From NCBI RefSeq assembly GCF_052324685.1, contig NW_027506963.1, positions 310,001 to 374,000 of the forward strand: a DNA stretch of 64,000 bases, given 5' to 3'. Shown here in pieces: positions 1-64,000 of this stretch. How positions within the stretch are numbered: the first letter of the stretch is position 1; every line of letters starts with the position of its first letter. This DNA is from Brachyhypopomus gauderio. Its lineage: Eukaryota; Chordata; Actinopteri; Gymnotiformes; Hypopomidae. A model generated the notes under the pieces. The model was given only the letters and a program-made list of their open reading frames with translations. It was not told where the DNA came from and made no database searches. A program made the translations under genes and the position numbers.

Positions 1-150
1 TTGACATCCTGCTAAATGATGTTGAAGGTTGTTTAAATGTTGATTATCTGCTAAATGATGTTAAAGGTTGTTTAAATGTTGATAACTTGCTAAAGAATGT
101 TAAAGGTTGTTTAAATGTTGATAAACCTGTTAAATAATGTTAAAGGTTGT
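1..150. repeat. 39-bp minisatellite array, block 1
   Basis: Tandem copies of an AT-rich 39-bp unit (core AAATGATGTTAAAGGTTG, then TTTAAATGTTGATAACCTGCT). The array runs off the left edge. Because 39 is a multiple of 3, the array stays open in several frames and gives spurious repetitive ORFs on both strands. Confidence 0.9.
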
Positions 151-164
151 TTAAATGTTATCAC

Positions 165-640
165 TGCTGCCCATCTGCCCCCCTGCCCCATCTGCCCCCC
201 TGCCCCATCTGCTCCATCTGCCCCTTTGCCCCATCAGCCCCTCTGCCCCATCAGCCCCTCTGCCCCTTCACCCCTCTGCTCCATCTGCCCCTCTGCTCTA
301 TCTGCCCCCTCTGATCCATCTGCCCTTTCGCCCCTCTGCCCCAGCTGCCCCTCTGCTCCATCTGCACCTCTGCTCCATCTGCCCCTTCGCCCCTCTGCCC
401 CATCTGCCCCTTCGCCCCTCGGCTCCTTCTGCCCCTCTGCTCCATCTGCCCCTTTGCCCCATCAGCCCCTCTGCTCCATCTGCCCCTCTGCTCTATCTGC
501 CCCTTCGCCCCTCTGCTCCATCTCCCCCTCTGCTCCATCTGCTCTATCTGCCCCATTTGCCCCTCAGCTCCATCTGCCCCCTCTGCTCCATCTGCCCCCT
601 CTGCTCCATCTGCCCCCTCTACTCCATCTGCCCCATCTGC
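165..640. repeat. C-rich CTGCCCCTCTGCTCCAT-type array, block 1
   Basis: A dense degenerate tandem array of about 9- to 18-bp pyrimidine-rich units (CTGCCCC, TCTGCTCCAT). Long ORFs cross it on both strands, but they are low-complexity (PSAPSAPL or GAEGADGAEG type) and come from the repeat period. A TG-rich stretch follows at about 640-740. Confidence 0.9.
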
Positions 641-779
641 ATGTATGTATGTGTGTGTGTCTGTGGTGTATATGTGTTTGACTGTGTGGAGTGGGTATGA
701 GAGAGATGCAGGTGTGTGCGCGTGCGTGTGTGGGGGAGGGGGAGAGACATTCAAAAATAACTGCCACCCTGTGTGGGGA

Positions 780-1500
780 AGCCTTGTTTTATGTGATTTG
801 CACCCTCCGAACAAACGGTCGTAGTTCGGGACCCATTTAACTTATCGCTTCACCGAAGAGATTGTGTGAGAGAGGACCCCTTGCTGATGATTTTGATATA
901 TTTCTGTGTGGTTTGACCCTAAAATGACTGATTTATGGCAAGTTAAAAACACACAAAAATCTCAACAAAGCTGATTCTGATTCTCATACATTTATATGGG
1001 GGCCAATGGGGCAGTTTTCTGTGTCTGGTGCCAAACAAATGCTCATAACTCTAAAACTAATTCATCAAATGATTAGATATCTCGGCGTGCCAGAGAGGAC
1101 AAGTTTCTCTCCCATTTAAAATTTAAATGGAGCTTCTAGGTGAACGTTTCAGGATTTTACAGCAGTTTATCCAGGAGATTTTTGATGATTTTTCATGACA
1201 GCACACTCTAACTGGGGACATTTCTGAACAGGCCGCCATTCACTCCTTATGGGGGTAATGTCCACTTTGAGGACCTGTCCTGAGGACACCGTATGTCCCA
1301 CATGTCCCAAAAGCACAAGCACACTTCTTCCCAATGAGATCTGCGAACCTGCAAATTTTCAACGTTCTAGCTCAAAAATTGCGACCTGTGAAAAGTGTCG
1401 AAATTTCATATGGAAGAAGTACAATATAATACTAGAAAGGCAAAGTTCGTGGAACAAACTTTATGTTGGCTTGACAAAGCAGCTAAAAAGGCTGTTTTGA
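780..1500. repeat. Dispersed repeat, copy A
   Basis: Begins near TTTGCACCCTCCGAACAAAC. The same sequence recurs at about 2768 and 2980, including the later blocks around AAATGCTCATAACTCTAAAA and CACCGTATGTCC. Near its end, at about 1460, is an ATGTTGGCTTGACAAAGC piece related to the hairpins at 3652-3776. No coding potential was recognised. Confidence 0.75.
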
Positions 1501-1504
1501 ATGT

Positions 1505-1990
1505 TTGATGACCTAATGTTAAAGGTTGTTTTAATGTTATTAATGTTAAAATGATGTTAAAGGTTGTTTTAATGTTGACATCTTGCTAAATGATGATGAA
1601 GGCTGTTTAAATGTTGATATCCTGCTAAATGATGTTGAAGGCTGTTTAAATGTTGATAACCTGCCAAATAATGTTAAAGGTTGTTTTAATGTTGACATCT
1701 TGCTAAATGATGATGAAGGCTGTTTAAATGTTGATATCCTGCTAAATGATGTTAAAGGTTGTTTAAATGTTGATAACCTGCTAAATAATGTTAAAGGTTG
1801 TTTTAATGTTGACATCTTGCTAAATGATGATGAAGGCTGTTTAAATGTTGATATCCTGCTAAATGATGTTGAAGGCTGTTTAAATGTTGATAACCTGCTA
1901 AATGATGTTAAAGGTTGTTTTAATGTTGATAACTTGTTAAAGGTTGTTTAAATGTTGATAAACCTGTTAAATAATGTTAAAGGTTGTTTA
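1505..1990. repeat. 39-bp minisatellite array, block 2
   Basis: Same 39-bp unit as at 1-150, with alternating variants (GATGATGAAGGC, GATGTTGAAGGC, AATGTTAAAGG) forming a roughly 117-bp higher-order period. The junction with the following C-rich array is the same as in block 1. Confidence 0.9.
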
Positions 1991-2210
1991 AATGTTATCA
2001 CTGCTGCCCATCTGCCCCTCTGCTCCATTTGCCCCTCTGCTCCATCTGCCCCCCTGCCCCATCTGCCCCTTCACCCCTCTGCCCCATCTGCCCCTCTGCT
2101 CCATCTGCCCCTCTGCTCCATATGCCCCCTCTACTCCATCTGCCCCTTCGCCCCTCTGCCCCAGCTGCCCCTCTGCTCCATCTGCCCCTCTACTCCATCT
2201 GCTCCATTGA
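1991..2210. repeat. C-rich CTGCCCC array, block 2
   Basis: Shorter second copy of the array at 165-640. It is entered through the same sequence (TTATCACTGCTGCCCATCTG), so minisatellite plus C-rich array were duplicated as one higher-order unit. Confidence 0.88.
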
Positions 2211-2214
2211 CCTA

Positions 2215-2640
2215 ATGTTAAAGGTTGTTGTTAAATGATGTTGAAGGCTGTTTAAATGTTGATAATCTCCTAAATAATATTAAAGGTTGTTTAAATGTTG
2301 ATAACTTGTTAAAGGATGTTAAAGGTTGTTTTAATGTTATCACTGTTAAATGATGTTGAAGGCTGTTTAAATGTTGATAACCTGCTAAATGATGTTAAAG
2401 GTTGTTTAAATGTTGACAAACTGCTAAATGATGTTGAAGGCAGTTTAAATGCTGAAAACCTGGTAAATGATGTTAAAGGTTGTTTAAATGTTGATAACCT
2501 GCTAAATAATGTTAAAGGTTGTTTTAATGTTATCAATGTTAAATGATGTTAAAGGTTGTTTTAATGTTATCCATGTTAAATGATGTTAAAGGCTGTTTAA
2601 ATGTTGACATCCTGCTAAATGATGTTGAAGGCTGTGTGTG
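2215..2640. repeat. 39-bp minisatellite array, block 3
   Basis: Further copies of the 39-bp unit. They are followed at 2640-2730 by the same TG-rich sequence that follows block 1 (TGTGTGGAGTGGGTATGAG and GGGGGAGAGACATTCAAAA). Confidence 0.88.
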
Positions 2641-2739
2641 TCTGTGTGGAGTGGGTATGAGGAACATGTTTGTATGTGGACGTGCGTGTGTGGGGGGAGG
2701 GGGAGAGACATTCAAAATAACTGTCACTATCTCTGCTTG

Positions 2740-3596
2740 TCTGAGTTGAGAAGCCTTGTTTAATGTGATTTGCACCCTCCGAACAAACGGTTGTAGTTCG
2801 GGACCTGTTTAACTTATCGCTTAACCGAAAATATTGTATGAGAGAGGACCCCTGGCTGATCATTTTGATGTAATTTGTGTGTTGTTTGACCCAATATTGT
2901 CTGATTTATGACAAGTTAAAAACAGAGGCAAATTGTGAAAAATCCCTTAACTGACACTGTCTCTGCCACTCTAGAATGTGATTTGCACCCTCCGAACAAA
3001 CGGTTGTAGTTCGGTACCTGTTTAACTTATTGCTTAACTGAAGATATTGTATGAGAGAGGACCCCTGGCGGATCATTTTGATGTAATTTGTGTGTTGTTT
3101 GACCCAATATTGTCTGATTTATGACAAGTTAAATATAGAGGCAAATTGTGAAAATCCAATTCTGATGTTGAGAAATTAACATGGGAGTTAATGGGGCCGT
3201 TTTTTGTGTCTAATGCCAAACAAATGCTCATAACTCTAAAAGTAATTGATCAAATGATTAGATATCTTGGTTTAACAGAAAGGACAAGTTTCTCTCCCAT
3301 TTAAAATTTAAATGGAGTTTCTAGATGAAAGTGGAAGGAATTTACAGCTGTTTATCCAGGAGATTTTTGATGATTTTTCATGACTGCACACTCTAACTGG
3401 GGACATTTCTGAACATTCCGCCATTCATTCCCTATGGGGAAAAGTCCACTTTGAGGACTTGTCCTGCGGACACCGTATGTCCAATATGTCCCAAAAGCAC
3501 AAGCACACTTCTTCCAAATGAGATCTGCGAACATGCCAAATTTCAAGGTTCTAGCTCAAAAACTGTGACCTGTGAAAACGACCGAAAATCGAAATA

Positions 3597-3597
<1 letters not shown>
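2740..3597. repeat. Dispersed repeat, copies B (partial) and C
   Basis: Two further copies of the element at 780-1500. Copy B starts near 2768 and is short. Copy C starts near 2980 and runs through the AAATGCTCATAACTCTAAAA and GACACCGTATGTCC blocks into the (AAT)n tract and the hairpin units. No gene was recognised. Confidence 0.72.

Positions 3598-3629
<32 letters not shown>
3597..3629. repeat. (AAT)n microsatellite
   Basis: About ten AAT units directly before the hairpin repeats. Confidence 0.92.
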
Positions 3630-3632
<3 letters not shown>

Positions 3633-3778
3633 GAAGAAATCGGATAACAGAATGTTGGCTTTGTCAAGCCAACATAATAAAAAGAAGAAATCGGATAACA
3701 GAATGTTGGCTTTGTCAAGCCAACATAAAAAGAAGAATAGGGAGAACAGTATGTTGGCTGCTTCGCAAGCCAACATAA
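3630..3778. repeat. Three tandem units, each ending in a perfect hairpin
   Basis: Three units of about 50 bp (AAAAAGAAGAAATCGGATAA and variants), each ending in ATGTTGGCTT...AAGCCAACAT. The palindromes lie at 3652-3675, 3703-3726 and 3751-3776. The third has a different loop (GCTTCGC). The last hairpin abuts the start of the duplicated thioesterase segment. Confidence 0.85.
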
Positions 3779-3847
3779 TAACGACCATGTGTATTAAAGA
3801 CTACTGAAACACCTTCTCATACGTCGGTGTAGTCCAGTAGGTATTAC

Positions 3848-4314
3848 CTTACTCCTGTTCGGCTCCCTGGTACTGGCCGAAGACTCCACATCAGTCCCAT
3901 GGACTCCACACCTACATAGGTGCCGCTCACACTAGCGTCCTTTACCACTGCGTGCACACATGCACCAATTCATAAATGTGCTCAACCCTGTTCATGAACG
4001 TAATTAAGAAGTAGCAGTCATCGGTAGTCAAAGCTTTTTAAACCTCAAATAAATATTTATCTAGATACCTTGTCTGAATCAAGCAAAAAATGTTTACTAT
4101 TAAAAATGTATTCACCGGGCACTGTTCCGTTTGCGTCGCTGACATAATGTCCGAAAGCTTCCCAAAAATCATTGTCTTCTGACTGATGCAGTGAGTGAAG
4201 TGTCACCTCTTGTTTTGGTCTTAAATTCTTCACCACGATTTGAAGTTTCTCATCCACAAGCCCCCTCGTCGGCTTAATCGAAAGTAAGGGGAATTGTTTG
4301 ATCGCGGTGCTCAT
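3848..4314 (-). CDS. Acyl-CoA thioesterase-like gene, duplicated exons 1-2 (partial)
   Basis: Two coding exons of an ACOT/BAAT-family gene: exon 1 at 4116-4318 (ATG at 4314, 66 codons plus one base) and exon 2 at 3848-3947. They encode the N-terminal beta-sandwich domain ([58 protein letters not shown]). Acceptors (TTTGCAG, CACGCAG), donors (GTGAATA, GTAATA) and phases match the complete gene at 44226-54765, and the exons stay open. Residue differences are few (for example SLHQSEDN here against SRHQSEDK). The catalytic alpha/beta-hydrolase exons are not found between 3848 and the left edge, where intron 2 is filled with repeats. They may lie outside the window, or the copy may be a dead 5' fragment. 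Homology to the second copy stops at about 3778. Confidence 0.82.
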
Positions 4315-4318
4315 CGAC

Positions 4319-4903
4319 CTGCAAACAGAAACGCGAGATGGTTCATGCCATGTCGTTGTAAAGCCAGTTTCTTTAAGAAACAATTCGTCATTCTACCAGA
4401 ACCGTTAAGGATCTAGCTAGCTACACGCACTGTGTACATGAAGCGAGCTCAGCCAAATTCAAGAACATTAATTTCTACCGTTTTATAGCCAACATTTTCA
4501 CATGTGGTCTTAATGTCCCCCGTGTCTCCTGACTTACCTGAATGTTTCTACTTTAACTGGTTTTATACTGCTTTGGGAATGACGGTAGCTACAATGTCCG
4601 TGAATGGTAACCTCCGGGTTGCCAGATTACTGCAGTGTTTTCCAGCAAAAACAAACGTGTTTCAAAATGCACGAAAATCAATACACATGAAAATCTTCCA
4701 AACATATATATTTGCATGTTTTCAGAGTATGAAATTATTAATGCGTTTTTGTGTTGCGACACACGACCCTATCTTGTAGTGTGCCTTAGTTTGGAAAGCA
4801 TATAGTTTCCCTACCAACTTCAAACAACATCCGTATAATTTGGCGGTTAACTGCACAATCTGGCAACACTAGCTAGACTTTCATATAGTGGCCTAGTGGT
4901 GGG
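4319..4903 (-). promoter_or_regulatory. Duplicated upstream region of the thioesterase copy
   Basis: Upstream sequence of copy 1, closely similar to 54770-55742 but lacking about 430 bp that is present there (55225-55650). It should hold the 5' UTR and promoter, but I cannot point to a transcription start. Homology ends near 4903. Confidence 0.5.
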
Positions 4904-4920
4904 ACTAGATACTTTACAAC

Positions 4921-5100
4921 TTCCCAGATAGCAAAAGAACGTTGATTCAACGTTGATTCGCCGTTGTCTTGCTCAACGTAGAAATGTTGAATCAACGTTG
5001 AAATGTGACGTTGATTCAACGCTAAAGTGCACATACGGTTCTACGTTGAATCAACGTTGAAAACCGGTTGACACTGGACAGTTGATCAACTTTGGTTCAA
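4921..5100. repeat. ACGTTGAATCAACGTTGA-rich palindromic repeat
   Basis: Repeated AACGTTGATTCAACGTTGA motifs on both strands, giving nested short palindromes. It begins with TCCCAGATAGCAAAA, which suggests the end of a MITE. Confidence 0.7.
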
Positions 5101-5222
5101 CCATTATCTAAATATTGTTTTATTAAAATCCAGTCCTGCTTTATGTACAGCAGGATGCCCATAAAGGGAATTATAATCAATGAGTTAATTAGTAGTCTAT
5201 TGAGTAGTGTATTAGTTATATA

Positions 5223-5853
5223 CAGTGATGTCAGTAACGCGTTACTCTAATCTTACCACTTTTTTCGGTAACGAGTAATATAACGCGCTTCTATTTCCAG
5301 TCCAGTAATCAGATTAAAGTTACTTATCCAAATAACTGTGAAACGTACGAGGTTAAGAAGTACTTAGCGCTACGAACGTTTCGGGAAACCCACCCCAGTT
5401 CAGTCAGACAGCTTGTGAAACGAAATACCATTACAATTTCAAGCATTTTAAAGTAGGCGACGTTAGTCAAAATTCCAGCACTTTTCAAACGTGGAACACA
5501 AAGCAACATTAAAATTGGTCAGGCAAATGTTCCTTCCCGTTTTTGAGGGGTGTTTCTTTATACTACCACATATCGTTACGGGAGGACACTGCACAGAATG
5601 ACTTGTAAAACGTGCTCGCGCTCTCACAGGGTCGAGCGCTACGGTCAGACGCAAAAGTAGAACTGAGCCAAGAAGAAAGCAAAAATATATATTTTACTAG
5701 GGAAAATATAAATAGTAACGCACAGTTATTTGGATAAGTAACTTTAATCTGATTACTGGACTGGAAATAGTAGCGCGTTATATTACTCGTTACCGAAAAA
5801 AGTGGTAAGATTAGAGTAACGCGTTACTAAGTAACGCGTTACTGACATCACTG
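5223..5853. mobile_element. hAT-type MITE with long terminal inverted repeats
   Basis: Starts CAGTGATGTCAGTAACGCG and ends with its inverse. The inverted arms are about 115-130 bp (5223-5340 and 5721-5853), sharing CGGTAACGAGTAATATAACG and CAGTCCAGTAATCAGATTAA. The interior (about 5395-5575) carries a module also found in the elements at 37377 and 47404. It has no ORF. Target duplications are too diverged to call. Confidence 0.8.
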
Positions 5854-6119
5854 TCTATGACTCAAGCACACTACACGCTCAGATATGCATGTGTATCTTG
5901 ATGTTCATACTCGGAGGCTACATACAGCTCATCAAAATTATTTCTACATATGGTTATTTCATACTTGCATGGTCAGTAACTTAAAAATTACAATATAACT
6001 GACAATGTATTTTAAAATGTAAGCAGTTTATTATAAAAAAAAGTGTGGGGAAAAAAATGCATTGGGAACAACCAGTAGCAAAAGCACAGGAGATTTTTCT
6101 TCTAAAGAGATATAAGCTA
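5854..6119. other. No feature seen
   Basis: AT-rich unique-looking sequence between the MITE and the L1 remnant. No ORF or repeat was recognised. Confidence 0.5.
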
Positions 6120-7140
6120 TAAAGTCTTTGAATTCTGAAAAAATCTCCTGACCCAGATGGGTTTACAATAGAATTTTATAATGAATTTTCCTCCTTTCTC
6201 GCTCCTGTTTTGGCCAGGGTATATAATAACTCACTTCTCATTGGTCTTCTACCCACATTCATGTCTCATGCCACCATTTCACTTCTACTCAAAAATGACA
6301 AAGACCCCATCCTCTGCGCTAGCTACAGACTGATATCTCTTCTTAATGTGGACTTTAAGATCCTGGCCAAGGTTCTTGCCTCTCATCTTCAGCGGGTTCT
6401 ACCTGACTTAATTGCTCAGGACCAAACTGGTTTCATGCAGGGTAGACATTCACTCTTTAACACTAGAAGACTGGCAAATATTTTATACTCTCATCCTTCT
6501 GACTCTCCAGAGGATATCATCTCTCTCGATGCAGAGAAGGTCTTTGATAGGGTGGAATAGCACTATTTAGCTGCTCTAGGTTTGTCTCTTGGATCCGTCT
6601 TTTGTTTGCGGCTCCAACCGCTTCTGTTCTTACTAACGGCACTATCTCTCCCTCCTTTCCTCTCCAGCGTGGAACATGTCAGGGCTGTCCTCTTTCACCT
6701 TTACTGTTCAATTTGGCTTTGGAACCCCTGGCTATATGGCTGCGTGAACATCAGGGTTTTGAAGGAATCTCATGCTCCAATTCTGTGCATAAAGTCTCTT
6801 TATATGCTGATGATCTTTTATACGTTTCTAACCCCAGCTCCTCCCTTTTTTGATAGTGTCAGGTTATAAATTGAATCTCCAGAAAAGTGAGTTATTTTTG
6901 GTCAATTCAGCTGCTCAGTCGCTTCTCTTATCCTCCTTTCCTTTTAGGGTAACTCATAGAAAATTTAGATATTTGGGCATTACATTTATGCACTCATTTA
7001 ATGATTTACTGGGAGAAAATTTTATTCCTCTACTTGACAAAACTATATCAGACCTGGATAGATAGGCATCATTACCCTTATCACTGATTGGCCGTATTTA
7101 TTTAATTAAAATGAATGAGCTACAATTTATACTTATTTCA
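6120..7140 (+). pseudogene. L1-clade LINE ORF2 remnant, reverse transcriptase part
   Basis: Degraded reverse transcriptase of the L1 clade in three frames. Visible pieces include YRLISLLNVDFKILAKVLA, DQTGFMQGRHS, ISLDAEKVFDRVE (then a stop), GTCQGCPLSP and the catalytic SLYADDLLYVS. It continues at 7866-7910 and 13401-13600, so later insertions (Rex1, then another L1) split a single older copy. Confidence 0.85.
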
Positions 7141-7865
7141 GCATATCCCTATCTTCAGAATCAGAATTGCCTTTATTGTCAATTTGCATTACAATGAAAT
7201 TTGATTCTACTCCAAGGTGCTTGATGGGACAATAAATACACACAATGACATAAAACGACATAAGTTAAAAGTAGTGTCACATTTACAAATGGTTCAGTAG
7301 ATTGTTTCCGTGATATGTTGAATATTGCTCAAGCTATTTACAGTGTATGTTACATACTATTGCATGTGGGAAGTATTTTACATGGGTTGGGAATTTACAT
7401 TATTGCTGTTATTTACATGTTGTTCAGTGCAGTGATGGCTCTTGGGTAAAAGCTGTCCCTGAGCCTACTTGTATGAGTTTTGAGCAACCTGTACCGTCTG
7501 CCTGAGGGTAACAGGTCAAATAGGTGATTGCTGGGGTGGGATGCATCCTTGGTGATGCTGACCGCCTTTCTGAGGTAGCAAGAGGTGGCAATGTCCTCCA
7601 GGCGGGGCAGGGAGAAACCAGTGATCCCCTGGGCCATGTTGATCACCCTCTGCAGCGCTTTTCTGTCTGCTACTGAGCACCCACCGTACCATGCCGTGAT
7701 GCAATACATAAGGATGCTCTCAATGATGGATCTATAAAAGAGCACCAACAGTTTCTCCTCCATCTTGTTCCTCTTGAGAACCCTCAAAAAGTGGAGTCGC
7801 TGCTGGTCTTTCTTCACCACTGTTGTTACCCAGGAACCTGATGGAGCTGACCCTCTCCACGCAGA
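7141..7865 (-). mobile_element. Rex1/Babar-like LINE, 5'-truncated
   Basis: The C-terminal part of a reverse transcriptase ORF (7413-7820, 135 aa) reads KKDQQRLHFLRVLKRNKM, YCITAWYGGCSVADRKALQ and HLFDLLPSGRRYRLLKT, typical of fish Rex1-type elements. The 3' UTR with CAGAATTGCCTTTATTGTCA (antisense) ends near 7141. It lies inside the older L1 remnant. Confidence 0.8.
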
Positions 7866-7896
7866 TTCCTGAAATCCAGAATCAATTCCTTAATCA

Positions 7897-7910
7897 ACAA
7901 AGCATTTTTA
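7897..7910. repeat. 14-bp target site duplication of the L1 (left)
   Basis: ACAAAGCATTTTTA, repeated exactly at 13401-13414. The older L1 reading frame continues across the pair (QSIF then LNKLDG). Confidence 0.9.
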
Positions 7911-8588
7911 TTAATTTATTTTTTTTGATCAAAATTTTTTATTTTTCACACAACATTCCAATAACAGAGGGGTGGGGAGCGACAGACAAACAGTACAATT
8001 GTAAGAGAAAGAAAGTTTTACATATTTGAATGGTACATTCAGCTTCAGAAACACAGAAAAAAAATAAATAAATAAATAAAAAGGATAAATAGAAGGAAGT
8101 ATCTATATTCAATGTATATTTTGCAGAAAGTCCAGAATACTCAACACAAAGATTTGCCAAGTTTCAACTGTCTTGGGTTTAGCATTATGAAGTCGGGCAG
8201 CAGTACTTTCAAGTTTTGCGATATTTAATAGATTCATTACCCAGTATGATTCCATGTGAAGTCCAGGCGTAATCCAGTTTTGTAGGATTGTCTTTTTAGC
8301 AGCAGTAAATCCAGAGAACAATAGTTTACAGTGTAGCATCTTCAGCTCCAAATTGGAAGTGTCATTCAGGAGACATAAACATGGATCCCAATTGTATTCT
8401 ATGTCTAAGATATCACGCAGCCCTGAGTTCACACACTCTCAAAACATATGCAGAAATGTACCAGGGGCAGATGTGTTGCATATATGACAGTAATAGTCGG
8501 CTTGAATGTTCATTTTAAATCTTCTGTATGGTGTAAGGTATGCTCTATGAATAAGTTTAAAGTGAATGAGCTGATGTGCTACATTTTT

Positions 8589-11500
8589 TTATGTCCTGCT
8601 AAGATTGGACCAAATAGTATCCCATTCTGGAGTACAACCTAAGGTGGCGAGTTCCCTGTCCCATAATGTTGTAACAGAAAGAGGTTTTATGGAGACTTCA
8701 ATTAGATTGCGATAGATCCTAGCAACACAACCTCTTGAAGGTAAGTGAGGTTGTATCCAGTTCACCACTGGGTGACTGGGTATACAAGAGTCCCAGGGGA
8801 CTCCATAGGCCCTGAGTGCTGATCTCAATTGTAAATACACAAAATAAGTAGATGCTGGTAAATCAAAAGTAACCTTTAGTGATTGAAAAGAGTGGAAGCC
8901 TCTGTTATGATAGAGGTCGCCACAGATGTTGATACCCTTAGAAGACCAAGAGGGTTCTACAAAGGGTTGTGTGCCTCTCAAGAGCTTGTAATTGTGCCAT
9001 AACGGAGTGGAAAAGCAGATTTTAAAGGGTCCCCCAATTAGTTTTTCTACATGGAACCAGATCTTGAGGGAATGAGCAATAATACAACCAAATTTCAGGT
9101 GGGTATTTTTAGAGCCAGTACCTGTAAATAACAGATCCTGTAAACGATGTGGCCTTACAAGGGCAGATTCGATAGCCCCCCATGTGGTTTTGCACTCTGG
9201 GTCGAGCCAAGCACGTAAAACTCTTAACTGAAAGGACAGAAAGTACACTTTGAAATTTGGTACAGCTAAACCTCCCATGGACTTCGGCAGCTGTAATGTT
9301 GTCAGCCGGATTCTAGGTCGTTTATTGTTCCACAAGAATTTTGAAACAATAGTCAATCTCAGTAAAATATTTTAGAGGAGGTGGGAGTGGTAGCATAAAG
9401 AATAGGAAGTTGAGTCGAGGCAGTACATTCATCTTGATTGTCGCAATTCTTCCTTGCAGGGAGATCTTAAGACTATTCCACCTTTCCAGATCATGTTTAA
9501 GTCTATCCAGCGTAGTCATAAAATTTTCCTTTGATTTGTGAATGTCAAGATGTACAACAATGCCAAGATAGGTGAATGACTGCTTAATCGGAATTATTGA
9601 AGGGATAGTAACATTTCTGCATAGGTCATTTATCGGCATTAGAACTGATTTGGACCAATTAATCTTATACCCTGATAAACTGTTGAAGTTGTCAAATATT
9701 TTCATTGCAATTTGTATAGAAGTGCCCAAGTTGTCTAAATATAGGAGAATGTCATCAGCGTAAAGTGATATAAAATTGCTACGACCTCGAATATTGATGG
9801 GAGATATTGAGGACTGTCTAATGGCTTGCGCTAAAGGTTCCAAGGATAAACAGAAAATATGGGGAGAGATTGGGCATCCTTGCCTAGTTCCACGCTCAAG
9901 TTGAAATGCAGGTGATATGATATTGTTAGTTAGTACAGATGCCAAAGGTGAATTGTACAAAACCAAAGTGTTCAAGGACAGCCCACATATAACTCCATTC
10001 AACCCTATCAAAAGCTTTCTCTGCATCTAAAGAGAAAACAGCACAGGGGCTAGAGAACGTGTGTGCAGCATCTAAAATATGGAACAGCCTGCGAATGTTA
10101 TCTGAGGCAAGACGTCCCTTAATGAACCCAGCCTGATCTTCGTTAATTAATGTAGATATCACAGTTTCTAAACGTAAGGCAAGAACTTTGGCGAATAATT
10201 TCACATCACTGCAAATAAGTGATATGGGTCTGTAACTTGAGCATTGTAACGGGTCCTTTCCTTTTTTCAGTAAAAGGGATATTAACGCAGTTTTCTGATC
10301 CCTGTGAAAACTTCCAGACTCAATAGCAAAATTAAAGGAGTCCAGTATGAGAGGCCCTACCAAATCCCAAAGATCAAGGTATAGCTCAGGTGGCAACCCA
10401 TCTAAGCCTGGTGATTTGTTCTTCTGAAGGTCTTTAATAGCCTTGTGAAGTTCTTCCAATTTTATAGGAGCATCAAGGAGATCTCTATCCAATTGTGAAA
10501 GGACTGGAAGCTTTAACCCACCCAGGAATTTCTGACATTGAGTGGCATCATAAGCTATCTCTGATTTATATAGATTTGTATAGAACGTTTTGAAAACATC
10601 ATTGATAGCTGGAGGATCAGTGATTAGTTGATCATTCGAGTTTGTAATTCCGTTTATGTAGGCTTTAGCTTCACATTCCTTCAGTCTGAGAGCCAACAAG
10701 TGACTGGGCCTTTCTGCATCAACATAGTATTTATATCTGGTTCTATGTAAAATAAACTCAGCCTTAGCAATTGAAAGAAGTTTGTTGTTCCTTTAAGGAT
10801 CTTAGGTTGACCATTCGATCTTCAGAAAAACATTGTTTTTGCAGGGTTTCTAAAAATTCTATATTATTTTCTAAATCATTAAGTGTTTGTCTTTGTGATT
10901 TGGAGAGAGTTGAAGAGAATGATATACAAAACCCCCTTATAAAGCACTTTGTTGCCTCCCACAGGATTTGAGGGTTACAACTGTGAGAACTATTAGTGGA
11001 AATAAAGATACGTAACTCGGTTTTAATTGAACTAAGAAAATTCAAGAGTGAGCTATTGAACCTCCACCTGGGGGCTTTGGTTATTTCTGGAAGGAGAAAA
11101 CTACAAAAAACAGCTGAATGATCAGATAACAACATAGGTAAAATAGTGATGGACGTTTCTGCTGAAACAAGGGGGGGACTAGCAAAAATATAATCGATCC
11201 TAGAAAAAGACTTGTGTCTATGTGAGTAAAATGTATATGCTTTAGTTGCATTATTTTTAAAACGCCATAAATCAATAATATCAAGCTCTTTAATAAATGT
11301 ATTAAGAAGTTTGGAATTTAATGATAGAGCTATCAGGACAGGACTTATCGATTACAGGATCTATCACAGCATTGAAATCACCACCGACCAGCAAATGAGA
11401 GTCTGATAATTCCAGCAGTTTGTTGCAGAGCCCACTTAAAAATGTTCTATCCAATTCATTGGGACAGTATACTGAAACTAAGGCAAGTCGAGTTGTGCCT

Positions 11501-11805
11501 AGTCTTACTTTAATAAAAGCATATCTACCCTCTTGGTCATTTTCTACATGGTCAATGGTGATGGGTAGTCTCCTTTGAACCAATATAGCAACACCCTTAG
11601 TTTTATTAGGAGCGGACGAGGACACAACAATTTTATAACACTTATTTTGGAAGCGATGGATATCACATTGTTTAAGGTGTGTTTCCTGTATCAAAGCTAT
11701 CGAGACAGATTTCCGATGGAGGTACTCCAGAACTCGTGTTCGTTTTACTGCTGAATTAAGCCCATTTACATTAAGTGTTAATATATTCAGGGGTATTGTT
11801 GCCAT
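8589..11805 (-). pseudogene. L1 ORF2 (endonuclease-reverse transcriptase), frame-shifted
   Basis: Spread over several overlapping frames. The AP endonuclease is at 11302-11805 (LNILTLNVNGLNSAVKRTR, ALIQETHL, GGDFNAV). Linker pieces are at 10764-11284. The reverse transcriptase is at 9322-10699 (NKSPGLDGLPPELYLDLW, YRPISLICSDVKLFAKVLA, FSLDAEKAFDRVEWSYMWA, RGTRQGCPISP, ISLYADDILLYL). The C-terminal part is at 8589-9356 (FLWNNKRPRI, PKSMGGLAVPNF). At least four frameshifts or stops mean no functional protein. It would have supplied the nicking and copying activities of target-primed reverse transcription. Confidence 0.9.
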
Positions 11806-12234
11806 AATCTATATCAAATTGTCCTCGAATGTATAATAGAATGGGTGGTGGAGACCGGTCCTTCAAATAAAGCAAAATATACACATATAGATATATACGT
11901 ACACATACATGCACATATGCAAAAGTAGTAGCGATGTACCCACAGTAATACAGTTTGTAGTCTGTCGCTAGGGGAAATAAGAAAACTATATACAAGAAAA
12001 GCACAGACCGCACAGATATAAATTCTATAGGTCTGTAAGAAACAAAAACAGCTGTTGATCCGTGGCATGACCGCTGCAACCCACGACAACCGAGATCAAC
12101 CCATATAACCCATCAAAAAGAAGTGTCAATATTAATAACTGGTCTTACTCCCATTGTAAACCAATATGTATTCAAATAGCCCAAGTGTGCCTTTATAGTT
12201 CGTGTTTGAATAAGCATTACAGCCTAGTGGTCAC

Positions 12235-13194
12235 TTAACTTTCATCCATATCTCCCACATGGGCACCAGCAACTACTCGCGGTTCTGATGGACTCTGTTC
12301 TTCGTTGATAGAGTGCTGGGACAGTGATTGAACGAAGTTCTCTGCTTTTTGAGGATCATCAAACGTTACCATTTTCCCATGATGTTGCAGTTTAATCGTT
12401 GCAGGATAGAGGAGAAAAGGTAACGGTAAACCCATTGCGCTCATTTTTTTCATGACTGGTTTGAAGCTTTTTCGTCTTGCGGTTGTAGCTGGACTAAAAT
12501 CAGGGAAAACCAATAATGTGTTTTGTGCGTGCTTCACCGGATAAGCTTTCCAAGCTCCGTTGAGGATAGTGACTCTGTCTTGCCATCTTAGAACCCTAAA
12601 GATCAGAGTACGTGGCCGGCCGGTGTCGTTCTCTTTACCGCTGTAAACGCGGTGTGCGCGGTCGATCTCAATGTCTCGCCCCTTTAATGCAGGGATCCAT
12701 TTAGAGATGTTAGCGCGAAGAAAACCCGCTGCGTCTGACCCTTCGGCCGATTCTGGTAGCCCAACCAGTCTTATGTTATTCCTCCTGCTTCTGTCCTCCA
12801 AGTCTGTAATTTTGTCGGTAAGTTTATCGACGTGACTTTTGAGGTCTGCAGCTGCACGCCTATCTTCCCTTACCGCGGCCTGCATGGAGTCCACTCTATC
12901 GCGGGTTTGTTTAACCGCTTTCGCCTGTAGTTCGAGTTCAGAGCTCAGGTTCTGAATGGCTTCGTTGTTTTTCTGCAAACTAACTTGGATATCACGAAAC
13001 CTAGGAGTCAGAATCGAGTCCACAGCCTCTCGTACCGCCGCAGCGACGGCAGAATCCAAGGTAGCCTGTTGCTCTTTAAGGGCTAGCCTAATGCCGTTAG
13101 CAATAGCTTCATCCAGCTCCTCTTTAGAGATAGAATGATCCTTGAATTTTTTCTTTAATGGCGAATGCTCACTTTCTCTTTTTCGGTGCTCCAT
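12235..13194 (-). CDS. L1 ORF1 RNA-binding protein (intact, 319 aa)
   Basis: Open from the ATG at 13194 to 12235. It has a basic N-terminus (HRKRESEHSPLKKKF), a long coiled coil at about residues 60-140 (heptads around KAVKQTRDRVDSMQ and DKLTDKITDLEDRSRRNN), then the RRM-like and C-terminal domains of L1 ORF1p (NIRLVGLPE; DIEIDRAHRV; RPRTLIFRVLRWQDR; PDFSPATTARRKSF). This family trimerises and packages LINE RNA in cytoplasmic particles. It is intact although its partner ORF2 is broken. Expression cannot be judged. Confidence 0.9.
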   Translation of the reverse strand: MEHRKRESEHSPLKKKFKDHSISKEELDEAIANGIRLALKEQQATLDSAVAAAVREAVDSILTPRFRDIQVSLQKNNEAIQNLSSELELQAKAVKQTRDRVDSMQAAVREDRRAAADLKSHVDKLTDKITDLEDRSRRNNIRLVGLPESAEGSDAAGFLRANISKWIPALKGRDIEIDRAHRVYSGKENDTGRPRTLIFRVLRWQDRVTILNGAWKAYPVKHAQNTLLVFPDFSPATTARRKSFKPVMKKMSAMGLPLPFLLYPATIKLQHHGKMVTFDDPQKAENFVQSLSQHSINEEQSPSEPRVVAGAHVGDMDES

Positions 13195-13400
13195 GTGGAG
13201 ATTGATATCAGCAAGGCACTGAGTGAAAGCAAGTCCAGCATATGTCAGGATAGATGAAAAATTATGGGTTTATAAGCAGAGCTCAAAACTTTTCGTGCAT
13301 CGCCGCCGAGAGGTCACGTGATCCCCCTATACCTTGATCTTTGGGATTTGGTAGGGCCTCTCATACTGGACTCCTTTAATTTTGCTATTGAGTGCTGGAA

Positions 13401-13600
13401 ACAAAGCATTTTTAAATAAACTTGATGGTGTACTGACTCCCTTTATTTGGTTTAACAAACCTGCCCGTCTGAAAGGGGCATCGCTTCAACTTCGGAAGAC
13501 TGATTGGGGGGACTGGCCTTACCTAATTTTCGGCATTACAATTGGGTTGCAATATCCATAAAATAATCTATTGAAATGTGGGTAAATCTTCCATTGACTG
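13401..13600 (+). pseudogene. Continuation of the older L1 remnant
   Basis: Starts with the second copy of the 14-bp duplication and continues the plus-strand L1 ORF2 (LNKLDGVLTPFIWFNKPARL, then KGASLQLRKTDWGDWPYLIF). Confidence 0.78.
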
Positions 13601-13779
13601 TCCATTGTGGACACAGTTTGAGCTGTCCTCATCTCAATATTCCCTTAACTCCATAATTTGTTCCCAGCTTCCTGTTCCTACTAAATGGCTCAGATGAACA
13701 TATGAAATCCACAAACTGACCTCTGGACATCATTCCTTCCAAGATGTTCAAGCAGTGCTTAGACAGCTATTAATAAATT

Positions 13780-15290
13780 TCAAGACAGCACACTGTCAAA
13801 GTTCAGGTTTTGTCCCGTCCGTCTTTAAGCACGCTGTGGTCAGGCCACTCCTTAAAAAACAGATCTAGATCCTAAAGTTCTTTCTAACTTCAGGCAAATC
13901 TCTGGAAAAGTTCTGTAAAGGCTTGTTTTTATTCAGTTGCAGTCTTTTCTAGAATATCATAACTTGTTTGAAAAATTCCAATCTGGTTTTAGATCTCGTC
14001 ATAGTGTAGAATCTGTACTACGTAAAGTACAAAATGATGTTGTTTTGTCCCTTGATGCCAAAAACCAGTTATGCTGGTCATGTTAAACCTCTCAGCAACT
14101 TTGACACTGTGGACCATCAGATTATTACTCATCTGGCTCACCATATCAGTCTCCAGGGAGTGGTTTTTAAGTGGTTTAAGTCCTATCTAACCGACAGAAC
14201 TTTCTCTGTAATGATGGGTGATGTCTTCCACTTCGGCGACTCCTTTGACCTCTGGTGTTCCGCAGGGATCCATTCTGGGGCCTGTACTCGATTCACTTTA
14301 CATGCTGCCACTAGGACCTATCATTGCACGTCATAATCTCTTTCCATTTGTATGCATATAATTTACAAATCCATCTGCCTGTTGCTGCAAAATAAGCTGT
14401 TATCAGCTGCTTAAATGACATTAAGCATTGGCTGTCTCAATTTTCTCCATTTGAACAATGACAAAACTGAATGGATTTTGTTTCACACTAACAGGAATCC
14501 ATGTAACAATTCTTTCAGTTGAAGTTTTTCGCTCCCCCACCTTAACCGGGTGGTAAAAAACCTAGGAGTGAAGCTTGACAGTAATTTAAATCTTGATAAA
14601 CAGATTGATTCAGTTGTGAAAACAAGCTTCTTTCAGCTCCGTTTGCTCTCTAAAGTAAAGCCTTTCCTCAGCCGTATTGATTTGGAGAAAGCCATCCATG
14701 CATTTGTGAGCTCTAGACTCGACTATTGTAACACTTTACATGTTGGAATTAATTCGTTTACAGCTTCGTTTACAGCTTGTTCAAAACTCTGCTGCTCGTT
14801 TGTTGACCAGCGCACGTAAATTTGAGCACATTACACCTGTTCTTTCATCTTTGCACTGGCTCCCGGTTCAGTTTAGAATACAGATTAAACTGCTGGTCTT
14901 TGTTTTTAAAACTTTGAATGACCATCACAGAACTTGAACAAATCCATCAGCCCAGCAGAGCCCTATGGTCAGCTGGCCAATACCTCCTTAAAGGGCCTGA
15001 ATCTAGATGCAAGCACTGGGGGGATCTCTCCTTTTCTGTTGCTGATCCAATTGCCTGGAATTGTCTTCCCTTAGAGTTACGTTCCATCTCTGACCTGGTT
15101 CTGTTTAAGGCCAAACTTAAGACCTTCTTATTCAAAAAGGCCTTTGACATATAATTCTTGACACTTTAAATTACTTCTACTTTTATTTTGAATGGTTGCT
15201 ATGATATTGTTTTATTTGTTTTGTTAAGCACTTGCAATGCAAGGCACTGATGGAAGGTGCTATATAAATAATTTTTGATTTGATACTTTT
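13780..15290 (+). mobile_element. L2-type LINE, 5'-truncated and degraded
   Basis: Reverse transcriptase pieces in shifting frames (FKHAVVRPLLKK; EKFQSGFRSRHS), then a C-terminal part with KNLGVKLDSNLNLDKQID, SSRLDYCNTL, NSAARLLTSARKFEHITPV and the terminal FKAKLKTFLFKKAF. The 3' tail reads GGTGCTATATAAATAATTTT. Many stops; not functional. Confidence 0.83.
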
Positions 15291-15294
15291 AAAT

Positions 15295-15728
15295 CTCAAT
15301 GTCCAAAGATGAATGAGAGGTCCAAATTTAAGTATGAGCTCAGGATAGTGGGAGAGATAATGATGTTTCGGCTTAAGGGTGTGTGCAGGAAATAGCTCGA
15401 ATCTAGATTGAATATATTCTTCAATGAGGACATTCAAATAAGTAAGCTGATCAACAGTTATCTTCGGTGCACACACATAACCAACCACCTCTCTGAGGAG
15501 TAAAATCAACTTCCATACTCTACTTTCCAAAGGATTCTTTATCCTGTCTCCAATCAATAAAGGCACCAATCTCAACAGATACCAATTCTGAACTGCATGA
15601 CCACTTAACTTTTTACTAACCGGGTTGATTTCTGGACGCTTGTCATTTGCTTCATTACCAAGATATTTAAAATAACATAGAAATCGCTGATTTTCAGAAA
15701 AGAGCTCAATCACTGTTGACTGAAACAA
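15295..15728 (-). pseudogene. Transposon-like ORF fragment, family uncertain
   Basis: Open for about 145 codons from 15728 until it runs into the L2 3' end. Contains KLSGHAVQNWYLLRLVPLL and HTLKPKHHYLSHYPELILKF followed by GPLIHLWTLRF. The pattern (PKHH, HYP, GPL, then W..RFE-like) resembles multi-copy fish transposon-derived proteins with a tnp2/DUF4218-like layout. That assignment is a guess from pattern. The C-terminus is replaced by the L2 insertion. Confidence 0.4.
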
Positions 15729-16371
15729 TATTTTTATCTCATAATTTTTAGCGATATAGAAGTGAATTGTATGTTTTCAAAACAAAGTCGTACAGCGCGC
15801 GAGAAGAGGCCGCGTGACACGTGTCACGTTGAGCTCGGCTGGAAGGACGAGGCATGAGTTCGACCTTGTACGGCTAACGTCACTTATTTTCACACAACTA
15901 AAGCGCAGACAGCGCACGTATAACATGAGAACATATAACATCTACTGACTCAAACAACGACGAGCACAGGACACTGCGCGAACGCACATTAAATAGACAA
16001 ACCACATAAACCCCAAGTGATGACGAGACGAGCCACAGGTGAGACGGATTAACACGACGTAACCGCACCCACGGAGATCCACAGATGCAGACGACTAGAC
16101 GTAGACAATGTAAACACACGCCCAAAAGGGAGGGGTCGGGGGCCGTAATGTGACAACACGACGAGGGTGCTGAGTCTTATAACCAGATATCTAACTAAAC
16201 CAGCTAGCTTAATTTTCCAACCATTTAACGCATCAGTACAAAACTCCATGACCACGTAAGTAAAACTTATCATGGGTATTACGTGTTAAGACTGTCTAAA
16301 TTAAATTAAATTATATTTATAAGTTAGATCAACCCAAATTTTACTTTTAACCTAGATGGGTAGCTAACTCA
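15729..16371. other. No gene recognised
   Basis: Relatively CpG-rich stretch (around GTACAGCGCGCGAGAAG) with short non-homologous ORFs. Nothing supportable was seen. Confidence 0.45.
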
Positions 16372-16560
16372 CCTTTCTTCAGAGTTGTATAATCCAGGTT
16401 CAGAAAGTAAAAGTCCTCACCAGGATTTTGCTCAGGCTTCCTGGATTGTGTTGATTCCACTAATTTTACCTGGATTGCACTAATTAGAAATCTAGCAAGC
16501 TTGAGCAAAATCCTGGTGAGGACTTTTACTTTCTGAACCTGGATTATACAACTCTGCCTT
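16372..16560. mobile_element. Palindromic MITE
   Basis: Arms of about 50 bp at 16382-16431 and 16503-16553 are near-perfect inverses (GTTGTATAATCCAGGTTCAG; CCTCACCAGGATTTTGCTCA) around a loop of about 70 bp. No coding capacity. Confidence 0.85.
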
Positions 16561-17119
16561 TCTTCGTTCACCATGCTCCACCATCTTCTCAACTGTGTAC
16601 TCAGTGGTGGAGCTAGACTTTTTTTCAAGGGTGGCCTGTTAGCACAAGTCCGTGGTCGCAGGGTGGTTTCACAGCAACAGTCAAGGCTCCTGTTCCCCGG
16701 CCAAGCAGCCTCAGTACCCTCGGTGCAGGCGATGGGCCTCAGGCAGGAACCAGCACCAGCACGACCCTCCGTGGCAATGGCATATCCAACCCCGGCATCA
16801 GTACATCCACCGGCAAGCCAGACCATCCCCCAGGTGCCTGCAGGTGCCTGTATCCAATAGTCTTGGGTAGAGGCATGCAAAAAGATAGACAATACAGACT
16901 GAGTGGACATCAATTTAAACCACCATAGATTTAAATGTACATAGCTCACATGCCAGTGATCAGCATGTGGCTCCGGCAGGCTAATCTATAGCAGCATAAC
17001 TAAAAGGAGGGGTTCAGAGGTGACCATAGGCATGAGGGCTCACTGAGACGTTGCTTTCCAGTCAAGTCATGACACAGCTGGATGACAGCATCAACATCTC
17101 AGATTACCAGAAATCTCAA
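16561..17119. other. No gene recognised
   Basis: Open stretches exist on both strands (about 16347-16949), but they show no domain, no homologous motif and no splice context. Nothing convincing. Confidence 0.45.
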
Positions 17120-17549
17120 CGTCTGACAAGGGGATTTTTAGCTGAAGGCTTGATTAAATAGGTGAGTCTTAAGTCTAGATTTAAAGATTGAAACTGTGTC
17201 AGAATCGCGGATTGAGGGGCTTTAAAGGAGAAAGCTCTGCCTCCGGCTGTAGTATTACAAATTTTGGAACTAGGAGAAATCCAGCATTTTGGGAGCACAA
17301 AGGGCGAGATGGGTAGTAGTAAGCAATGAGTTCACTCAGATATTGTGGGGCAAGACCATTTAACGCCTTATAGGTTAACAGAAGAAATTTAAATTCAATG
17401 CGATATTTAATCGGAAGCCAGTGTAATGCCGCGAGAGTAGGACTAATATGATCGAATTTCCTGGCCTTGGTTAGGACTCTAGCTGCAGCATTTTGTACAA
17501 GTTGTAGCTTCTTTATGGACTGTTTAGAGCATCCAATTAGAGCATCCTG
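17120..17549 (-). mobile_element. L2-type LINE 3' coding remnant
   Basis: Minus-strand translation gives KKLQLVQNAAARVLTKARKF, ALHWLPIKYRIEFKFLLLTY and KALNGLAPQYLSELI, the conserved C-terminus of L2 ORF2. It stops abruptly at about 17550, where the retroviral LTR begins, so the retrovirus probably inserted here. Confidence 0.8.
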
Positions 17550-17551
17550 CT

Positions 17552-17981
17552 GTTAGAATTCAGCAGTTCTAACAGCAGGTTATCTTTACCACAGCATGTT
17601 CCAAAACATAAGCGTCCAGCAGGCTACTTTGTCTCACGTGTGTATCTCCTAATATGGACTTCCCTAGAGTTAGCGGAAGCAACTGATGTATCAGTTGAAC
17701 GCAGAGAAAGCTAAATGACCCAAGACTAGTAGCCTAGTGACTACCAGTTAACAGAGTGCTCTTACCCTCAGCACTCTCCCTGACCTGGGTCACAGTATAG
17801 CACACATGCATAATATGAACTAAACATGGTTACACTGAATCACACTACTTCATTATTGTAGTCCTTCTGCTTAGTCAAAATGGACATGTACTAAATCATA
17901 AAGTTCATAATGATCTCTTATAATAACTAAACATGATCTAATCAATGATGATTAGTCAATAATCAATAATTTCTCTCTCAC
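17552..17981 (-). repeat. Probable 3' LTR of the endogenous retrovirus
   Basis: Lies directly downstream (minus strand) of a polypurine tract and has the TG...CA form (plus strand TGTTAGAATTCAGCAG to TTTCTCTCTCACA). No second LTR copy was found at the other end, so the limits are inferred from one copy. Confidence 0.6.
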
Positions 17982-18002
17982 ACTCCCCCCCCCCTTTGAT
18001 TC
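17982..18002 (-). other. Polypurine tract
   Basis: On the minus strand, an [21 protein letters not shown] purine run directly before the inferred LTR, as expected for the plus-strand primer of a retrovirus. Confidence 0.65.
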
Positions 18003-18065
18003 TGTGTAATCATTAAAAAGGAGAGAATAAATCATTAAGTCTATCATAAATCGTCAACTTAAGTC

Positions 18066-19290
18066 AGGCTCTAGAGTCAGTTAAGCTGCTCAGGGCCATT
18101 GGGCACAACCCAGCCAGTTGCCAGGTCGTCCCAGACGTCTTCGTTAAACAGATGTCCCAAGGAGTCTGCTATCTCAGGCTCCTTTAAGTCGTTGTGCAAG
18201 GCCAGCTGAAAATGCTGACGCATAAGGCCAGTAAGCCACGACGAACAGCAAGACAAAATACAAGGCACTAAACACAACAACAACTAAATGATTATTACAA
18301 TTGGTAAAATCATAGTCAGCATCCAATGTCCCCATGGGCCTAGCCATGAAGTGATCCACCCAAACCAGGTTCTTGAACCTCGGCCTTCATGTGATCAATT
18401 AAATCAGTAATATTATCATAGTAATCTGGAATGCTGAAACAACATGAAACATTGATTTTCTTACACACATCTCCTTCTTTTGTGAGGAGGAGGTCTAAAG
18501 CTAGTCTATTCTGGACCTATACTTGTCTAATTTCTTTCACTTTTTGTTTAATATGTCCAGGGCAGTCTCAGTACGAGAAGCCAAAGTCAGAACTTGCCCT
18601 GCAAGTCCGTTGATCTTATTCATTGTTGCTGCCGTTCCTCCTCTGAGGAACACTGACCCCCGTTGTATGATCTCTCAGGTAGAGCAGAGTAGGTTTTCTC
18701 TCTGCATGCCCACATCGTCGCCCCTTCTGTTACTGGGTTCACGATGCCATGACAGGAGGTGAAACTCCATTTTGCAGAGGAGTTATTTAGTCTAATGGTG
18801 CATGTTGATTCGTCTCTGGCTGTTGCTACCAGATCAACCTGGCACTTGGTGTGCCCTATTCAAAGATGGCCTTCAAGGCCCCCTCTGAGCATAGACACCA
18901 CTCTCCTTCAACAGGGGCGGTGTCAAATGTCATGTTGCGAATGCCGGCTCGTGACACTTCGTCATTTGATTCGCAGTCGTTTATTTCCTATGATCCATAC
19001 TTGCAACATCATCACCTACCCAATCAGGAACCTTACCACTGTGAATGATGGCGTGAGACATGTTGTAGAATTGACCTGTTATCAATCTCGCATATGGGTC
19101 TGTTAATTAACATTGTAGCCATTTCATAAGTGATTGGTGTTGGTGTTCACGGCATGTGGAAAGGATGGCAAACCAGACAGGGCTAGTTTGGTTTCACTGC
19201 AGTAGCAGTGACATTGGACATTACACATGCTTTCTTTCCCTCACACCTCTCCTCCGGTGTGGGGGAGATGACAGTTGCCCCTCCTGTTGA
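18066..19290 (-). pseudogene. Endogenous retrovirus env region, degraded
   Basis: Minus-strand region between the integrase end and the LTR, broken by many stops. A hydrophobic membrane-spanning stretch (VVVVFSALYFVLLFVV) followed by a short tail at about 18080-18340 has the position and character of an envelope transmembrane subunit. The surface subunit is not recognisable. Identification rests mainly on position. Confidence 0.5.
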
Positions 19291-19299
19291 GAAAAGCAT

Positions 19300-19554
19300 C
19301 ATGTAAAAAACAACAGCATAACATTCATTCTGGCGGCTGCTCTGGAGCTCTTTTGCAGTGGGTGTGGTGTGTCCACGTGGCTCGGCCGCTGGTCTTCACA
19401 GCTGTGTTGGTTGTTAGCAGCACGTGGATCTCTGATCAGCACCCAGTCTCCCGGCTGGAACTCGTGCAGTGGATTCTCTGACACCTCTGACAGCTTTGAC
19501 CTGCTCAGACAAAATAGAGACAAACTTGTGCAGGATAACATATTAATGGCTCAA

Positions 19555-19588
<34 letters not shown>

Positions 19589-20351
19589 ATTCCAGCAGCA
19601 CTACTCCCATGTTTGGAGGCCTTCCAAACACAAACTCAAAGGCTGATAAGCCTGTGCGAGCTTGGGGCAGAGTGCTGCTCTGCCACAAAACCAGAGGCAG
19701 ACATTTCAATCCTGTTTCCTGAGTTAATTTCCTTTAAAATTTAGTTAATTTAGCTCATTTAGCCCTTCGTGTACAAAGGGAGTGCCGTTGTCACTCGACA
19801 CCCTCCTGGGTAACCCCCATCGTGGGATTATTTCCCTTAGTAGCATCTTTGCCACCGTATCTGAATTCTGCTTTGTGGTGGGGAAGGCCTCCGTCCATTT
19901 GCTAGACATACATACACACAAGCCTGTATTTCAGCATGTGTTAGTTCAACAAGATCAATTTGCCAGTGTTGAAAGGGTTCGGTCGGCGGCAGGTGTCCGG
20001 TGGATGCATGTTTAGGTCTGTTATACCCCTGTGGTGGGATACCAGACAATGTGAACAAAATTTTTTGGGTGAGTATGGTTATTCTTAGTGCATGCTAGTG
20101 CATGCCACTATCCCCCCTTTGCTCATTGATTCCTACCATGAGCAATTTCAATCAGTCCTCTCATGTAGGCTGTAGGGAGACACGGCTTACCTGTCTCCGT
20201 GTGTGTGTCCAGACTCCCCCCATTGTTTTGCACCCCCCCTTTTGCCCATCTCTGTTTGTCTTACATTGTGGCTTGTGTTTGTATTGCTCTGGTTGTTAAG
20301 GGTGTGTCTTCTCTGTTACTGTGATCCGTTAGCATCATTTGTGTGTCTGGA
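19300..20351 (-). pseudogene. Endogenous retrovirus pol, integrase region
   Basis: Fragments of a retroviral integrase in several frames: a catalytic core start (FQHWQIDLVEL) near 19900-20000 and the C-terminal domain motif (EFQPGDWVLIRD) near 19430-19470. The layout resembles gamma/epsilon-like fish retroviruses. It is interrupted by stops, by a (GT)n tract at 19557-19583, and at 20351 by the transposon. The rest of pol resumes at 31606. Confidence 0.78.
20348..20351. repeat. 4-bp target site duplication TGGA (left)
   Basis: TGGA directly before the element; the same four bases follow the right inverted repeat at 31606-31609. Confidence 0.8.
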
Positions 20352-20715
20352 GTACGGTGGCCGATAAGGGCAAAACAAGTTTACATTTTAGGAAACAAAT
20401 TTACAAAAATACAAAAAACGAATTTACAAGTATCGAAACACTTTTACCAGCTACCAAAACACTTTTACCAGTAGGCTACCGAAACAAATTTACAAACGGC
20501 GAATCTGACGGAAAGGGTAGGTACAAAACAAAGGAAGTGCTTGTTGCTGACCATTGTGTCAATCAAACTTGTTCGCGGGGATAGAGTGAGTGGAGTTAGC
20601 GGTCAAGTCAAGATTAGCAATGTTTTGTCCATTTTGCGGCACCCATTTTAGCCAGTTGGCAAGTTTTTGTTTTTCATGTGGGAAGTCTTTGGAGTTTTTA
20701 AAAGAGCAGTCAGAA
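20352..20715 (+). repeat. Left terminal inverted repeat (364 bp)
   Basis: Matches 31242-31605 inverted, without indels. The one mismatch seen is CTACCAAAAC here against CTACCGAAAC. It contains the presumed promoter, 5' UTR and first 42 codons of the transposase gene. Identity ends exactly after the codons for KEQSE. Confidence 0.93.
20372..20493 (+). promoter_or_regulatory. Six iterated 13-bp motifs in the TIR (candidate transposase sites)
   Basis: Motif (R)AAAC(A/G)..TTTAC starts at 20372, 20392, 20415, 20435, 20456 and 20481 (for example GAAACAAATTTAC, GAAACACTTTTAC, AAAACAAGTTTAC). Spacing is 20, 23, 20, 21 and 25 bp, near two helical turns. The mirror set lies at 31464-31585. A role in transposase binding is inferred. 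Confidence 0.6.
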
Positions 20716-21960
20716 GACGACGTAATGCGTTTTTGTATAGGCTACTTCAATGAAGGTCACTCCTATGATGTAATCGTCGATATGATGTCCTCTTTACACG
20801 GTGTAAACATTAGTTTGCGGTGTCTTCGAGGATGCGAGATGAGAGCACGCAGAAGGTTCGTCAGAAGGACCTACTATTCAATGGGGCCCAACTATATATG
20901 GCATTCTGATGGTTACGACAAACTCAAGCCATTTGGATTGGCCATTTCGGGCTGCATAGATGGGTTTTCACGGAAAGTATTGTGGCTTGTGTGTGGACCA
21001 ACAAATAATAACCCATCAGTAATCGCTCGCAATTTCCTCTCTTGTGCACAAAAACTTGGTGTTGTCCCCATGAGACTGAGGACCGATTGCGGTACGGAGA
21101 ATGGCCTTATGGCTGCAGTTCAGTGCACTCTTCGACACCAGCACACCGACTACTACTCAGGAGTGTCTAGTCACGTGTATGGCTCATCCACCAGCAATCA
21201 ACGCATTGAGTCGTGGTGGTCGATATTGAGAAAGGGAAGGTATGCAGCCCTAAGGATTTGTTTTCATAATTGCTATTAGTCTAAAGATATAACATTTTTA
21301 CTGTCATTCATAATCATGTAGATTAACTGACATGAATATCACTGTATAGGAAGATAATTCAGCGTAAACACACCAGTTACATTGTACAGTATATTTAACC
21401 TGACTATAGACCATTATTATTGCACTCCATTTCTAAAGGTCTCAGTTCTGGATGGAACTATTTGCTGACCTCAGAGATGCAGGACACTTCAGTGGAAGTC
21501 ATGAACATCAGTGTTTACTGAGGTTTTGCTTTGGCGATGTCGTACAGAAGGACCTGGATGAATGTGTGACACTGTGGAACAGTCACAGGATTCGAACTTC
21601 AAGAACAGCATCATGTCCTGGAGGAGTGCCTAATGAACTTTACTACTTACCACACAGGTAACTAATTAGTGATGTATTGTTTCTTTACTGTAGCTGTTAT
21701 TTGTGGCATATATGTAAATGAATGCTTTATTAAGATCCATTCCTCAATCTAGATTTGGCTCCAGAGACTGTGGCTTTAGAGTTGAACAGACAGAACTGGA
21801 TGGTTTTCCTGAGATAAGACAGACGGTTAATCCGTGTGGTGACCCAAACATCCAGGAGTACTTGGACTTTGTGATGGAACACAGACAGCTACAAAAGCCA
21901 AGCAACTGGGAGACTGCAGCACAACTGTACCTTTGTCTCAAAGACATATCACAGCTGTAA
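20590..21960 (+). CDS. DDE integrase-core transposase with N-terminal zinc ribbon (358 aa, 3 exons)
   Basis: Exons 20590-21239, 21439-21657 and 21753-21960; donors GTATGC and GTAACT, acceptors TCTAAAG and AATCTAG; phases fit throughout. Residues 13-30 form a zinc ribbon (CPFC, 10 residues, CFSC). Residues 50-95 look like a small helical basic region (RARRRFVRR). The rve-type catalytic core runs from about residue 100 to 300. It has D107 in IWHSDGYDKL, the strand GCIDGFSRKVLWLVCG, D166 in LRTDCGTEN and E207 in NQRIESWW, a DDE triad with 40 residues between D166 and E207. WMELFADLRDAGHF and TLWNSHRIR follow the core. The layout matches the integrase-core (rve_3/rva_4-like) proteins of fish and fungi. 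It should cut and join the element's ends in the nucleus. I chose ATG 20590; a second ATG at codon 11 is also possible. Confidence 0.9.
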
Positions 21961-22090
21961 TTGTTCTGATTAGACATTAACTGAGTAGATTTTATAATTT
22001 TACCTTTCCAACTACTTGAAGCTCACATGAATATGTTTGAAATATGGAGTAACAGTAATACATAGAATGAAATATACTGCAAATATGGAA

Positions 22091-22096
22091 AATAAA
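22091..22096 (+). terminator. Polyadenylation signal AATAAA of the transposase gene
   Basis: Canonical AATAAA 130 bp after the transposase stop codon and before the HECT stop on the other strand. Confidence 0.55.
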
Positions 22097-22258
22097 CATT
22101 TTTTTTCAAGTACTGTTTCTCCCCTTAATACATCATTGCTGTATCAAAATGTATTTGCCATCAAGAACATTCACATCTTCATTTATGCTTAAAATATAGC
22201 AATAACAATGTGTTTTCCATCACAAACATATAAATCTATCACCTAGGTATACCATGGT

Positions 22259-25200
22259 TTAATAACATGTAAATCCTGGGGAATTCTGAATTCCAAAGTC
22301 CATATTTGTCCTAAACTCATTGTATGAATCCAGAAGTGGTAATTTCAGTGTGTTTGAGCATGTATTTGCCATTGGAAATGGTGAATCATCCAGGAACTCA
22401 ATCTTTGGCAGTGGATCCAATCCAGCAGGGGGAAGTGAAGTTAGTCCAGTTGCAAACATGAAAACGTCATCCACACACACAGCAGCCTGGCCTTCTGTAA
22501 AGCAATAGAACTGTGATGCTTATACTGCGAGTGTTTTTAATTAGTAGTAAAAATGGTCATTTATTACACAATCTCTTTAGCAAACCTTCACAATCAAGAA
22601 GATAGTCGGCCCAGTAACCCAACGTTTGACCTTCTCTAATTCTCCTGTTGCTCCCGGATGGACTGAGGTCAGGTTGGAAAAGACTCTCAAGTTGGAGAGC
22701 AGTGAGTTTCTTCTCTGAGTGGCACAGGACTGGGACCAGCAATGTAGGGTAAAGCTGCAGTGCTGTCAAAAACTGAAGGGCTGAAAGACCTTCTTTAAAT
22801 CTGGAGAGGACAACACACTGTTATACCAATCATAGTATACCAATCAGTAAATAGTATGCCAACATAATACAAATAGTATGATGACAATATAAACATTCTC
22901 TAAAATGACAATCTGCTAAATCACCAGAAACATTTTAAATGTGCTGTACATTATTTATACAGCCCTTCACACAGTATTCATTCTAAGTTGTCTGTTAACA
23001 GCTACACTGTGGACCAGCAGCACTTGTTGGGAACATGGCAAACCAACACAAAATTCTAAGAATAGGATGTTACCTGTTGATTACACACGAGTTGCGGTCA
23101 ATAATATACCATCGAAGATAGTCTGACACAATTGTTCCCTTTTCTTCAAGAGTATTCACATGTCTCAGACAACCAGCTGTCTGTAGCATTGTACTATGCC
23201 TTAGCATACTTTCTCGCAGCGCATCCACTGAAGCAGCACTCTCAATCTACAACACAAAAAAAGAAAATACATGTACAAACACCAGTGTTACAACTGTGCT
23301 GAGAATACCACTTATATATTCCATGCTTTGGGGTAGAGTGGGCTCATTGAGAAACAGGAGAAAAGGTAACTAAAACAAAAAGGTCACTCCTTACCTTTCT
23401 CTTAAAACTATAATTTTCTGATTATTTCCAACAGAAAGTTAAATTAGTTGTGTTTTCAGTAGTGAAATGAGCATCCCTTCAGTTGCATTTACTCTACTGA
23501 TTGAGAAACTAAAACTGGTTCATTCAATTACACGTTGTTCAATGTTTGGTCAGGCAAAGTGTATGGGGTTCAAACTCCATCTGGGTTTGTTCTACACTAT
23601 ACCAATAATACTTGGGCAAGGCTCCTAACACTACTCGCATGCCTCTAACATGACTGAAGATCATAAGTTGAGATGAATGAGAGCATCTGCCCTAACATAG
23701 GCTTTGTTTTCTTACCTCTCGCAAAGCTTCCCCTATTCCTTCATCAGTTATTAAATCAACTGTTCCTTTGAATGAACTCTGCCCTGCAAGGTAAAGTACA
23801 AGCTCTTCCGATAGGAAATGTGGGCCTGGACCGCCATGCACCACTGAAACTGCAATCATCTTTCCTGCCATGTAGTACTCATCCTCCCTGACAGCTGTGA
23901 ATGAAAATTATTAATATTTCTATATTCAGATACACTACATAAACATCTATATAGCCCGCCCGTTCACATTTTTACTGGCCCACAGCCTCTAGTGCAAAAT
24001 GCGGGCCCGCGTTCAAATTTTCCGGCCCACAGCCTCTGTTGACCACAGCATGTTATATTTCACCAGAAGATGGCAGTGATTTCTAACCCCCCCCACCCCC
24101 CCCCCCCCCATGCATACCATTTGCATTGTAGACCAAAAAACGTTGTCCTGCTGGTCCATCAAAAATAGGCCGATCTTTCAGATTGTTCGTTAGTAGAGTT
24201 AGAAACTCTCGTCTTGGACCACCTGCATCGATTCCATCTTCAAAAACACCAGCATCATCAGTAAATCTGACCAGCATGTCACAGCTTTCTGAATAGGTTG
24301 CACGCTTGAAACCTCGGACTGCTCCATCCCAGACATTTGACCGTGAAATGTTGAACCGGCTGACTCTTCCATGATCAATTGGATGCGACAGGTTTGTGAT
24401 GATATCAGGTAGTGTAATTTTTACTTCCTCTCTGTAATTACACAAAAGTGACCTACATTGGTAAAGATTTCAGACAGTACACAATTTGCTATTTTACACA
24501 ACGCTACATAAGCCTGTAGTATAAGGCTGCTTTCATATATTGCCAGAAATTAAATCTTAAAGCTGTAAATGTAAAGAGAAAAATTGTGTTGTCACAACCG
24601 GCAACTGTCAGCTTACATGGTCAAGTCTGGAATAGTCTTAAAATCTACAGGGACAGGCTCTTCATCCTCTTCCACACATGGTGCATAAAGGTCTGTGTAT
24701 TTACTGTAGAGAAATGGCCATTTTACAAAAAAAATAAAAAATTACACTACTTTAAGTGATTTACAAAATGAGTTATCAAAATTTTTTTTTCCTTACCTGT
24801 AGCAAGTTGACTTGACCAAATTGTCCTCTGAATCAGATATTACTATCTGAAAAATAAATTGACAAAGGAACCTAAATGTCCAACACAACACAAAACTGAA
24901 AGCAAAGAAATTGAACTAAAGCCGGCTTTAATACCTGTTCATGATTTACTGTAGAGGAATGTCCTACTGCACCTCTGAAATATGTTAAAAGTACTAGTTT
25001 AGTGCAACAGGGTAATCTTGATTGTTATATTTCACATAAATTTTGCACTGCTTAGTCAGAGGAAAAACTGGTCTCAACATAAATTTAAGGGTCTAACGGT
25101 CATGCTTTTGGAAATTAATACCTGAAATCCTGTTAAATCTAGGCATTCAGATACATTTACAATAGTGATTCTATGATTTTTGGGAGATTGTTGTGTGTGT

Positions 25201-28200
25201 CGCAGCCCGGCTAGCCTGATGCTAAGCTAGCTCGCTCGAACATCTAGACGGCGCTCCTACCTTCAAACTCGGCCTCTACTCAGCGGTGCATACCGTCAAA
25301 GCGTCATTATGCCACCAAAAAGAAGCACGTTAGTGGAGGAGAATGAGGATCTCAGGAAGACTCTAGACTCTCTCACACAAGATGTGTCGGAAATCAAGTC
25401 CAAACAAGACAAGATTCTGCAACTTGTGGAGGAGGTTTACAAACTAAGGGCGCTGGTCGAGGAGAAAGACATGAAGATTGCAGTGCTGGAGCGACGAGTG
25501 GACGACTTGGAGCAATACTCAAGGATGAACGACGTGATTGTGACCGGCATAAAGCTAAAACCCCGGTCTTACGCACGTGCGGTGACCGCGGACAGCGAGG
25601 ACAGAGACGGCAAGCTGGATGTGAGCTCCACGGAGCAACAAGTGGCGGCTTTTCTTGCGACCAGAGACATACATCTGGACATTGACTCTATCGAGGCTTG
25701 TCATCCTCTTCCAGCTATAGGTAACACCACACCAGCTGTAATCCTGAGGTTTGTAAATAGAAAAAACAAACTTGCACTAATGAAACAAGGGAAAAAGCTG
25801 AAGGGTACAAATGTTTATTTGAATGATCATTTGATTAAACGGAATGCGGACATTGCCAAAAAAGCCAGGTATCTGCGGAAACAAAACAAAATACAGAGCA
25901 CATGGGTCGCGAATTGTAAAATATATATAAAACTTAAAGGTACACCAGAAGAAGCCAAGGTGATGGTCATTAAGGACTTGGAGGAACTGAAAAAATACGA
26001 TGAGTAGGAAAAACTATCAGTCTGAAACAATGATATCTAATAATGATCAAATTATAAGGATGGAAAAAGAAATAGGGATACAGCAAATGATTGTGAATTA
26101 TGGGCACTTAGACCTGAACTTATTTGAGTACACTGATCATAAAGTGTCAGGTTTGGGTGATGATTTAGATCCAGACAATAACCTGTTAATATCAAAAACA
26201 ATAGAGTGTAAGTACTTCACGGACGATGATTACAAATATGTTAACTCTAAAGGGAAATTCTCCATTATTCATTTTAATAGTAGAAGCATGTATAGTAACT
26301 TCATTTATATAAAAGACTATTTACAACAGTTTCCACAATCATTTCACATTATTGCAATTTCAGAAACATGGTTTAATGAGGATATAGGTATAGATTTTGA
26401 ACTGGAGGGTTATAATTTGAACTATCTGAACAGAAATAACAAAAGGGGAGGGGGCGTTGCTATATATGTTCACAATAGTATTAGATACAAAGTAATAGAT
26501 AATATGACTATTACAATAAAAGACACATTAGAATGTATATCAATAGAAATATTTAATGGAAAAAAGAAAAATATTACTGTAAGTTGTGTATACAGGTCAC
26601 CAGGTTCAAGTCTGGATATTTTTACAGATTGGGTGGAAAAAACTTTTTCTACAATGAAGAATAAATCAGTGTTTATCTGTGGGGATTTCAATATTGATGT
26701 AATTAATCCTAATAATAACAAAGCAACCGATGAATTTATTAACATGATGTATAGTATGAGCTTTTTTCCAACTATTACTAAACCTAGTAGAATTACATCT
26801 CACAGTGCAACACTCATTGATAATATTTTCACAAATAATATTGAATTTATAAATATTAGTGGCCTTATGATCTGTGATATAACCGATCATTTACCTGTTT
26901 TTATAATATATGATGACGACTGTAATCACGATAAAGCACCCAAAAAACCCATATATAAAAGAATAAAAAATGATAGAACTATCAATGCATTGTATTATGA
27001 TCTCCTAGAACAAGACTGGAATATAGTATACAAAGAAAGTAATGTTGATTGTGCATTTGAGAAATTTCTACAAAAATTTACTTTAGCATATAATAAAAAC
27101 TGTCCAATTCATCAAATTAGTAAAAACAATAGCATTATAAAATGTCCATGGCTAACCAATGGATTAAGAAATGCCTGTAAGAAGAAGAATACTTTGTATA
27201 AACAGTTTATCAGGTTAAGGACTAGGGAGTCGGAGCAGAGATATAAAATTTATAAAAATAAACTCACTGATATTATGAGAACTAGTAAAAAAATATATTA
27301 TAGCAATTTATTAGTGGATAATAAGAATAACACTAAAAAGGTTTGGGGAATACTGAACACAGTTATTAAGGGGTATAAAATTAAGAAATCATATCCAGAT
27401 TATTTTACTGACAGTGAGACCAATGAGAATTATAATATGGATGATGTTGTAAATAAATTTAATAAATTTTTTGTAAATGTTGGGCCAAACTTGGCTGCTA
27501 AAATTCCGAAATGCAAAGTAAACCAAAGAGATAATTTATCAATAGGAAGCAAACTAAGTACAATGTTTCTGTCTGGAGTAACCGAGTCTGAACTAGTCGA
27601 TACAGTTAATAAGTGTAAAAATAAATCATCTACCGATTGCTATGACATAGATATGACTGTAATTAAAAAAGTTGTAAATAGTATTTCTAAACCATTAACA
27701 TATATATGTAACCTATCTTTCAAAACAGGAACATTTCCAAATAAAATGAAGATTGCAAAAGTAATACCACTTTATAAAAACGGCGACAAGCACATCTTCA
27801 CTAACTACAGACCGGTCTCTCTACTTCCTCAGTTTTCAAAAATATTGGAGAAACTGTTCAACAATAGATTAGAGAAGTTTTTAGATAAACATAATATAAT
27901 TAATGAAAGTCAGTATGGCTTTAGGTCAAAGAGATCAACATCTATGGCTATAATTGATGCAGTAGAAGAGATCACAAATAAACTAGACAAGAAAAAATAT
28001 GCAGCTGGAATATTTATTGATTTGAAAAAAGCCTTTGATACACTGGATCATGAAATTTTACTAAATAAACTGACAAGGTATGGCATCAGGGGAGTGGCCT
28101 TAAATTGGATTCAAAGCTATTTGACGAAGAGACAACAGTTTGTGAAGATGGATGAAATTGAGTCAGGATATTTGGACGTTGCTTGTGGGGTTCCACAGGG

Positions 28201-31200
28201 GTCGGTATTGGGTCCTAAGCTGTTTATTTTGTATATAAATGATATATTTGAAGTTTCAAAGTCATTAAAACTAATTTTATTTGCAGATGATACCAATGTA
28301 TTTTATTCTAGTGATAATTATGTTGACCTAATACAAAGTGTTAACAGTGAATTAAATAAATTAAAGGTATGGATGGATATTAATAAACTTTCTTTAAATT
28401 TAAATAAAACTAAAGCTGTATTCTTCGGGTACAATAAGGAAAATTTAGATCAGGTTATAAATATAGATGGTGTTAGTATTGCTACTGTGTCAGAAGTAAA
28501 ATTTTTAGGAATAACCATAGACAGTAAACTAAGCTGGAAACCACACATCAAACACATACAAAGTAAAGTTTCTAAAAGTGTTTCAGTTATCAATAAGGTC
28601 AAATACTTCCTGAATTACAATGCATTGTATTTATTGTATTGTTCATTAGTATTGCCATACTTAATTTACTGTATAGAAATTTGGGGCAATAACTATAAAA
28701 GTTCTCTGTATCCCCTCTTCTTAATTCAGAAACGTGCTGTACGAGTTATCCATAAAGTAGGATTTTATGATCACACTCATAAGTTGTTCCTACAGTCTAA
28801 ATTACTAAAACTACCTGATCTGGTGGATTTCTATACAGCACAGCTTCTATATAAAGCAAATAAAAATAGTTTGCCTACTAATATTCAAAAGCTTTTCACA
28901 AAGAGAGAAAGGGCATATAACTTGAGGGGTAGTGGCAACTTTAAGATTCAGCCAATAAGAACAAAGAGGAAAAGTTTGTGTGTGTCTGTGTGTGGGGTTA
29001 AGCTTTGGAACCAACTGGGGCAACAACTAAAGCAATGTCCAAATATTCATTACTTTAAATCAAAATATAAAGAAACAGTTTGGTTGCAATACATGGCAGC
29101 CAGTTAGGCAGTCATTGTTGGATTAAAAATAATAATAATAATAATATAAATAACAGTAAAAATAATAATAATAATAAATATTGATGATGACGATAGTAGT
29201 GATGATGGTGATGGTTAATAGTAATAGTGATGATAACCATTGTTGTTGTTATCATGGTTAATGTTGTTATTGTTAGTAGAGTAATTCATATTGATATAAC
29301 TACCTACATAGTAATGTGAAATGGACATATGTAATATGGAATAAATCTGGGATACTATGTATCTATAATATTTGTATGTGTGATAGTGTTGTGGGTTGTG
29401 GATGGCAGCAAAAAGATGGATTCTGATTTGGGATGGACGGGGGGTGGGAATTAATAAGCATGGCTTCATCCCACTCCTTTCCAAGTTGTTGTATGTATGT
29501 TGATGTATGCGTAATGTATGCATATGTGTAACTGTAAAATATGAATATTTATATATAATTGTATATTGGATTGTAATTGTTGGCTTGGCTTGGAATAAAT
29601 TAAATCAAATCAAATCAAACATGTGACCTCAACACATACTATATTTGACAAAGGACTTACGTTTACATGTTAGTACTTACACTTCATCTTCGGGTCTGTT
29701 GTTTGGTGTACTTTGGTTCTGGGGTTTAAAAACCTGAGGTTAAAAACAAACAATTCACAAAAACATTAGGTAGTATGTACTGTTCTTCTCTTACGACACA
29801 TATACTGACCAGCCAGTTCATTAAAGCCACCACACTCCTCCACTCATATCCTCACTCTGACTACTGACCATAGAGATGCACACTGTAGTTCAGATTCAGT
29901 GTTCAGGACTAAGTATATTTTTTCCTAATTTGCTTAAATGTTAACTCACCACAGTGTCAGCCTCACTGAATTCAGCTCTGCTCCTAGTTGTGATGACAAT
30001 TTCAGAATCAGAGTTTGATTCAGAGTTAACATTGACTGCAGATACATGAAACAAAATAAAAATTAAAATCACAATTATGTATGTAACCGTAATTATATAA
30101 AAGTACTATATCAGATCCACAGACCTTCTCCAAAATGTTTTTGCAGGCACACAAACAAAGTGATCTTGCAATACGTCTTTCCAATTTCCTTTTTATATCC
30201 AGCCAATGTGAATGACCTTTCAGTCCCAGGCACATAGACCACCTCAGAGCAGTCTGGATACAAAAGGACATATGGTCCTTCTTCCATGTCCTTGTAAAAC
30301 ACCCTCATTTTCTGAACAGCTTGTTTCAGCAAATCACGTGCTTCTATCTCTGGGTCAGTAAGTAAGGGGAGTGTTTTTCCTCTCACAGGTTTTAAGTCAC
30401 ATCCATGTGGTACCATCAATCCAATGTTTATCTAGCAAAATAAACAAAGAATATGATTACTGTACATTTTATATGCAACAGCTATTTAAATAGCAATACA
30501 AACGTTCATACTGTAATGAATATTATATAATGAAATCTGTCCTTGTAAGCTAATCTGTGGTTATTATTTTTTTTGACTGTAACTAATGCTAAAATGGCCC
30601 AAAGCAATGAAAAATAGAGAAGCTTTCTATTTTTACCTTGGATGCTTAAAATAGTCATATAGATTATACACACTATGATCGATTCCGGGCCCGCCGACGG
30701 GCCTGGGATTTTTTACCATTTTTAATCAAATTCGTCTACTGATAAAACCTGACCTAACTGTAAACACATTCTCTTGCAGCTATCCATGTTGAGCAACTTA
30801 CCTGAACTTGTCTCCTTTCTTGTTTTGATCGTCTCTTTGGCCCACAGCTAAAGGCCTGTCTTTCTTTTGATTTGCTGTTTCTGTACTCCATGAAATGTTT
30901 GTAAGATGGGCAAGGCTGTTCAGCTGGAACAAACAGACCTAATCAACATTTTCAACTGAAAGTTATCAATCAAACATCCGTCATTCCTGCTCTCCCACAA
31001 AATATTTTTTCTGTCATTCTTGTCCCGATTGTTATGCCAAGCTGGCTTCATATTTTGGCAGCCCTTTTCTAATCAAATAAATGAGTGCATAGCATAAAAA
31101 ACATCTCTGATAAAGACAGCTAGCTAGCTAGCGTTTACAATTCTATCCTTACATTACTAGCGTTTACATTACTAGCTAGCTAGCGTTACACTTACTGTCA

Positions 31201-31367
31201 TTAACATTTCCAAGTGGTTTAGACATCGACGTAGCATCGGTTTCTGACTGCTCTTTTAAAAACTCCAAAGACTTCCCACATGAAAAACAAAAACTTGCCA
31301 ACTGGCTAAAATGGGTGCCGCAAAATGGACAAAACATTGCTAATCTTGACTTGACCGCTAACTCCAC
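22259..31367 (-). CDS. HECT E3 ubiquitin ligase of the transposon (677 aa, 13 exons)
   Basis: Exons 31196-31367, 30802-30923, 30125-30431, 29950-30035, 29681-29733, 24935-24974, 24797-24846, 24617-24703, 24118-24431, 23716-23894, 23074-23246, 22586-22800 and 22259-22494. All have GT-AG borders and matching phases, 2,034 nt in total. Residues 1-42 equal the transposase N-terminus (zinc ribbon). Then come a basic segment ([11 protein letters not shown]), a conserved domain ([18 protein letters not shown]) and an acidic linker with two SUMO-interacting-like motifs (SEIVI at 211-215, IVISDSED at 261-268). The HECT domain covers about 325-677, with N-lobe [34 protein letters not shown] and the C-lobe catalytic C645 in [11 protein letters not shown], 32 residues from the end. 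It resembles the HECT part of fish G2E3-like proteins. It would pass ubiquitin from E2 to an unknown substrate. The LINE lies in intron 5. Confidence 0.9.
24080..24112 (-). other. G-run directly after a HECT 5' splice site
   Basis: On the minus strand, the intron after the exon ending at 24118 starts GTATGCATG and then runs into long uninterrupted guanine tracts. A quadruplex could form next to this donor. Confidence 0.6.
25309..26007 (+). CDS. LINE ORF1, coiled-coil nucleic-acid-binding protein (232 aa)
   Basis: Starts [17 protein letters not shown]. It has a strong coiled coil over about residues 8-70 (heptads through [19 protein letters not shown], then [20 protein letters not shown]). 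An RRM-like part follows, with [23 protein letters not shown] and [12 protein letters not shown]. This is the common ORF1 plan of several LINE clades: a trimeric RNA chaperone for the element's own transcript. Undamaged. Its stop overlaps the ATG of ORF2, so ORF2 may be translated by reinitiation or stop-start coupling. Confidence 0.87.
   Translation: MPPKRSTLVEENEDLRKTLDSLTQDVSEIKSKQDKILQLVEEVYKLRALVEEKDMKIAVLERRVDDLEQYSRMNDVIVTGIKLKPRSYARAVTADSEDRDGKLDVSSTEQQVAAFLATRDIHLDIDSIEACHPLPAIGNTTPAVILRFVNRKNKLALMKQGKKLKGTNVYLNDHLIKRNADIAKKARYLRKQNKIQSTWVANCKIYIKLKGTPEEAKVMVIKDLEELKKYDE
26000..29107 (+). CDS. LINE ORF2, endonuclease-reverse transcriptase (1035 aa, intact)
   Basis: An AP endonuclease at about residues 85-310 ([60 protein letters not shown]) is followed by the reverse transcriptase at about 590-860. 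RT motifs are [62 protein letters not shown] and the catalytic [11 protein letters not shown]. The C-terminal part has [17 protein letters not shown] and WNQLG. No RNase H domain was seen. Length and order match CR1/L2/Daphne-type elements; the exact clade needs a tree. The uninterrupted frame suggests recent insertion. Confidence 0.92.
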   Translation: MSRKNYQSETMISNNDQIIRMEKEIGIQQMIVNYGHLDLNLFEYTDHKVSGLGDDLDPDNNLLISKTIECKYFTDDDYKYVNSKGKFSIIHFNSRSMYSNFIYIKDYLQQFPQSFHIIAISETWFNEDIGIDFELEGYNLNYLNRNNKRGGGVAIYVHNSIRYKVIDNMTITIKDTLECISIEIFNGKKKNITVSCVYRSPGSSLDIFTDWVEKTFSTMKNKSVFICGDFNIDVINPNNNKATDEFINMMYSMSFFPTITKPSRITSHSATLIDNIFTNNIEFINISGLMICDITDHLPVFIIYDDDCNHDKAPKKPIYKRIKNDRTINALYYDLLEQDWNIVYKESNVDCAFEKFLQKFTLAYNKNCPIHQISKNNSIIKCPWLTNGLRNACKKKNTLYKQFIRLRTRESEQRYKIYKNKLTDIMRTSKKIYYSNLLVDNKNNTKKVWGILNTVIKGYKIKKSYPDYFTDSETNENYNMDDVVNKFNKFFVNVGPNLAAKIPKCKVNQRDNLSIGSKLSTMFLSGVTESELVDTVNKCKNKSSTDCYDIDMTVIKKVVNSISKPLTYICNLSFKTGTFPNKMKIAKVIPLYKNGDKHIFTNYRPVSLLPQFSKILEKLFNNRLEKFLDKHNIINESQYGFRSKRSTSMAIIDAVEEITNKLDKKKYAAGIFIDLKKAFDTLDHEILLNKLTRYGIRGVALNWIQSYLTKRQQFVKMDEIESGYLDVACGVPQGSVLGPKLFILYINDIFEVSKSLKLILFADDTNVFYSSDNYVDLIQSVNSELNKLKVWMDINKLSLNLNKTKAVFFGYNKENLDQVINIDGVSIATVSEVKFLGITIDSKLSWKPHIKHIQSKVSKSVSVINKVKYFLNYNALYLLYCSLVLPYLIYCIEIWGNNYKSSLYPLFLIQKRAVRVIHKVGFYDHTHKLFLQSKLLKLPDLVDFYTAQLLYKANKNSLPTNIQKLFTKRERAYNLRGSGNFKIQPIRTKRKSLCVSVCGVKLWNQLGQQLKQCPNIHYFKSKYKETVWLQYMAAS

Positions 31368-31605
31368 TCACTCTATCCCCGCGAACAAGTTTGATTGACA
31401 CAATGGTCAGCAACAAGCACTTCCTTTGTTTTGTACCTACCCTTTCCGTCAGATTCGCCGTTTGTAAATTTGTTTCGGTAGCCTACTGGTAAAAGTGTTT
31501 CGGTAGCTGGTAAAAGTGTTTCGATACTTGTAAATTCGTTTTTTGTATTTTTGTAAATTTGTTTCCTAAAATGTAAACTTGTTTTGCCCTTATCGGCCAC
31601 CGTAC
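31242..31605 (-). repeat. Right terminal inverted repeat (364 bp)
   Basis: Inverse of 20352-20715. It holds the 5' UTR and first 42 codons of the HECT gene; the reading frames separate right at its inner edge (KEQSE then TDATS). The six iterated motifs lie at 31464-31585. Confidence 0.93.
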
Positions 31606-31609
31606 TGGA
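31606..31609. repeat. 4-bp target site duplication TGGA (right)
   Basis: Matches 20348-20351. The retroviral pol sequence resumes after it. Confidence 0.8.
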
Positions 31610-32059
31610 GCCTGCAAAACTGTATGTTGGGCTGTGGAGTCTGTGAAGGCATTGCCTTTTGCTACTGTGTCGCCTGTTCTGGTGTGTGCGGCACATTTGA
31701 TGATTGCAGTTGTGAGATTAGTTGGTGCTTTATCTTTGACCTTGAGCTGGTAAGGAATGGTGAGCTCAGCTGCTTGGGCAGAATAATGTGGCGGGAGTGA
31801 TATTGTTTCCAAAACCTCTTGTGTGGATAAATGTGCTTTTTTTTCTCTGGTCCTTAAAAATGTTTGACCCAAAGGGCGAGTTGAGCGTACTCCACTATAT
31901 CTCTGAATGCTACCAGTGCCCGCACCCCGGCTGCCCCGGGGTCTAGTTTTCCTGAAAAGTAGGCTACTGGCCTCTGTCTGTCACTGTGGGCTTGAGTCAA
32001 AACACTGGTCCTTTAACGTCAACACTCCCCACACACATACGAACACTGACTACACACAC

Positions 32060-32200
32060 ATAAATTCTGAACTTTTATTTCAGAATTCAAAACTGTTCTT
32101 AAGACTCATTTGTTCAAACGGGCTTATTCTCTTTAACAAATGTTATTTTTGTCTCTGTTATGTCAGAATTTCAGTACATACTACGTCATGACCCAGGAAG
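32060..32200 (+). mobile_element. Short L2 3' fragment
   Basis: Plus-strand FQNSKLFLRLICSNGLILFN resembles the L2 ORF2 C-terminus (pattern F.S.LKT.LF..A). It is 5'-truncated and lies within retroviral pol. Confidence 0.5.
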
Positions 32201-33719
32201 TGCACTTTTTGTCAGCAATATTGCAATTTTGCTTAAGAACCTTGTGGCCTTCCCTTGCTAGGTGATGTAGCAATGCCACTATGGCCCTCTTTGCATACTT
32301 CTCATGTGTTTACACAGAGTATCAGAACATCTACGTAGTGCAACAGTGCAATGCCCTCTGGAAGTTTCAGAGAGGCCAGACTGTCTCGCAGCGCTGCATT
32401 GTAAATGGTGGGTGATGTGTATGTTTTTTTTTTACTTCAAAGGAAAATGCAGACCAGTACTGGCTATCTGGATGCACTGAAAATGCATTTGCTAGGACCA
32501 CTACACTGAACCACTGGCTATCTGGGGGAATCTGGGAAAGAATATTGTGAGGATTTGGCACTTTTGGGGCTCTAACGTGTACTGCTGCATTGACAGCCAG
32601 CAAATCCTGCACAAATCGCCATTCTTCCCGCCCTGGTTTCTTAACTTGCCTAAGTGATTGGAAAAACTGGCCTAATTTCCTTTGAGCGCCTCAAGCTTCA
32701 AAGGGTATTGATGTTGTTTTGGCCTATAGTCAGATTTTGGGGTGATGTGTATGGGCTCACACCCCCTGTATGAGCCCCAACATCGCTCTTACCTTGTGCC
32801 CATAATGCTGCAGGAACAGTTCTGAGTTCCTCTTCCTCTCATTTTTTTTTCTTCTCTGAGAGGGTAAGGGAGGCAGCTAAAAAAATACCAAGGGGGTTAA
32901 TCAGTTCCACTCCCCGCCTGCAGGGGAGCCAGCACGGCTGCATCCACGCCTCCTGCTAGGGCTAAACATGGTGTTCCTGCCAGGAACTCTCTCCCAATCA
33001 GTAATGTCAGACATCTCTGTCATCCATTCACCGACGTCCTGCCATTGTGGCTCCTCGCACACGTTTGCTAGTGACACGTGTGGTTTAGATCGAGGAAATG
33101 AGAACAGGTCTTCCTGTTCTAATGTGGTTTGCACCATTGCCGCAGCCCACACGCAATCCCACACAATAGCAGTGACAACCAAGCAATCATGTTTTCCAAC
33201 ATCAAATTTATCCTCAAAACTTCTATCGGGGCCCTCACTCACATGCAGCGTGCAGTGCAGTGGCCCCTACGGTCTCAACATCAAATCACCTGGCAACAAA
33301 CTACACACTTCACACATGAAGTGTTCCCAACACTCTCCTCCTGCACTCTGCAGCTCATAAGCATACAGTGGAACTCCTGCTGATAACTGAACCCCAACAC
33401 AGCTAACTCCCACTCCATAAACAACCCCTCAGGCCTGCTACTCAGGCCCAATTTACACATTAAGTCACAACCCATAGCAGTTAAATTAAATTAAATTAAA
33501 AATTCATGTTCAAATGTATTATTTCATTTACATCAGAGAGGCTCTTTTTTTTTTTTTCTTTTCTTTGAATTTGGTGGCACCACTATAAACCAAAAACTTT
33601 TTTTTTTTTTTTTTTTAACCAAAACCATTTACAATTACTTTTATTTTAGGCAGGCCCTGCAGCCCTACACTAATCTTCTGCAAGCATTGATAAATTAAAT
33701 CATAATTTAAACCAGTTAC

Positions 33720-34253
33720 TTTCCTTTTGTCGTCTTCCAGTGGTCCTGTACCGTCCAGCCTCTCCGCTGCCTGTCAATCTCTGGAATTTCTGTTTCTCTG
33801 TTCAGCATTTTCTTCATTTTCAGGACAATCTCTTGCAAAGTGTCCTAGTTTTCCACAGTTGTCACACTCACCACCTCTCCTCTGGGGTAACTCTCTCGTC
33901 CCCATCCACCTCGTCTTCTTCCTCTGCCTCTGACGCGGCCCCTCCCGCGTTCTCTGTGAGTTCTCTGCACCATGGTCTCAGCTTGCTTCTGGATTTTCTT
34001 GTTCACTCTCCATGCCAGCTGTGCCTCGTGATGCTTGGCATGATCTTCTATGGTTTTCAGGGTGGCGTTGTTGTACCCGATGCACTGGGCTCTGATGAGG
34101 TCACTGATGTCTTTTCTCATGCTTACCAGGAAGCTGTTTCTCAGGTGGGCTTCCCATGGGCTGGCCTCCGCCGGCCTCCGCTCGTTGTGCTGGTGTTACA
34201 AGACCGCTGTGGTCAGTGTGAACTCTGGTCAGTCTCACGAGGAAGTCGCTGAC
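33720..34253 (-). pseudogene. Endogenous retrovirus gag, capsid end and nucleocapsid
   Basis: Minus-strand ORF 33845-34120 and its flanks give the capsid C-terminus (SDFLVRLTRVHTDHSGL near 34240), a basic RGRGRRRGGW stretch, and one CX2CX4HX4C zinc knuckle (CDNCGKLGHFARDC) at about 33790-33850. Frameshifts are present. Cut on the upstream side by the L2 insertion at 34259. The stretch 33481-33719 is T-rich and shows no further coding sequence. Confidence 0.75.
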
Positions 34254-34550
34254 AGGTTAATAATAATAATAATAATAATCTTTATTTGTATAGCACCTTT
34301 CATACATACATGCAACTCAAAGTGCTTTACAGTATAAATAAAATAAACATTAAAAGGAGATAAGACAAAAAGACAAAAGGAAAATGTTAAAAGAAATTAA
34401 AGATAAAAATATAAAAATAACATAAAAAGTAAAAAGGTAAAGTAAATAAGATAATAAGAAGTAAAGTAAATAAGATAAAACTATTTAGATAATTGGATTT
34501 AAAAATAATAGACAACATAATGTAATAAAGTAAATAAGATTGAGAATTTC

Positions 34551-37412
34551 TTAACTAAAAGCGGATCTAAACAGGAATGTTTTGAGACTGTTCTTAAAAC
34601 TATGCAAGGATGAAATGCCTCTGAGCTCTTCAGGAAGAGAATTCCAGAGCTTTGGGCCATAGTGGCTAAAAGCACCCTCGCCAATCTTTAATCGGCTTTT
34701 AGGAATCACCAGTAGATTACTGTTTGAAGACCTGAGAGACCTGACTGGAACATATCTAACCATCATTTCACTGAGGTAAAGAGGGGCAAGACCATGAAGA
34801 CATTTAAAAACCATCACTAGAACCTTAAAATCTATTCTAAAGCTGACAGGTAACCAGTGCAGTGAGTGGAGTGCAGGTGTAATATGATCTCTCTTTCTCC
34901 TGCGGGTCAGAACCCTTGCAGCCGCGTTCTGAACTCGCTGTAGGTGCGAAATAGAGCTCTTTGGAAGAGCAGATAGAACAGCATTACAATAATCTAGCCT
35001 TGATGTGATAAATGCATGGACAAGTTTTTCACTGTCAGCAGGAGAGAGCATATCTCGTACCTTAGTGATGTTTCGAAGGTGAAAGTAAGCTGTCTTGCAT
35101 GTAGTCATGATGTGTGATTTGAAGTTGAGCTCATTATCAAAGGTGATGCCCAGGTTCTTAACACATTGTCTGGCATTCAGATTCATATGATTTAAATAAG
35201 TCTGGACATCATTCCTCTGTGAATCACTGCCAAGAACAAGAACCTCTGTCTTCTGTTTATTTAACTGTAGAAAATTGTCAGACATCCATGTCTGTATATC
35301 ATCTATGCAGTCAAACAGTGAGCAAATTGATTTTAGGGCTTTAGGTTCTAGCGAGATATACAGTTGAGTGTCATCTGCATATTGATGATAACTAATACCA
35401 TGTTTTTTAATGATGTGTGGTAACGGAAGCATATATAGGTTGAATAGTAACGGCCCAAGAATTGATCCTTGGGGGACGCTACAAGTTATTTTTTGACGTG
35501 TGGAGGAAGAGGTACCTAATGCTACATAGTAATCACGCCCAGTTAGGTATGATCTAAACCAGTCTAAGACTAAGCCACTAAGGCCTACCCAGCTCTGTAG
35601 TCGATCAAGAAGTATTTCATGATCAACGGTGTCAAAAGCGGCGCTTAAATCTAGCAGAAAAAGGACTGAGAGTTTGCCTGCATCCTTATTCAATCTCAAG
35701 TCATTTACTACCTTAACTAGGGCTGTTTCAGTGCTGTGGAGAGCTCTGAAACCAGATTGAAAAGTGTCATTTATTTGATTTACTTTGACATAGTCATTCA
35801 ACTGGATTGACACTACTTTTTCAATTATTTTGCTAAGAAAGGAAAGGTTAGATATAGGTCGATAATTATTAAGAATTGTGGGATCAAGATTTCTGTTCTT
35901 TAATAGTGGTTTAACCATTGCAGTTTTAAAAATTTTAGGGAATTCACCCAATTTCAGAGACTGATTAACAATCGTTAGAACTTCATTTGCTAATGAGCTC
36001 AGAACATGCTTGAAAAAGCTTGTTGGTAAAGGGTCCAGTTCACAAGTAGAGGATTTTAGTGATGAGATCACATCAAGTAGTGTTACCATGTCAACTTCTT
36101 GTAAATAAGACATATTAAAGTTAGGCTGAGTAACTGATGTAAGGGTTGATGGTCTATTAGTGCTTGTTGCTATGTTCTGCCTTATACTAGTAATCTTGTC
36201 CCTAAAAAATATAGCAAACTCCTCACATTTTTCAACTGAAACAGTCTCAGGGAAGCTACAGGAGGTGGGGTTTACTAGCAGATCTATGCTTCTGAACAAG
36301 ACAGCTGAGTTATTATTGGATGAATTTATTAAGGTAGAGAAATAGTTTTTCCTTGCTGATTTCACTTCACTGTTGTAATTCTGCAATGTTGTTTTATAAA
36401 TATCAAAATGTACTTGCAATTTTGACTTTCGCCAACGTCTCTCAGCCTGCCTACAATCTTGCCTAAATTTTACAATAGATGGAGTGTTTCTCCAGGGCAT
36501 CTTAATTTTACCAGAGATTATTTTAGTTACCTTTGGTGCCACAGCATCAATACAGTTCCTAACTCTGTGTGCGAATGTTTCAACTAGCTCATTCCCATTT
36601 TCTGAGAGGGGAGGGAGGGACTGTATCATGTCTGTGAAGGCCACGGCACTGCCAGCACTGAGATAACGCTTGGTTATTGTACGCTTTTCACTGAGTGTTC
36701 TAGTAGATAATGACATATTAAAAAATACACCAAAATGGTCAGAGATTGCAACATCAGTAATTTCAGTATTATTAACCTCTATACGTTTAGAAATGATCAA
36801 ATCTAAAATGTGGCCATGCTTATGAGTTGGGCCTGATACATGCTGTATGAGATCAAAAGAGTTAAGCATCCTCATGAACTCTGAAGTGATTGGATTTGTG
36901 GATATATCCATATGAATATTAAAATCCCCAGCAATTAAAACATAATCAAAATCAACCAAAATCCTTGAAAGCATTTCCTCAAAATCCTCAAGAAAATCTG
37001 CATGTAGTCTGGGAGGATGATAGACAACAACCAAAAGAACTGAATAAGTACTGTTGAGTTGTACTGCCAGATATTCAAATGTAGGATGTTCCCCCAATGA
37101 GATCTGCTTACAACGGAATGCTTTATGGTAAAAACATGCAACACCACCACCTCTCTTATTTACTCTGGAGACATTAAAATAGTTAAAGTCGGGAGGCGAA
37201 GCCTCATTTAGCACTATTGCTCCATTGCTATCAAGCCAAGTCTCTGTTAGAAAAAGAAAGTCCAGACAGTAATCTTCAATTAATTTAGCTATTACAAAAG
37301 ACTTGTTTGTGAGTGAGCGGACATTTAGTAAGGAGACTTTGAAGACTTGGTGCGTTTGATCAGCATCACTTACATCCAGGCCCGTTGACAGTCTTGCTGG
37401 GGCCCGGGACAA
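34551..37412 (-). CDS. L2 ORF2, endonuclease-reverse transcriptase (start disrupted)
   Basis: Open for 953 codons. AP endonuclease: [57 protein letters not shown]. Reverse transcriptase: [68 protein letters not shown] and catalytic HQYADDTQLYI. The C-terminus has NLGITFDNELNFKSHI, SRLDYCNAVL, ALHSLHWLPVSFRI and LKTFLFRSAF. The first 12 codons (37377-37412) belong to the hAT insertion, which happens to supply an in-frame ATG; the native N-terminus lies beyond 38268. Otherwise no damage was seen. Confidence 0.9.
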   Translation of the reverse strand: MSRAPARLSTGLDVSDADQTHQVFKVSLLNVRSLTNKSFVIAKLIEDYCLDFLFLTETWLDSNGAIVLNEASPPDFNYFNVSRVNKRGGGVACFYHKAFRCKQISLGEHPTFEYLAVQLNSTYSVLLVVVYHPPRLHADFLEDFEEMLSRILVDFDYVLIAGDFNIHMDISTNPITSEFMRMLNSFDLIQHVSGPTHKHGHILDLIISKRIEVNNTEITDVAISDHFGVFFNMSLSTRTLSEKRTITKRYLSAGSAVAFTDMIQSLPPLSENGNELVETFAHRVRNCIDAVAPKVTKIISGKIKMPWRNTPSIVKFRQDCRQAERRWRKSKLQVHFDIYKTTLQNYNSEVKSARKNYFSTLINSSNNNSAVLFRSIDLLVNPTSCSFPETVSVEKCEEFAIFFRDKITSIRQNIATSTNRPSTLTSVTQPNFNMSYLQEVDMVTLLDVISSLKSSTCELDPLPTSFFKHVLSSLANEVLTIVNQSLKLGEFPKIFKTAMVKPLLKNRNLDPTILNNYRPISNLSFLSKIIEKVVSIQLNDYVKVNQINDTFQSGFRALHSTETALVKVVNDLRLNKDAGKLSVLFLLDLSAAFDTVDHEILLDRLQSWVGLSGLVLDWFRSYLTGRDYYVALGTSSSTRQKITCSVPQGSILGPLLFNLYMLPLPHIIKKHGISYHQYADDTQLYISLEPKALKSICSLFDCIDDIQTWMSDNFLQLNKQKTEVLVLGSDSQRNDVQTYLNHMNLNARQCVKNLGITFDNELNFKSHIMTTCKTAYFHLRNITKVRDMLSPADSEKLVHAFITSRLDYCNAVLSALPKSSISHLQRVQNAAARVLTRRRKRDHITPALHSLHWLPVSFRIDFKVLVMVFKCLHGLAPLYLSEMMVRYVPVRSLRSSNSNLLVIPKSRLKIGEGAFSHYGPKLWNSLPEELRGISSLHSFKNSLKTFLFRSAFS

Positions 37413-38260
37413 GAAAGATTCATGTACCCCCCCCCCCCCCTCCCCTCAGCGCGAGGGTTCGCGCGAAAATGACGTAATCGCAGTGGCTCCGCCCGCGCGC
37501 TGTCGGTTCGCGAGGTCGTGCACCTCTCGAATTTTGTAACTTCGCGCGCGCCGCGCTTCAGCGCAATGAACAAAGTTGTTTGTAGGGTTCATACACCTTT
37601 ATAAGGTGGAATTAAAGCACGTGTACATTACTTTAAAGGTCCATTTCAATATTTTCCAGCACGTTAAACTTAATTAAGTTAAATATTTATACATATACTC
37701 GAAATGATTCGAAATAATTCGCTTTTTATCACATTATTTAATGGTTGTTTATTTTCAAAACGCCCAATCTTAACGTCTTCACGAGAACTGTTCAGTCAGA
37801 CAGCTATTTGTTGTGAAACGAAGTAGTTACAATTTCAAGCATTTCAAGTACTTTACCCTAAATTCCAGCACTTTTCAAACCTGGAACACAATGCAACTTT
37901 AAAATTCGTCAGGTAAATGTTTTCCTTTCTTTTCTGCGCTCCAGATTTCTGTATTTACTTTAACTATCCACCACTGTTGGGCGGATACCGGCCGGCTACA
38001 GTCGGTGCTGGATCAAACCATTTTCCAGTGGGAGGCGGGGGTGTATGCACTTAATGGAAAATATGCAGATAGGTAAAAACATATATATTTGAGCCATTGA
38101 GCTTATTATGAGTACATAATTTTATATTAATGAAAGATTAAGATTATTTAAAAATTATAGACTTTAAATAAAAAATACATTGCTGGGCTCTTTGATGGGC
38201 CCCCCTGGCCCTAGGGCCCGGGACAACAGACCCGGTCATCCCCCCCTGTCGACGAGGCTG
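37377..38260. mobile_element. hAT-type non-autonomous element in the L2
   Basis: 884 bp flanked by a perfect 8-bp duplication CTTACATC (37369-37376 and 38261-38268). Imperfect ends are CAGGCCCGTTGACAG and the inverse of CAGCCTCGTCGACAG. Inner parts contain GGGCCCGGGACAA near both ends and the module shared with the elements at 5223 and 47404. No transposase ORF. Confidence 0.85.
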
Positions 38261-38427
38261 CTTACATCACTTGTGCATTTCACTGGGATCAAATTTTGTT
38301 TGTTACAATGTTTTGTGCCCTTGTGTTTTCTTCTGATTACATTTTTATTTCGATTCTGAGAGCCATGCCACCGGCTATTTAAAAGAACTGGAATGTAGCA
38401 CTGACTAGGAGCATGGGTTCCAGTGTG

Positions 38428-39891
38428 TCAGACCTGAGAAATCACTGAGTGTGCAGGAAAAGTAGGTGAGTTCCTACAAGACTGTAGACTGTAGTGTTGC
38501 GGAACCTCTTCAATCTCCTGGAGTTTACCTCTGAGACTGTGGACAGATTCTCTGACAGGAGATGGTGGGCTCCTGTGACTGACATTACTGACGTTACTGC
38601 TGGCGGTTGGGTGCAGATTCCGCATGTGAGTGATTCCATACATTAGATTATCCACAAGCATTTGAGTCCCAGCCCTGTTAGGGTGAAGCTGATCAGGTTT
38701 AAAAAGCTCAGGATGCCTCCAAAAGATGTTGAAATTGTCAATGAAGTTTATCTTCCGATGAGCACAGGCTGTAGTGAGCCAGCTGTTTAGAGCCAGCAGT
38801 CTGGTAAAGTGACCACTGCCTCGACGTGCAGTTGGTATCGGTCCAGAAATGAACACTTCACACCGGGAAAACTCCAGAATGTCGAGCAGATGGTTAAAAT
38901 CCTGTTTCAGAATCTCAGACTGTTGTTTGTAAACATCGCTAGAGCCGACATGTACAATCAGTCTTTCCGTAGCTGGATGGTCATGCAATATGTGTGGAAT
39001 CATGGGTATCACTTCACAGACAGTAACACGAGGAAAGCAAAAGGCCTTAATACTGTTGCTCCATACATCTCTGATGACTGAGTCCCCAATTAGCAGCGTT
39101 TTGGGCTGTGGCGGTGTTCCTCGTCTCCTTTCACCGTTAATGCCTCGGCGGCTAACATGGTTAGCATCCCGATGGCTAGCATGTTTACCACCCCGATGGC
39201 CAACATGGTTAGCATCCCGATGGCTAACCCTATTAGCATGCTTATTAGATAGCTGTCGATTGGCACGAATTGCAAGCTGGTGGTTGGGACGACTGTTAGC
39301 ATGCTTGTTAGCATGCTGCTGGCTAACACAGTTTGCAGCCTGGTGGTTGGTCCGCAGATGGCCAGAGTTATTTGCATGCTTAGCAGCCCGACTGGAGTCG
39401 GATCTCTGATGCTGATTGGGGTGTGCTTGATGTCCTTGATGTCCTGGAGAGGGAGGCAGTATGTTGTGATGAGACTGCTCAGTTTCTGCTACTTCTGTTG
39501 AGGCAAGAGCTTCATATCTGTTATCGAGAAGAATGTTCTGTTCTGAAGATTGCTGCTTGCCGCCGCTGCTGTGCTGGTTTCTGCTACGTTCCTTCCCCCG
39601 AACAAGAGTCCAGCCCTTATCATTGTTGTTGTTAACGGGATTAGGAGTTGAGGCCAAGATGAGCTTAGGCTTTGCCCCCAGCACATCCCAGCGACAATGG
39701 AGAGAAACGTCTCTTTCTTTGCCAGTCACAGGGACGGTTTTGTCAGCGGTTTGTGTGGCAAGAATCGAGTCCAGATATTCTTCCTCTTCCCTTATAGAAT
39801 GTAAGGTATGGATTATTTCCTGAAGTTCTGCAACCCTCTGAGATAGTTTGATACACTCAGAGCAAATAGATGATGTGGAAGCATGAGCCAT
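38428..39891 (-). CDS. L2 ORF1 with SGNH/GDSL-type esterase domain
   Basis: Open from a Met at 39891 (MAHASTSSICSECIKLSQRV; in frame upstream to 40026) to 38428, about 487 aa. The N-terminal part has a CxxC-like start and a short coiled coil. A Ser/Asn/His-rich middle shows degenerate repeats (HRDANH, NRQLSNKHANR). The C-terminal esterase domain has block I with the nucleophile Ser (LLIGDSVIRDV), HVGSSDVY, FISGPIPTARRG and the catalytic Asp-His pair (FKPDQLHPNRAGT). Esterase-bearing ORF1 proteins are known for CR1/L2 LINEs, where lipid-membrane or RNP roles are suggested. Intact. Confidence 0.87.
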   Translation of the reverse strand: MAHASTSSICSECIKLSQRVAELQEIIHTLHSIREEEEYLDSILATQTADKTVPVTGKERDVSLHCRWDVLGAKPKLILASTPNPVNNNNDKGWTLVRGKERSRNQHSSGGKQQSSEQNILLDNRYEALASTEVAETEQSHHNILPPSPGHQGHQAHPNQHQRSDSSRAAKHANNSGHLRTNHQAANCVSQQHANKHANSRPNHQLAIRANRQLSNKHANRVSHRDANHVGHRGGKHASHRDANHVSRRGINGERRRGTPPQPKTLLIGDSVIRDVWSNSIKAFCFPRVTVCEVIPMIPHILHDHPATERLIVHVGSSDVYKQQSEILKQDFNHLLDILEFSRCEVFISGPIPTARRGSGHFTRLLALNSWLTTACAHRKINFIDNFNIFWRHPELFKPDQLHPNRAGTQMLVDNLMYGITHMRNLHPTASSNVSNVSHRSPPSPVRESVHSLRGKLQEIEEVPQHYSLQSCRNSPTFPAHSVISQV

Positions 39892-40288
39892 AATCACAAA
39901 AGCACCGGGCACACAAGGCTCAAATATCCAAGTTAAAAATCCAAAGTGCAAAATTAGCACCCAAGAAGTTCTGGCAGGTATTTCACAGCTGAAAACAATA
40001 TCAGCCGCTGATAAAACAGTGCACAAAAACCACTCACAAGGTTGAGGCGCAAAAAACAGCTCACTCGCAGTGTCGGACTGTCGGAATGTAAAAAAATGCT
40101 AAATTATCCTTTATAGATTAATGTAAAAAAGCTTACCAAGTGAAGTAATGAGTAATGGATCCTTTTAACTTGTAAAAATAACTTTAACTTGTAGATAAAA
40201 CTCTAATAAATGAAAGGACAGGCAGAGCTGACAGAAAAGCGTCTGTACAGGAGGAAAGCAGGAAGTAGAAATCTTCTAGAGAAAGGTT

Positions 40289-41203
40289 CTCCGTCTTCTT
40301 GTTTACATGCAGCTATTTTGGACGTGTTGATAGTGGCTGGGTGTGCAGTTTCCAGCCTTGCGACCAGGTGTCCTACAATCTCTCTGTAGGGCCTGTTTGG
40401 ATCCTCCTGTCCAGCTGCTGGCGGTTCCCACTCAGTGTTGTGGAGATGGACGTCTCCTGGTGTCCGGTCTCGGTCTATCTTGTTTGACTGGATGACAAGA
40501 CTGAACTAAATCTGTTAGTTCTTCACCGAAGCGCTTACCTCCCATCTCTGTCGGTTTACCCAGGCCCACCGCCGCCTTCATGATGTCATCTCCTGTCTAG
40601 TGACGGTGGACCATGATGTCTCCTTCAGGGCCTGCAACCTTGACCATTGGGAAGGTCGTTGCGCACCCTGGGGTGGTCAGTTCAAGCAACACCTGACCCT
40701 TTCTTTCTGTGGCACGGCTTCTTGTGAGTGCTGCCACGGGTGAAGCTGGCGGCGGCGGGGGTGGTGGTGGCGTTGGGGAGGTGGCGCTTCCCATCGTCCG
40801 GCTGGCGCATTCCATCGCCTGGCGGACGTCATCATACGGGACTAGCGGCCCTGGGTGCAGCGGCAGCTGTTGGGCTGGTGGGAGTGAAGGAGGCAGAGGT
40901 TGTGGTTGTGATACCGGAACTGATGGCACTGGAGCTCGCAGTGCAGGTGCGGCAGACAGAGTTTGCTGTCATGGTGGCGCCAGAGCTGGTGGCGCTGGAA
41001 CTGGAGGTGGGGGAGGCAGGGGTAGCGGCTGTGGGTGAACTGGTGGTGGAGGTGGGGGAGGCAGGGGTAGCGGCTGTGGATGCACCTGAGCGTGCGGCTG
41101 CTGAGCCGGGATGGCTGGCGCAGATCTTGGCGGGGCAGCATCGAGGTCTGGATCGGCTACAACACACTGAGAGACTTTTGTTAGTACACTTTTTAATCCC
41201 TAC
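40289..41203 (-). pseudogene. Endogenous retrovirus gag, proline-rich and capsid start
   Basis: On the minus strand, a low-complexity proline-rich segment (about 40700-41190, PPPPPPP and PQPLPLPP runs), then GPLVPYDDVRQAMECASR, IMKAAVGLGKPTEMGG and capsid-like sequence (NRPYREIVGHLVARLETAH near 40360-40420). It is interrupted by stops. It connects with gag at 33720-34253 once the L2 is removed. The plus-strand Gly/Val-rich ORFs here are antisense shadows. Confidence 0.7.
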
Positions 41204-41589
41204 TAGGGATGCAAATGATTAATCGACTTTCGATTAATTGTCGATTAAGACGTTACTCTATCAAAATGTATTAATCACGATTAATCATTAGAGAGCGCTC
41301 CTGTATTAACTTGAACAGAGCGTAAGAACGAGAGGTGAACACGTGTCGCGAAAGACCAGAGTGGAAAACAAAATGAAGCGGGCGAAAAGACGTGCGGTGT
41401 GGGACCATTTTGAAGCGTGTTCGGGAAACGAGGCAGAAACTGCGTAATCCAGAAAATCCCAAGGAGGGAAACTTTATTTTCCACGCAACTCAAACAGCAG
41501 CACTGTTCTCTTCCCCTCCCCTGGCGCGCGCAGGCGCCGCTCCCCCAGTGTCACTTAAAGGGCCAAGTGCCTGTCTGTTAGGGAACTCG

Positions 41590-42108
41590 CTGCGAGGAGT
41601 AGTAGTCGCTACAATTTCAACATTGTTAATTTAGGCAAAGAAGTCAAATGTTCTCTGTGTAATGCGGTATTGAAGTACAACAGTTCCACTAGCTCACTCA
41701 ATTATCATTTGAACACCATGCATGCAGCTGTCCTGCATATCACCAGTGCACCTGGTCAACCTAAAATCACAGCTACACTGGGAAGGCGAGCGTTTTCGAA
41801 GCTCGCTACAAAAAAATACGAGTGAGCTAAAAACAAAGCTATCTACTGCTACTACTGTAGCCCTTACAACAGATTGTTGGACGGCTCTAACAACAGAAAG
41901 TTACATTACTGTGACGTGCCACTACACTGACGAGAACTGGCAGCTAAAATCTGCAGTGCTGATTACGACGAACATGTCGGATAGACACACCGCTGACAGT
42001 TTAACTGACAAGCTCAATGATGTTGTGGAAACTTGGGCAATCTCCGGTCACGTTACAGCATGTGTTCACTACAAAGCTAGAAACATTGTCCAAACATGGG
42101 CTCAATAA
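41590..42108 (+). pseudogene. hAT (ZBED-like) transposase fragment
   Basis: A BED zinc-finger piece (VKCSLCNAVLKY, SLNYHLNTMH) at about 41640-41720. It is followed, in the frame of ORF 41722-42108, by TTVALTTDCWTALTTESYIT, CHYTDENWQLKSAVL and DSLTDKLNDVVETW, typical of the hAT transposase N-terminal half. The catalytic and dimerisation C-terminal parts are missing. Not functional. Confidence 0.8.
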
Positions 42109-42340
42109 TATTCTGTTTGGCTCTCTATTTAATTTCTTCTTTTTTTAAAAAATTTTTTTTTATGTCTAATGTTTCAAATTGAACTGAGCCAGTCCTTAAT
42201 TTATTCCTTTTTTAAAATGAAAGAATGTATTTTGTTATACCATAAAAATTTCCTCATGCATAATTACTTGAGCAATATATAATATAATACAATATAATTA
42301 TCATAATATAATATATACTTTTTGAACAAAGTGTTTTAAC

Positions 42341-42578
42341 TACACTGCTCAAAAAAATAAAGGGAACACTTAAACAACACAATGTAACTCCAAGTCATCC
42401 ACACTTCATGTTCAGATAGGAAGCAACACTGATTGTGAATCAATTTCAACTGCTCTTGTGCAAATGGAACAGACAACAGGTAGAAATGAGAGATTTTCAA
42501 CTGATTTCAAAGATTTTTTATTAATTGAGATCTAGGATGTGTTATTTTAGTGTTCCCTTAATTTTTTTGAGCAGTATA
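42341..42578. mobile_element. Tc1/mariner-like MITE
   Basis: Ends TACACTGCTCAAAAAAATAA and the inverse of TATACTGCTCAAAAAAATTA; about 235 bp, TA-flanked, no ORF. It lies inside the hAT element. Confidence 0.85.
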
Positions 42579-42714
42579 TTTAGCTGATATTTTTAAAAGC
42601 CCTATTGAAACACTGAAATTCAGGTGAAAAACCCCGCTTATCGATTAATCGAAAGTCGATCGATAAGATCAGTCAACTAACGATTAATGAATTAATCGAT
42701 AATTTGCATCCCTA

Positions 42715-43202
42715 ATCCTTACCTGTCGTGCTTGCCTTTTCTCGGCGTCTTCAAGCCAACATTTTCCTTTTTCTTCCATATCTGCTTTATGTTTAACAAA
42801 ATACTTTCGTGTTTTTCTGTCTGCGCCCTTGGGCTCTGTTTTCACTCTCTCAACTAGTCGGCGCAGATAGTCTACAATCAGTGTTCCCTTTGAACCAAAC
42901 CCATAATGCTTAGCCCAAAAACCCACATGTCGAGTTACATCTTCTAAATGATCTCTGGTCATTTGATAAATTACACTTATAGTTATTATTATGATTATAT
43001 TAGGAGCCTCCGATGCTTTACTCTTACTATGTATTTTACCAATTTTACCCAAATGATGTTTACTCATAATTCTAGACAATCCCAGAGATGACCCTTCACA
43101 CAAAAGCTGGACACAATCATACAAGAACACCTGAGTCGTGTCCAGTAGTGTCAAGAACAAATGCTTGCTTCTCTTGGCTTCAAAGGTACCTTTTGAGAAC
43201 AT
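42715..43202 (-). pseudogene. Endogenous retrovirus gag, matrix region
   Basis: Minus-strand ORF with HLEDVTRHVGFWAKHYGFG, IVDYLRRLVERVKTEP and KHKADMEEKGKCWLEDAEKR; matrix-like by position and composition. A candidate start is the Met at 43067. No 5' LTR or primer site could be identified upstream, so the 5' end of the provirus appears lost. Confidence 0.6.
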
Positions 43203-43395
43203 GGTCTGATTTTCAGGCTAAACATAGCTGGATCGACAGTAGGCCACCACAATCTTATGTCTTTTTGGCCAATAATTGTGCCTCGATATCTTCTCCTGTC
43301 TCTTATGGATTCCCATATGATCCCACCATAGATGTTTAATGGGACAACCTTAAAACTTTAAATTGCTCCATCAACATAAGCTGCTGTAGACCCTG

Positions 43396-43455
<60 letters not shown>

Positions 43456-44225
43456 TACATACATACACACGCATTAAAAGGCGGCCAATATATATCGACC
43501 AATATTTGCCATTTATAATGTAACTGCATCGGCTGATATCCGTGTTTAGTAGCGCCGATTAAAAGTCAGGCAAGTCTGTGAGCAGCCCTGTGTTATTGGT
43601 GCAATGGAAGGTGGTGCTGGTGAAGGACCCCAAGCCAAAAGATATGGAAGAAGGCAACAACAATCTTGGTAGATAAAGTTAAGGTTTAAATTCTGATATT
43701 TCAAAGTCCTATAGCCATATATTTACAATATGTACTATGAAGTGTTGCTTCACTTAGTGCAAGAAAAAATGTATAGCATAGAACCATCAGGAACTGGCAT
43801 AAAGCTACAGCTGGATGCTTCACTAACTTGTAGAACTGTAGTCGAAAACCATCAGCAGAATGTTTTCTTATCATATTAGCCACATCAATGACAGGATTGA
43901 TGGTAGGCCATCACAACCTTATAACTTACTCAATTGTTTGTTGGTGAGAACCAAACACAACAACTTAATATGGCTTCTTACAATACTGATACCAAAACTG
44001 AGAATGCTGTGGGTACAGCCTACCAGCTCTCCTACAGGTAGCAGACTTGAATGATGATTGCTCAGACACAGCTGCCTCAGACCCCCCATAAGGGGATCTC
44101 CTTTCTTCCAGAGCAGACAAGCTCCCTTTTTTCTCTTTCATCTCCTGTTGTTAATCATGCTTCTACTTCTAAAATTATTTGAGGTTTTCTCTATTCAAAT
44201 ACTCCTCCATACAAATGATGCACCA
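43203..44225. other. No gene; (TA)n tract and downstream flank of the thioesterase gene
   Basis: Contains a (TA)n microsatellite at 43399-43448. The rest should include the thioesterase 3' UTR (minus strand, below 44226), but no clear AATAAA was seen. Nothing else was recognised. Confidence 0.5.
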
Positions 44226-44353
44226 CTACAGTTTTGCTTGTGGGGTCGTGTGATAGAGATGTTGCTGTAGAAAGGCCAGAATTTTTTCCCATGAGTCCTC
44301 TTGGGCATCTGCATGTGGTTTGGTCTGTCCACCCCAGAGCAGGACCACTATAA

Positions 44354-44395
<42 letters not shown>

Positions 44396-47300
44396 CCACA
44401 CACACAACCACACACACAACCACACACACACACACAAGATCTGGGCATATACACATCATAACAATATCAGGGTACAAGTGCAAGATCACATGTACACGTA
44501 CCTTTTTCTTTGCTTTCTTGTACTATAAAGTTGGTGGCCCGGTGGTGTGGTGTGTATGGCGGCTCAATCAGGTGACCTGCCTCAGGGTAGATGAGGACTT
44601 GGAGCAGATGACGATTTCCTGCCTTTTCCATTATCTGTTGAATCTAAGGGAAGTGGACAATAGATGGTGCTAAACAAACAATGGGTTATAGCTCAACTCC
44701 AAACACCTGGTAAAGTATAAGGGAACACAAAACTCAAGACTATTCTCTGTCCTATTTCAAAGATGGTGGAACTATCTTCCACTAGCTGCTTGGACTGCAG
44801 AGTCTCTTGTCTTCAAACGTAGACTGAAGACTCATCTGTTTGTTGAGTACTTAAATGAGCACTAACTCAGCAGATAGCACTTGCTGTCCTTGTTCTTAAA
44901 TTGTATGTTTCTGTCTATGGTTATTTGCGCTTCTTGGTACAGGTTTTAATTCCTGTGTTGGTAGTAGTAGTGATACAAGGTTTGAGTGTAAACATATCAC
45001 TCTCAAACATGGCAAAACACTTGGACTACCAGCAAGCTGTCAATATACTACTGTTTAGTTAGCATTCTTAGCAGTTGTGGAAGAAGGTGTAACAACAAAG
45101 GTTAGCCTGGTAGTTTTACATGAAACTAAAAACATATAAGGACTGAATAAAACAAAAGGCAAAACTTCAATTAAAATACATATGATGTAGTGCACATGAA
45201 ACATAACTCCACATACTGGTTATTTTGAATTACTACAGTCTGTACCAATGTAATTCAAGCAGGCTTTAGAACACTTTGTAGTGATTTTGCACATGAACAC
45301 TGAAATGTCTAATCTGGGAAGAATTTGACCAATATATAAATACTGAACATTTAAATCTACAGCCCTCTTCACCACTTTATATGAACATTAACACAGATAT
45401 ATTTATACAGATTTGTCTCGTCATGGACAACTACCCTGTACGATATGCACATCCTGTCAGCCTATTATAACAGTCGAAATTATTTGGGTGGTCCACCATT
45501 GAATTAAGAGTGGTTCACCATGGAAAAATACCTAGCCATCAGGGGTTCTGTGGTCAAAAACTGTGGTCAGAAAGGGCTAAAGCATGACACACATTCTGAA
45601 TCACAGCAGAAGGAGTACAGACTTTAATTGTAGACTTACAAGAGTTTTTATATTGAGTGTTATAAAGTGGCTGTTGAGAATTTATTTGTTAGGAAGATAA
45701 TTTATTTAAATCACATGATTAAAAAATAATAGTTAGAAGCAACATTAATAAGTTAATTAATTCACAAGTTGGTGTTAAGATTAACAGTTCATGTGTCAGA
45801 TATGTTAATATATTAAAAGGAGACTGTAGTTCAGTTTATTCGGGAATACATAGGAAATGGACTTAAAATGGACTTCATTACCCATGGGACATTGCACGTG
45901 TTACAATATACATGCAGGGATTCTTGGGGTCTGGTGGCCTAATTTTTTTGTTGTGAAGGATGCAGACAATTCAAGTCAACCACCCACTGTAAATGTGCTA
46001 AGTTTTCTATTCATTACACAGTTGAATGGAATGACATCTCACTTCATTATTCTAGTCGCCAACACGATTACTTAGAACACCGAGTATTCACCAAGCAGCT
46101 GGTTGACTACCAGACTGCCAACTGACCTATGCACCCACTGACATAAGGACTGATTCCCATTGTTGTACTGTGCCTGCAAGAGGGCTCTCTGTGTGGTAGC
46201 TAGCTGGGTAAGTTAACAAAAGACACAAAGTGCCCTCAAACCTACTTTGCATGACATTGAGAAAATCCCAGATAATCACTTTGTCGATTCTTAATGTGAA
46301 TGTATTTATAAACCAGCTAACACACAAGCTATCATAACTCATTATATTTTTTGCCAGTAGGCTACTCTGATGTGAAAATCAACCTAGATCACATTTTTAG
46401 AACATAAAATCGTTTTATCTTGTTATAGTCCTGTTTGGAAATGGAAGGTTAATGACATTCATTATTTATTTAATAGGGGACCCAAATTTCTTTTTGTTGG
46501 CCTGATGTGTACTAACAGTGACATGAGTCAGTGGTCACTATGCAACATAAAATACATCAGTATTACTAGAACAAATAAAACATTATACTGTGTACTATAG
46601 GTTATGTATGTATATTATGGCACACGGGTATCATCTTACATCTTCAGCAGATTCCAGAGTGGGCCAGCTCTGATCATCACCACCAACCACCAACAGCACT
46701 GGACAAGTTATCTGGCCAACCTGTGTGTTATACTGTACTTCATTATGGGCAAAAGATACAAACACATTCAACCTGTACACATTCAGATACACACAAAATA
46801 TCATACACACCCATTCGTCATTAACAAAATTCTGCAGTAAAACAAACTACACTAAAGCACAATATAGTAAAAAAATACATTTTACATTATTATAGGACCT
46901 TTTTAATTATCATCATGTAACTTACATCCACTTTCAAACTGGGATCTGTTGGGATTGGCAGGATAATGTCTCTCCAGATGATCTGATTATTCTCTACCCG
47001 AATTTTATTTACATATCTAAAAGTCAGGAAAAATGTCAGAATTTCTTTAAAAAGAAGCAAAGCAAAAAACCATACAACTACAAAACATAATACAAATCGA
47101 TGCATAAATCACGTCTTGCAACTGCAAAGTGATCTGACATGTACAGATGAATGTGTACAGATAATGAAAAAACCCCTAGCTAAATTGTTTTCATTCTTAA
47201 ATGTAACTTTCAGTTTTTGTCTTTCACTTATTTTTGCTTCCCTCGTTTTTTTTTTTTTATTGTAAGATTAATGTTACTTGTAGTGGTGTGAATGTTACTT

Positions 47301-48158
47301 GTAGTGTTGTAATGTTACTTGCTATATATAATCTGTCCACCATTTATACCTTGCTCAGAACATGGTATGAATTGACAACAAGAGTAATATTATGTATTTT
47401 AAGTAGGCCTGTCGCGATAATTACATTATCGACTTATCGTACGATAATTTTTTTTACCGCGATCATTTTTGCTGATGTCGATATTTGGCCATTGGGGATC
47501 CGCGCACATTTGTTTACACGAGAGTAAACCGCAACTACGCTAGATTTCAGAAAGGCACGTAGTGCTGCTCTCTCGCACCCTCCCCCCTTAAGGGAAGACG
47601 AATCTGTGATCAGAGAGCGACATCTAGAGGTTAGGAAATGAGTGCAGTACACGGAGAGCGCATGCGTCAATAACAGTGCCTCCACACACACACACACACA
47701 CACACACACGTGGAGACGTGTTGGCGAACGTATTCGAGGCTAATAGGACTCGAAATGATTCGAAACAATTTGCTTATTATCACATTATTTAGTGGTTGTT
47801 TATTATAGTGACCGTCGCCTACCTCCGCGAACGGTGGAAGCGTTTATACTTACTTTTCTTTGCAGTGTTGTTCGAAACTATATGTGGTAGTATAAGAAAC
47901 ACCCCTCAAAAACAGGGGAATTAACATTTACCTGACAAACTTTAATGTTGCTTTTGTGTTTCAGGTTTGAAAAGTGCTGGAATTTGTTCGTTTCACAACA
48001 AATATCTGTCTGACTGAACAGTTTTCTCGTATTACGTTAACAAATACGAGCCTCTTGTAATTCGAGGACAAAACATGAGAGAACGTGAAGACGTTAAGAT
48101 TGGGCGTTTTGAAAATAAACATCCATTAAATATTGTGATAAAAAGCAAATTATTTCGA

Positions 48159-48224
<66 letters not shown>

Positions 48225-51200
48225 ATTTAACTTAAGTTTAACGTGCTGGGTATTATTGAAATGGACCTTTAAAGTGACGTACAAGTGCTTGAATTCCACC
48301 TTTTAAACGTGTATGAATCCTGCAAACATGACTTTGTTCATTGCGCTGAGACGCGGCGCGTGCGAAGTAACAAAATTTGAGAGGTGCACAGGGTTGCCAG
48401 GTCCTACAAAAATTTCCCTCACAATGTCAGTGTAAAACCTGCCCCTCAGAAGCCTAAACTAGCCCAAAGCCCAAAGTTGTTGACGGGTGGGGGGGGATTG
48501 CAACTCTGGCAACTCTGGAGATGCACGACCTCGCGAATCGACAGCGTGTGACGCCCTCGTGCACGGGCGGAGCCACTGCGATATTATCGTTTATCGCGAT
48601 AATTTCTGGGACAATATATCGTTATGAAAATTTTGTTATCGTGACAGGCCTAATTTTAACGTAGTGGTGGGCCGTTAACGGCATTCGATAATGTGATACT
48701 CTTATCGGGCGATATAAAAAATATCGCCATTAATCTATTCTTAAAGTTGGGTTGGGAACTGGGTCAAAATAGGTAAAGCCCCCCGCACACAGCGAGCAAC
48801 TAGCTGAGCAAACGGGCATGCACTCGCTGTGTGCGGGGGGCTTAAGCAAACTATGATGACTTTCACCTTGATAGTTTAGCTCAGGTGTATCCCTAACCTA
48901 ATTGCGCAGTAGGGGGCGAGAACGAGTTTTCAAACCTGTGAATTACCAAGACCACAATAAATCGCACGTGTGCTTACATGGATACAGCCACGAAGCCGCC
49001 AGGTTTGCTTCATGAAAAATTCATTTTTAGGAAGCTTCCTAATGGAGACATTGACAAGACTAAAGTTGTTTGCACCTTATGCAACGTGGAATTAGTTTAT
49101 TGTAGGAGTTATACCAGTCTGAAGTATCATTTAAACGTGAAGCATCCGTTTGCTAATGCTGCTGACGCTGGGTCAAGCACTGATGCAGCCCAGGGGAAGA
49201 GTCGCCACCGCCGAAAACAGGTTAAATGTACTAAATGTTGGCTTACATTTCAAATCTCATGTTTAGCTGAATAAACATGTTATCAACCCCTTTTAATGTA
49301 CAGTATGTAGGCTTACAAATTCATGTTTGACTGAATATGCCCTCTTATGTAGACTTACAGTACTATTTTCATGTTTAACTGAATAAACCGTTGAACACAA
49401 GTAGCCTACATTTTACTGAGCATGTTTTTTTTTTTTCTTCAAGTATCAAAGTAGAACCGCTTTCTCAAGCAGTGATCAATGCATTTTGGAAACAGGAGAT
49501 GAGACCCTGATCTAATGCACCCTCTGTATTAAGAAACCCTATCTCAAAGACTGACTTTTAATCATTACTTGGGTAGCACACATATTCTGAATGAGCCATT
49601 TTAATCTAGATTAATTTCAAGATTTCAGTGAGATTAATCTAGATTTAAAAAATGTATCTATGCCCACCCCTAATTTTAAGATAAGTTTCACATCATTGTA
49701 GTATGTCATTTTATTTGATTGCTTTCTTGGAGACAGTAATAAACATTAAAGAAGGCACTGGAAAGATGTTGCACCTTTTAATAAATTTGGGATGTTTTTC
49801 GGATTGCTAGTGACTCTGAAGGTGGAGATCTAGGCTCAGACCCTCTCCTATTTGTGGGATTAAATCCCCATGTGGGTAGAGTGGGTGGGTGGCTGAAGAT
49901 CTCCTCATATCTGCATGGGCTTCCTCTGAAGTCTCTGGTTTCATCCAAAAACATGGAGGTTAGGTAAACCAGCTACCCCAAATTGTCCTGGTCTGAATGT
50001 GTTTGAATGATTGTTTCTGCATGTCTAATTAAAAGTTGTATGTGTGTGTGTGTGTGTGACTGTGTCTGCATGCCCAGTGGTGGATGGTGCTCTGGGTGTT
50101 GCCCTCTCTCCCCTCCCTTCACCTTATTCAGTCCCCCAGGGTGCTGTGGCATTTGGTTGAGAGCATGCTGTGTAAAGTTGTCTTCTGCTTCTCACCAGCT
50201 TTTGACTGGATATAAAAGATGTGTTTGTGTTAATTGTAAAGTGACTTTGGGTATCTCAAAAGGTTCAATATAAATTAGGGGTGGGCATAGATTAATTTTT
50301 TTAATCTAGAGTAATCTCACTGAAATCTTGAAATTAATCTAGATTAATCTATATTAAAATGGCTCATATGCGTGCTACCCAAGTAATGACTAAAAGTCAG
50401 TTTTTGAGATAGGGTTTCTTAATACAGAGGGTGCATTAGACCAGGGGCTCATCTCCTGTTTCCAAAATGCATCAATGACTGCTTGAGGAAGCTGTTCTAC
50501 TTTGATACTTGAAGAAAAAAAAACATGCTCAATAAAATGTAAGCTACTCGTGTTCAACGGTTTATTCAGTTAAACATGAATTTGTAAGCCTTCATACTGT
50601 ACATTAAATAACATGTTTATTCAGCTAAACATGATATTTGAAATGTAAGCCAACATTTAGTACATTTAACCTCACGGACGAATCTAGCGCTGGGACCATG
50701 CAGAAAACGACCGCTCCGAGCTCCACTCCGGTAACACTTTACGTTCCTAAAAATGAATTTTCCATGAAGCAAACCTGGCGACTTCGTGGCTGCATTCATG
50801 TAAAAACACGTACGATTTGTAATTCACAGGTTTAAAAACTCGTTCTCGCCCATACTGTGCAATTTGGTTAGGAATACAGCCGAGCTAAACTATCAAGTTG
50901 AAAGTCATCCTAGTTTGTTTACCCATTTTGACCCAGTTCCCAACCCAAATTTAAGAATAGATTAACGGTGATAATTTTTATATCGCCCAATAAGAGTATC
51001 AAATTAACGACCGCCGTTAACTGCCCACCACTAATATAAATATAACAATTTATTCATTGTGGAAGTACATTTTGTAGGACAGAAATGACAATATTAAAAA
51101 CATACTAAAAATGTTTGTGTTTATGTGCAAAATCACTACAAAGTGTTCTAAAGCCTGCTTGAATTACATTGGTACAGACTGTAACCAATGTAATTCAAAA

Positions 51201-53148
51201 TAACCAGTATGTGGAGTTATGTTTCATGTGCACTACATCATATGTATTTTAATAGCAGTTTTGCCTTTTGTTTTATTCAGTCCTTATATGTTTTTAGTTT
51301 CATGGAAACATTTAGGCTCAGACCCAGACTATGATAAAAGGGTGGAGGGGCATTTCATTTCCCTCTCCTATTTGTGGGATTAAATCCCCATGTGGGTGGA
51401 GTGGGTGGGTGGAGATCTCCTCATATCTGCATGGGCTTCCTCTGAGACAAAACTAGAGTGCTCAATGAACAAAGTTATAGTCACTGTAACTGCCTAATAT
51501 CATCTGTAGCGTCTTTATGTGTGTGCAAACGAGGGGACTCTGAATTTGGCACAACACTTTGGTTTGAAAAAAATTCTCCGTCGTGCCTGCTGTTTGCATA
51601 TGCTAAATGAAATTGAGCACTTTCTTCTTTGATTTACACCTACCACCTGATTCACTTTCTGCTCCGCCCCCTGACAGGTGAAGAAACATCTACAGAAAAG
51701 CTGCTCCTCATTATAAGCTGCATGATTCAAATCATGGGGGAAAAAGTAGCGGCTTATAGTCCGGAAAGTACGGTAACTTAATTTATTCATTGTAGAAGTA
51801 CATTTTGTAGGACAGAAATTACAATATTAAAACATACTAAAAATCTCTTTTGAGCTTTATTTTTTCTTTATTTTGTAGAACTGTTGTGTAAAAGCAACAG
51901 TACACATGTGGTCATGTGTCATGAATTACATCATAGCTGTGATTTAGCCCTCCCTCACATTCTAATATATAAATCTATTCCATAATAAGAAATAATCTGA
52001 GTGCTTACTTGGTTACGTCGTCAAAGGTTTCATCCAATGACTTTGTGACTACTGGAATATGACTGCCATTGATGCACACACAACACTGGGGCTACACACA
52101 AACACAAATGCACAAACACCCATGTACATGCACACACACACACACATATTACAATTACAATTTTTAGTATTACAATTTGTGCATCTGTGGTTGTATTATT
52201 TATGCTTATTTGGTGGTAGTACATGAAACAAAAGATAAAGCATGTGTTTAAGGGAAACTCACTTTGATGACTTTGGAGTTGGCGGCCATGGTGAAGGTGA
52301 CAGACGCACCAAACGAGAGACCAAACAGAGCCAATCTGTCTCTCCGCACCATGGCATGATTCTGCAGGATCTGATATGCCATCTACACACACACACAACC
52401 AAACTTTATTCGAAATGACAAATACTGAGTTAACAGTATCAGCCTATTCATCTGTAAAGATGACTGCATTTAAATGTACATTATCCAGAAACACTTTGTC
52501 CATGTGCTACTCTTAGGGGGCAAATGTCTGTTTGTGCTTACAGGCAGACACACGTGCATGCATACCACACTTTACACTGAGGTGAAGGGTTAGTGGGTGA
52601 ACTCTGCCTGCTAGTGGTTTACTACAGTCCTTTTACAACTCATTCATATGGAAGCCACTATGCTGATCACGTAACACATGTGTACAAATCTCTACAGAGA
52701 CTACCACAGTGCACTTCAGCACGCAGAAGAAACAATGACAACACAAATTGATTTTGTTGTTAGCTCTATGTTCCTAACACATGTTCCTAACTATGTTCCT
52801 ATTTGTTTTCAGAACTGCAGTACTCTCCTATATGAATAGTTATGGCAATATTTTTAAAGTGTGTGAAATTAGGACCAATTCTGTTCAGTCCAGAGCAACA
52901 GCTTGCTTCCATACTTATAGGCCTGTAGCACAGGCATAAAGGTGTGTGAATGTGTCATGGAAAAATAACAAAATGATTTACCTCAAAGTAATTCATGTCA
53001 GCCTTTATTTTCCTTAATTCCCCTGGAAACAGATACTCCAGCGCCATAGAAGTGAAGCCGTGTGATGCCAGGAGGGCAGATCGATACTCCACCAACCCTC
53101 CCCCCCCTCCCCACATATCCAGCACTCCAGGGAATGGGCCAGGGCCTA

Positions 53149-53193
<45 letters not shown>

Positions 53194-54765
53194 ATCATTT
53201 TGATTCTCCCTTGAGGCAATACGCAACATACTGCTTCAGTGATAGAGTAGGCTGGGTTTATTGGACAGACAGACGTCAACCATGTCCATGTGCATTAGAT
53301 CATTAGGACCCCTTATTAGGGTTCACACTTATAGTGTGGGAACCCTATTGTAATTGCTGGGATTTTTCTTTTTCTTCTTCTTATTATTTTTCTCCGGATA
53401 AAACGCATACTGCAGTCTAGACCGTAAGGCCTAGGGAGACCAAACTTGGCAGAATGGTGTAGTCTGTTTGCAGGACCGTGCTAAAGTACAGACACCCACA
53501 TGGGCCTGATGGTGGCGCTATAGCGCAGCATTTTGCGTTTTGGTCCATATCTCCCGCCCCGTAGGTCCTAGTTTTGATTTATTACTGTGCAAACATTCCC
53601 AAACGAAGAGGAACAAGCAGTATACTCTTTAAGCAGTATGACGCTACCACTCAGTCTTTTCATCTATCAGCACTTCAATGTTGGCTGTTCTCCCCTTTAA
53701 GTGCCCATTGATGTCTATAAGGTGGAGACGTCAGGTTATCACAGAGTGTGTTTGTAGGTTTGGGTTTGTACCTGGAGGGATGAACAAAGTTCCTCTAACA
53801 CCTTTCTCCCGGATATCCACTCTTCGTACACCTGGAGCCATGTACCATCGCTCTATGACCAGGCTCACTAATGCTGTGAGCTGGGCAAAACCCTGAGAAA
53901 CATGTCCGTCATACACAGAAATGTGGAATACCCGTGGTGAGAGGACATCTTTCTTTCGTAACCTAAATTATATTGAGTGTAAATACATGAATGAATAGAC
54001 AAAGGGGAGAAAAGAGAGAAAGAAAGCAGGTAACAAAAAGACTATTCATAGTTTCAAAACACTTATGATTAATCATATAAATACAAGTGTCAAGCTTTCA
54101 ACCTGTTGCTTTATGAGTAGACTACATTATAAATAACGACCCTGTTTATTAAAGGCTAATGAAACACCTGTCTAATACGTAGGTGTAGTCCAGTAGGTAT
54201 TACCTTAGTCCTGTTCGGCTCCCTGGCACTGGCCGAAGACTCCACATCAGTCCCATGGACTCCACACCTACATAGGTGCCGCTCACACTAGCGTCCTTTA
54301 CCACTGCGTGCACACATGCACCAATTCATAAATGTGCTCAACCCTGTTCATGAACCTAATTAAGAAGTAGCAGTCATCCGTAGTCATTTCTGACCCCCGC
54401 TATATGACAATGCCCCAAATCAACATGTTTCGCGGGGAATGGAATATCTATTCCCTTTTTTAAAGCATTCACTTTAAACGCTTTTTTAAATAACCTCAAA
54501 TGTTTATGTAGATATGTAACCTTGTCTGAATCAAGCAAAAATGTTTACTATTAAAAATGTATTCACCGGATACTGTTCCGTTTGCGTCGCTGACATAATG
54601 TCCGAAAGCTTCCCAAAAATCCTTGTCTTCTGACTGATGCCGTGAGTGAAGTGTCACCTCTTGTTTTGGTCTTAAATTCTTCACCACGATTTGAAGTTTC
54701 TCATCCACAAGCCCCCTCGTCGGCTTAATCGAAAGTAAGGGGAATTGTTTGATCGCGGTGCTCAT
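44226..54765 (-). CDS. Acyl-CoA thioesterase, ACOT/BAAT family (430 aa, 10 coding exons)
   Basis: Exons 54567-54769 (ATG at 54765), 54204-54303, 53772-53962, 52982-53145, 52263-52382, 52009-52091, 46926-47016, 46640-46720, 44502-44643 and 44226-44347. All have GT-AG borders and matching phases. The N-terminal beta-sandwich domain covers about residues 1-140 ([39 protein letters not shown]). The alpha/beta hydrolase follows ([20 protein letters not shown]). The catalytic triad is S241 in GLSFG, D332 in VVGGDDQSW and H367 in [13 protein letters not shown]; spacing fits ACOT1/2. A Ser nucleophile favours thioesterase over the bile-acid amino-acid transferase, which uses Cys. It hydrolyses acyl-CoA to fatty acid and CoA. 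The C-terminal AKL resembles a PTS1 peroxisomal signal. Intron 6 holds three hAT elements. The paralogue cannot be named exactly. Confidence 0.9.
44356..44436. repeat. (CA)n microsatellite at the last thioesterase 3' splice site
   Basis: Long CA/ACCA tract starting 9 bp upstream (minus strand) of the acceptor of exon 10. On the transcript it is (TG)n, replacing a normal polypyrimidine tract. Confidence 0.9.
45112..45300. repeat. Inverted intronic duplication, arm 1
   Basis: About 185 bp nearly identical, inverted, to 51115-51308 (for example CACATGAAACATAACTCCAC and CAAGCAGGCTTTAGAACACT). It lies in intron 8 of the thioesterase gene. Confidence 0.85.
47404..48652. mobile_element. hAT-type element in thioesterase intron 6
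   Basis: Ends TAGGCCTGTCGCGATAA and the inverse of TAGGCCTGTCACGATAA, flanked by ATTTTAAG and ATTTTAAC. Inside are a (CA)n tract (47684-47709), a (TA)n tract (48162-48222) and the module shared with 5223 and 37377 (about 47880-48030, inverted here). No ORF. Confidence 0.88.
48662..49672 (+). mobile_element. hAT-type element with BED zinc-finger fragment
   Basis: Ends TAGTGGTGGGC and the inverse of TAGGGGTGGGC. An ATTTTAAG-like 8-mer lies on both sides, directly next to the preceding hAT element. It carries the ORF at 48978-49274. An inverted relative lies at 50276-51033. Confidence 0.8.
48978..49274 (+). pseudogene. BED zinc-finger N-terminus of a hAT transposase
   Basis: 98 codons. A BED finger with [11 protein letters not shown] and [10 protein letters not shown] (C-x2-C ... 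H-x4-H) follows [18 protein letters not shown]. After [11 protein letters not shown] the frame leaves the transposase and stops. The DDE-type catalytic part is absent, so at most a DNA-binding fragment could be made. Confidence 0.75.
49826..49935. repeat. Direct intronic repeat, copy 1
   Basis: GATTAAATCCCCATGTGGGT and CTCCTCATATCTGCATGGGC recur at about 51355-51445. Confidence 0.75.
50236..50275 (+). mobile_element. L2/SINE-type 3' tail
   Basis: GTAAAGTGACTTTGGGTATC followed by TCAAAAGGTTCAATATAAAT resembles L2-mobilised SINE tails. The hAT element at 50276 is inserted at its end. Confidence 0.5.
50276..51033 (-). mobile_element. hAT-type element, inverted relative of 48662-49672
   Basis: Ends TAGGGGTGGGC and the inverse of TAGTGGTGGGC, with a perfect 8-bp duplication ATATAAAT (50268-50275 and 51034-51041). 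It contains a decayed copy of the BED ORF ([12 protein letters not shown], then [17 protein letters not shown]). Internally deleted relative to the other copy. Confidence 0.88.
51115..51308. repeat. Inverted intronic duplication, arm 2
   Basis: Inverted near-copy of 45112-45300. Next to it, a sequence of about 65 bp (AGTACATTTTGTAGGACAGA) at 51050-51113 repeats directly at 51780-51844. Confidence 0.85.
51312..51450. repeat. Direct intronic repeat, copy 2
   Basis: Second copy of the sequence at 49826-49935 (CCCTCTCCTATTTGTGGGAT, GGGTGGGTGGAGATCTCC). Confidence 0.75.
51720..51778. repeat. Terminal fragment of a fish DNA-element family
   Basis: GCGGCTTATAGTCCGGAAAG followed by TACGGTAA resembles a widespread fish transposon end. 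Only one end was recognised. Confidence 0.45.
53149..53190. repeat. (CA)n microsatellite at a thioesterase 3' splice site
   Basis: About 20 CA units starting 4 bp upstream (minus strand) of the acceptor CTAG of exon 4. Confidence 0.92.
53316..53720. repeat. Hairpin-ended dispersed repeat in intron 3
   Basis: Starts with a hairpin AGGGTTC...GAACCCT at 53318-53346, then a TTCTTCTTCTTATTATT tract, TAGACCGTAAGGCCTAGGGA and TGGTGGCGCTATAGCGCAGC. An AATGTTGGCTGTTCTCC piece near 53670 recalls the hairpin repeats at 3630-3778. No ORF. Confidence 0.65.
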
Positions 54766-54769
54766 CGAC

Positions 54770-55745
54770 CTGCAAACAGAAACGCGAGATGGTTCATGCC
54801 TTGTCGTTGTAAAGCCAGTTTCTTCCAGAAACAATTCGTCATTCTACCAGAACCGTTAAGGATCTAGCTAGCTACACGCACTGTGTAGAAGCGAGCTCAG
54901 CCAAATTCAAGAACATTAATTTCTACCGTTTTATAGCCAACATTTTCACATGTGGTCTTAATGTCCCCCGTGTCTCCTGACTTGCCTGAATGTTTAACTG
55001 GTTTATACTGCTTTGGGAATGACGGTAGCTACAATGTCCGTGAATGGTAACCTCCGGGTTGCCAGATTACTGCAGAGCTTTCCAGCCAAAACGTGTTTCA
55101 AAATGCACAAAAATCTATACACATTAAAATCTCCCAAACATATATATTTGCATGTTTTCAGAGTATGAAATTATTAATGCGTTTTTTGTTGCGACACACG
55201 ACCCTATCTTGTAGTGTGCCTTAGTTTCCTTAGGTCAGAGTAGAGGCCATATCGAAAGGACAGTGTGTGTGTTAAAACTTGGGCGTTTTGATAGTATCTC
55301 GACAGCTATTTAACGCTAGCTCTTACAAGATACTGCAATAATACTGCAAATCACAATTCCTTCTTTTTACACCAGACCCCTTTTTGTCTCCCTGTGTGAT
55401 TGACAGCATTGTCAACCTATACGAGTAACATTTAACAACTTTTCGACCAATAGGAGTAACCTTTTGCAACGCCCACACCTCTGGTTTGCAGTGTGGGGTA
55501 GTATCTTTAGTGGGCCAAACTTCCACTCTTTATGGTAACCTTGTTTTTAGTTGTCCACTTTGTGAGAGCATAACGTGAACAGAAACCGTTTGTAAGTGTA
55601 TTTTAAACTGCAATTACAAATCAAACCAAGTTTTGTTCACCCGCCAAAGCATAGTTTCCCTACCAACTTGAAACAAAATCCGTCCAATTTGGCGGGTAAC
55701 CGCACAATCTGGCAACACTGGCTAGACTTTCATTTAGTGGCCAAA
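54770..55745 (-). promoter_or_regulatory. Upstream region of the thioesterase gene
   Basis: Begins with the acceptor TTTCTGTTTGCAG, four bases before the ATG, so at least one non-coding 5' exon lies upstream; I could not place it. The region is duplicated at 4319-4903. About 430 bp (55225-55650) are unique to this copy and contain a CCAAT box (CGACCAATAGG near 55445). Confidence 0.5.
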
Positions 55746-56011
55746 ACTTCCTATTGGTTTGGTGTGAGTGATTTCCACGTTCGTGAGACCCAGATGAGGT
55801 GTGAACAACAACATTTATTATATAACCTCAAAGTAAGAGAGAGCAGGTTGCTTGTTTTTTGGATTTTAAGATGGCCCATCTTGACATAGCTGGTTGACCA
55901 GCTGGGAAGGACTAAGGGACCAGCCTGAATCAGCTCATACGAGCTGGATGACGAGGCGTCATAAAGGGAGAAGCAGTGGGCCAGGAGGGGTGGCCGAGGA
56001 ACATTCTCTAT
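55746..56011. other. No feature seen
   Basis: Unique-looking sequence between the thioesterase upstream region and the Harbinger element. Confidence 0.45.
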
Positions 56012-56630
56012 GGGTCTGTCTCAAAACCTAGTGAGCTCTCTACATAGACAGCATCTTACGTCATGGAATGCGCTGATGCTAACAGCTGATGCTAACAGCC
56101 CATCTAAAAGCGTTTTTTATCAGTCACTGTAATATTTTATTAGTTATCTTAGTTATTCCTTTCTTGTATAGTTTGTTAGCCCTGCTGGGTTAATAGGACA
56201 TGTATGTGGGCTTTTTAAAGTGATAGCCAGTGTTCAGATATACAAATGATTTCCACTCTTAGGGACCAGATCAGCAATCGAAGCCTTTATAAAGGCTCGA
56301 ATAAAATGATAGGTTTGTGGCAAATAAGTTGATAGAAAACCTGCTTTAGAAAACTAAATAGTTAATACGTAACTAATGCATTGTCAGTTACAGTATAAGC
56401 TAACATTAAGCTAATAATTGCTTAATATTCATGCATTTAGGCATCTTTCTAAACTATTTAAAATTAGGTAGATATTGCAAAATGTTTGATTACACTCGAG
56501 GCGTTTGTGTAGAACACTGAGGTTAAAATGTTGTATTTTCCTGAATTATAAAGCATCTTAATGCTGGCAGTGCAAATGTATAACATTTAATGAAAACAAA
56601 ACTGATTTATTTGTTACTGGTTTAATAAAA

Positions 56631-57080
56631 TCACTGGACACCAGCAATGTTGGCACAAAGTTGCTCCCGTAATTGGTGGCCACTGACAGCTGTAATGTCG
56701 TCGTCTTCCTGCATATCAGCTTCATCTTCATCTGCTTCCTCCTCAGGCTGAACAACATCTCCTGCTCCCAAGCAGATGTTGTGCAGAGTGACACAGGCAG
56801 GGGCTTTGATTCGCACATGGCACCCATCTATTGCACCAACTACAGAGTGGAAAGCTCCATGGTTTCCCAGCCTCACAAAGCCATCAGAGATGCTCTGCAG
56901 TTCTTCTGGTTTTGGGTGCCGGATAACTTTCAGAAGGATTCGCCGCATTTCATTGGCCACTCTGTGAATTACATGGTGCACTGTAGAACGGGGCATAGAA
57001 AAAGCACGGGATACAATGCGGTATGATGTGCCACAGGCCAACCAACAAAGAAACCAACACTTTGATGGCTCCCCCCCCAA
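56631..57080 (-). pseudogene. Harbinger transposase, internally deleted
   Basis: 149 codons with SYRIVSRAFSMPRSTVHHVI (helix-turn-helix-like part), GFVRLGNHGAFHSVVGAIDG (first catalytic Asp region) and GCHVRIKAP. The frame then jumps directly to the C-terminal ACVTLHNICLGAGD and an acidic tail. The second Asp and the Glu of the DDE triad are gone, so it cannot catalyse transposition. Confidence 0.85.
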
Positions 57081-57149
57081 CCATGGGTGCTCTCATGGTT
57101 GATGAGTTGTAAAAGCACTTTCAGGGATTCACAGTTCAGGCGAAAGTCA

Positions 57150-57295
57150 TGCTTGGTGTCTTGGGTATTTTGGCTTGCTCATTAGGGTTCTGGACCCATA
57201 GTATTGTTAACCTTTTAAATCCTGTAAAGCGCTTTGTGACATGTGTTGTGAAAAGCGCTATACAAATAAACTTTGATTTGATTTGGGTGTCGTCC
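57150..57295 (+). mobile_element. Short L2/SINE tail inside Harbinger
   Basis: TGTAAAGCGCTTTGTGACAT, AAAGCGCTATACAAATAAAC and a TTTGATTTGATTT end; possible GGTGTC duplication on both sides. Confidence 0.65.
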
Positions 57296-57656
57296 AGTAA
57301 TATTCTCAGAAGTGGTACACTTGTGTTCAGAGCACAGTATCTTGTAGGTCTTTCTCCCTGCAAGAAATGGGAAAATAACTTTTAGTGTGTGTGTGTGTGA
57401 AGTTATTTTCCGAAACAGTTAATTTACAAAACAGATAAGTGATATTCTTTAAACACGAAGTAAATCACTTATCTGTTTTGTAAATTAACTGTTCACACAG
57501 GTTCTAATTTGATCAATCTATTTATTTATTTATTTAAAATGAATTGCCTACATATGTATATTTGTATCACTTTGCATAAAATAAAATGTATAAAATGCGT
57601 ATTTGCAGATGAGTTTTATCCTTTAAAAACATACCTTTTATGCTTAAAAGACAGCA

Positions 57657-57876
57657 TTATAATAGGGGGGGATTAATTGTTGAAATCAAGTACAGGAGGA
57701 AAGTTTTTACCTCCGAGAAAATCTGAGCAGATCTTACCCGTTCAAGGACAGAAATCAGCGCTCGTCTTCTTAAATTTCGGCGTCTGGCTGCAGCACGTCG
57801 GCTTTCACGTCTCCGTCGCTCTTCCTCCAGCGCAAAAACAATTAAAATTGCAATAAAAACTGCAACAGGTTCGTCC
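57657..57876 (-). pseudogene. Harbinger N-terminal basic ORF
   Basis: From a Met at about 57876 (MDEPVAVFIAILIVFALEEE) into a strongly basic helix (RRRRESRRAAARRRNLRR). This is probably the first exon of the Harbinger transposase, now unlinked from the rest by the internal insertion and deletion. Confidence 0.55.
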
Positions 57877-58103
57877 ATAATGCCGGTATAGCGATTACCC
57901 GAGGTGTTTACCGCAGTTGAGGTGAGTAAACAGCGGGCGCGTGCTGTGGGCGGGGCCAAGTCGTGACGCAGTCGCTGTCTAACTAGAGCATCCCAATAAT
58001 GTGCCTTATGAGGCTGGATGGCGGTTAGATCGTTGTCTAGTTAGACAGCTCTCTACATAGTCAATGCCTACGTAGAGAGCTCACTAGGTTTTGAGACAGA
58101 CCC

Positions 58104-58285
58104 TATATTAGTAAACATCGCCACTCCATAACCAACCAGTGAGCTCCAATTGCTGACCCCGCCCACAGATCTTTTTAATAAATGCGCAAAATGTCTTAAA
58201 TGCCCCATTTTTCAAAGAACAGATTTGGCACGTTGCGTCACGTCACGTGGTTAATATACTGCCACAGAGGAATACTGTCATCATC
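58104..58285. other. No feature seen
   Basis: Unique-looking sequence after the Harbinger element. Confidence 0.4.
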
Positions 58286-58372
58286 ACGGACGTAATTTGG
58301 GGGGGGGGGGGGACAAAAGTCCCCTCCAGTTTTTACGGTTTTGAATTTTGAAATCAAAATTACGTCCATGGT
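58286..58372. mobile_element. Small palindromic MITE remnant
   Basis: ACGGACGTAATTTGGGGGGG at the left and AAATTACGTCCATGG at the right form inverted ends around about 60 bp. Includes a 14-G run. Confidence 0.65.
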
Positions 58373-58744
58373 CATCATACTGCCCAATCCTAGTAGGTGC
58401 TATTATTAGATTAGCTCAGCAAGCTTTTTAAAATAAATATATATTGAAACACACACACCTCTGTTCATTTCAGATGCACTTTTGAAATAATAACAATGTT
58501 GCAATAGGCAAACACTGATTTGTACTAGTGGTAGTTAGTGGTAGTTTTTATTTTTATTTTTTATTACTAATATTTAAAAGTTGTTAATTTAAAATAGTTT
58601 AAAAATATTTTTTGTGCAAGACCTTTATATTTATTTCTTGTTATATGCTAATATTTATAATTAATTAGCTTTTTTTTTGTTTCTTTAATACTGATACAAT
58701 CAACCCGATGATTGATGATGCAGGGGGCACCATCCAAAATCTGG

Positions 58745-58818
58745 CCTAGGTTTCACGTAGGGCTACGCCCCTCTCTCCTAGCTGTCACGTAGGGCTACGC
58801 CCCCCTCTCCTAGCTGTC
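58745..58818. repeat. 37-bp tandem duplication
   Basis: Two copies of a CACGTAGGGCTACGCCCC-type unit ending CTCTCCTAGCTGT. The unit itself contains the short palindrome GTAGGGCTACGCCC. Confidence 0.75.
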
Positions 58819-58819
58819 A

Positions 58820-59494
58820 CTCCGGTTTCCCTGCTCCACGTGTCTGGTTGTTCCCTGCTTGTCTATAACCATACTTCCCTCTGTCTGCCACGTGATTGAG
58901 TTGATACTGTGATTGGGTCATCTCCATTAGCTCAACATGTTGAGCCAGCTTCCCATAACAAGCAAGGCATGTAGACGTTGGAGGTTTGATTCCCACGTCT
59001 AGAATTCCCACATCCCACATTTTCCTGCATAAGATATCTCTCAGTCAAATTGCTTAAACCCAGTCAGATTTTTTTAAATCAAAGACAGCTAATGTATGCA
59101 AAATCACATTCTGTGGACAGCTGTCAAACTTGGCTTTGAAAAATGAATTCTATCGACAACTGGACACTGACATTAAATCTGCTAGTAGTATAACAAACGT
59201 AAATTCATGAATAAAAAATGCACTGATATTTATGTGGAAAGATGACTGGAGCTGTATACAACACTGCCCATGATGTTAATTTAAATATTCAGGTAAAATT
59301 ATTAGCACAAATTTAAAGGTTGGACCCAGTGCACTCACACACACAGTTACACAATTTTTTTATGTGGAGTTCCAAAATATGTGATATTAATGTTAGTCTT
59401 GCTGAAATACAGATTACAAAAAAAAAAAATAGTTTTTCACTAGATCATTGTTTTAACTACACTTAGTGCATTATCTCCTAATGTCATTTTAACT
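58820..59494. other. No gene recognised
   Basis: AT-rich sequence without convincing ORFs, repeats or splice-supported exons. Confidence 0.45.
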
Positions 59495-59570
59495 GTAAGT
59501 AAAGTAAGTAAAATTTTATTTATATAGCACGTTTAAAACAAAGTGCTGCACAATAGAAAAAAGACATTCC
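59495..59570 (-). mobile_element. L2-type 3' tail (antisense)
   Basis: AAATTTTATTTATATAGCAC followed by GTTTAAAACAAAGTGCTGCA is the antisense end of an L2-like element, directly abutting the plus-strand L2. Confidence 0.65.
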
Positions 59571-59574
59571 CACC

Positions 59575-62134
59575 CCTAATCACCCAACTGGAGATTTTAA
59601 TGTTCATTTCGATGATGCTGATCTTATGCTTACTAAAGATTTTAAAGCAATGTTAGACTGTTTTGGCTTAACACAGTATATCAATTTTTGTACTCACAAT
59701 AAGGGACATATACTTGACTTGGTCTGTTGTTCTGGCATCATACCATATAATATAACTTCTACTGAATTACCCATTTCGGACCATAAAGTTGTGCTATTTA
59801 ACATCAACTTAATATCTGGTAAATCAAGGGTGAACCGTACAATATCCTATCGCAACATTCGTCATGTTAATCCTGAAGATCTTTTAAGTTTCATTGGCTC
59901 AGAATCCTCTTATCCATCTACTGTCTCACCTACTGATCTAGTGGACTATTATAACAATAGTCTATCCCTTGCATTGGACGCTGTAGCTCCGTTGAAAACG
60001 CGGGTTGTTTCATTTACACATAGTGCTCCATGGTACACCTCAGAGCTACATCAGCTAAAAACAAAAGGTCGACAACTAGAGAGACTATACTCTAAGACTG
60101 GACTTTTAATTCATAAACAAATGTATTTTGATCATGTACTCCATTATAAGAATGCACTCTTAACAGCAAAAACGAATTATTATGCGAACATTATCGGCAT
60201 AAATGCAGGGAACACTAAAACTCTTTTCCGCACAGTGAAAAGATTACTCAAACCTTCCGATATAAATATGAGCAGTAATAACTCAACTGAACAATGTTCT
60301 GTTTTTTTTAAGTTTTTTAATTCTAAAATTGCTGAAATCCATAAGCAGCTAATTTCTGATAATGGTATGCAGTCTAGTTCACCACTAGTGAGTGTTATGA
60401 ATCTGTCTCCATCAACTGTTCTGTGTGATTTCTGTCTTCCAACCGAAAGTCACATCTATGAACTTATTTCAAAATCAAATAACTCCACATGCAACCTGGA
60501 TCCTATTCCCACAACTTTAGTTAAAGCTTGTTTACCTTCTATTGTTTCTCTGATAACCTTAATTATTAATTCTTCCTTGACTGCAGCTATAGTTCCGCCT
60601 GCACTGAAAGTTGCTATGATTCGACCAATTTAAAAAAAAACCTGGTTTGGAGCCCAATGATTTAAATAATTATCGCCCTATTTCGAACCTACCATTTATT
60701 TCTAAAATTCTTGAGAAGGTAGTTGCAGCTCAACTTCAAGCTTACCTTGATGACAATAATCTTTTTGAACAGTTTCAATCTGGTTTTCGTCCTAAACACA
60801 GTACAGAGACAGCTATGGTCAAAATCACTAATGACCTTCTCCGTGCTGCTGATTCAGGCTTGGTTTCAATTTTAATTCTTCTCGACCTCAGTTCAGCCTT
60901 TGATACAATATCACATCAGCTTCTTTTGGATCGGCTGGCTGGTATTGGCCTCTGTGGCACTGTATATCAATGGTTTGTCTCCTATCTTGCTGATAGAAAA
61001 CAATTTGTTCAAATTCAGGATTCTCGATCAGAGACTTCCAGAGTTTGTCACGGTGTACCACAGGGTTCAGTATTAGGGCCACTTTTATTTTATTATATAT
61101 CTTCTTCCTCTTGGCAATATTTTTCGATATCATGGGATTCATTTTCACTGTTATGCTGATGATACACAGCTCTATGTGTCCAGCAAATCAGCCTCTGTTC
61201 TTACTTTGGATTCACTTACTGCCTGTATCCATGATCTACACTTATGGATGACAAGGAACTACTTAAAATTCAACAACAGTAAGACTGAGGTACTTCTTGT
61301 GGGTTCTAAGTCCACTATCTCAAAAGTTTCACCTTGTTCTCTTCTCATTGCTGGAATCACTATACCTGTCTCTACGCAGGTTAAGAGTCTTGGTGTTATT
61401 TTAGATAGTACACTCTCTTTCTCTGATCATATCAGCAAGGTCTCTCGGACTGCCTTTTATCATTTGCGAAATATCTCCAGACTACGTCCTATTTTAACAC
61501 GATACTCAGCAGAGGTTTTAGTTAATGCTCTGGTTACATCGCGCATTGACTACTGTAATTCAATTTTGGTAGGCATTCCTAAAAAGATTATTCACAGACT
61601 CCAGCTAGTTCAGAATTCTGCAGCACGAATTATTACACGCTCAAAATCTTTTGATCATGTTACACCTCTGTTGATTCAGCTGCACTGGCTTCCTGTGTTG
61701 GAGCGGATTCAGTTTAAAATTTTGCTTTTAACTTTTAAGGCACTACATAACCTCTCTCCTGGCTATTTAGCAGATCTCCTTCAGATATACACCCCATCCC
61801 GTTCTCTGCGGTCTTCATCAGCACGCTTATTGGCACTTCCTGTCATTAAGCTTAGCACAGTGGGTTCTAGGGCTTTCTCTCATGCTGCACCTAACCTTTG
61901 GAATTCACTACCTTATCATATTCGGATGCTGGATTCAATCGCAGAGTTTAAATCTGCTTTAAAAACTCATATTTTTAAAATTGCTTATTCATTTAATTGA
62001 CTGTGTTTATTTTATTGTATTTTTTACAAAGTGGATTGTTTATATATTCTCTGTATGGGTTTACTGTTTATTGTTATTTTAATGTGAGATGTAAGGTGAC
62101 CTTGAGTGACTTGAAAGGCGCCATTAAATAAAAT

Positions 62135-62175
<41 letters not shown>
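59575..62175 (+). mobile_element. L2-type LINE, 5'-truncated, three frames
   Basis: ORF2 begins inside the endonuclease (GDFNVHFDD-like near 59592; HNKGHILDLVCCSG; PISDHKVVLF) and spans ORFs 59626-60633, 60647-61159 and 61176-62000. Reverse transcriptase motifs: [69 protein letters not shown] and a catalytic YADD box near 61150. The C-terminus has SRIDYCNSIL and LKTHIFKIAY. One stop with frameshift near 60630 and one frameshift near 61090 disable it. The tail is (ATT)n at 62130-62176. Confidence 0.9.
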
Positions 62176-62177
<2 letters not shown>

Positions 62178-62178
<1 letters not shown>

Positions 62179-63031
62179 GTGCATGTTTACTGTAGAAGTA
62201 GAAAGACAGCGACATTGAGCTCTAAGAGCCAACTCTGAAGCCCCAGTGCTGGTTGATCATTTCTTGCATAAATACAGAGGAAGACCAGAAGTTGCTGAAC
62301 AAAACTACACCAGGAAGTGGTATGTCATTTATTATAACATCGAAGGACAATCCAGGACAATCAAAGAACACAAGAAGTCTGTGACTTATATAAATGCTAC
62401 GTGATGCTGGATATTACCCCAGACAAGCCAATGCAGGCAATGTAGTTCCTGCAAGGACATGTTTACCTTAATTCTCATTTTCATCTTTATTATTAAGTTA
62501 AATACATGCTGCTCAGTGAGCTTTCAACCAAGTCATGGACTTGTGCTTTCAAGAACATGTCATTTTTGGCCCTAAAAAGTACCACTGTTGCTTTAGCTAT
62601 GTGCTCCTGTCCTGCCAAAGCTGAAGCGCTCGCTGCTGAGATGGACATGAGGACTTCACAACGCATCCTGCTGCTGCCGTAAATGGTCATCAGTAATATG
62701 ATATACATGATATACAATGATATGAACACATTAGTAGTGGTGGACATGAGCTAATTTAACCTTCTTTAACCTTCACAATTTCCTCTTCCCATGAGTCTGG
62801 CCTTCTTGCAGTATGTTAAATATACTGAAACTCACATTCTCATGAGAAGTTTATGTCCAGTACAGCATGGTACACGCAAAATCAAGATAGATGTACATTG
62901 ATGTAATGTACTCAAACGACAGAAACTAATGAACAAAAACAATACACAATGTACAGGGAGTATACATGCAGGATATTGAGTGTGTATTCTGCCCACTCTT
63001 CCTTTTATACTTATGTACACATGGGGCAGTC
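62178..63031. other. No gene recognised; possible 3' UTR of the receptor gene
   Basis: Downstream (minus strand) of the receptor stop codon. Short ORFs only; no repeat family recognised. Confidence 0.4.
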
Positions 63032-63485
63032 TCAATAGACAGGTGTTTCTTGGCTTGTATCTGAAGGGTTGCTTCTCGTACCACTGGCTGGGTTTAACAG
63101 GGAGTAATCTGACTCTGGCCTCTGTGGTGTCATCTCTAATGTTTGAGTGGAAGAAACTTGGCGCCTTTAAGTGAGAAAAAGAGAGAAAATAATTACTTTA
63201 GAAACATTAACAACACCCATCACATATGACTCACACCGCAAACCCTTACCGTCGGCACCAGAGAAGAAGGGCTACTGTTGCTCCTAAGACAACGATAAGG
63301 ACAAAGACAACCCCTGTAGTAATGCCACCTTTGTCTAAATCAGAGACATAGGAAAGCTATTAGACAGACAGAGAGACTGAAACTAACAGGTGAGCGCATC
63401 AATGGATGACATCGCAAATGGAACATTAATTGCAGGCAAAGGAAGCACTTACACGGATCGTGGTGTACGTCATTATCACCATTTC
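63032..63485 (-). CDS. Type I membrane receptor, last three exons (stalk, TM, ITIM-like tail)
   Basis: Exons 63453-63485, 63250-63334 and 63032-63164 with GT-AG borders and matching phases. They encode a short acidic stalk (NGDNDVHHDPYKGG), a single membrane span (TGVVFVLIVVLGATVALLLW) followed by the stop-transfer CRR, and a cytoplasmic tail of about 44 residues ending TPVY. The tail contains ESDYSLL, which fits the ITIM consensus (S/I/V/L)xYxx(L/V). This exon plan is usual for fish immunoglobulin-superfamily receptors, but no Ig exon is visible before the right edge, so the family is unproven. Identification rests on splice consistency and the TM-tail layout. Confidence 0.65.
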
Positions 63486-64000
63486 CTGAGAGAAAGACAG
63501 ACAAAAGAGAGAGACTGACTTAAAAGTGAGCCACAACGAAGTGAGTACCTGATGGTCAAACAGAATGTGTGACGTGTGCTTACTGGTAACGTGTCAGTAA
63601 AGTATTGGTGTGTTGATCATGTTGATTTTGTGCAACATGCGGCGAAATGCTAAGCAGGTGACCGCAAATCAGAGAAGAGTAATGCATGACAGGTTTGTTG
63701 GAAAAAGAAAGTTATTAAGTAGCAGTTCGCCTCACACCAGTTCATTCAGAGCACTTGTAGATTCCTTCCAAAAAGTACCTGAGAGCAAGTTTATCAACAC
63801 AGCCCGAATGAATATTCAATCCACCGTAGCGAATAATTAATGGTTCAGTTGCCTGTTTGGAAGATTTATGGATGCAGACTACGTAGCTGTAGTCTGAGCA
63901 TACAAGTTTGACTGTGTCTTGTATGCGCATGAAAAATTAGTAAAGAGCTGGCAGGGGTTTAGAATGAACCTCCTTTGAATGATGAATGAGGTGGGTTAGA
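63486..64000. other. No further exon recognised
   Basis: Expected intron of the receptor gene. ORFs on both strands (for example 63610-63840) lack homology and splice support. Confidence 0.45.

Follow-up and report, generated by a model that had tools for sequence, protein, structure and literature searches.

The occurrence of a ubiquitin ligase gene next to the transposase gene of a DNA transposon raises the question of whether the two genes form one mobile unit and, if they do, what a ligase might contribute to it. The element that raises this question in the electric fish Brachyhypopomus gauderio occupies positions 20353-31604 of the window (the whole stretch of 64,000 nucleotides that was analysed) and has the termini TACGGTGGCC..GGCCACCGTA; its ends, TACGGTGGCCGA..TCGGCCACCGTA, can be abbreviated as TACGG..CCGTA and thus obey the TA..TA rule. 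The sequence-only reading of this locus had described inverted ends of 364 bp with TGGA on both flanks. Once the termini are read as TACGG..CCGTA, the 4-bp flanks are replaced by a 6-bp duplication, CTGGAG, and the repeat is shortened to 363 bp because the outermost G..C of the 364-bp repeat belongs to the duplication. The near-perfect match that had been reported stands, since alignment from 20352 and 31605 gives one mismatch (position 105) and no indels over the first 364 positions. The arms 20351-20720 and 31237-31606, which are 99% complementary, constitute the single inverted-repeat pair of at least 40 bp within 19500-32500. An inverted repeat of 363 bp that contains a single mismatch lies far outside what chance would produce, and the odds that 6 bp agree at a given position are 1 in 4096. 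Each repeat also carries six 14-bp motifs that possibly constitute a binding array; the motif pattern was derived from the repeat itself, which was also examined by a less biased self-similarity test.

Table 1. Coordinates of the features of the element, in positions of the window
Feature	Position	Strand	Remarks
Target-site duplication CTGGAG, 6 bp, left copy	20347..20352	.	one insertion
Target-site duplication CTGGAG, 6 bp, right copy	31605..31610	.	one insertion
Left terminal inverted repeat, 363 bp, start TACGGTGGCCGA	20353..20715	+	one mismatch vs right repeat
Right terminal inverted repeat, 363 bp	31242..31604	-	
Six 14-bp motifs (AAACRMDTTTACMW), starts spaced 20-25 bp	20373..20495	+	putative binding array
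Same six 14-bp motifs, right repeat	31462..31584	-	
Repeat part coding transposase residues 1-32 (C4 zinc ribbon)	20620..20715	+	left repeat
Repeat part coding HECT ligase residues 1-32 (same ribbon)	31242..31337	-	right repeat
Gene 1, transposase, 348 aa	20620..21960	+	exons 20620-21239, 21439-21657, 21753-21960
Gene 1 catalytic residues	D97 (20908), D156 (21085), E197 (21208)	+	
In-frame gap in gene 1	20826..20827	+	67 residues (71-137 of P0002) absent
Gene 2, HECT E3 ligase, 667 aa, 13 exons	22259..31337	-	predicted splice sites
Gene 2 exons 1-7	31337-31196, 30923-30802, 30431-30125, 30035-29950, 29733-29681, 24974-24935, 24846-24797	-	
Gene 2 exons 8-13	24703-24617, 24431-24118, 23894-23716, 23246-23074, 22800-22586, 22494-22259	-	
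Gene 2 catalytic Cys635	codon start 22360	-	
Nested LINE in HECT intron 5	about 25190-29620	+	two long open frames
LINE stop-to-stop frame 1, 258 aa	25231-26007	+	
LINE stop-to-stop frame 2, 1038 aa	25991-29107	+	endonuclease + reverse transcriptase

The two genes are convergent, spliced and open, as had been claimed for them, but gene 1 is incomplete, lacking 67 residues that are present in its relatives; this copy of the element is therefore probably not autonomous and probably needs a transposase made elsewhere. The product of gene 1 is 100% identical to the NCBI protein P0001 of B. gauderio and contains an integrase core (PF24764, E 9e-31 in Pfam), which is preceded by a CxxC-x10-CxxC ribbon at the N-terminus and by no HHCC motif. 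Gene 2 has 12 introns, all of them GT-AG, and its reading frame is open throughout. The HECT domain that it encodes (PF00632, E 9.9e-13 in Pfam) spans positions 21-304 of the 306 in the profile, N and C lobes included, and all 15 aligned relatives share the catalytic Cys. The DDE triad (D107-D166-E207) and the complete HECT domain with its catalytic Cys (C645) of the sequence-only reading are thus both present, but numbers counted from the ATG are 10 lower (D97, D156 and E197; Cys635). NEDD4-type structures match it across both lobes, and in the fold comparisons, for which the model was a modest one, all 50 matches listed in each are HECT ligases. As judged from its sequence, gene 2 specifies a HECT E3 ligase, with ubiquitin transfer as its predicted activity. 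In the NCBI model of the gene 2 locus (P0121), the ribbon exon is left out and the gene starts in the flank.

The central relationship between the genes lies at their starts and, like the LINE nested in HECT intron 5, was not noticed in the sequence-only reading. Both ATGs are located within the inverted repeat, and the first 32 residues are therefore common to the two proteins, whose sequences part ways at the repeat end. At the DNA level this arrangement was viewed at one locus, that of B. gauderio, and the repeats of other fishes are deduced from their proteins. In six genera or families, picked after a wider pairing because a partner at 0.8 or above was seen in them, ribbon identity between transposase and ligase is 0.93 within and 0.60 between genera or families, the between-genera contrast being the informative part. 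(The Polypteridae pair joins Polypterus with Erpetoichthys, and the Takifugu pair T. flavidus with T. rubripes.) The identity between genera is ~60% regardless of which proteins are compared, and the true pairing of transposase and ligase ribbons is the best of the 720 permutations. Over residues 46-120 the identity in the same transposase-ligase comparison is 0.11. The four ribbon cysteines are retained in both proteins of the six groups while other residues vary, and with a coral-type transposase as the query the ribbon was found in 62 of the 120 matches listed. All matches of the ribbon in Pfam are below the curated cut-off. The wider pairing drew on 31 of 36 ribbon-bearing transposases (P0008, P0023, P0075, P0111 and P0115 were omitted because their genus was not set), 48 ribbon-bearing ligases and the ligase of the window. 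Of the remaining 25 named ribbon-bearing transposases, 16 reach no more than 0.33-0.47 with a ligase of their own genus, and nine lack such a ligase among the 120 ligases listed; the existence of several element families per genome could account for these unmatched ribbons.

The pairing of the two genes recurs beyond B. gauderio. Judged by eye among the matches listed, transposase and ligase are on consecutive locus tags in at least four other fishes, and in a fifth both are on a contig of the same size, 31 kb. Across nine genera, the divergence of one gene parallels that of the other (r 0.95; 1 of 5000 permutations). These are the six ribbon pairs plus three that were matched at the level of genus or species (Metynnis, Notolabrus and Oreochromis aureus); the pairing is further supported by consecutive locus tags in Notolabrus and by contigs of equal size in O. 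aureus. The transposase tree and the ligase tree both reject, and in the same fashion, the otophysan clade of the hosts. The original claim of a DNA transposon in which a HECT ligase accompanies an integrase-type DDE transposase is upheld by this recurrence and parallel divergence, and we regard the anatomy of the element and the travelling of the pair as a unit as nearly certain.

According to the portions available of two published accounts, IS3EU/GingerRoot elements are marked by TA..TA termini, a duplication usually of 6 bp and an IS3-like DDE transposase, and in fungi, IS3EU elements that carry a TET/JBP gene possess an alpha-kinase as second gene, which lies opposite to the transposase (PMC10045372, PMC12730594). 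The fish element shares these termini, this duplication length and this transposase type, and has no HHCC motif before the core; the best NCBIfam match is IS3 for six of seven transposases and IS481 for the other, all below the curated cut-off. From its termini, duplication and these below-cut-off profile matches, the element fits an IS3EU/GingerRoot-type DNA transposon. It differs from that group in having a HECT ligase as its second gene and a repeat that codes a common N-terminus, neither of which is mentioned in those portions of the two accounts (PMC10045372, PMC12730594). Ginger1, Ginger2 and IS481EU likewise have integrase-like DDE transposases, with published duplications of 4 bp, 4-5 bp and about 4, 15 or 25 bp, respectively. 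The duplication of the fish element, 6 bp when read with TA termini, does not fit the 4 bp of Ginger1. Nor does TACGG..CCGTA with 6 bp fit IS481EU, whose termini are TNT..AYA and whose duplications lie near 4, 15 or 25 bp. MuDR of maize also has two convergent genes, for a transposase and a helper, which are read towards the interior of the element from long inverted repeats that are almost identical, but its transposase type, helper protein and termini are different, and we know of no protein domain that its repeats contribute to both products. A search of the open literature, with Repbase and Dfam outside its scope, found no earlier description of the fish element as a two-gene family.

The explanation that we consider best for these observations as a whole, with a probability of roughly one half, is an IS3EU/GingerRoot-type two-gene element whose repeat places the same ribbon on both proteins and whose ligase is directed by that ribbon. 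The transposase, with its ribbon, helix-turn-helix region and DDE core, would bind the repeat, for which the six-motif array is a possible site, and would move the element through DDE chemistry. The ribbon would bring the ligase to the same place, either the element's ends or the transposase, where the ligase might use Cys635 to hand ubiquitin on to some component of the transposition complex, which could be the transposase, chromatin or a repressor of the host. The match between the two ribbons would be maintained by gene conversion between the repeats. Ribbon-directed targeting, with the ribbon as a putative binder of DNA or protein, is a tentative part of this scheme. It is also with considerable reserve that we suggest that the inverted repeat might be a self-addressing device, which codes its own recognition domain, fused to a transposase and a ubiquitin ligase, and whose address changes together with the ends by gene conversion. 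If that were true, the element would have a targeted protein-modification enzyme, and much of the expansion of "G2E3-like" ligases in fishes would represent mobile machinery.

The same observations can be read in other ways. A HECT ligase is able to act anywhere in the cell, and its targets might be restriction or silencing proteins of the host in general, as the sequence-only reading had proposed for restriction factors; the shared ribbon would then be a by-product with no role in targeting. The absence of the ribbon from P0121 is in line with this rather unlikely reading, but the retention of the ribbon and its four cysteines in both proteins of the six groups, and the presence of the ribbon in so many matches of the coral-type transposase, suggest that the ribbon is used. 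The shared ribbons might instead allow the ligase to regulate the transposase itself through ribbon-ribbon rather than DNA contact, for example by a breakdown that controls dose or disassembles the joined complex. We consider this unlikely, such contact being purely putative, and it would in any event be a special case of ribbon-directed targeting. Captured genes do occur in transposons, and the G2E3-like annotation of its relatives might point to the HECT gene as a passenger, taken from a host and of no use in transposition; this is improbable in view of the invariant catalytic Cys, the parallel divergence over nine genera and the recurrent adjacency of the two genes. Finally, the limitation of the DNA-level view to B. 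gauderio leaves a very slight chance that the common beginning of the two genes arose accidentally in this copy, when a local inverted duplication caught the opening codons of one of them. Five further genera or families show this sharing too, with sequences specific to the genus, which already contradicts an accident for family 1, unless all five of those protein pairs are annotation artefacts.

With this element, a ubiquitin ligase joins the enzymes known on DNA transposons, and the possible use of the ubiquitin system by a transposon at its own insertion complex becomes testable. The element is also a clear case of inverted repeats that code a domain shared by two proteins. There are consequences for annotation as well, in that many NCBI relatives of gene 2 among the matches listed are named "G2/M phase-specific E3 ubiquitin-protein ligase-like", and fish genes with this name may be transposon genes. 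G2E3 has N-terminal PHD-type fingers, whereas the ligase of the fish element has a zinc ribbon and a HECT domain. Pfam searches detected no PHD-type domain in gene 2 up to E 1 or in P0123, P0132 and P0144 up to E 0.1; the lack of such a match speaks against gene 2 as a G2E3 orthologue, and the name of its relatives is probably borrowed. The identities to gene 2 are 92% for P0122 and 86% for P0121, both of B. gauderio, and 76% for P0123 of Erpetoichthys. In Cottus, the part available of a published account likewise places a match to G2E3 among unclassified repeat candidates (PMC5638112).

The inverted repeats of the two-gene element feed both of its convergent genes and give the transposase and the HECT ligase the same N-terminus. 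The ATGs of the two genes lie at equivalent positions in the two repeats, which stop 96 bp beyond them, at the point where the two proteins start to diverge; residues 1-32 are identical between transposase and ligase and form a C4 zinc ribbon (CxxC-x10-CxxC). The pair of repeats described in the sequence-only reading was the only one of at least 40 bp in a search of positions 19500-32500. The exact ends proposed there (G..C, with TGGA flanks) have been moved one base inward, to TACGGTGGCCGA and TCGGCCACCGTA with CTGGAG on both sides, and the inverted repeat so delimited is 363 bp long with one mismatch.

Coordinates of the element, its genes and neighboring features in the window
Feature	Positions	Strand
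Two-gene element	20353-31604	
Left inverted repeat	20353-20715	+
Right inverted repeat	31242-31604	-
Gene 1, transposase	20620..21960	+
Gene 2, HECT ligase	22259..31337	-
Nested LINE, HECT intron 5	25190-29620	opposite to gene 2
Start of NCBI ligase model P0121	31442-31696	-
Retroviral-type pol remnant, left flank	19748-20346	-
Retroviral-type pol remnant, right flank	31611-32250	-
LINE-type frame with adjacent 556-aa frame	34551-40098	-

If the repeat encodes both protein starts elsewhere as well, the ribbons of transposase and ligase should match within a genome though they differ between genomes. In six genera or families, picked because a matching partner had been seen, the transposase-ligase ribbon identities were 1.00, 1.00, 0.80, 1.00, 0.97 and 0.83 (mean 0.93), as against 0.60 between genera, where it made little difference which proteins were compared (0.60 among transposases, 0.59 among ligases and 0.60 from one protein to the other). 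The true pairing ranks best among all 720 possible pairings, and the identity of transposase and ligase in this comparison falls to 0.11 at residues 46-120. For the other 25 of the 31 named ribbon-bearing transposases, the best 120 ligase matches listed included no partner from the same genus that reached 0.8; 16 of these transposases had a same-genus ligase at 0.33-0.47 and nine lacked one in that list. The existence of more than one element family per genome would explain these unpaired transposases. A second HECT family (P0165 and P0192), ~51-58% identical to gene 2 and with the ribbon MYCPNCGKELVELSPNFCSSCGK, is present in B. gauderio; since this ribbon differs from that of gene 2, the two proteins probably represent a second element family in this fish.

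A ribbon was found within the first 140 residues in 36 of the 120 transposase matches and 48 of the 120 ligase matches listed. A further search, with the transposase relative P0115, had corals (Dendronephthya, Oculina and Montipora) as its few named matches, and 62 of the 120 transposases listed carried a ribbon in their first 60 residues, as did 54 of the 64 listed that were at least 400 aa long. The commonness of the ribbon among these proteins suggests that it is old in the transposase.

The two genes travel as one unit in other fishes too. In at least Archocentrus, Notolabrus, Crenichthys and Dissostichus mawsoni, the locus tags of the two genes follow one another (judged by eye from the matches listed), and in Takifugu flavidus the genes lie on contigs of equal size (31,142 bp; also by eye among the matches listed). 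Between the core identity matrices of the two proteins the correlation is 0.95 for the nine genera compared (1 of 5000 permutations); within family 1, which accounts for seven of them, it is 0.75 (16 of 5000). In both gene trees the loach Misgurnus groups with cichlid and pufferfish elements, and a clade of three otophysan fishes, named after the identity matrices had been seen, was rejected (p-AU 7e-7 in the ligase tree and 0.0016 in the transposase tree). The two genes thus have a common history, unlike that of the host. Horizontal transfer would account for this, as would a sample that drew on a different element lineage from one genome to the next.

The element is of the IS3EU type; its TA..TA termini and 6-bp target-site duplication, CTGGAG, agree with those published for the IS3EU/GingerRoot superfamily. 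The available portions of PMC12730594 give TAYGG..CCRTA as the termini of rust-fungus IS3EU elements and place the TET/JBP gene of fungal IS3EU elements that have one between a transposase and an alpha-kinase of opposite orientation. Of seven transposases tested, six matched the IS3 family best in NCBIfam and one IS481, with no match reaching the curated cut-off, and five of the seven also matched the HTH_21 domain, below its cut-off. An independent hint comes from a contig assigned to a bacterial sponge symbiont (L001:268-2930), which is probably sponge DNA within a bacterial assembly: on it, TACGGTGGCCGA stands in front of a transposase relative that is broken.

Gene 1 has three exons and encodes 348 aa, identical throughout to a B. 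gauderio NCBI protein, with a PF24764 integrase core (D97, D156 and E197). It is without residues 71-137 of the 416-aa Metynnis transposase P0002, an in-frame absence of 67 aa that overlaps the HTH_21 region of its relatives; a search of the window did not find this stretch elsewhere, and another B. gauderio protein, P0032, retains the end of it. The copy in the window therefore probably relies on transposase made elsewhere.

Gene 2 has 13 predicted exons, 12 GT-AG introns and 667 aa, and its HECT domain is nearly complete in Pfam (profile 21-304 of 306), with Cys635; the catalytic cysteine is unchanged across an alignment of 15 fish relatives, a profile of which matches NEDD4-family, AREL1 and further HECT structures. 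The structure model of the Erpetoichthys ligase P0123 is modest (mean pLDDT 59.6, pTM 0.39), and the best 50 matches listed in each of two fold searches were HECT ligases, with high rmsd; it contains a further confident domain at about residues 90-200. Many NCBI relatives of gene 2 bear the name 'G2/M phase-specific E3 ubiquitin-protein ligase-like', but Pfam found no PHD-type domain in gene 2 (up to E 1) or in the relatives P0123, P0132 and P0144 (up to E 0.1). The NCBI ligase model that maps to this locus, P0121, begins in the flanking remnant, enters the right repeat in a different frame (85 residues spanning this junction match the window at 100%) and omits the ribbon exon; its start reflects either misannotation or a chimeric transcript. 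In searches of the open-licence literature for a HECT ligase or G2E3 within a transposon, we found no description of a transposon-encoded HECT ligase, although a database entry may exist, and the word HECT is absent from the available portions of PMC10045372, PMC12730594 and PMC9587614. In the invasive fish Cottus, a blastx match to G2E3 appears among unclassified repeat candidates (PMC5638112, in part), and may be an element of this two-gene kind.

Each repeat has, in its non-coding part, six 14-bp motifs that start 20-25 bp (about two DNA turns) apart, and all 12 motif matches of the window fall in the two repeats. Self-similarity of this stretch amounted to 74 pairs, whereas 150 shuffles gave 3.6 on average and at most 17; the same level was reached in 2 of 60 random window segments. 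Such an array would be the type of site that a repeat-binding protein uses, and might be bound by the ribbon or the helix-turn-helix. The ribbon could steer transposase and ligase to the ends of the element, or to one another, and the ligase might ubiquitinate a protein there, candidates being the transposase, chromatin or a host repressor.

The flanks of the element carry a broken pol remnant whose peptides, by eye, are integrase-like to the left and RNase H-like to the right; the flank frames tested gave no Pfam match. The LINE nested in gene 2, whose two stop-to-stop frames are 258 and 1038 aa long, may be recent. The LINE-type frame farther to the right (964 aa) adjoins a 556-aa frame with a weak GDSL/OSK-type match, below the cut-off.
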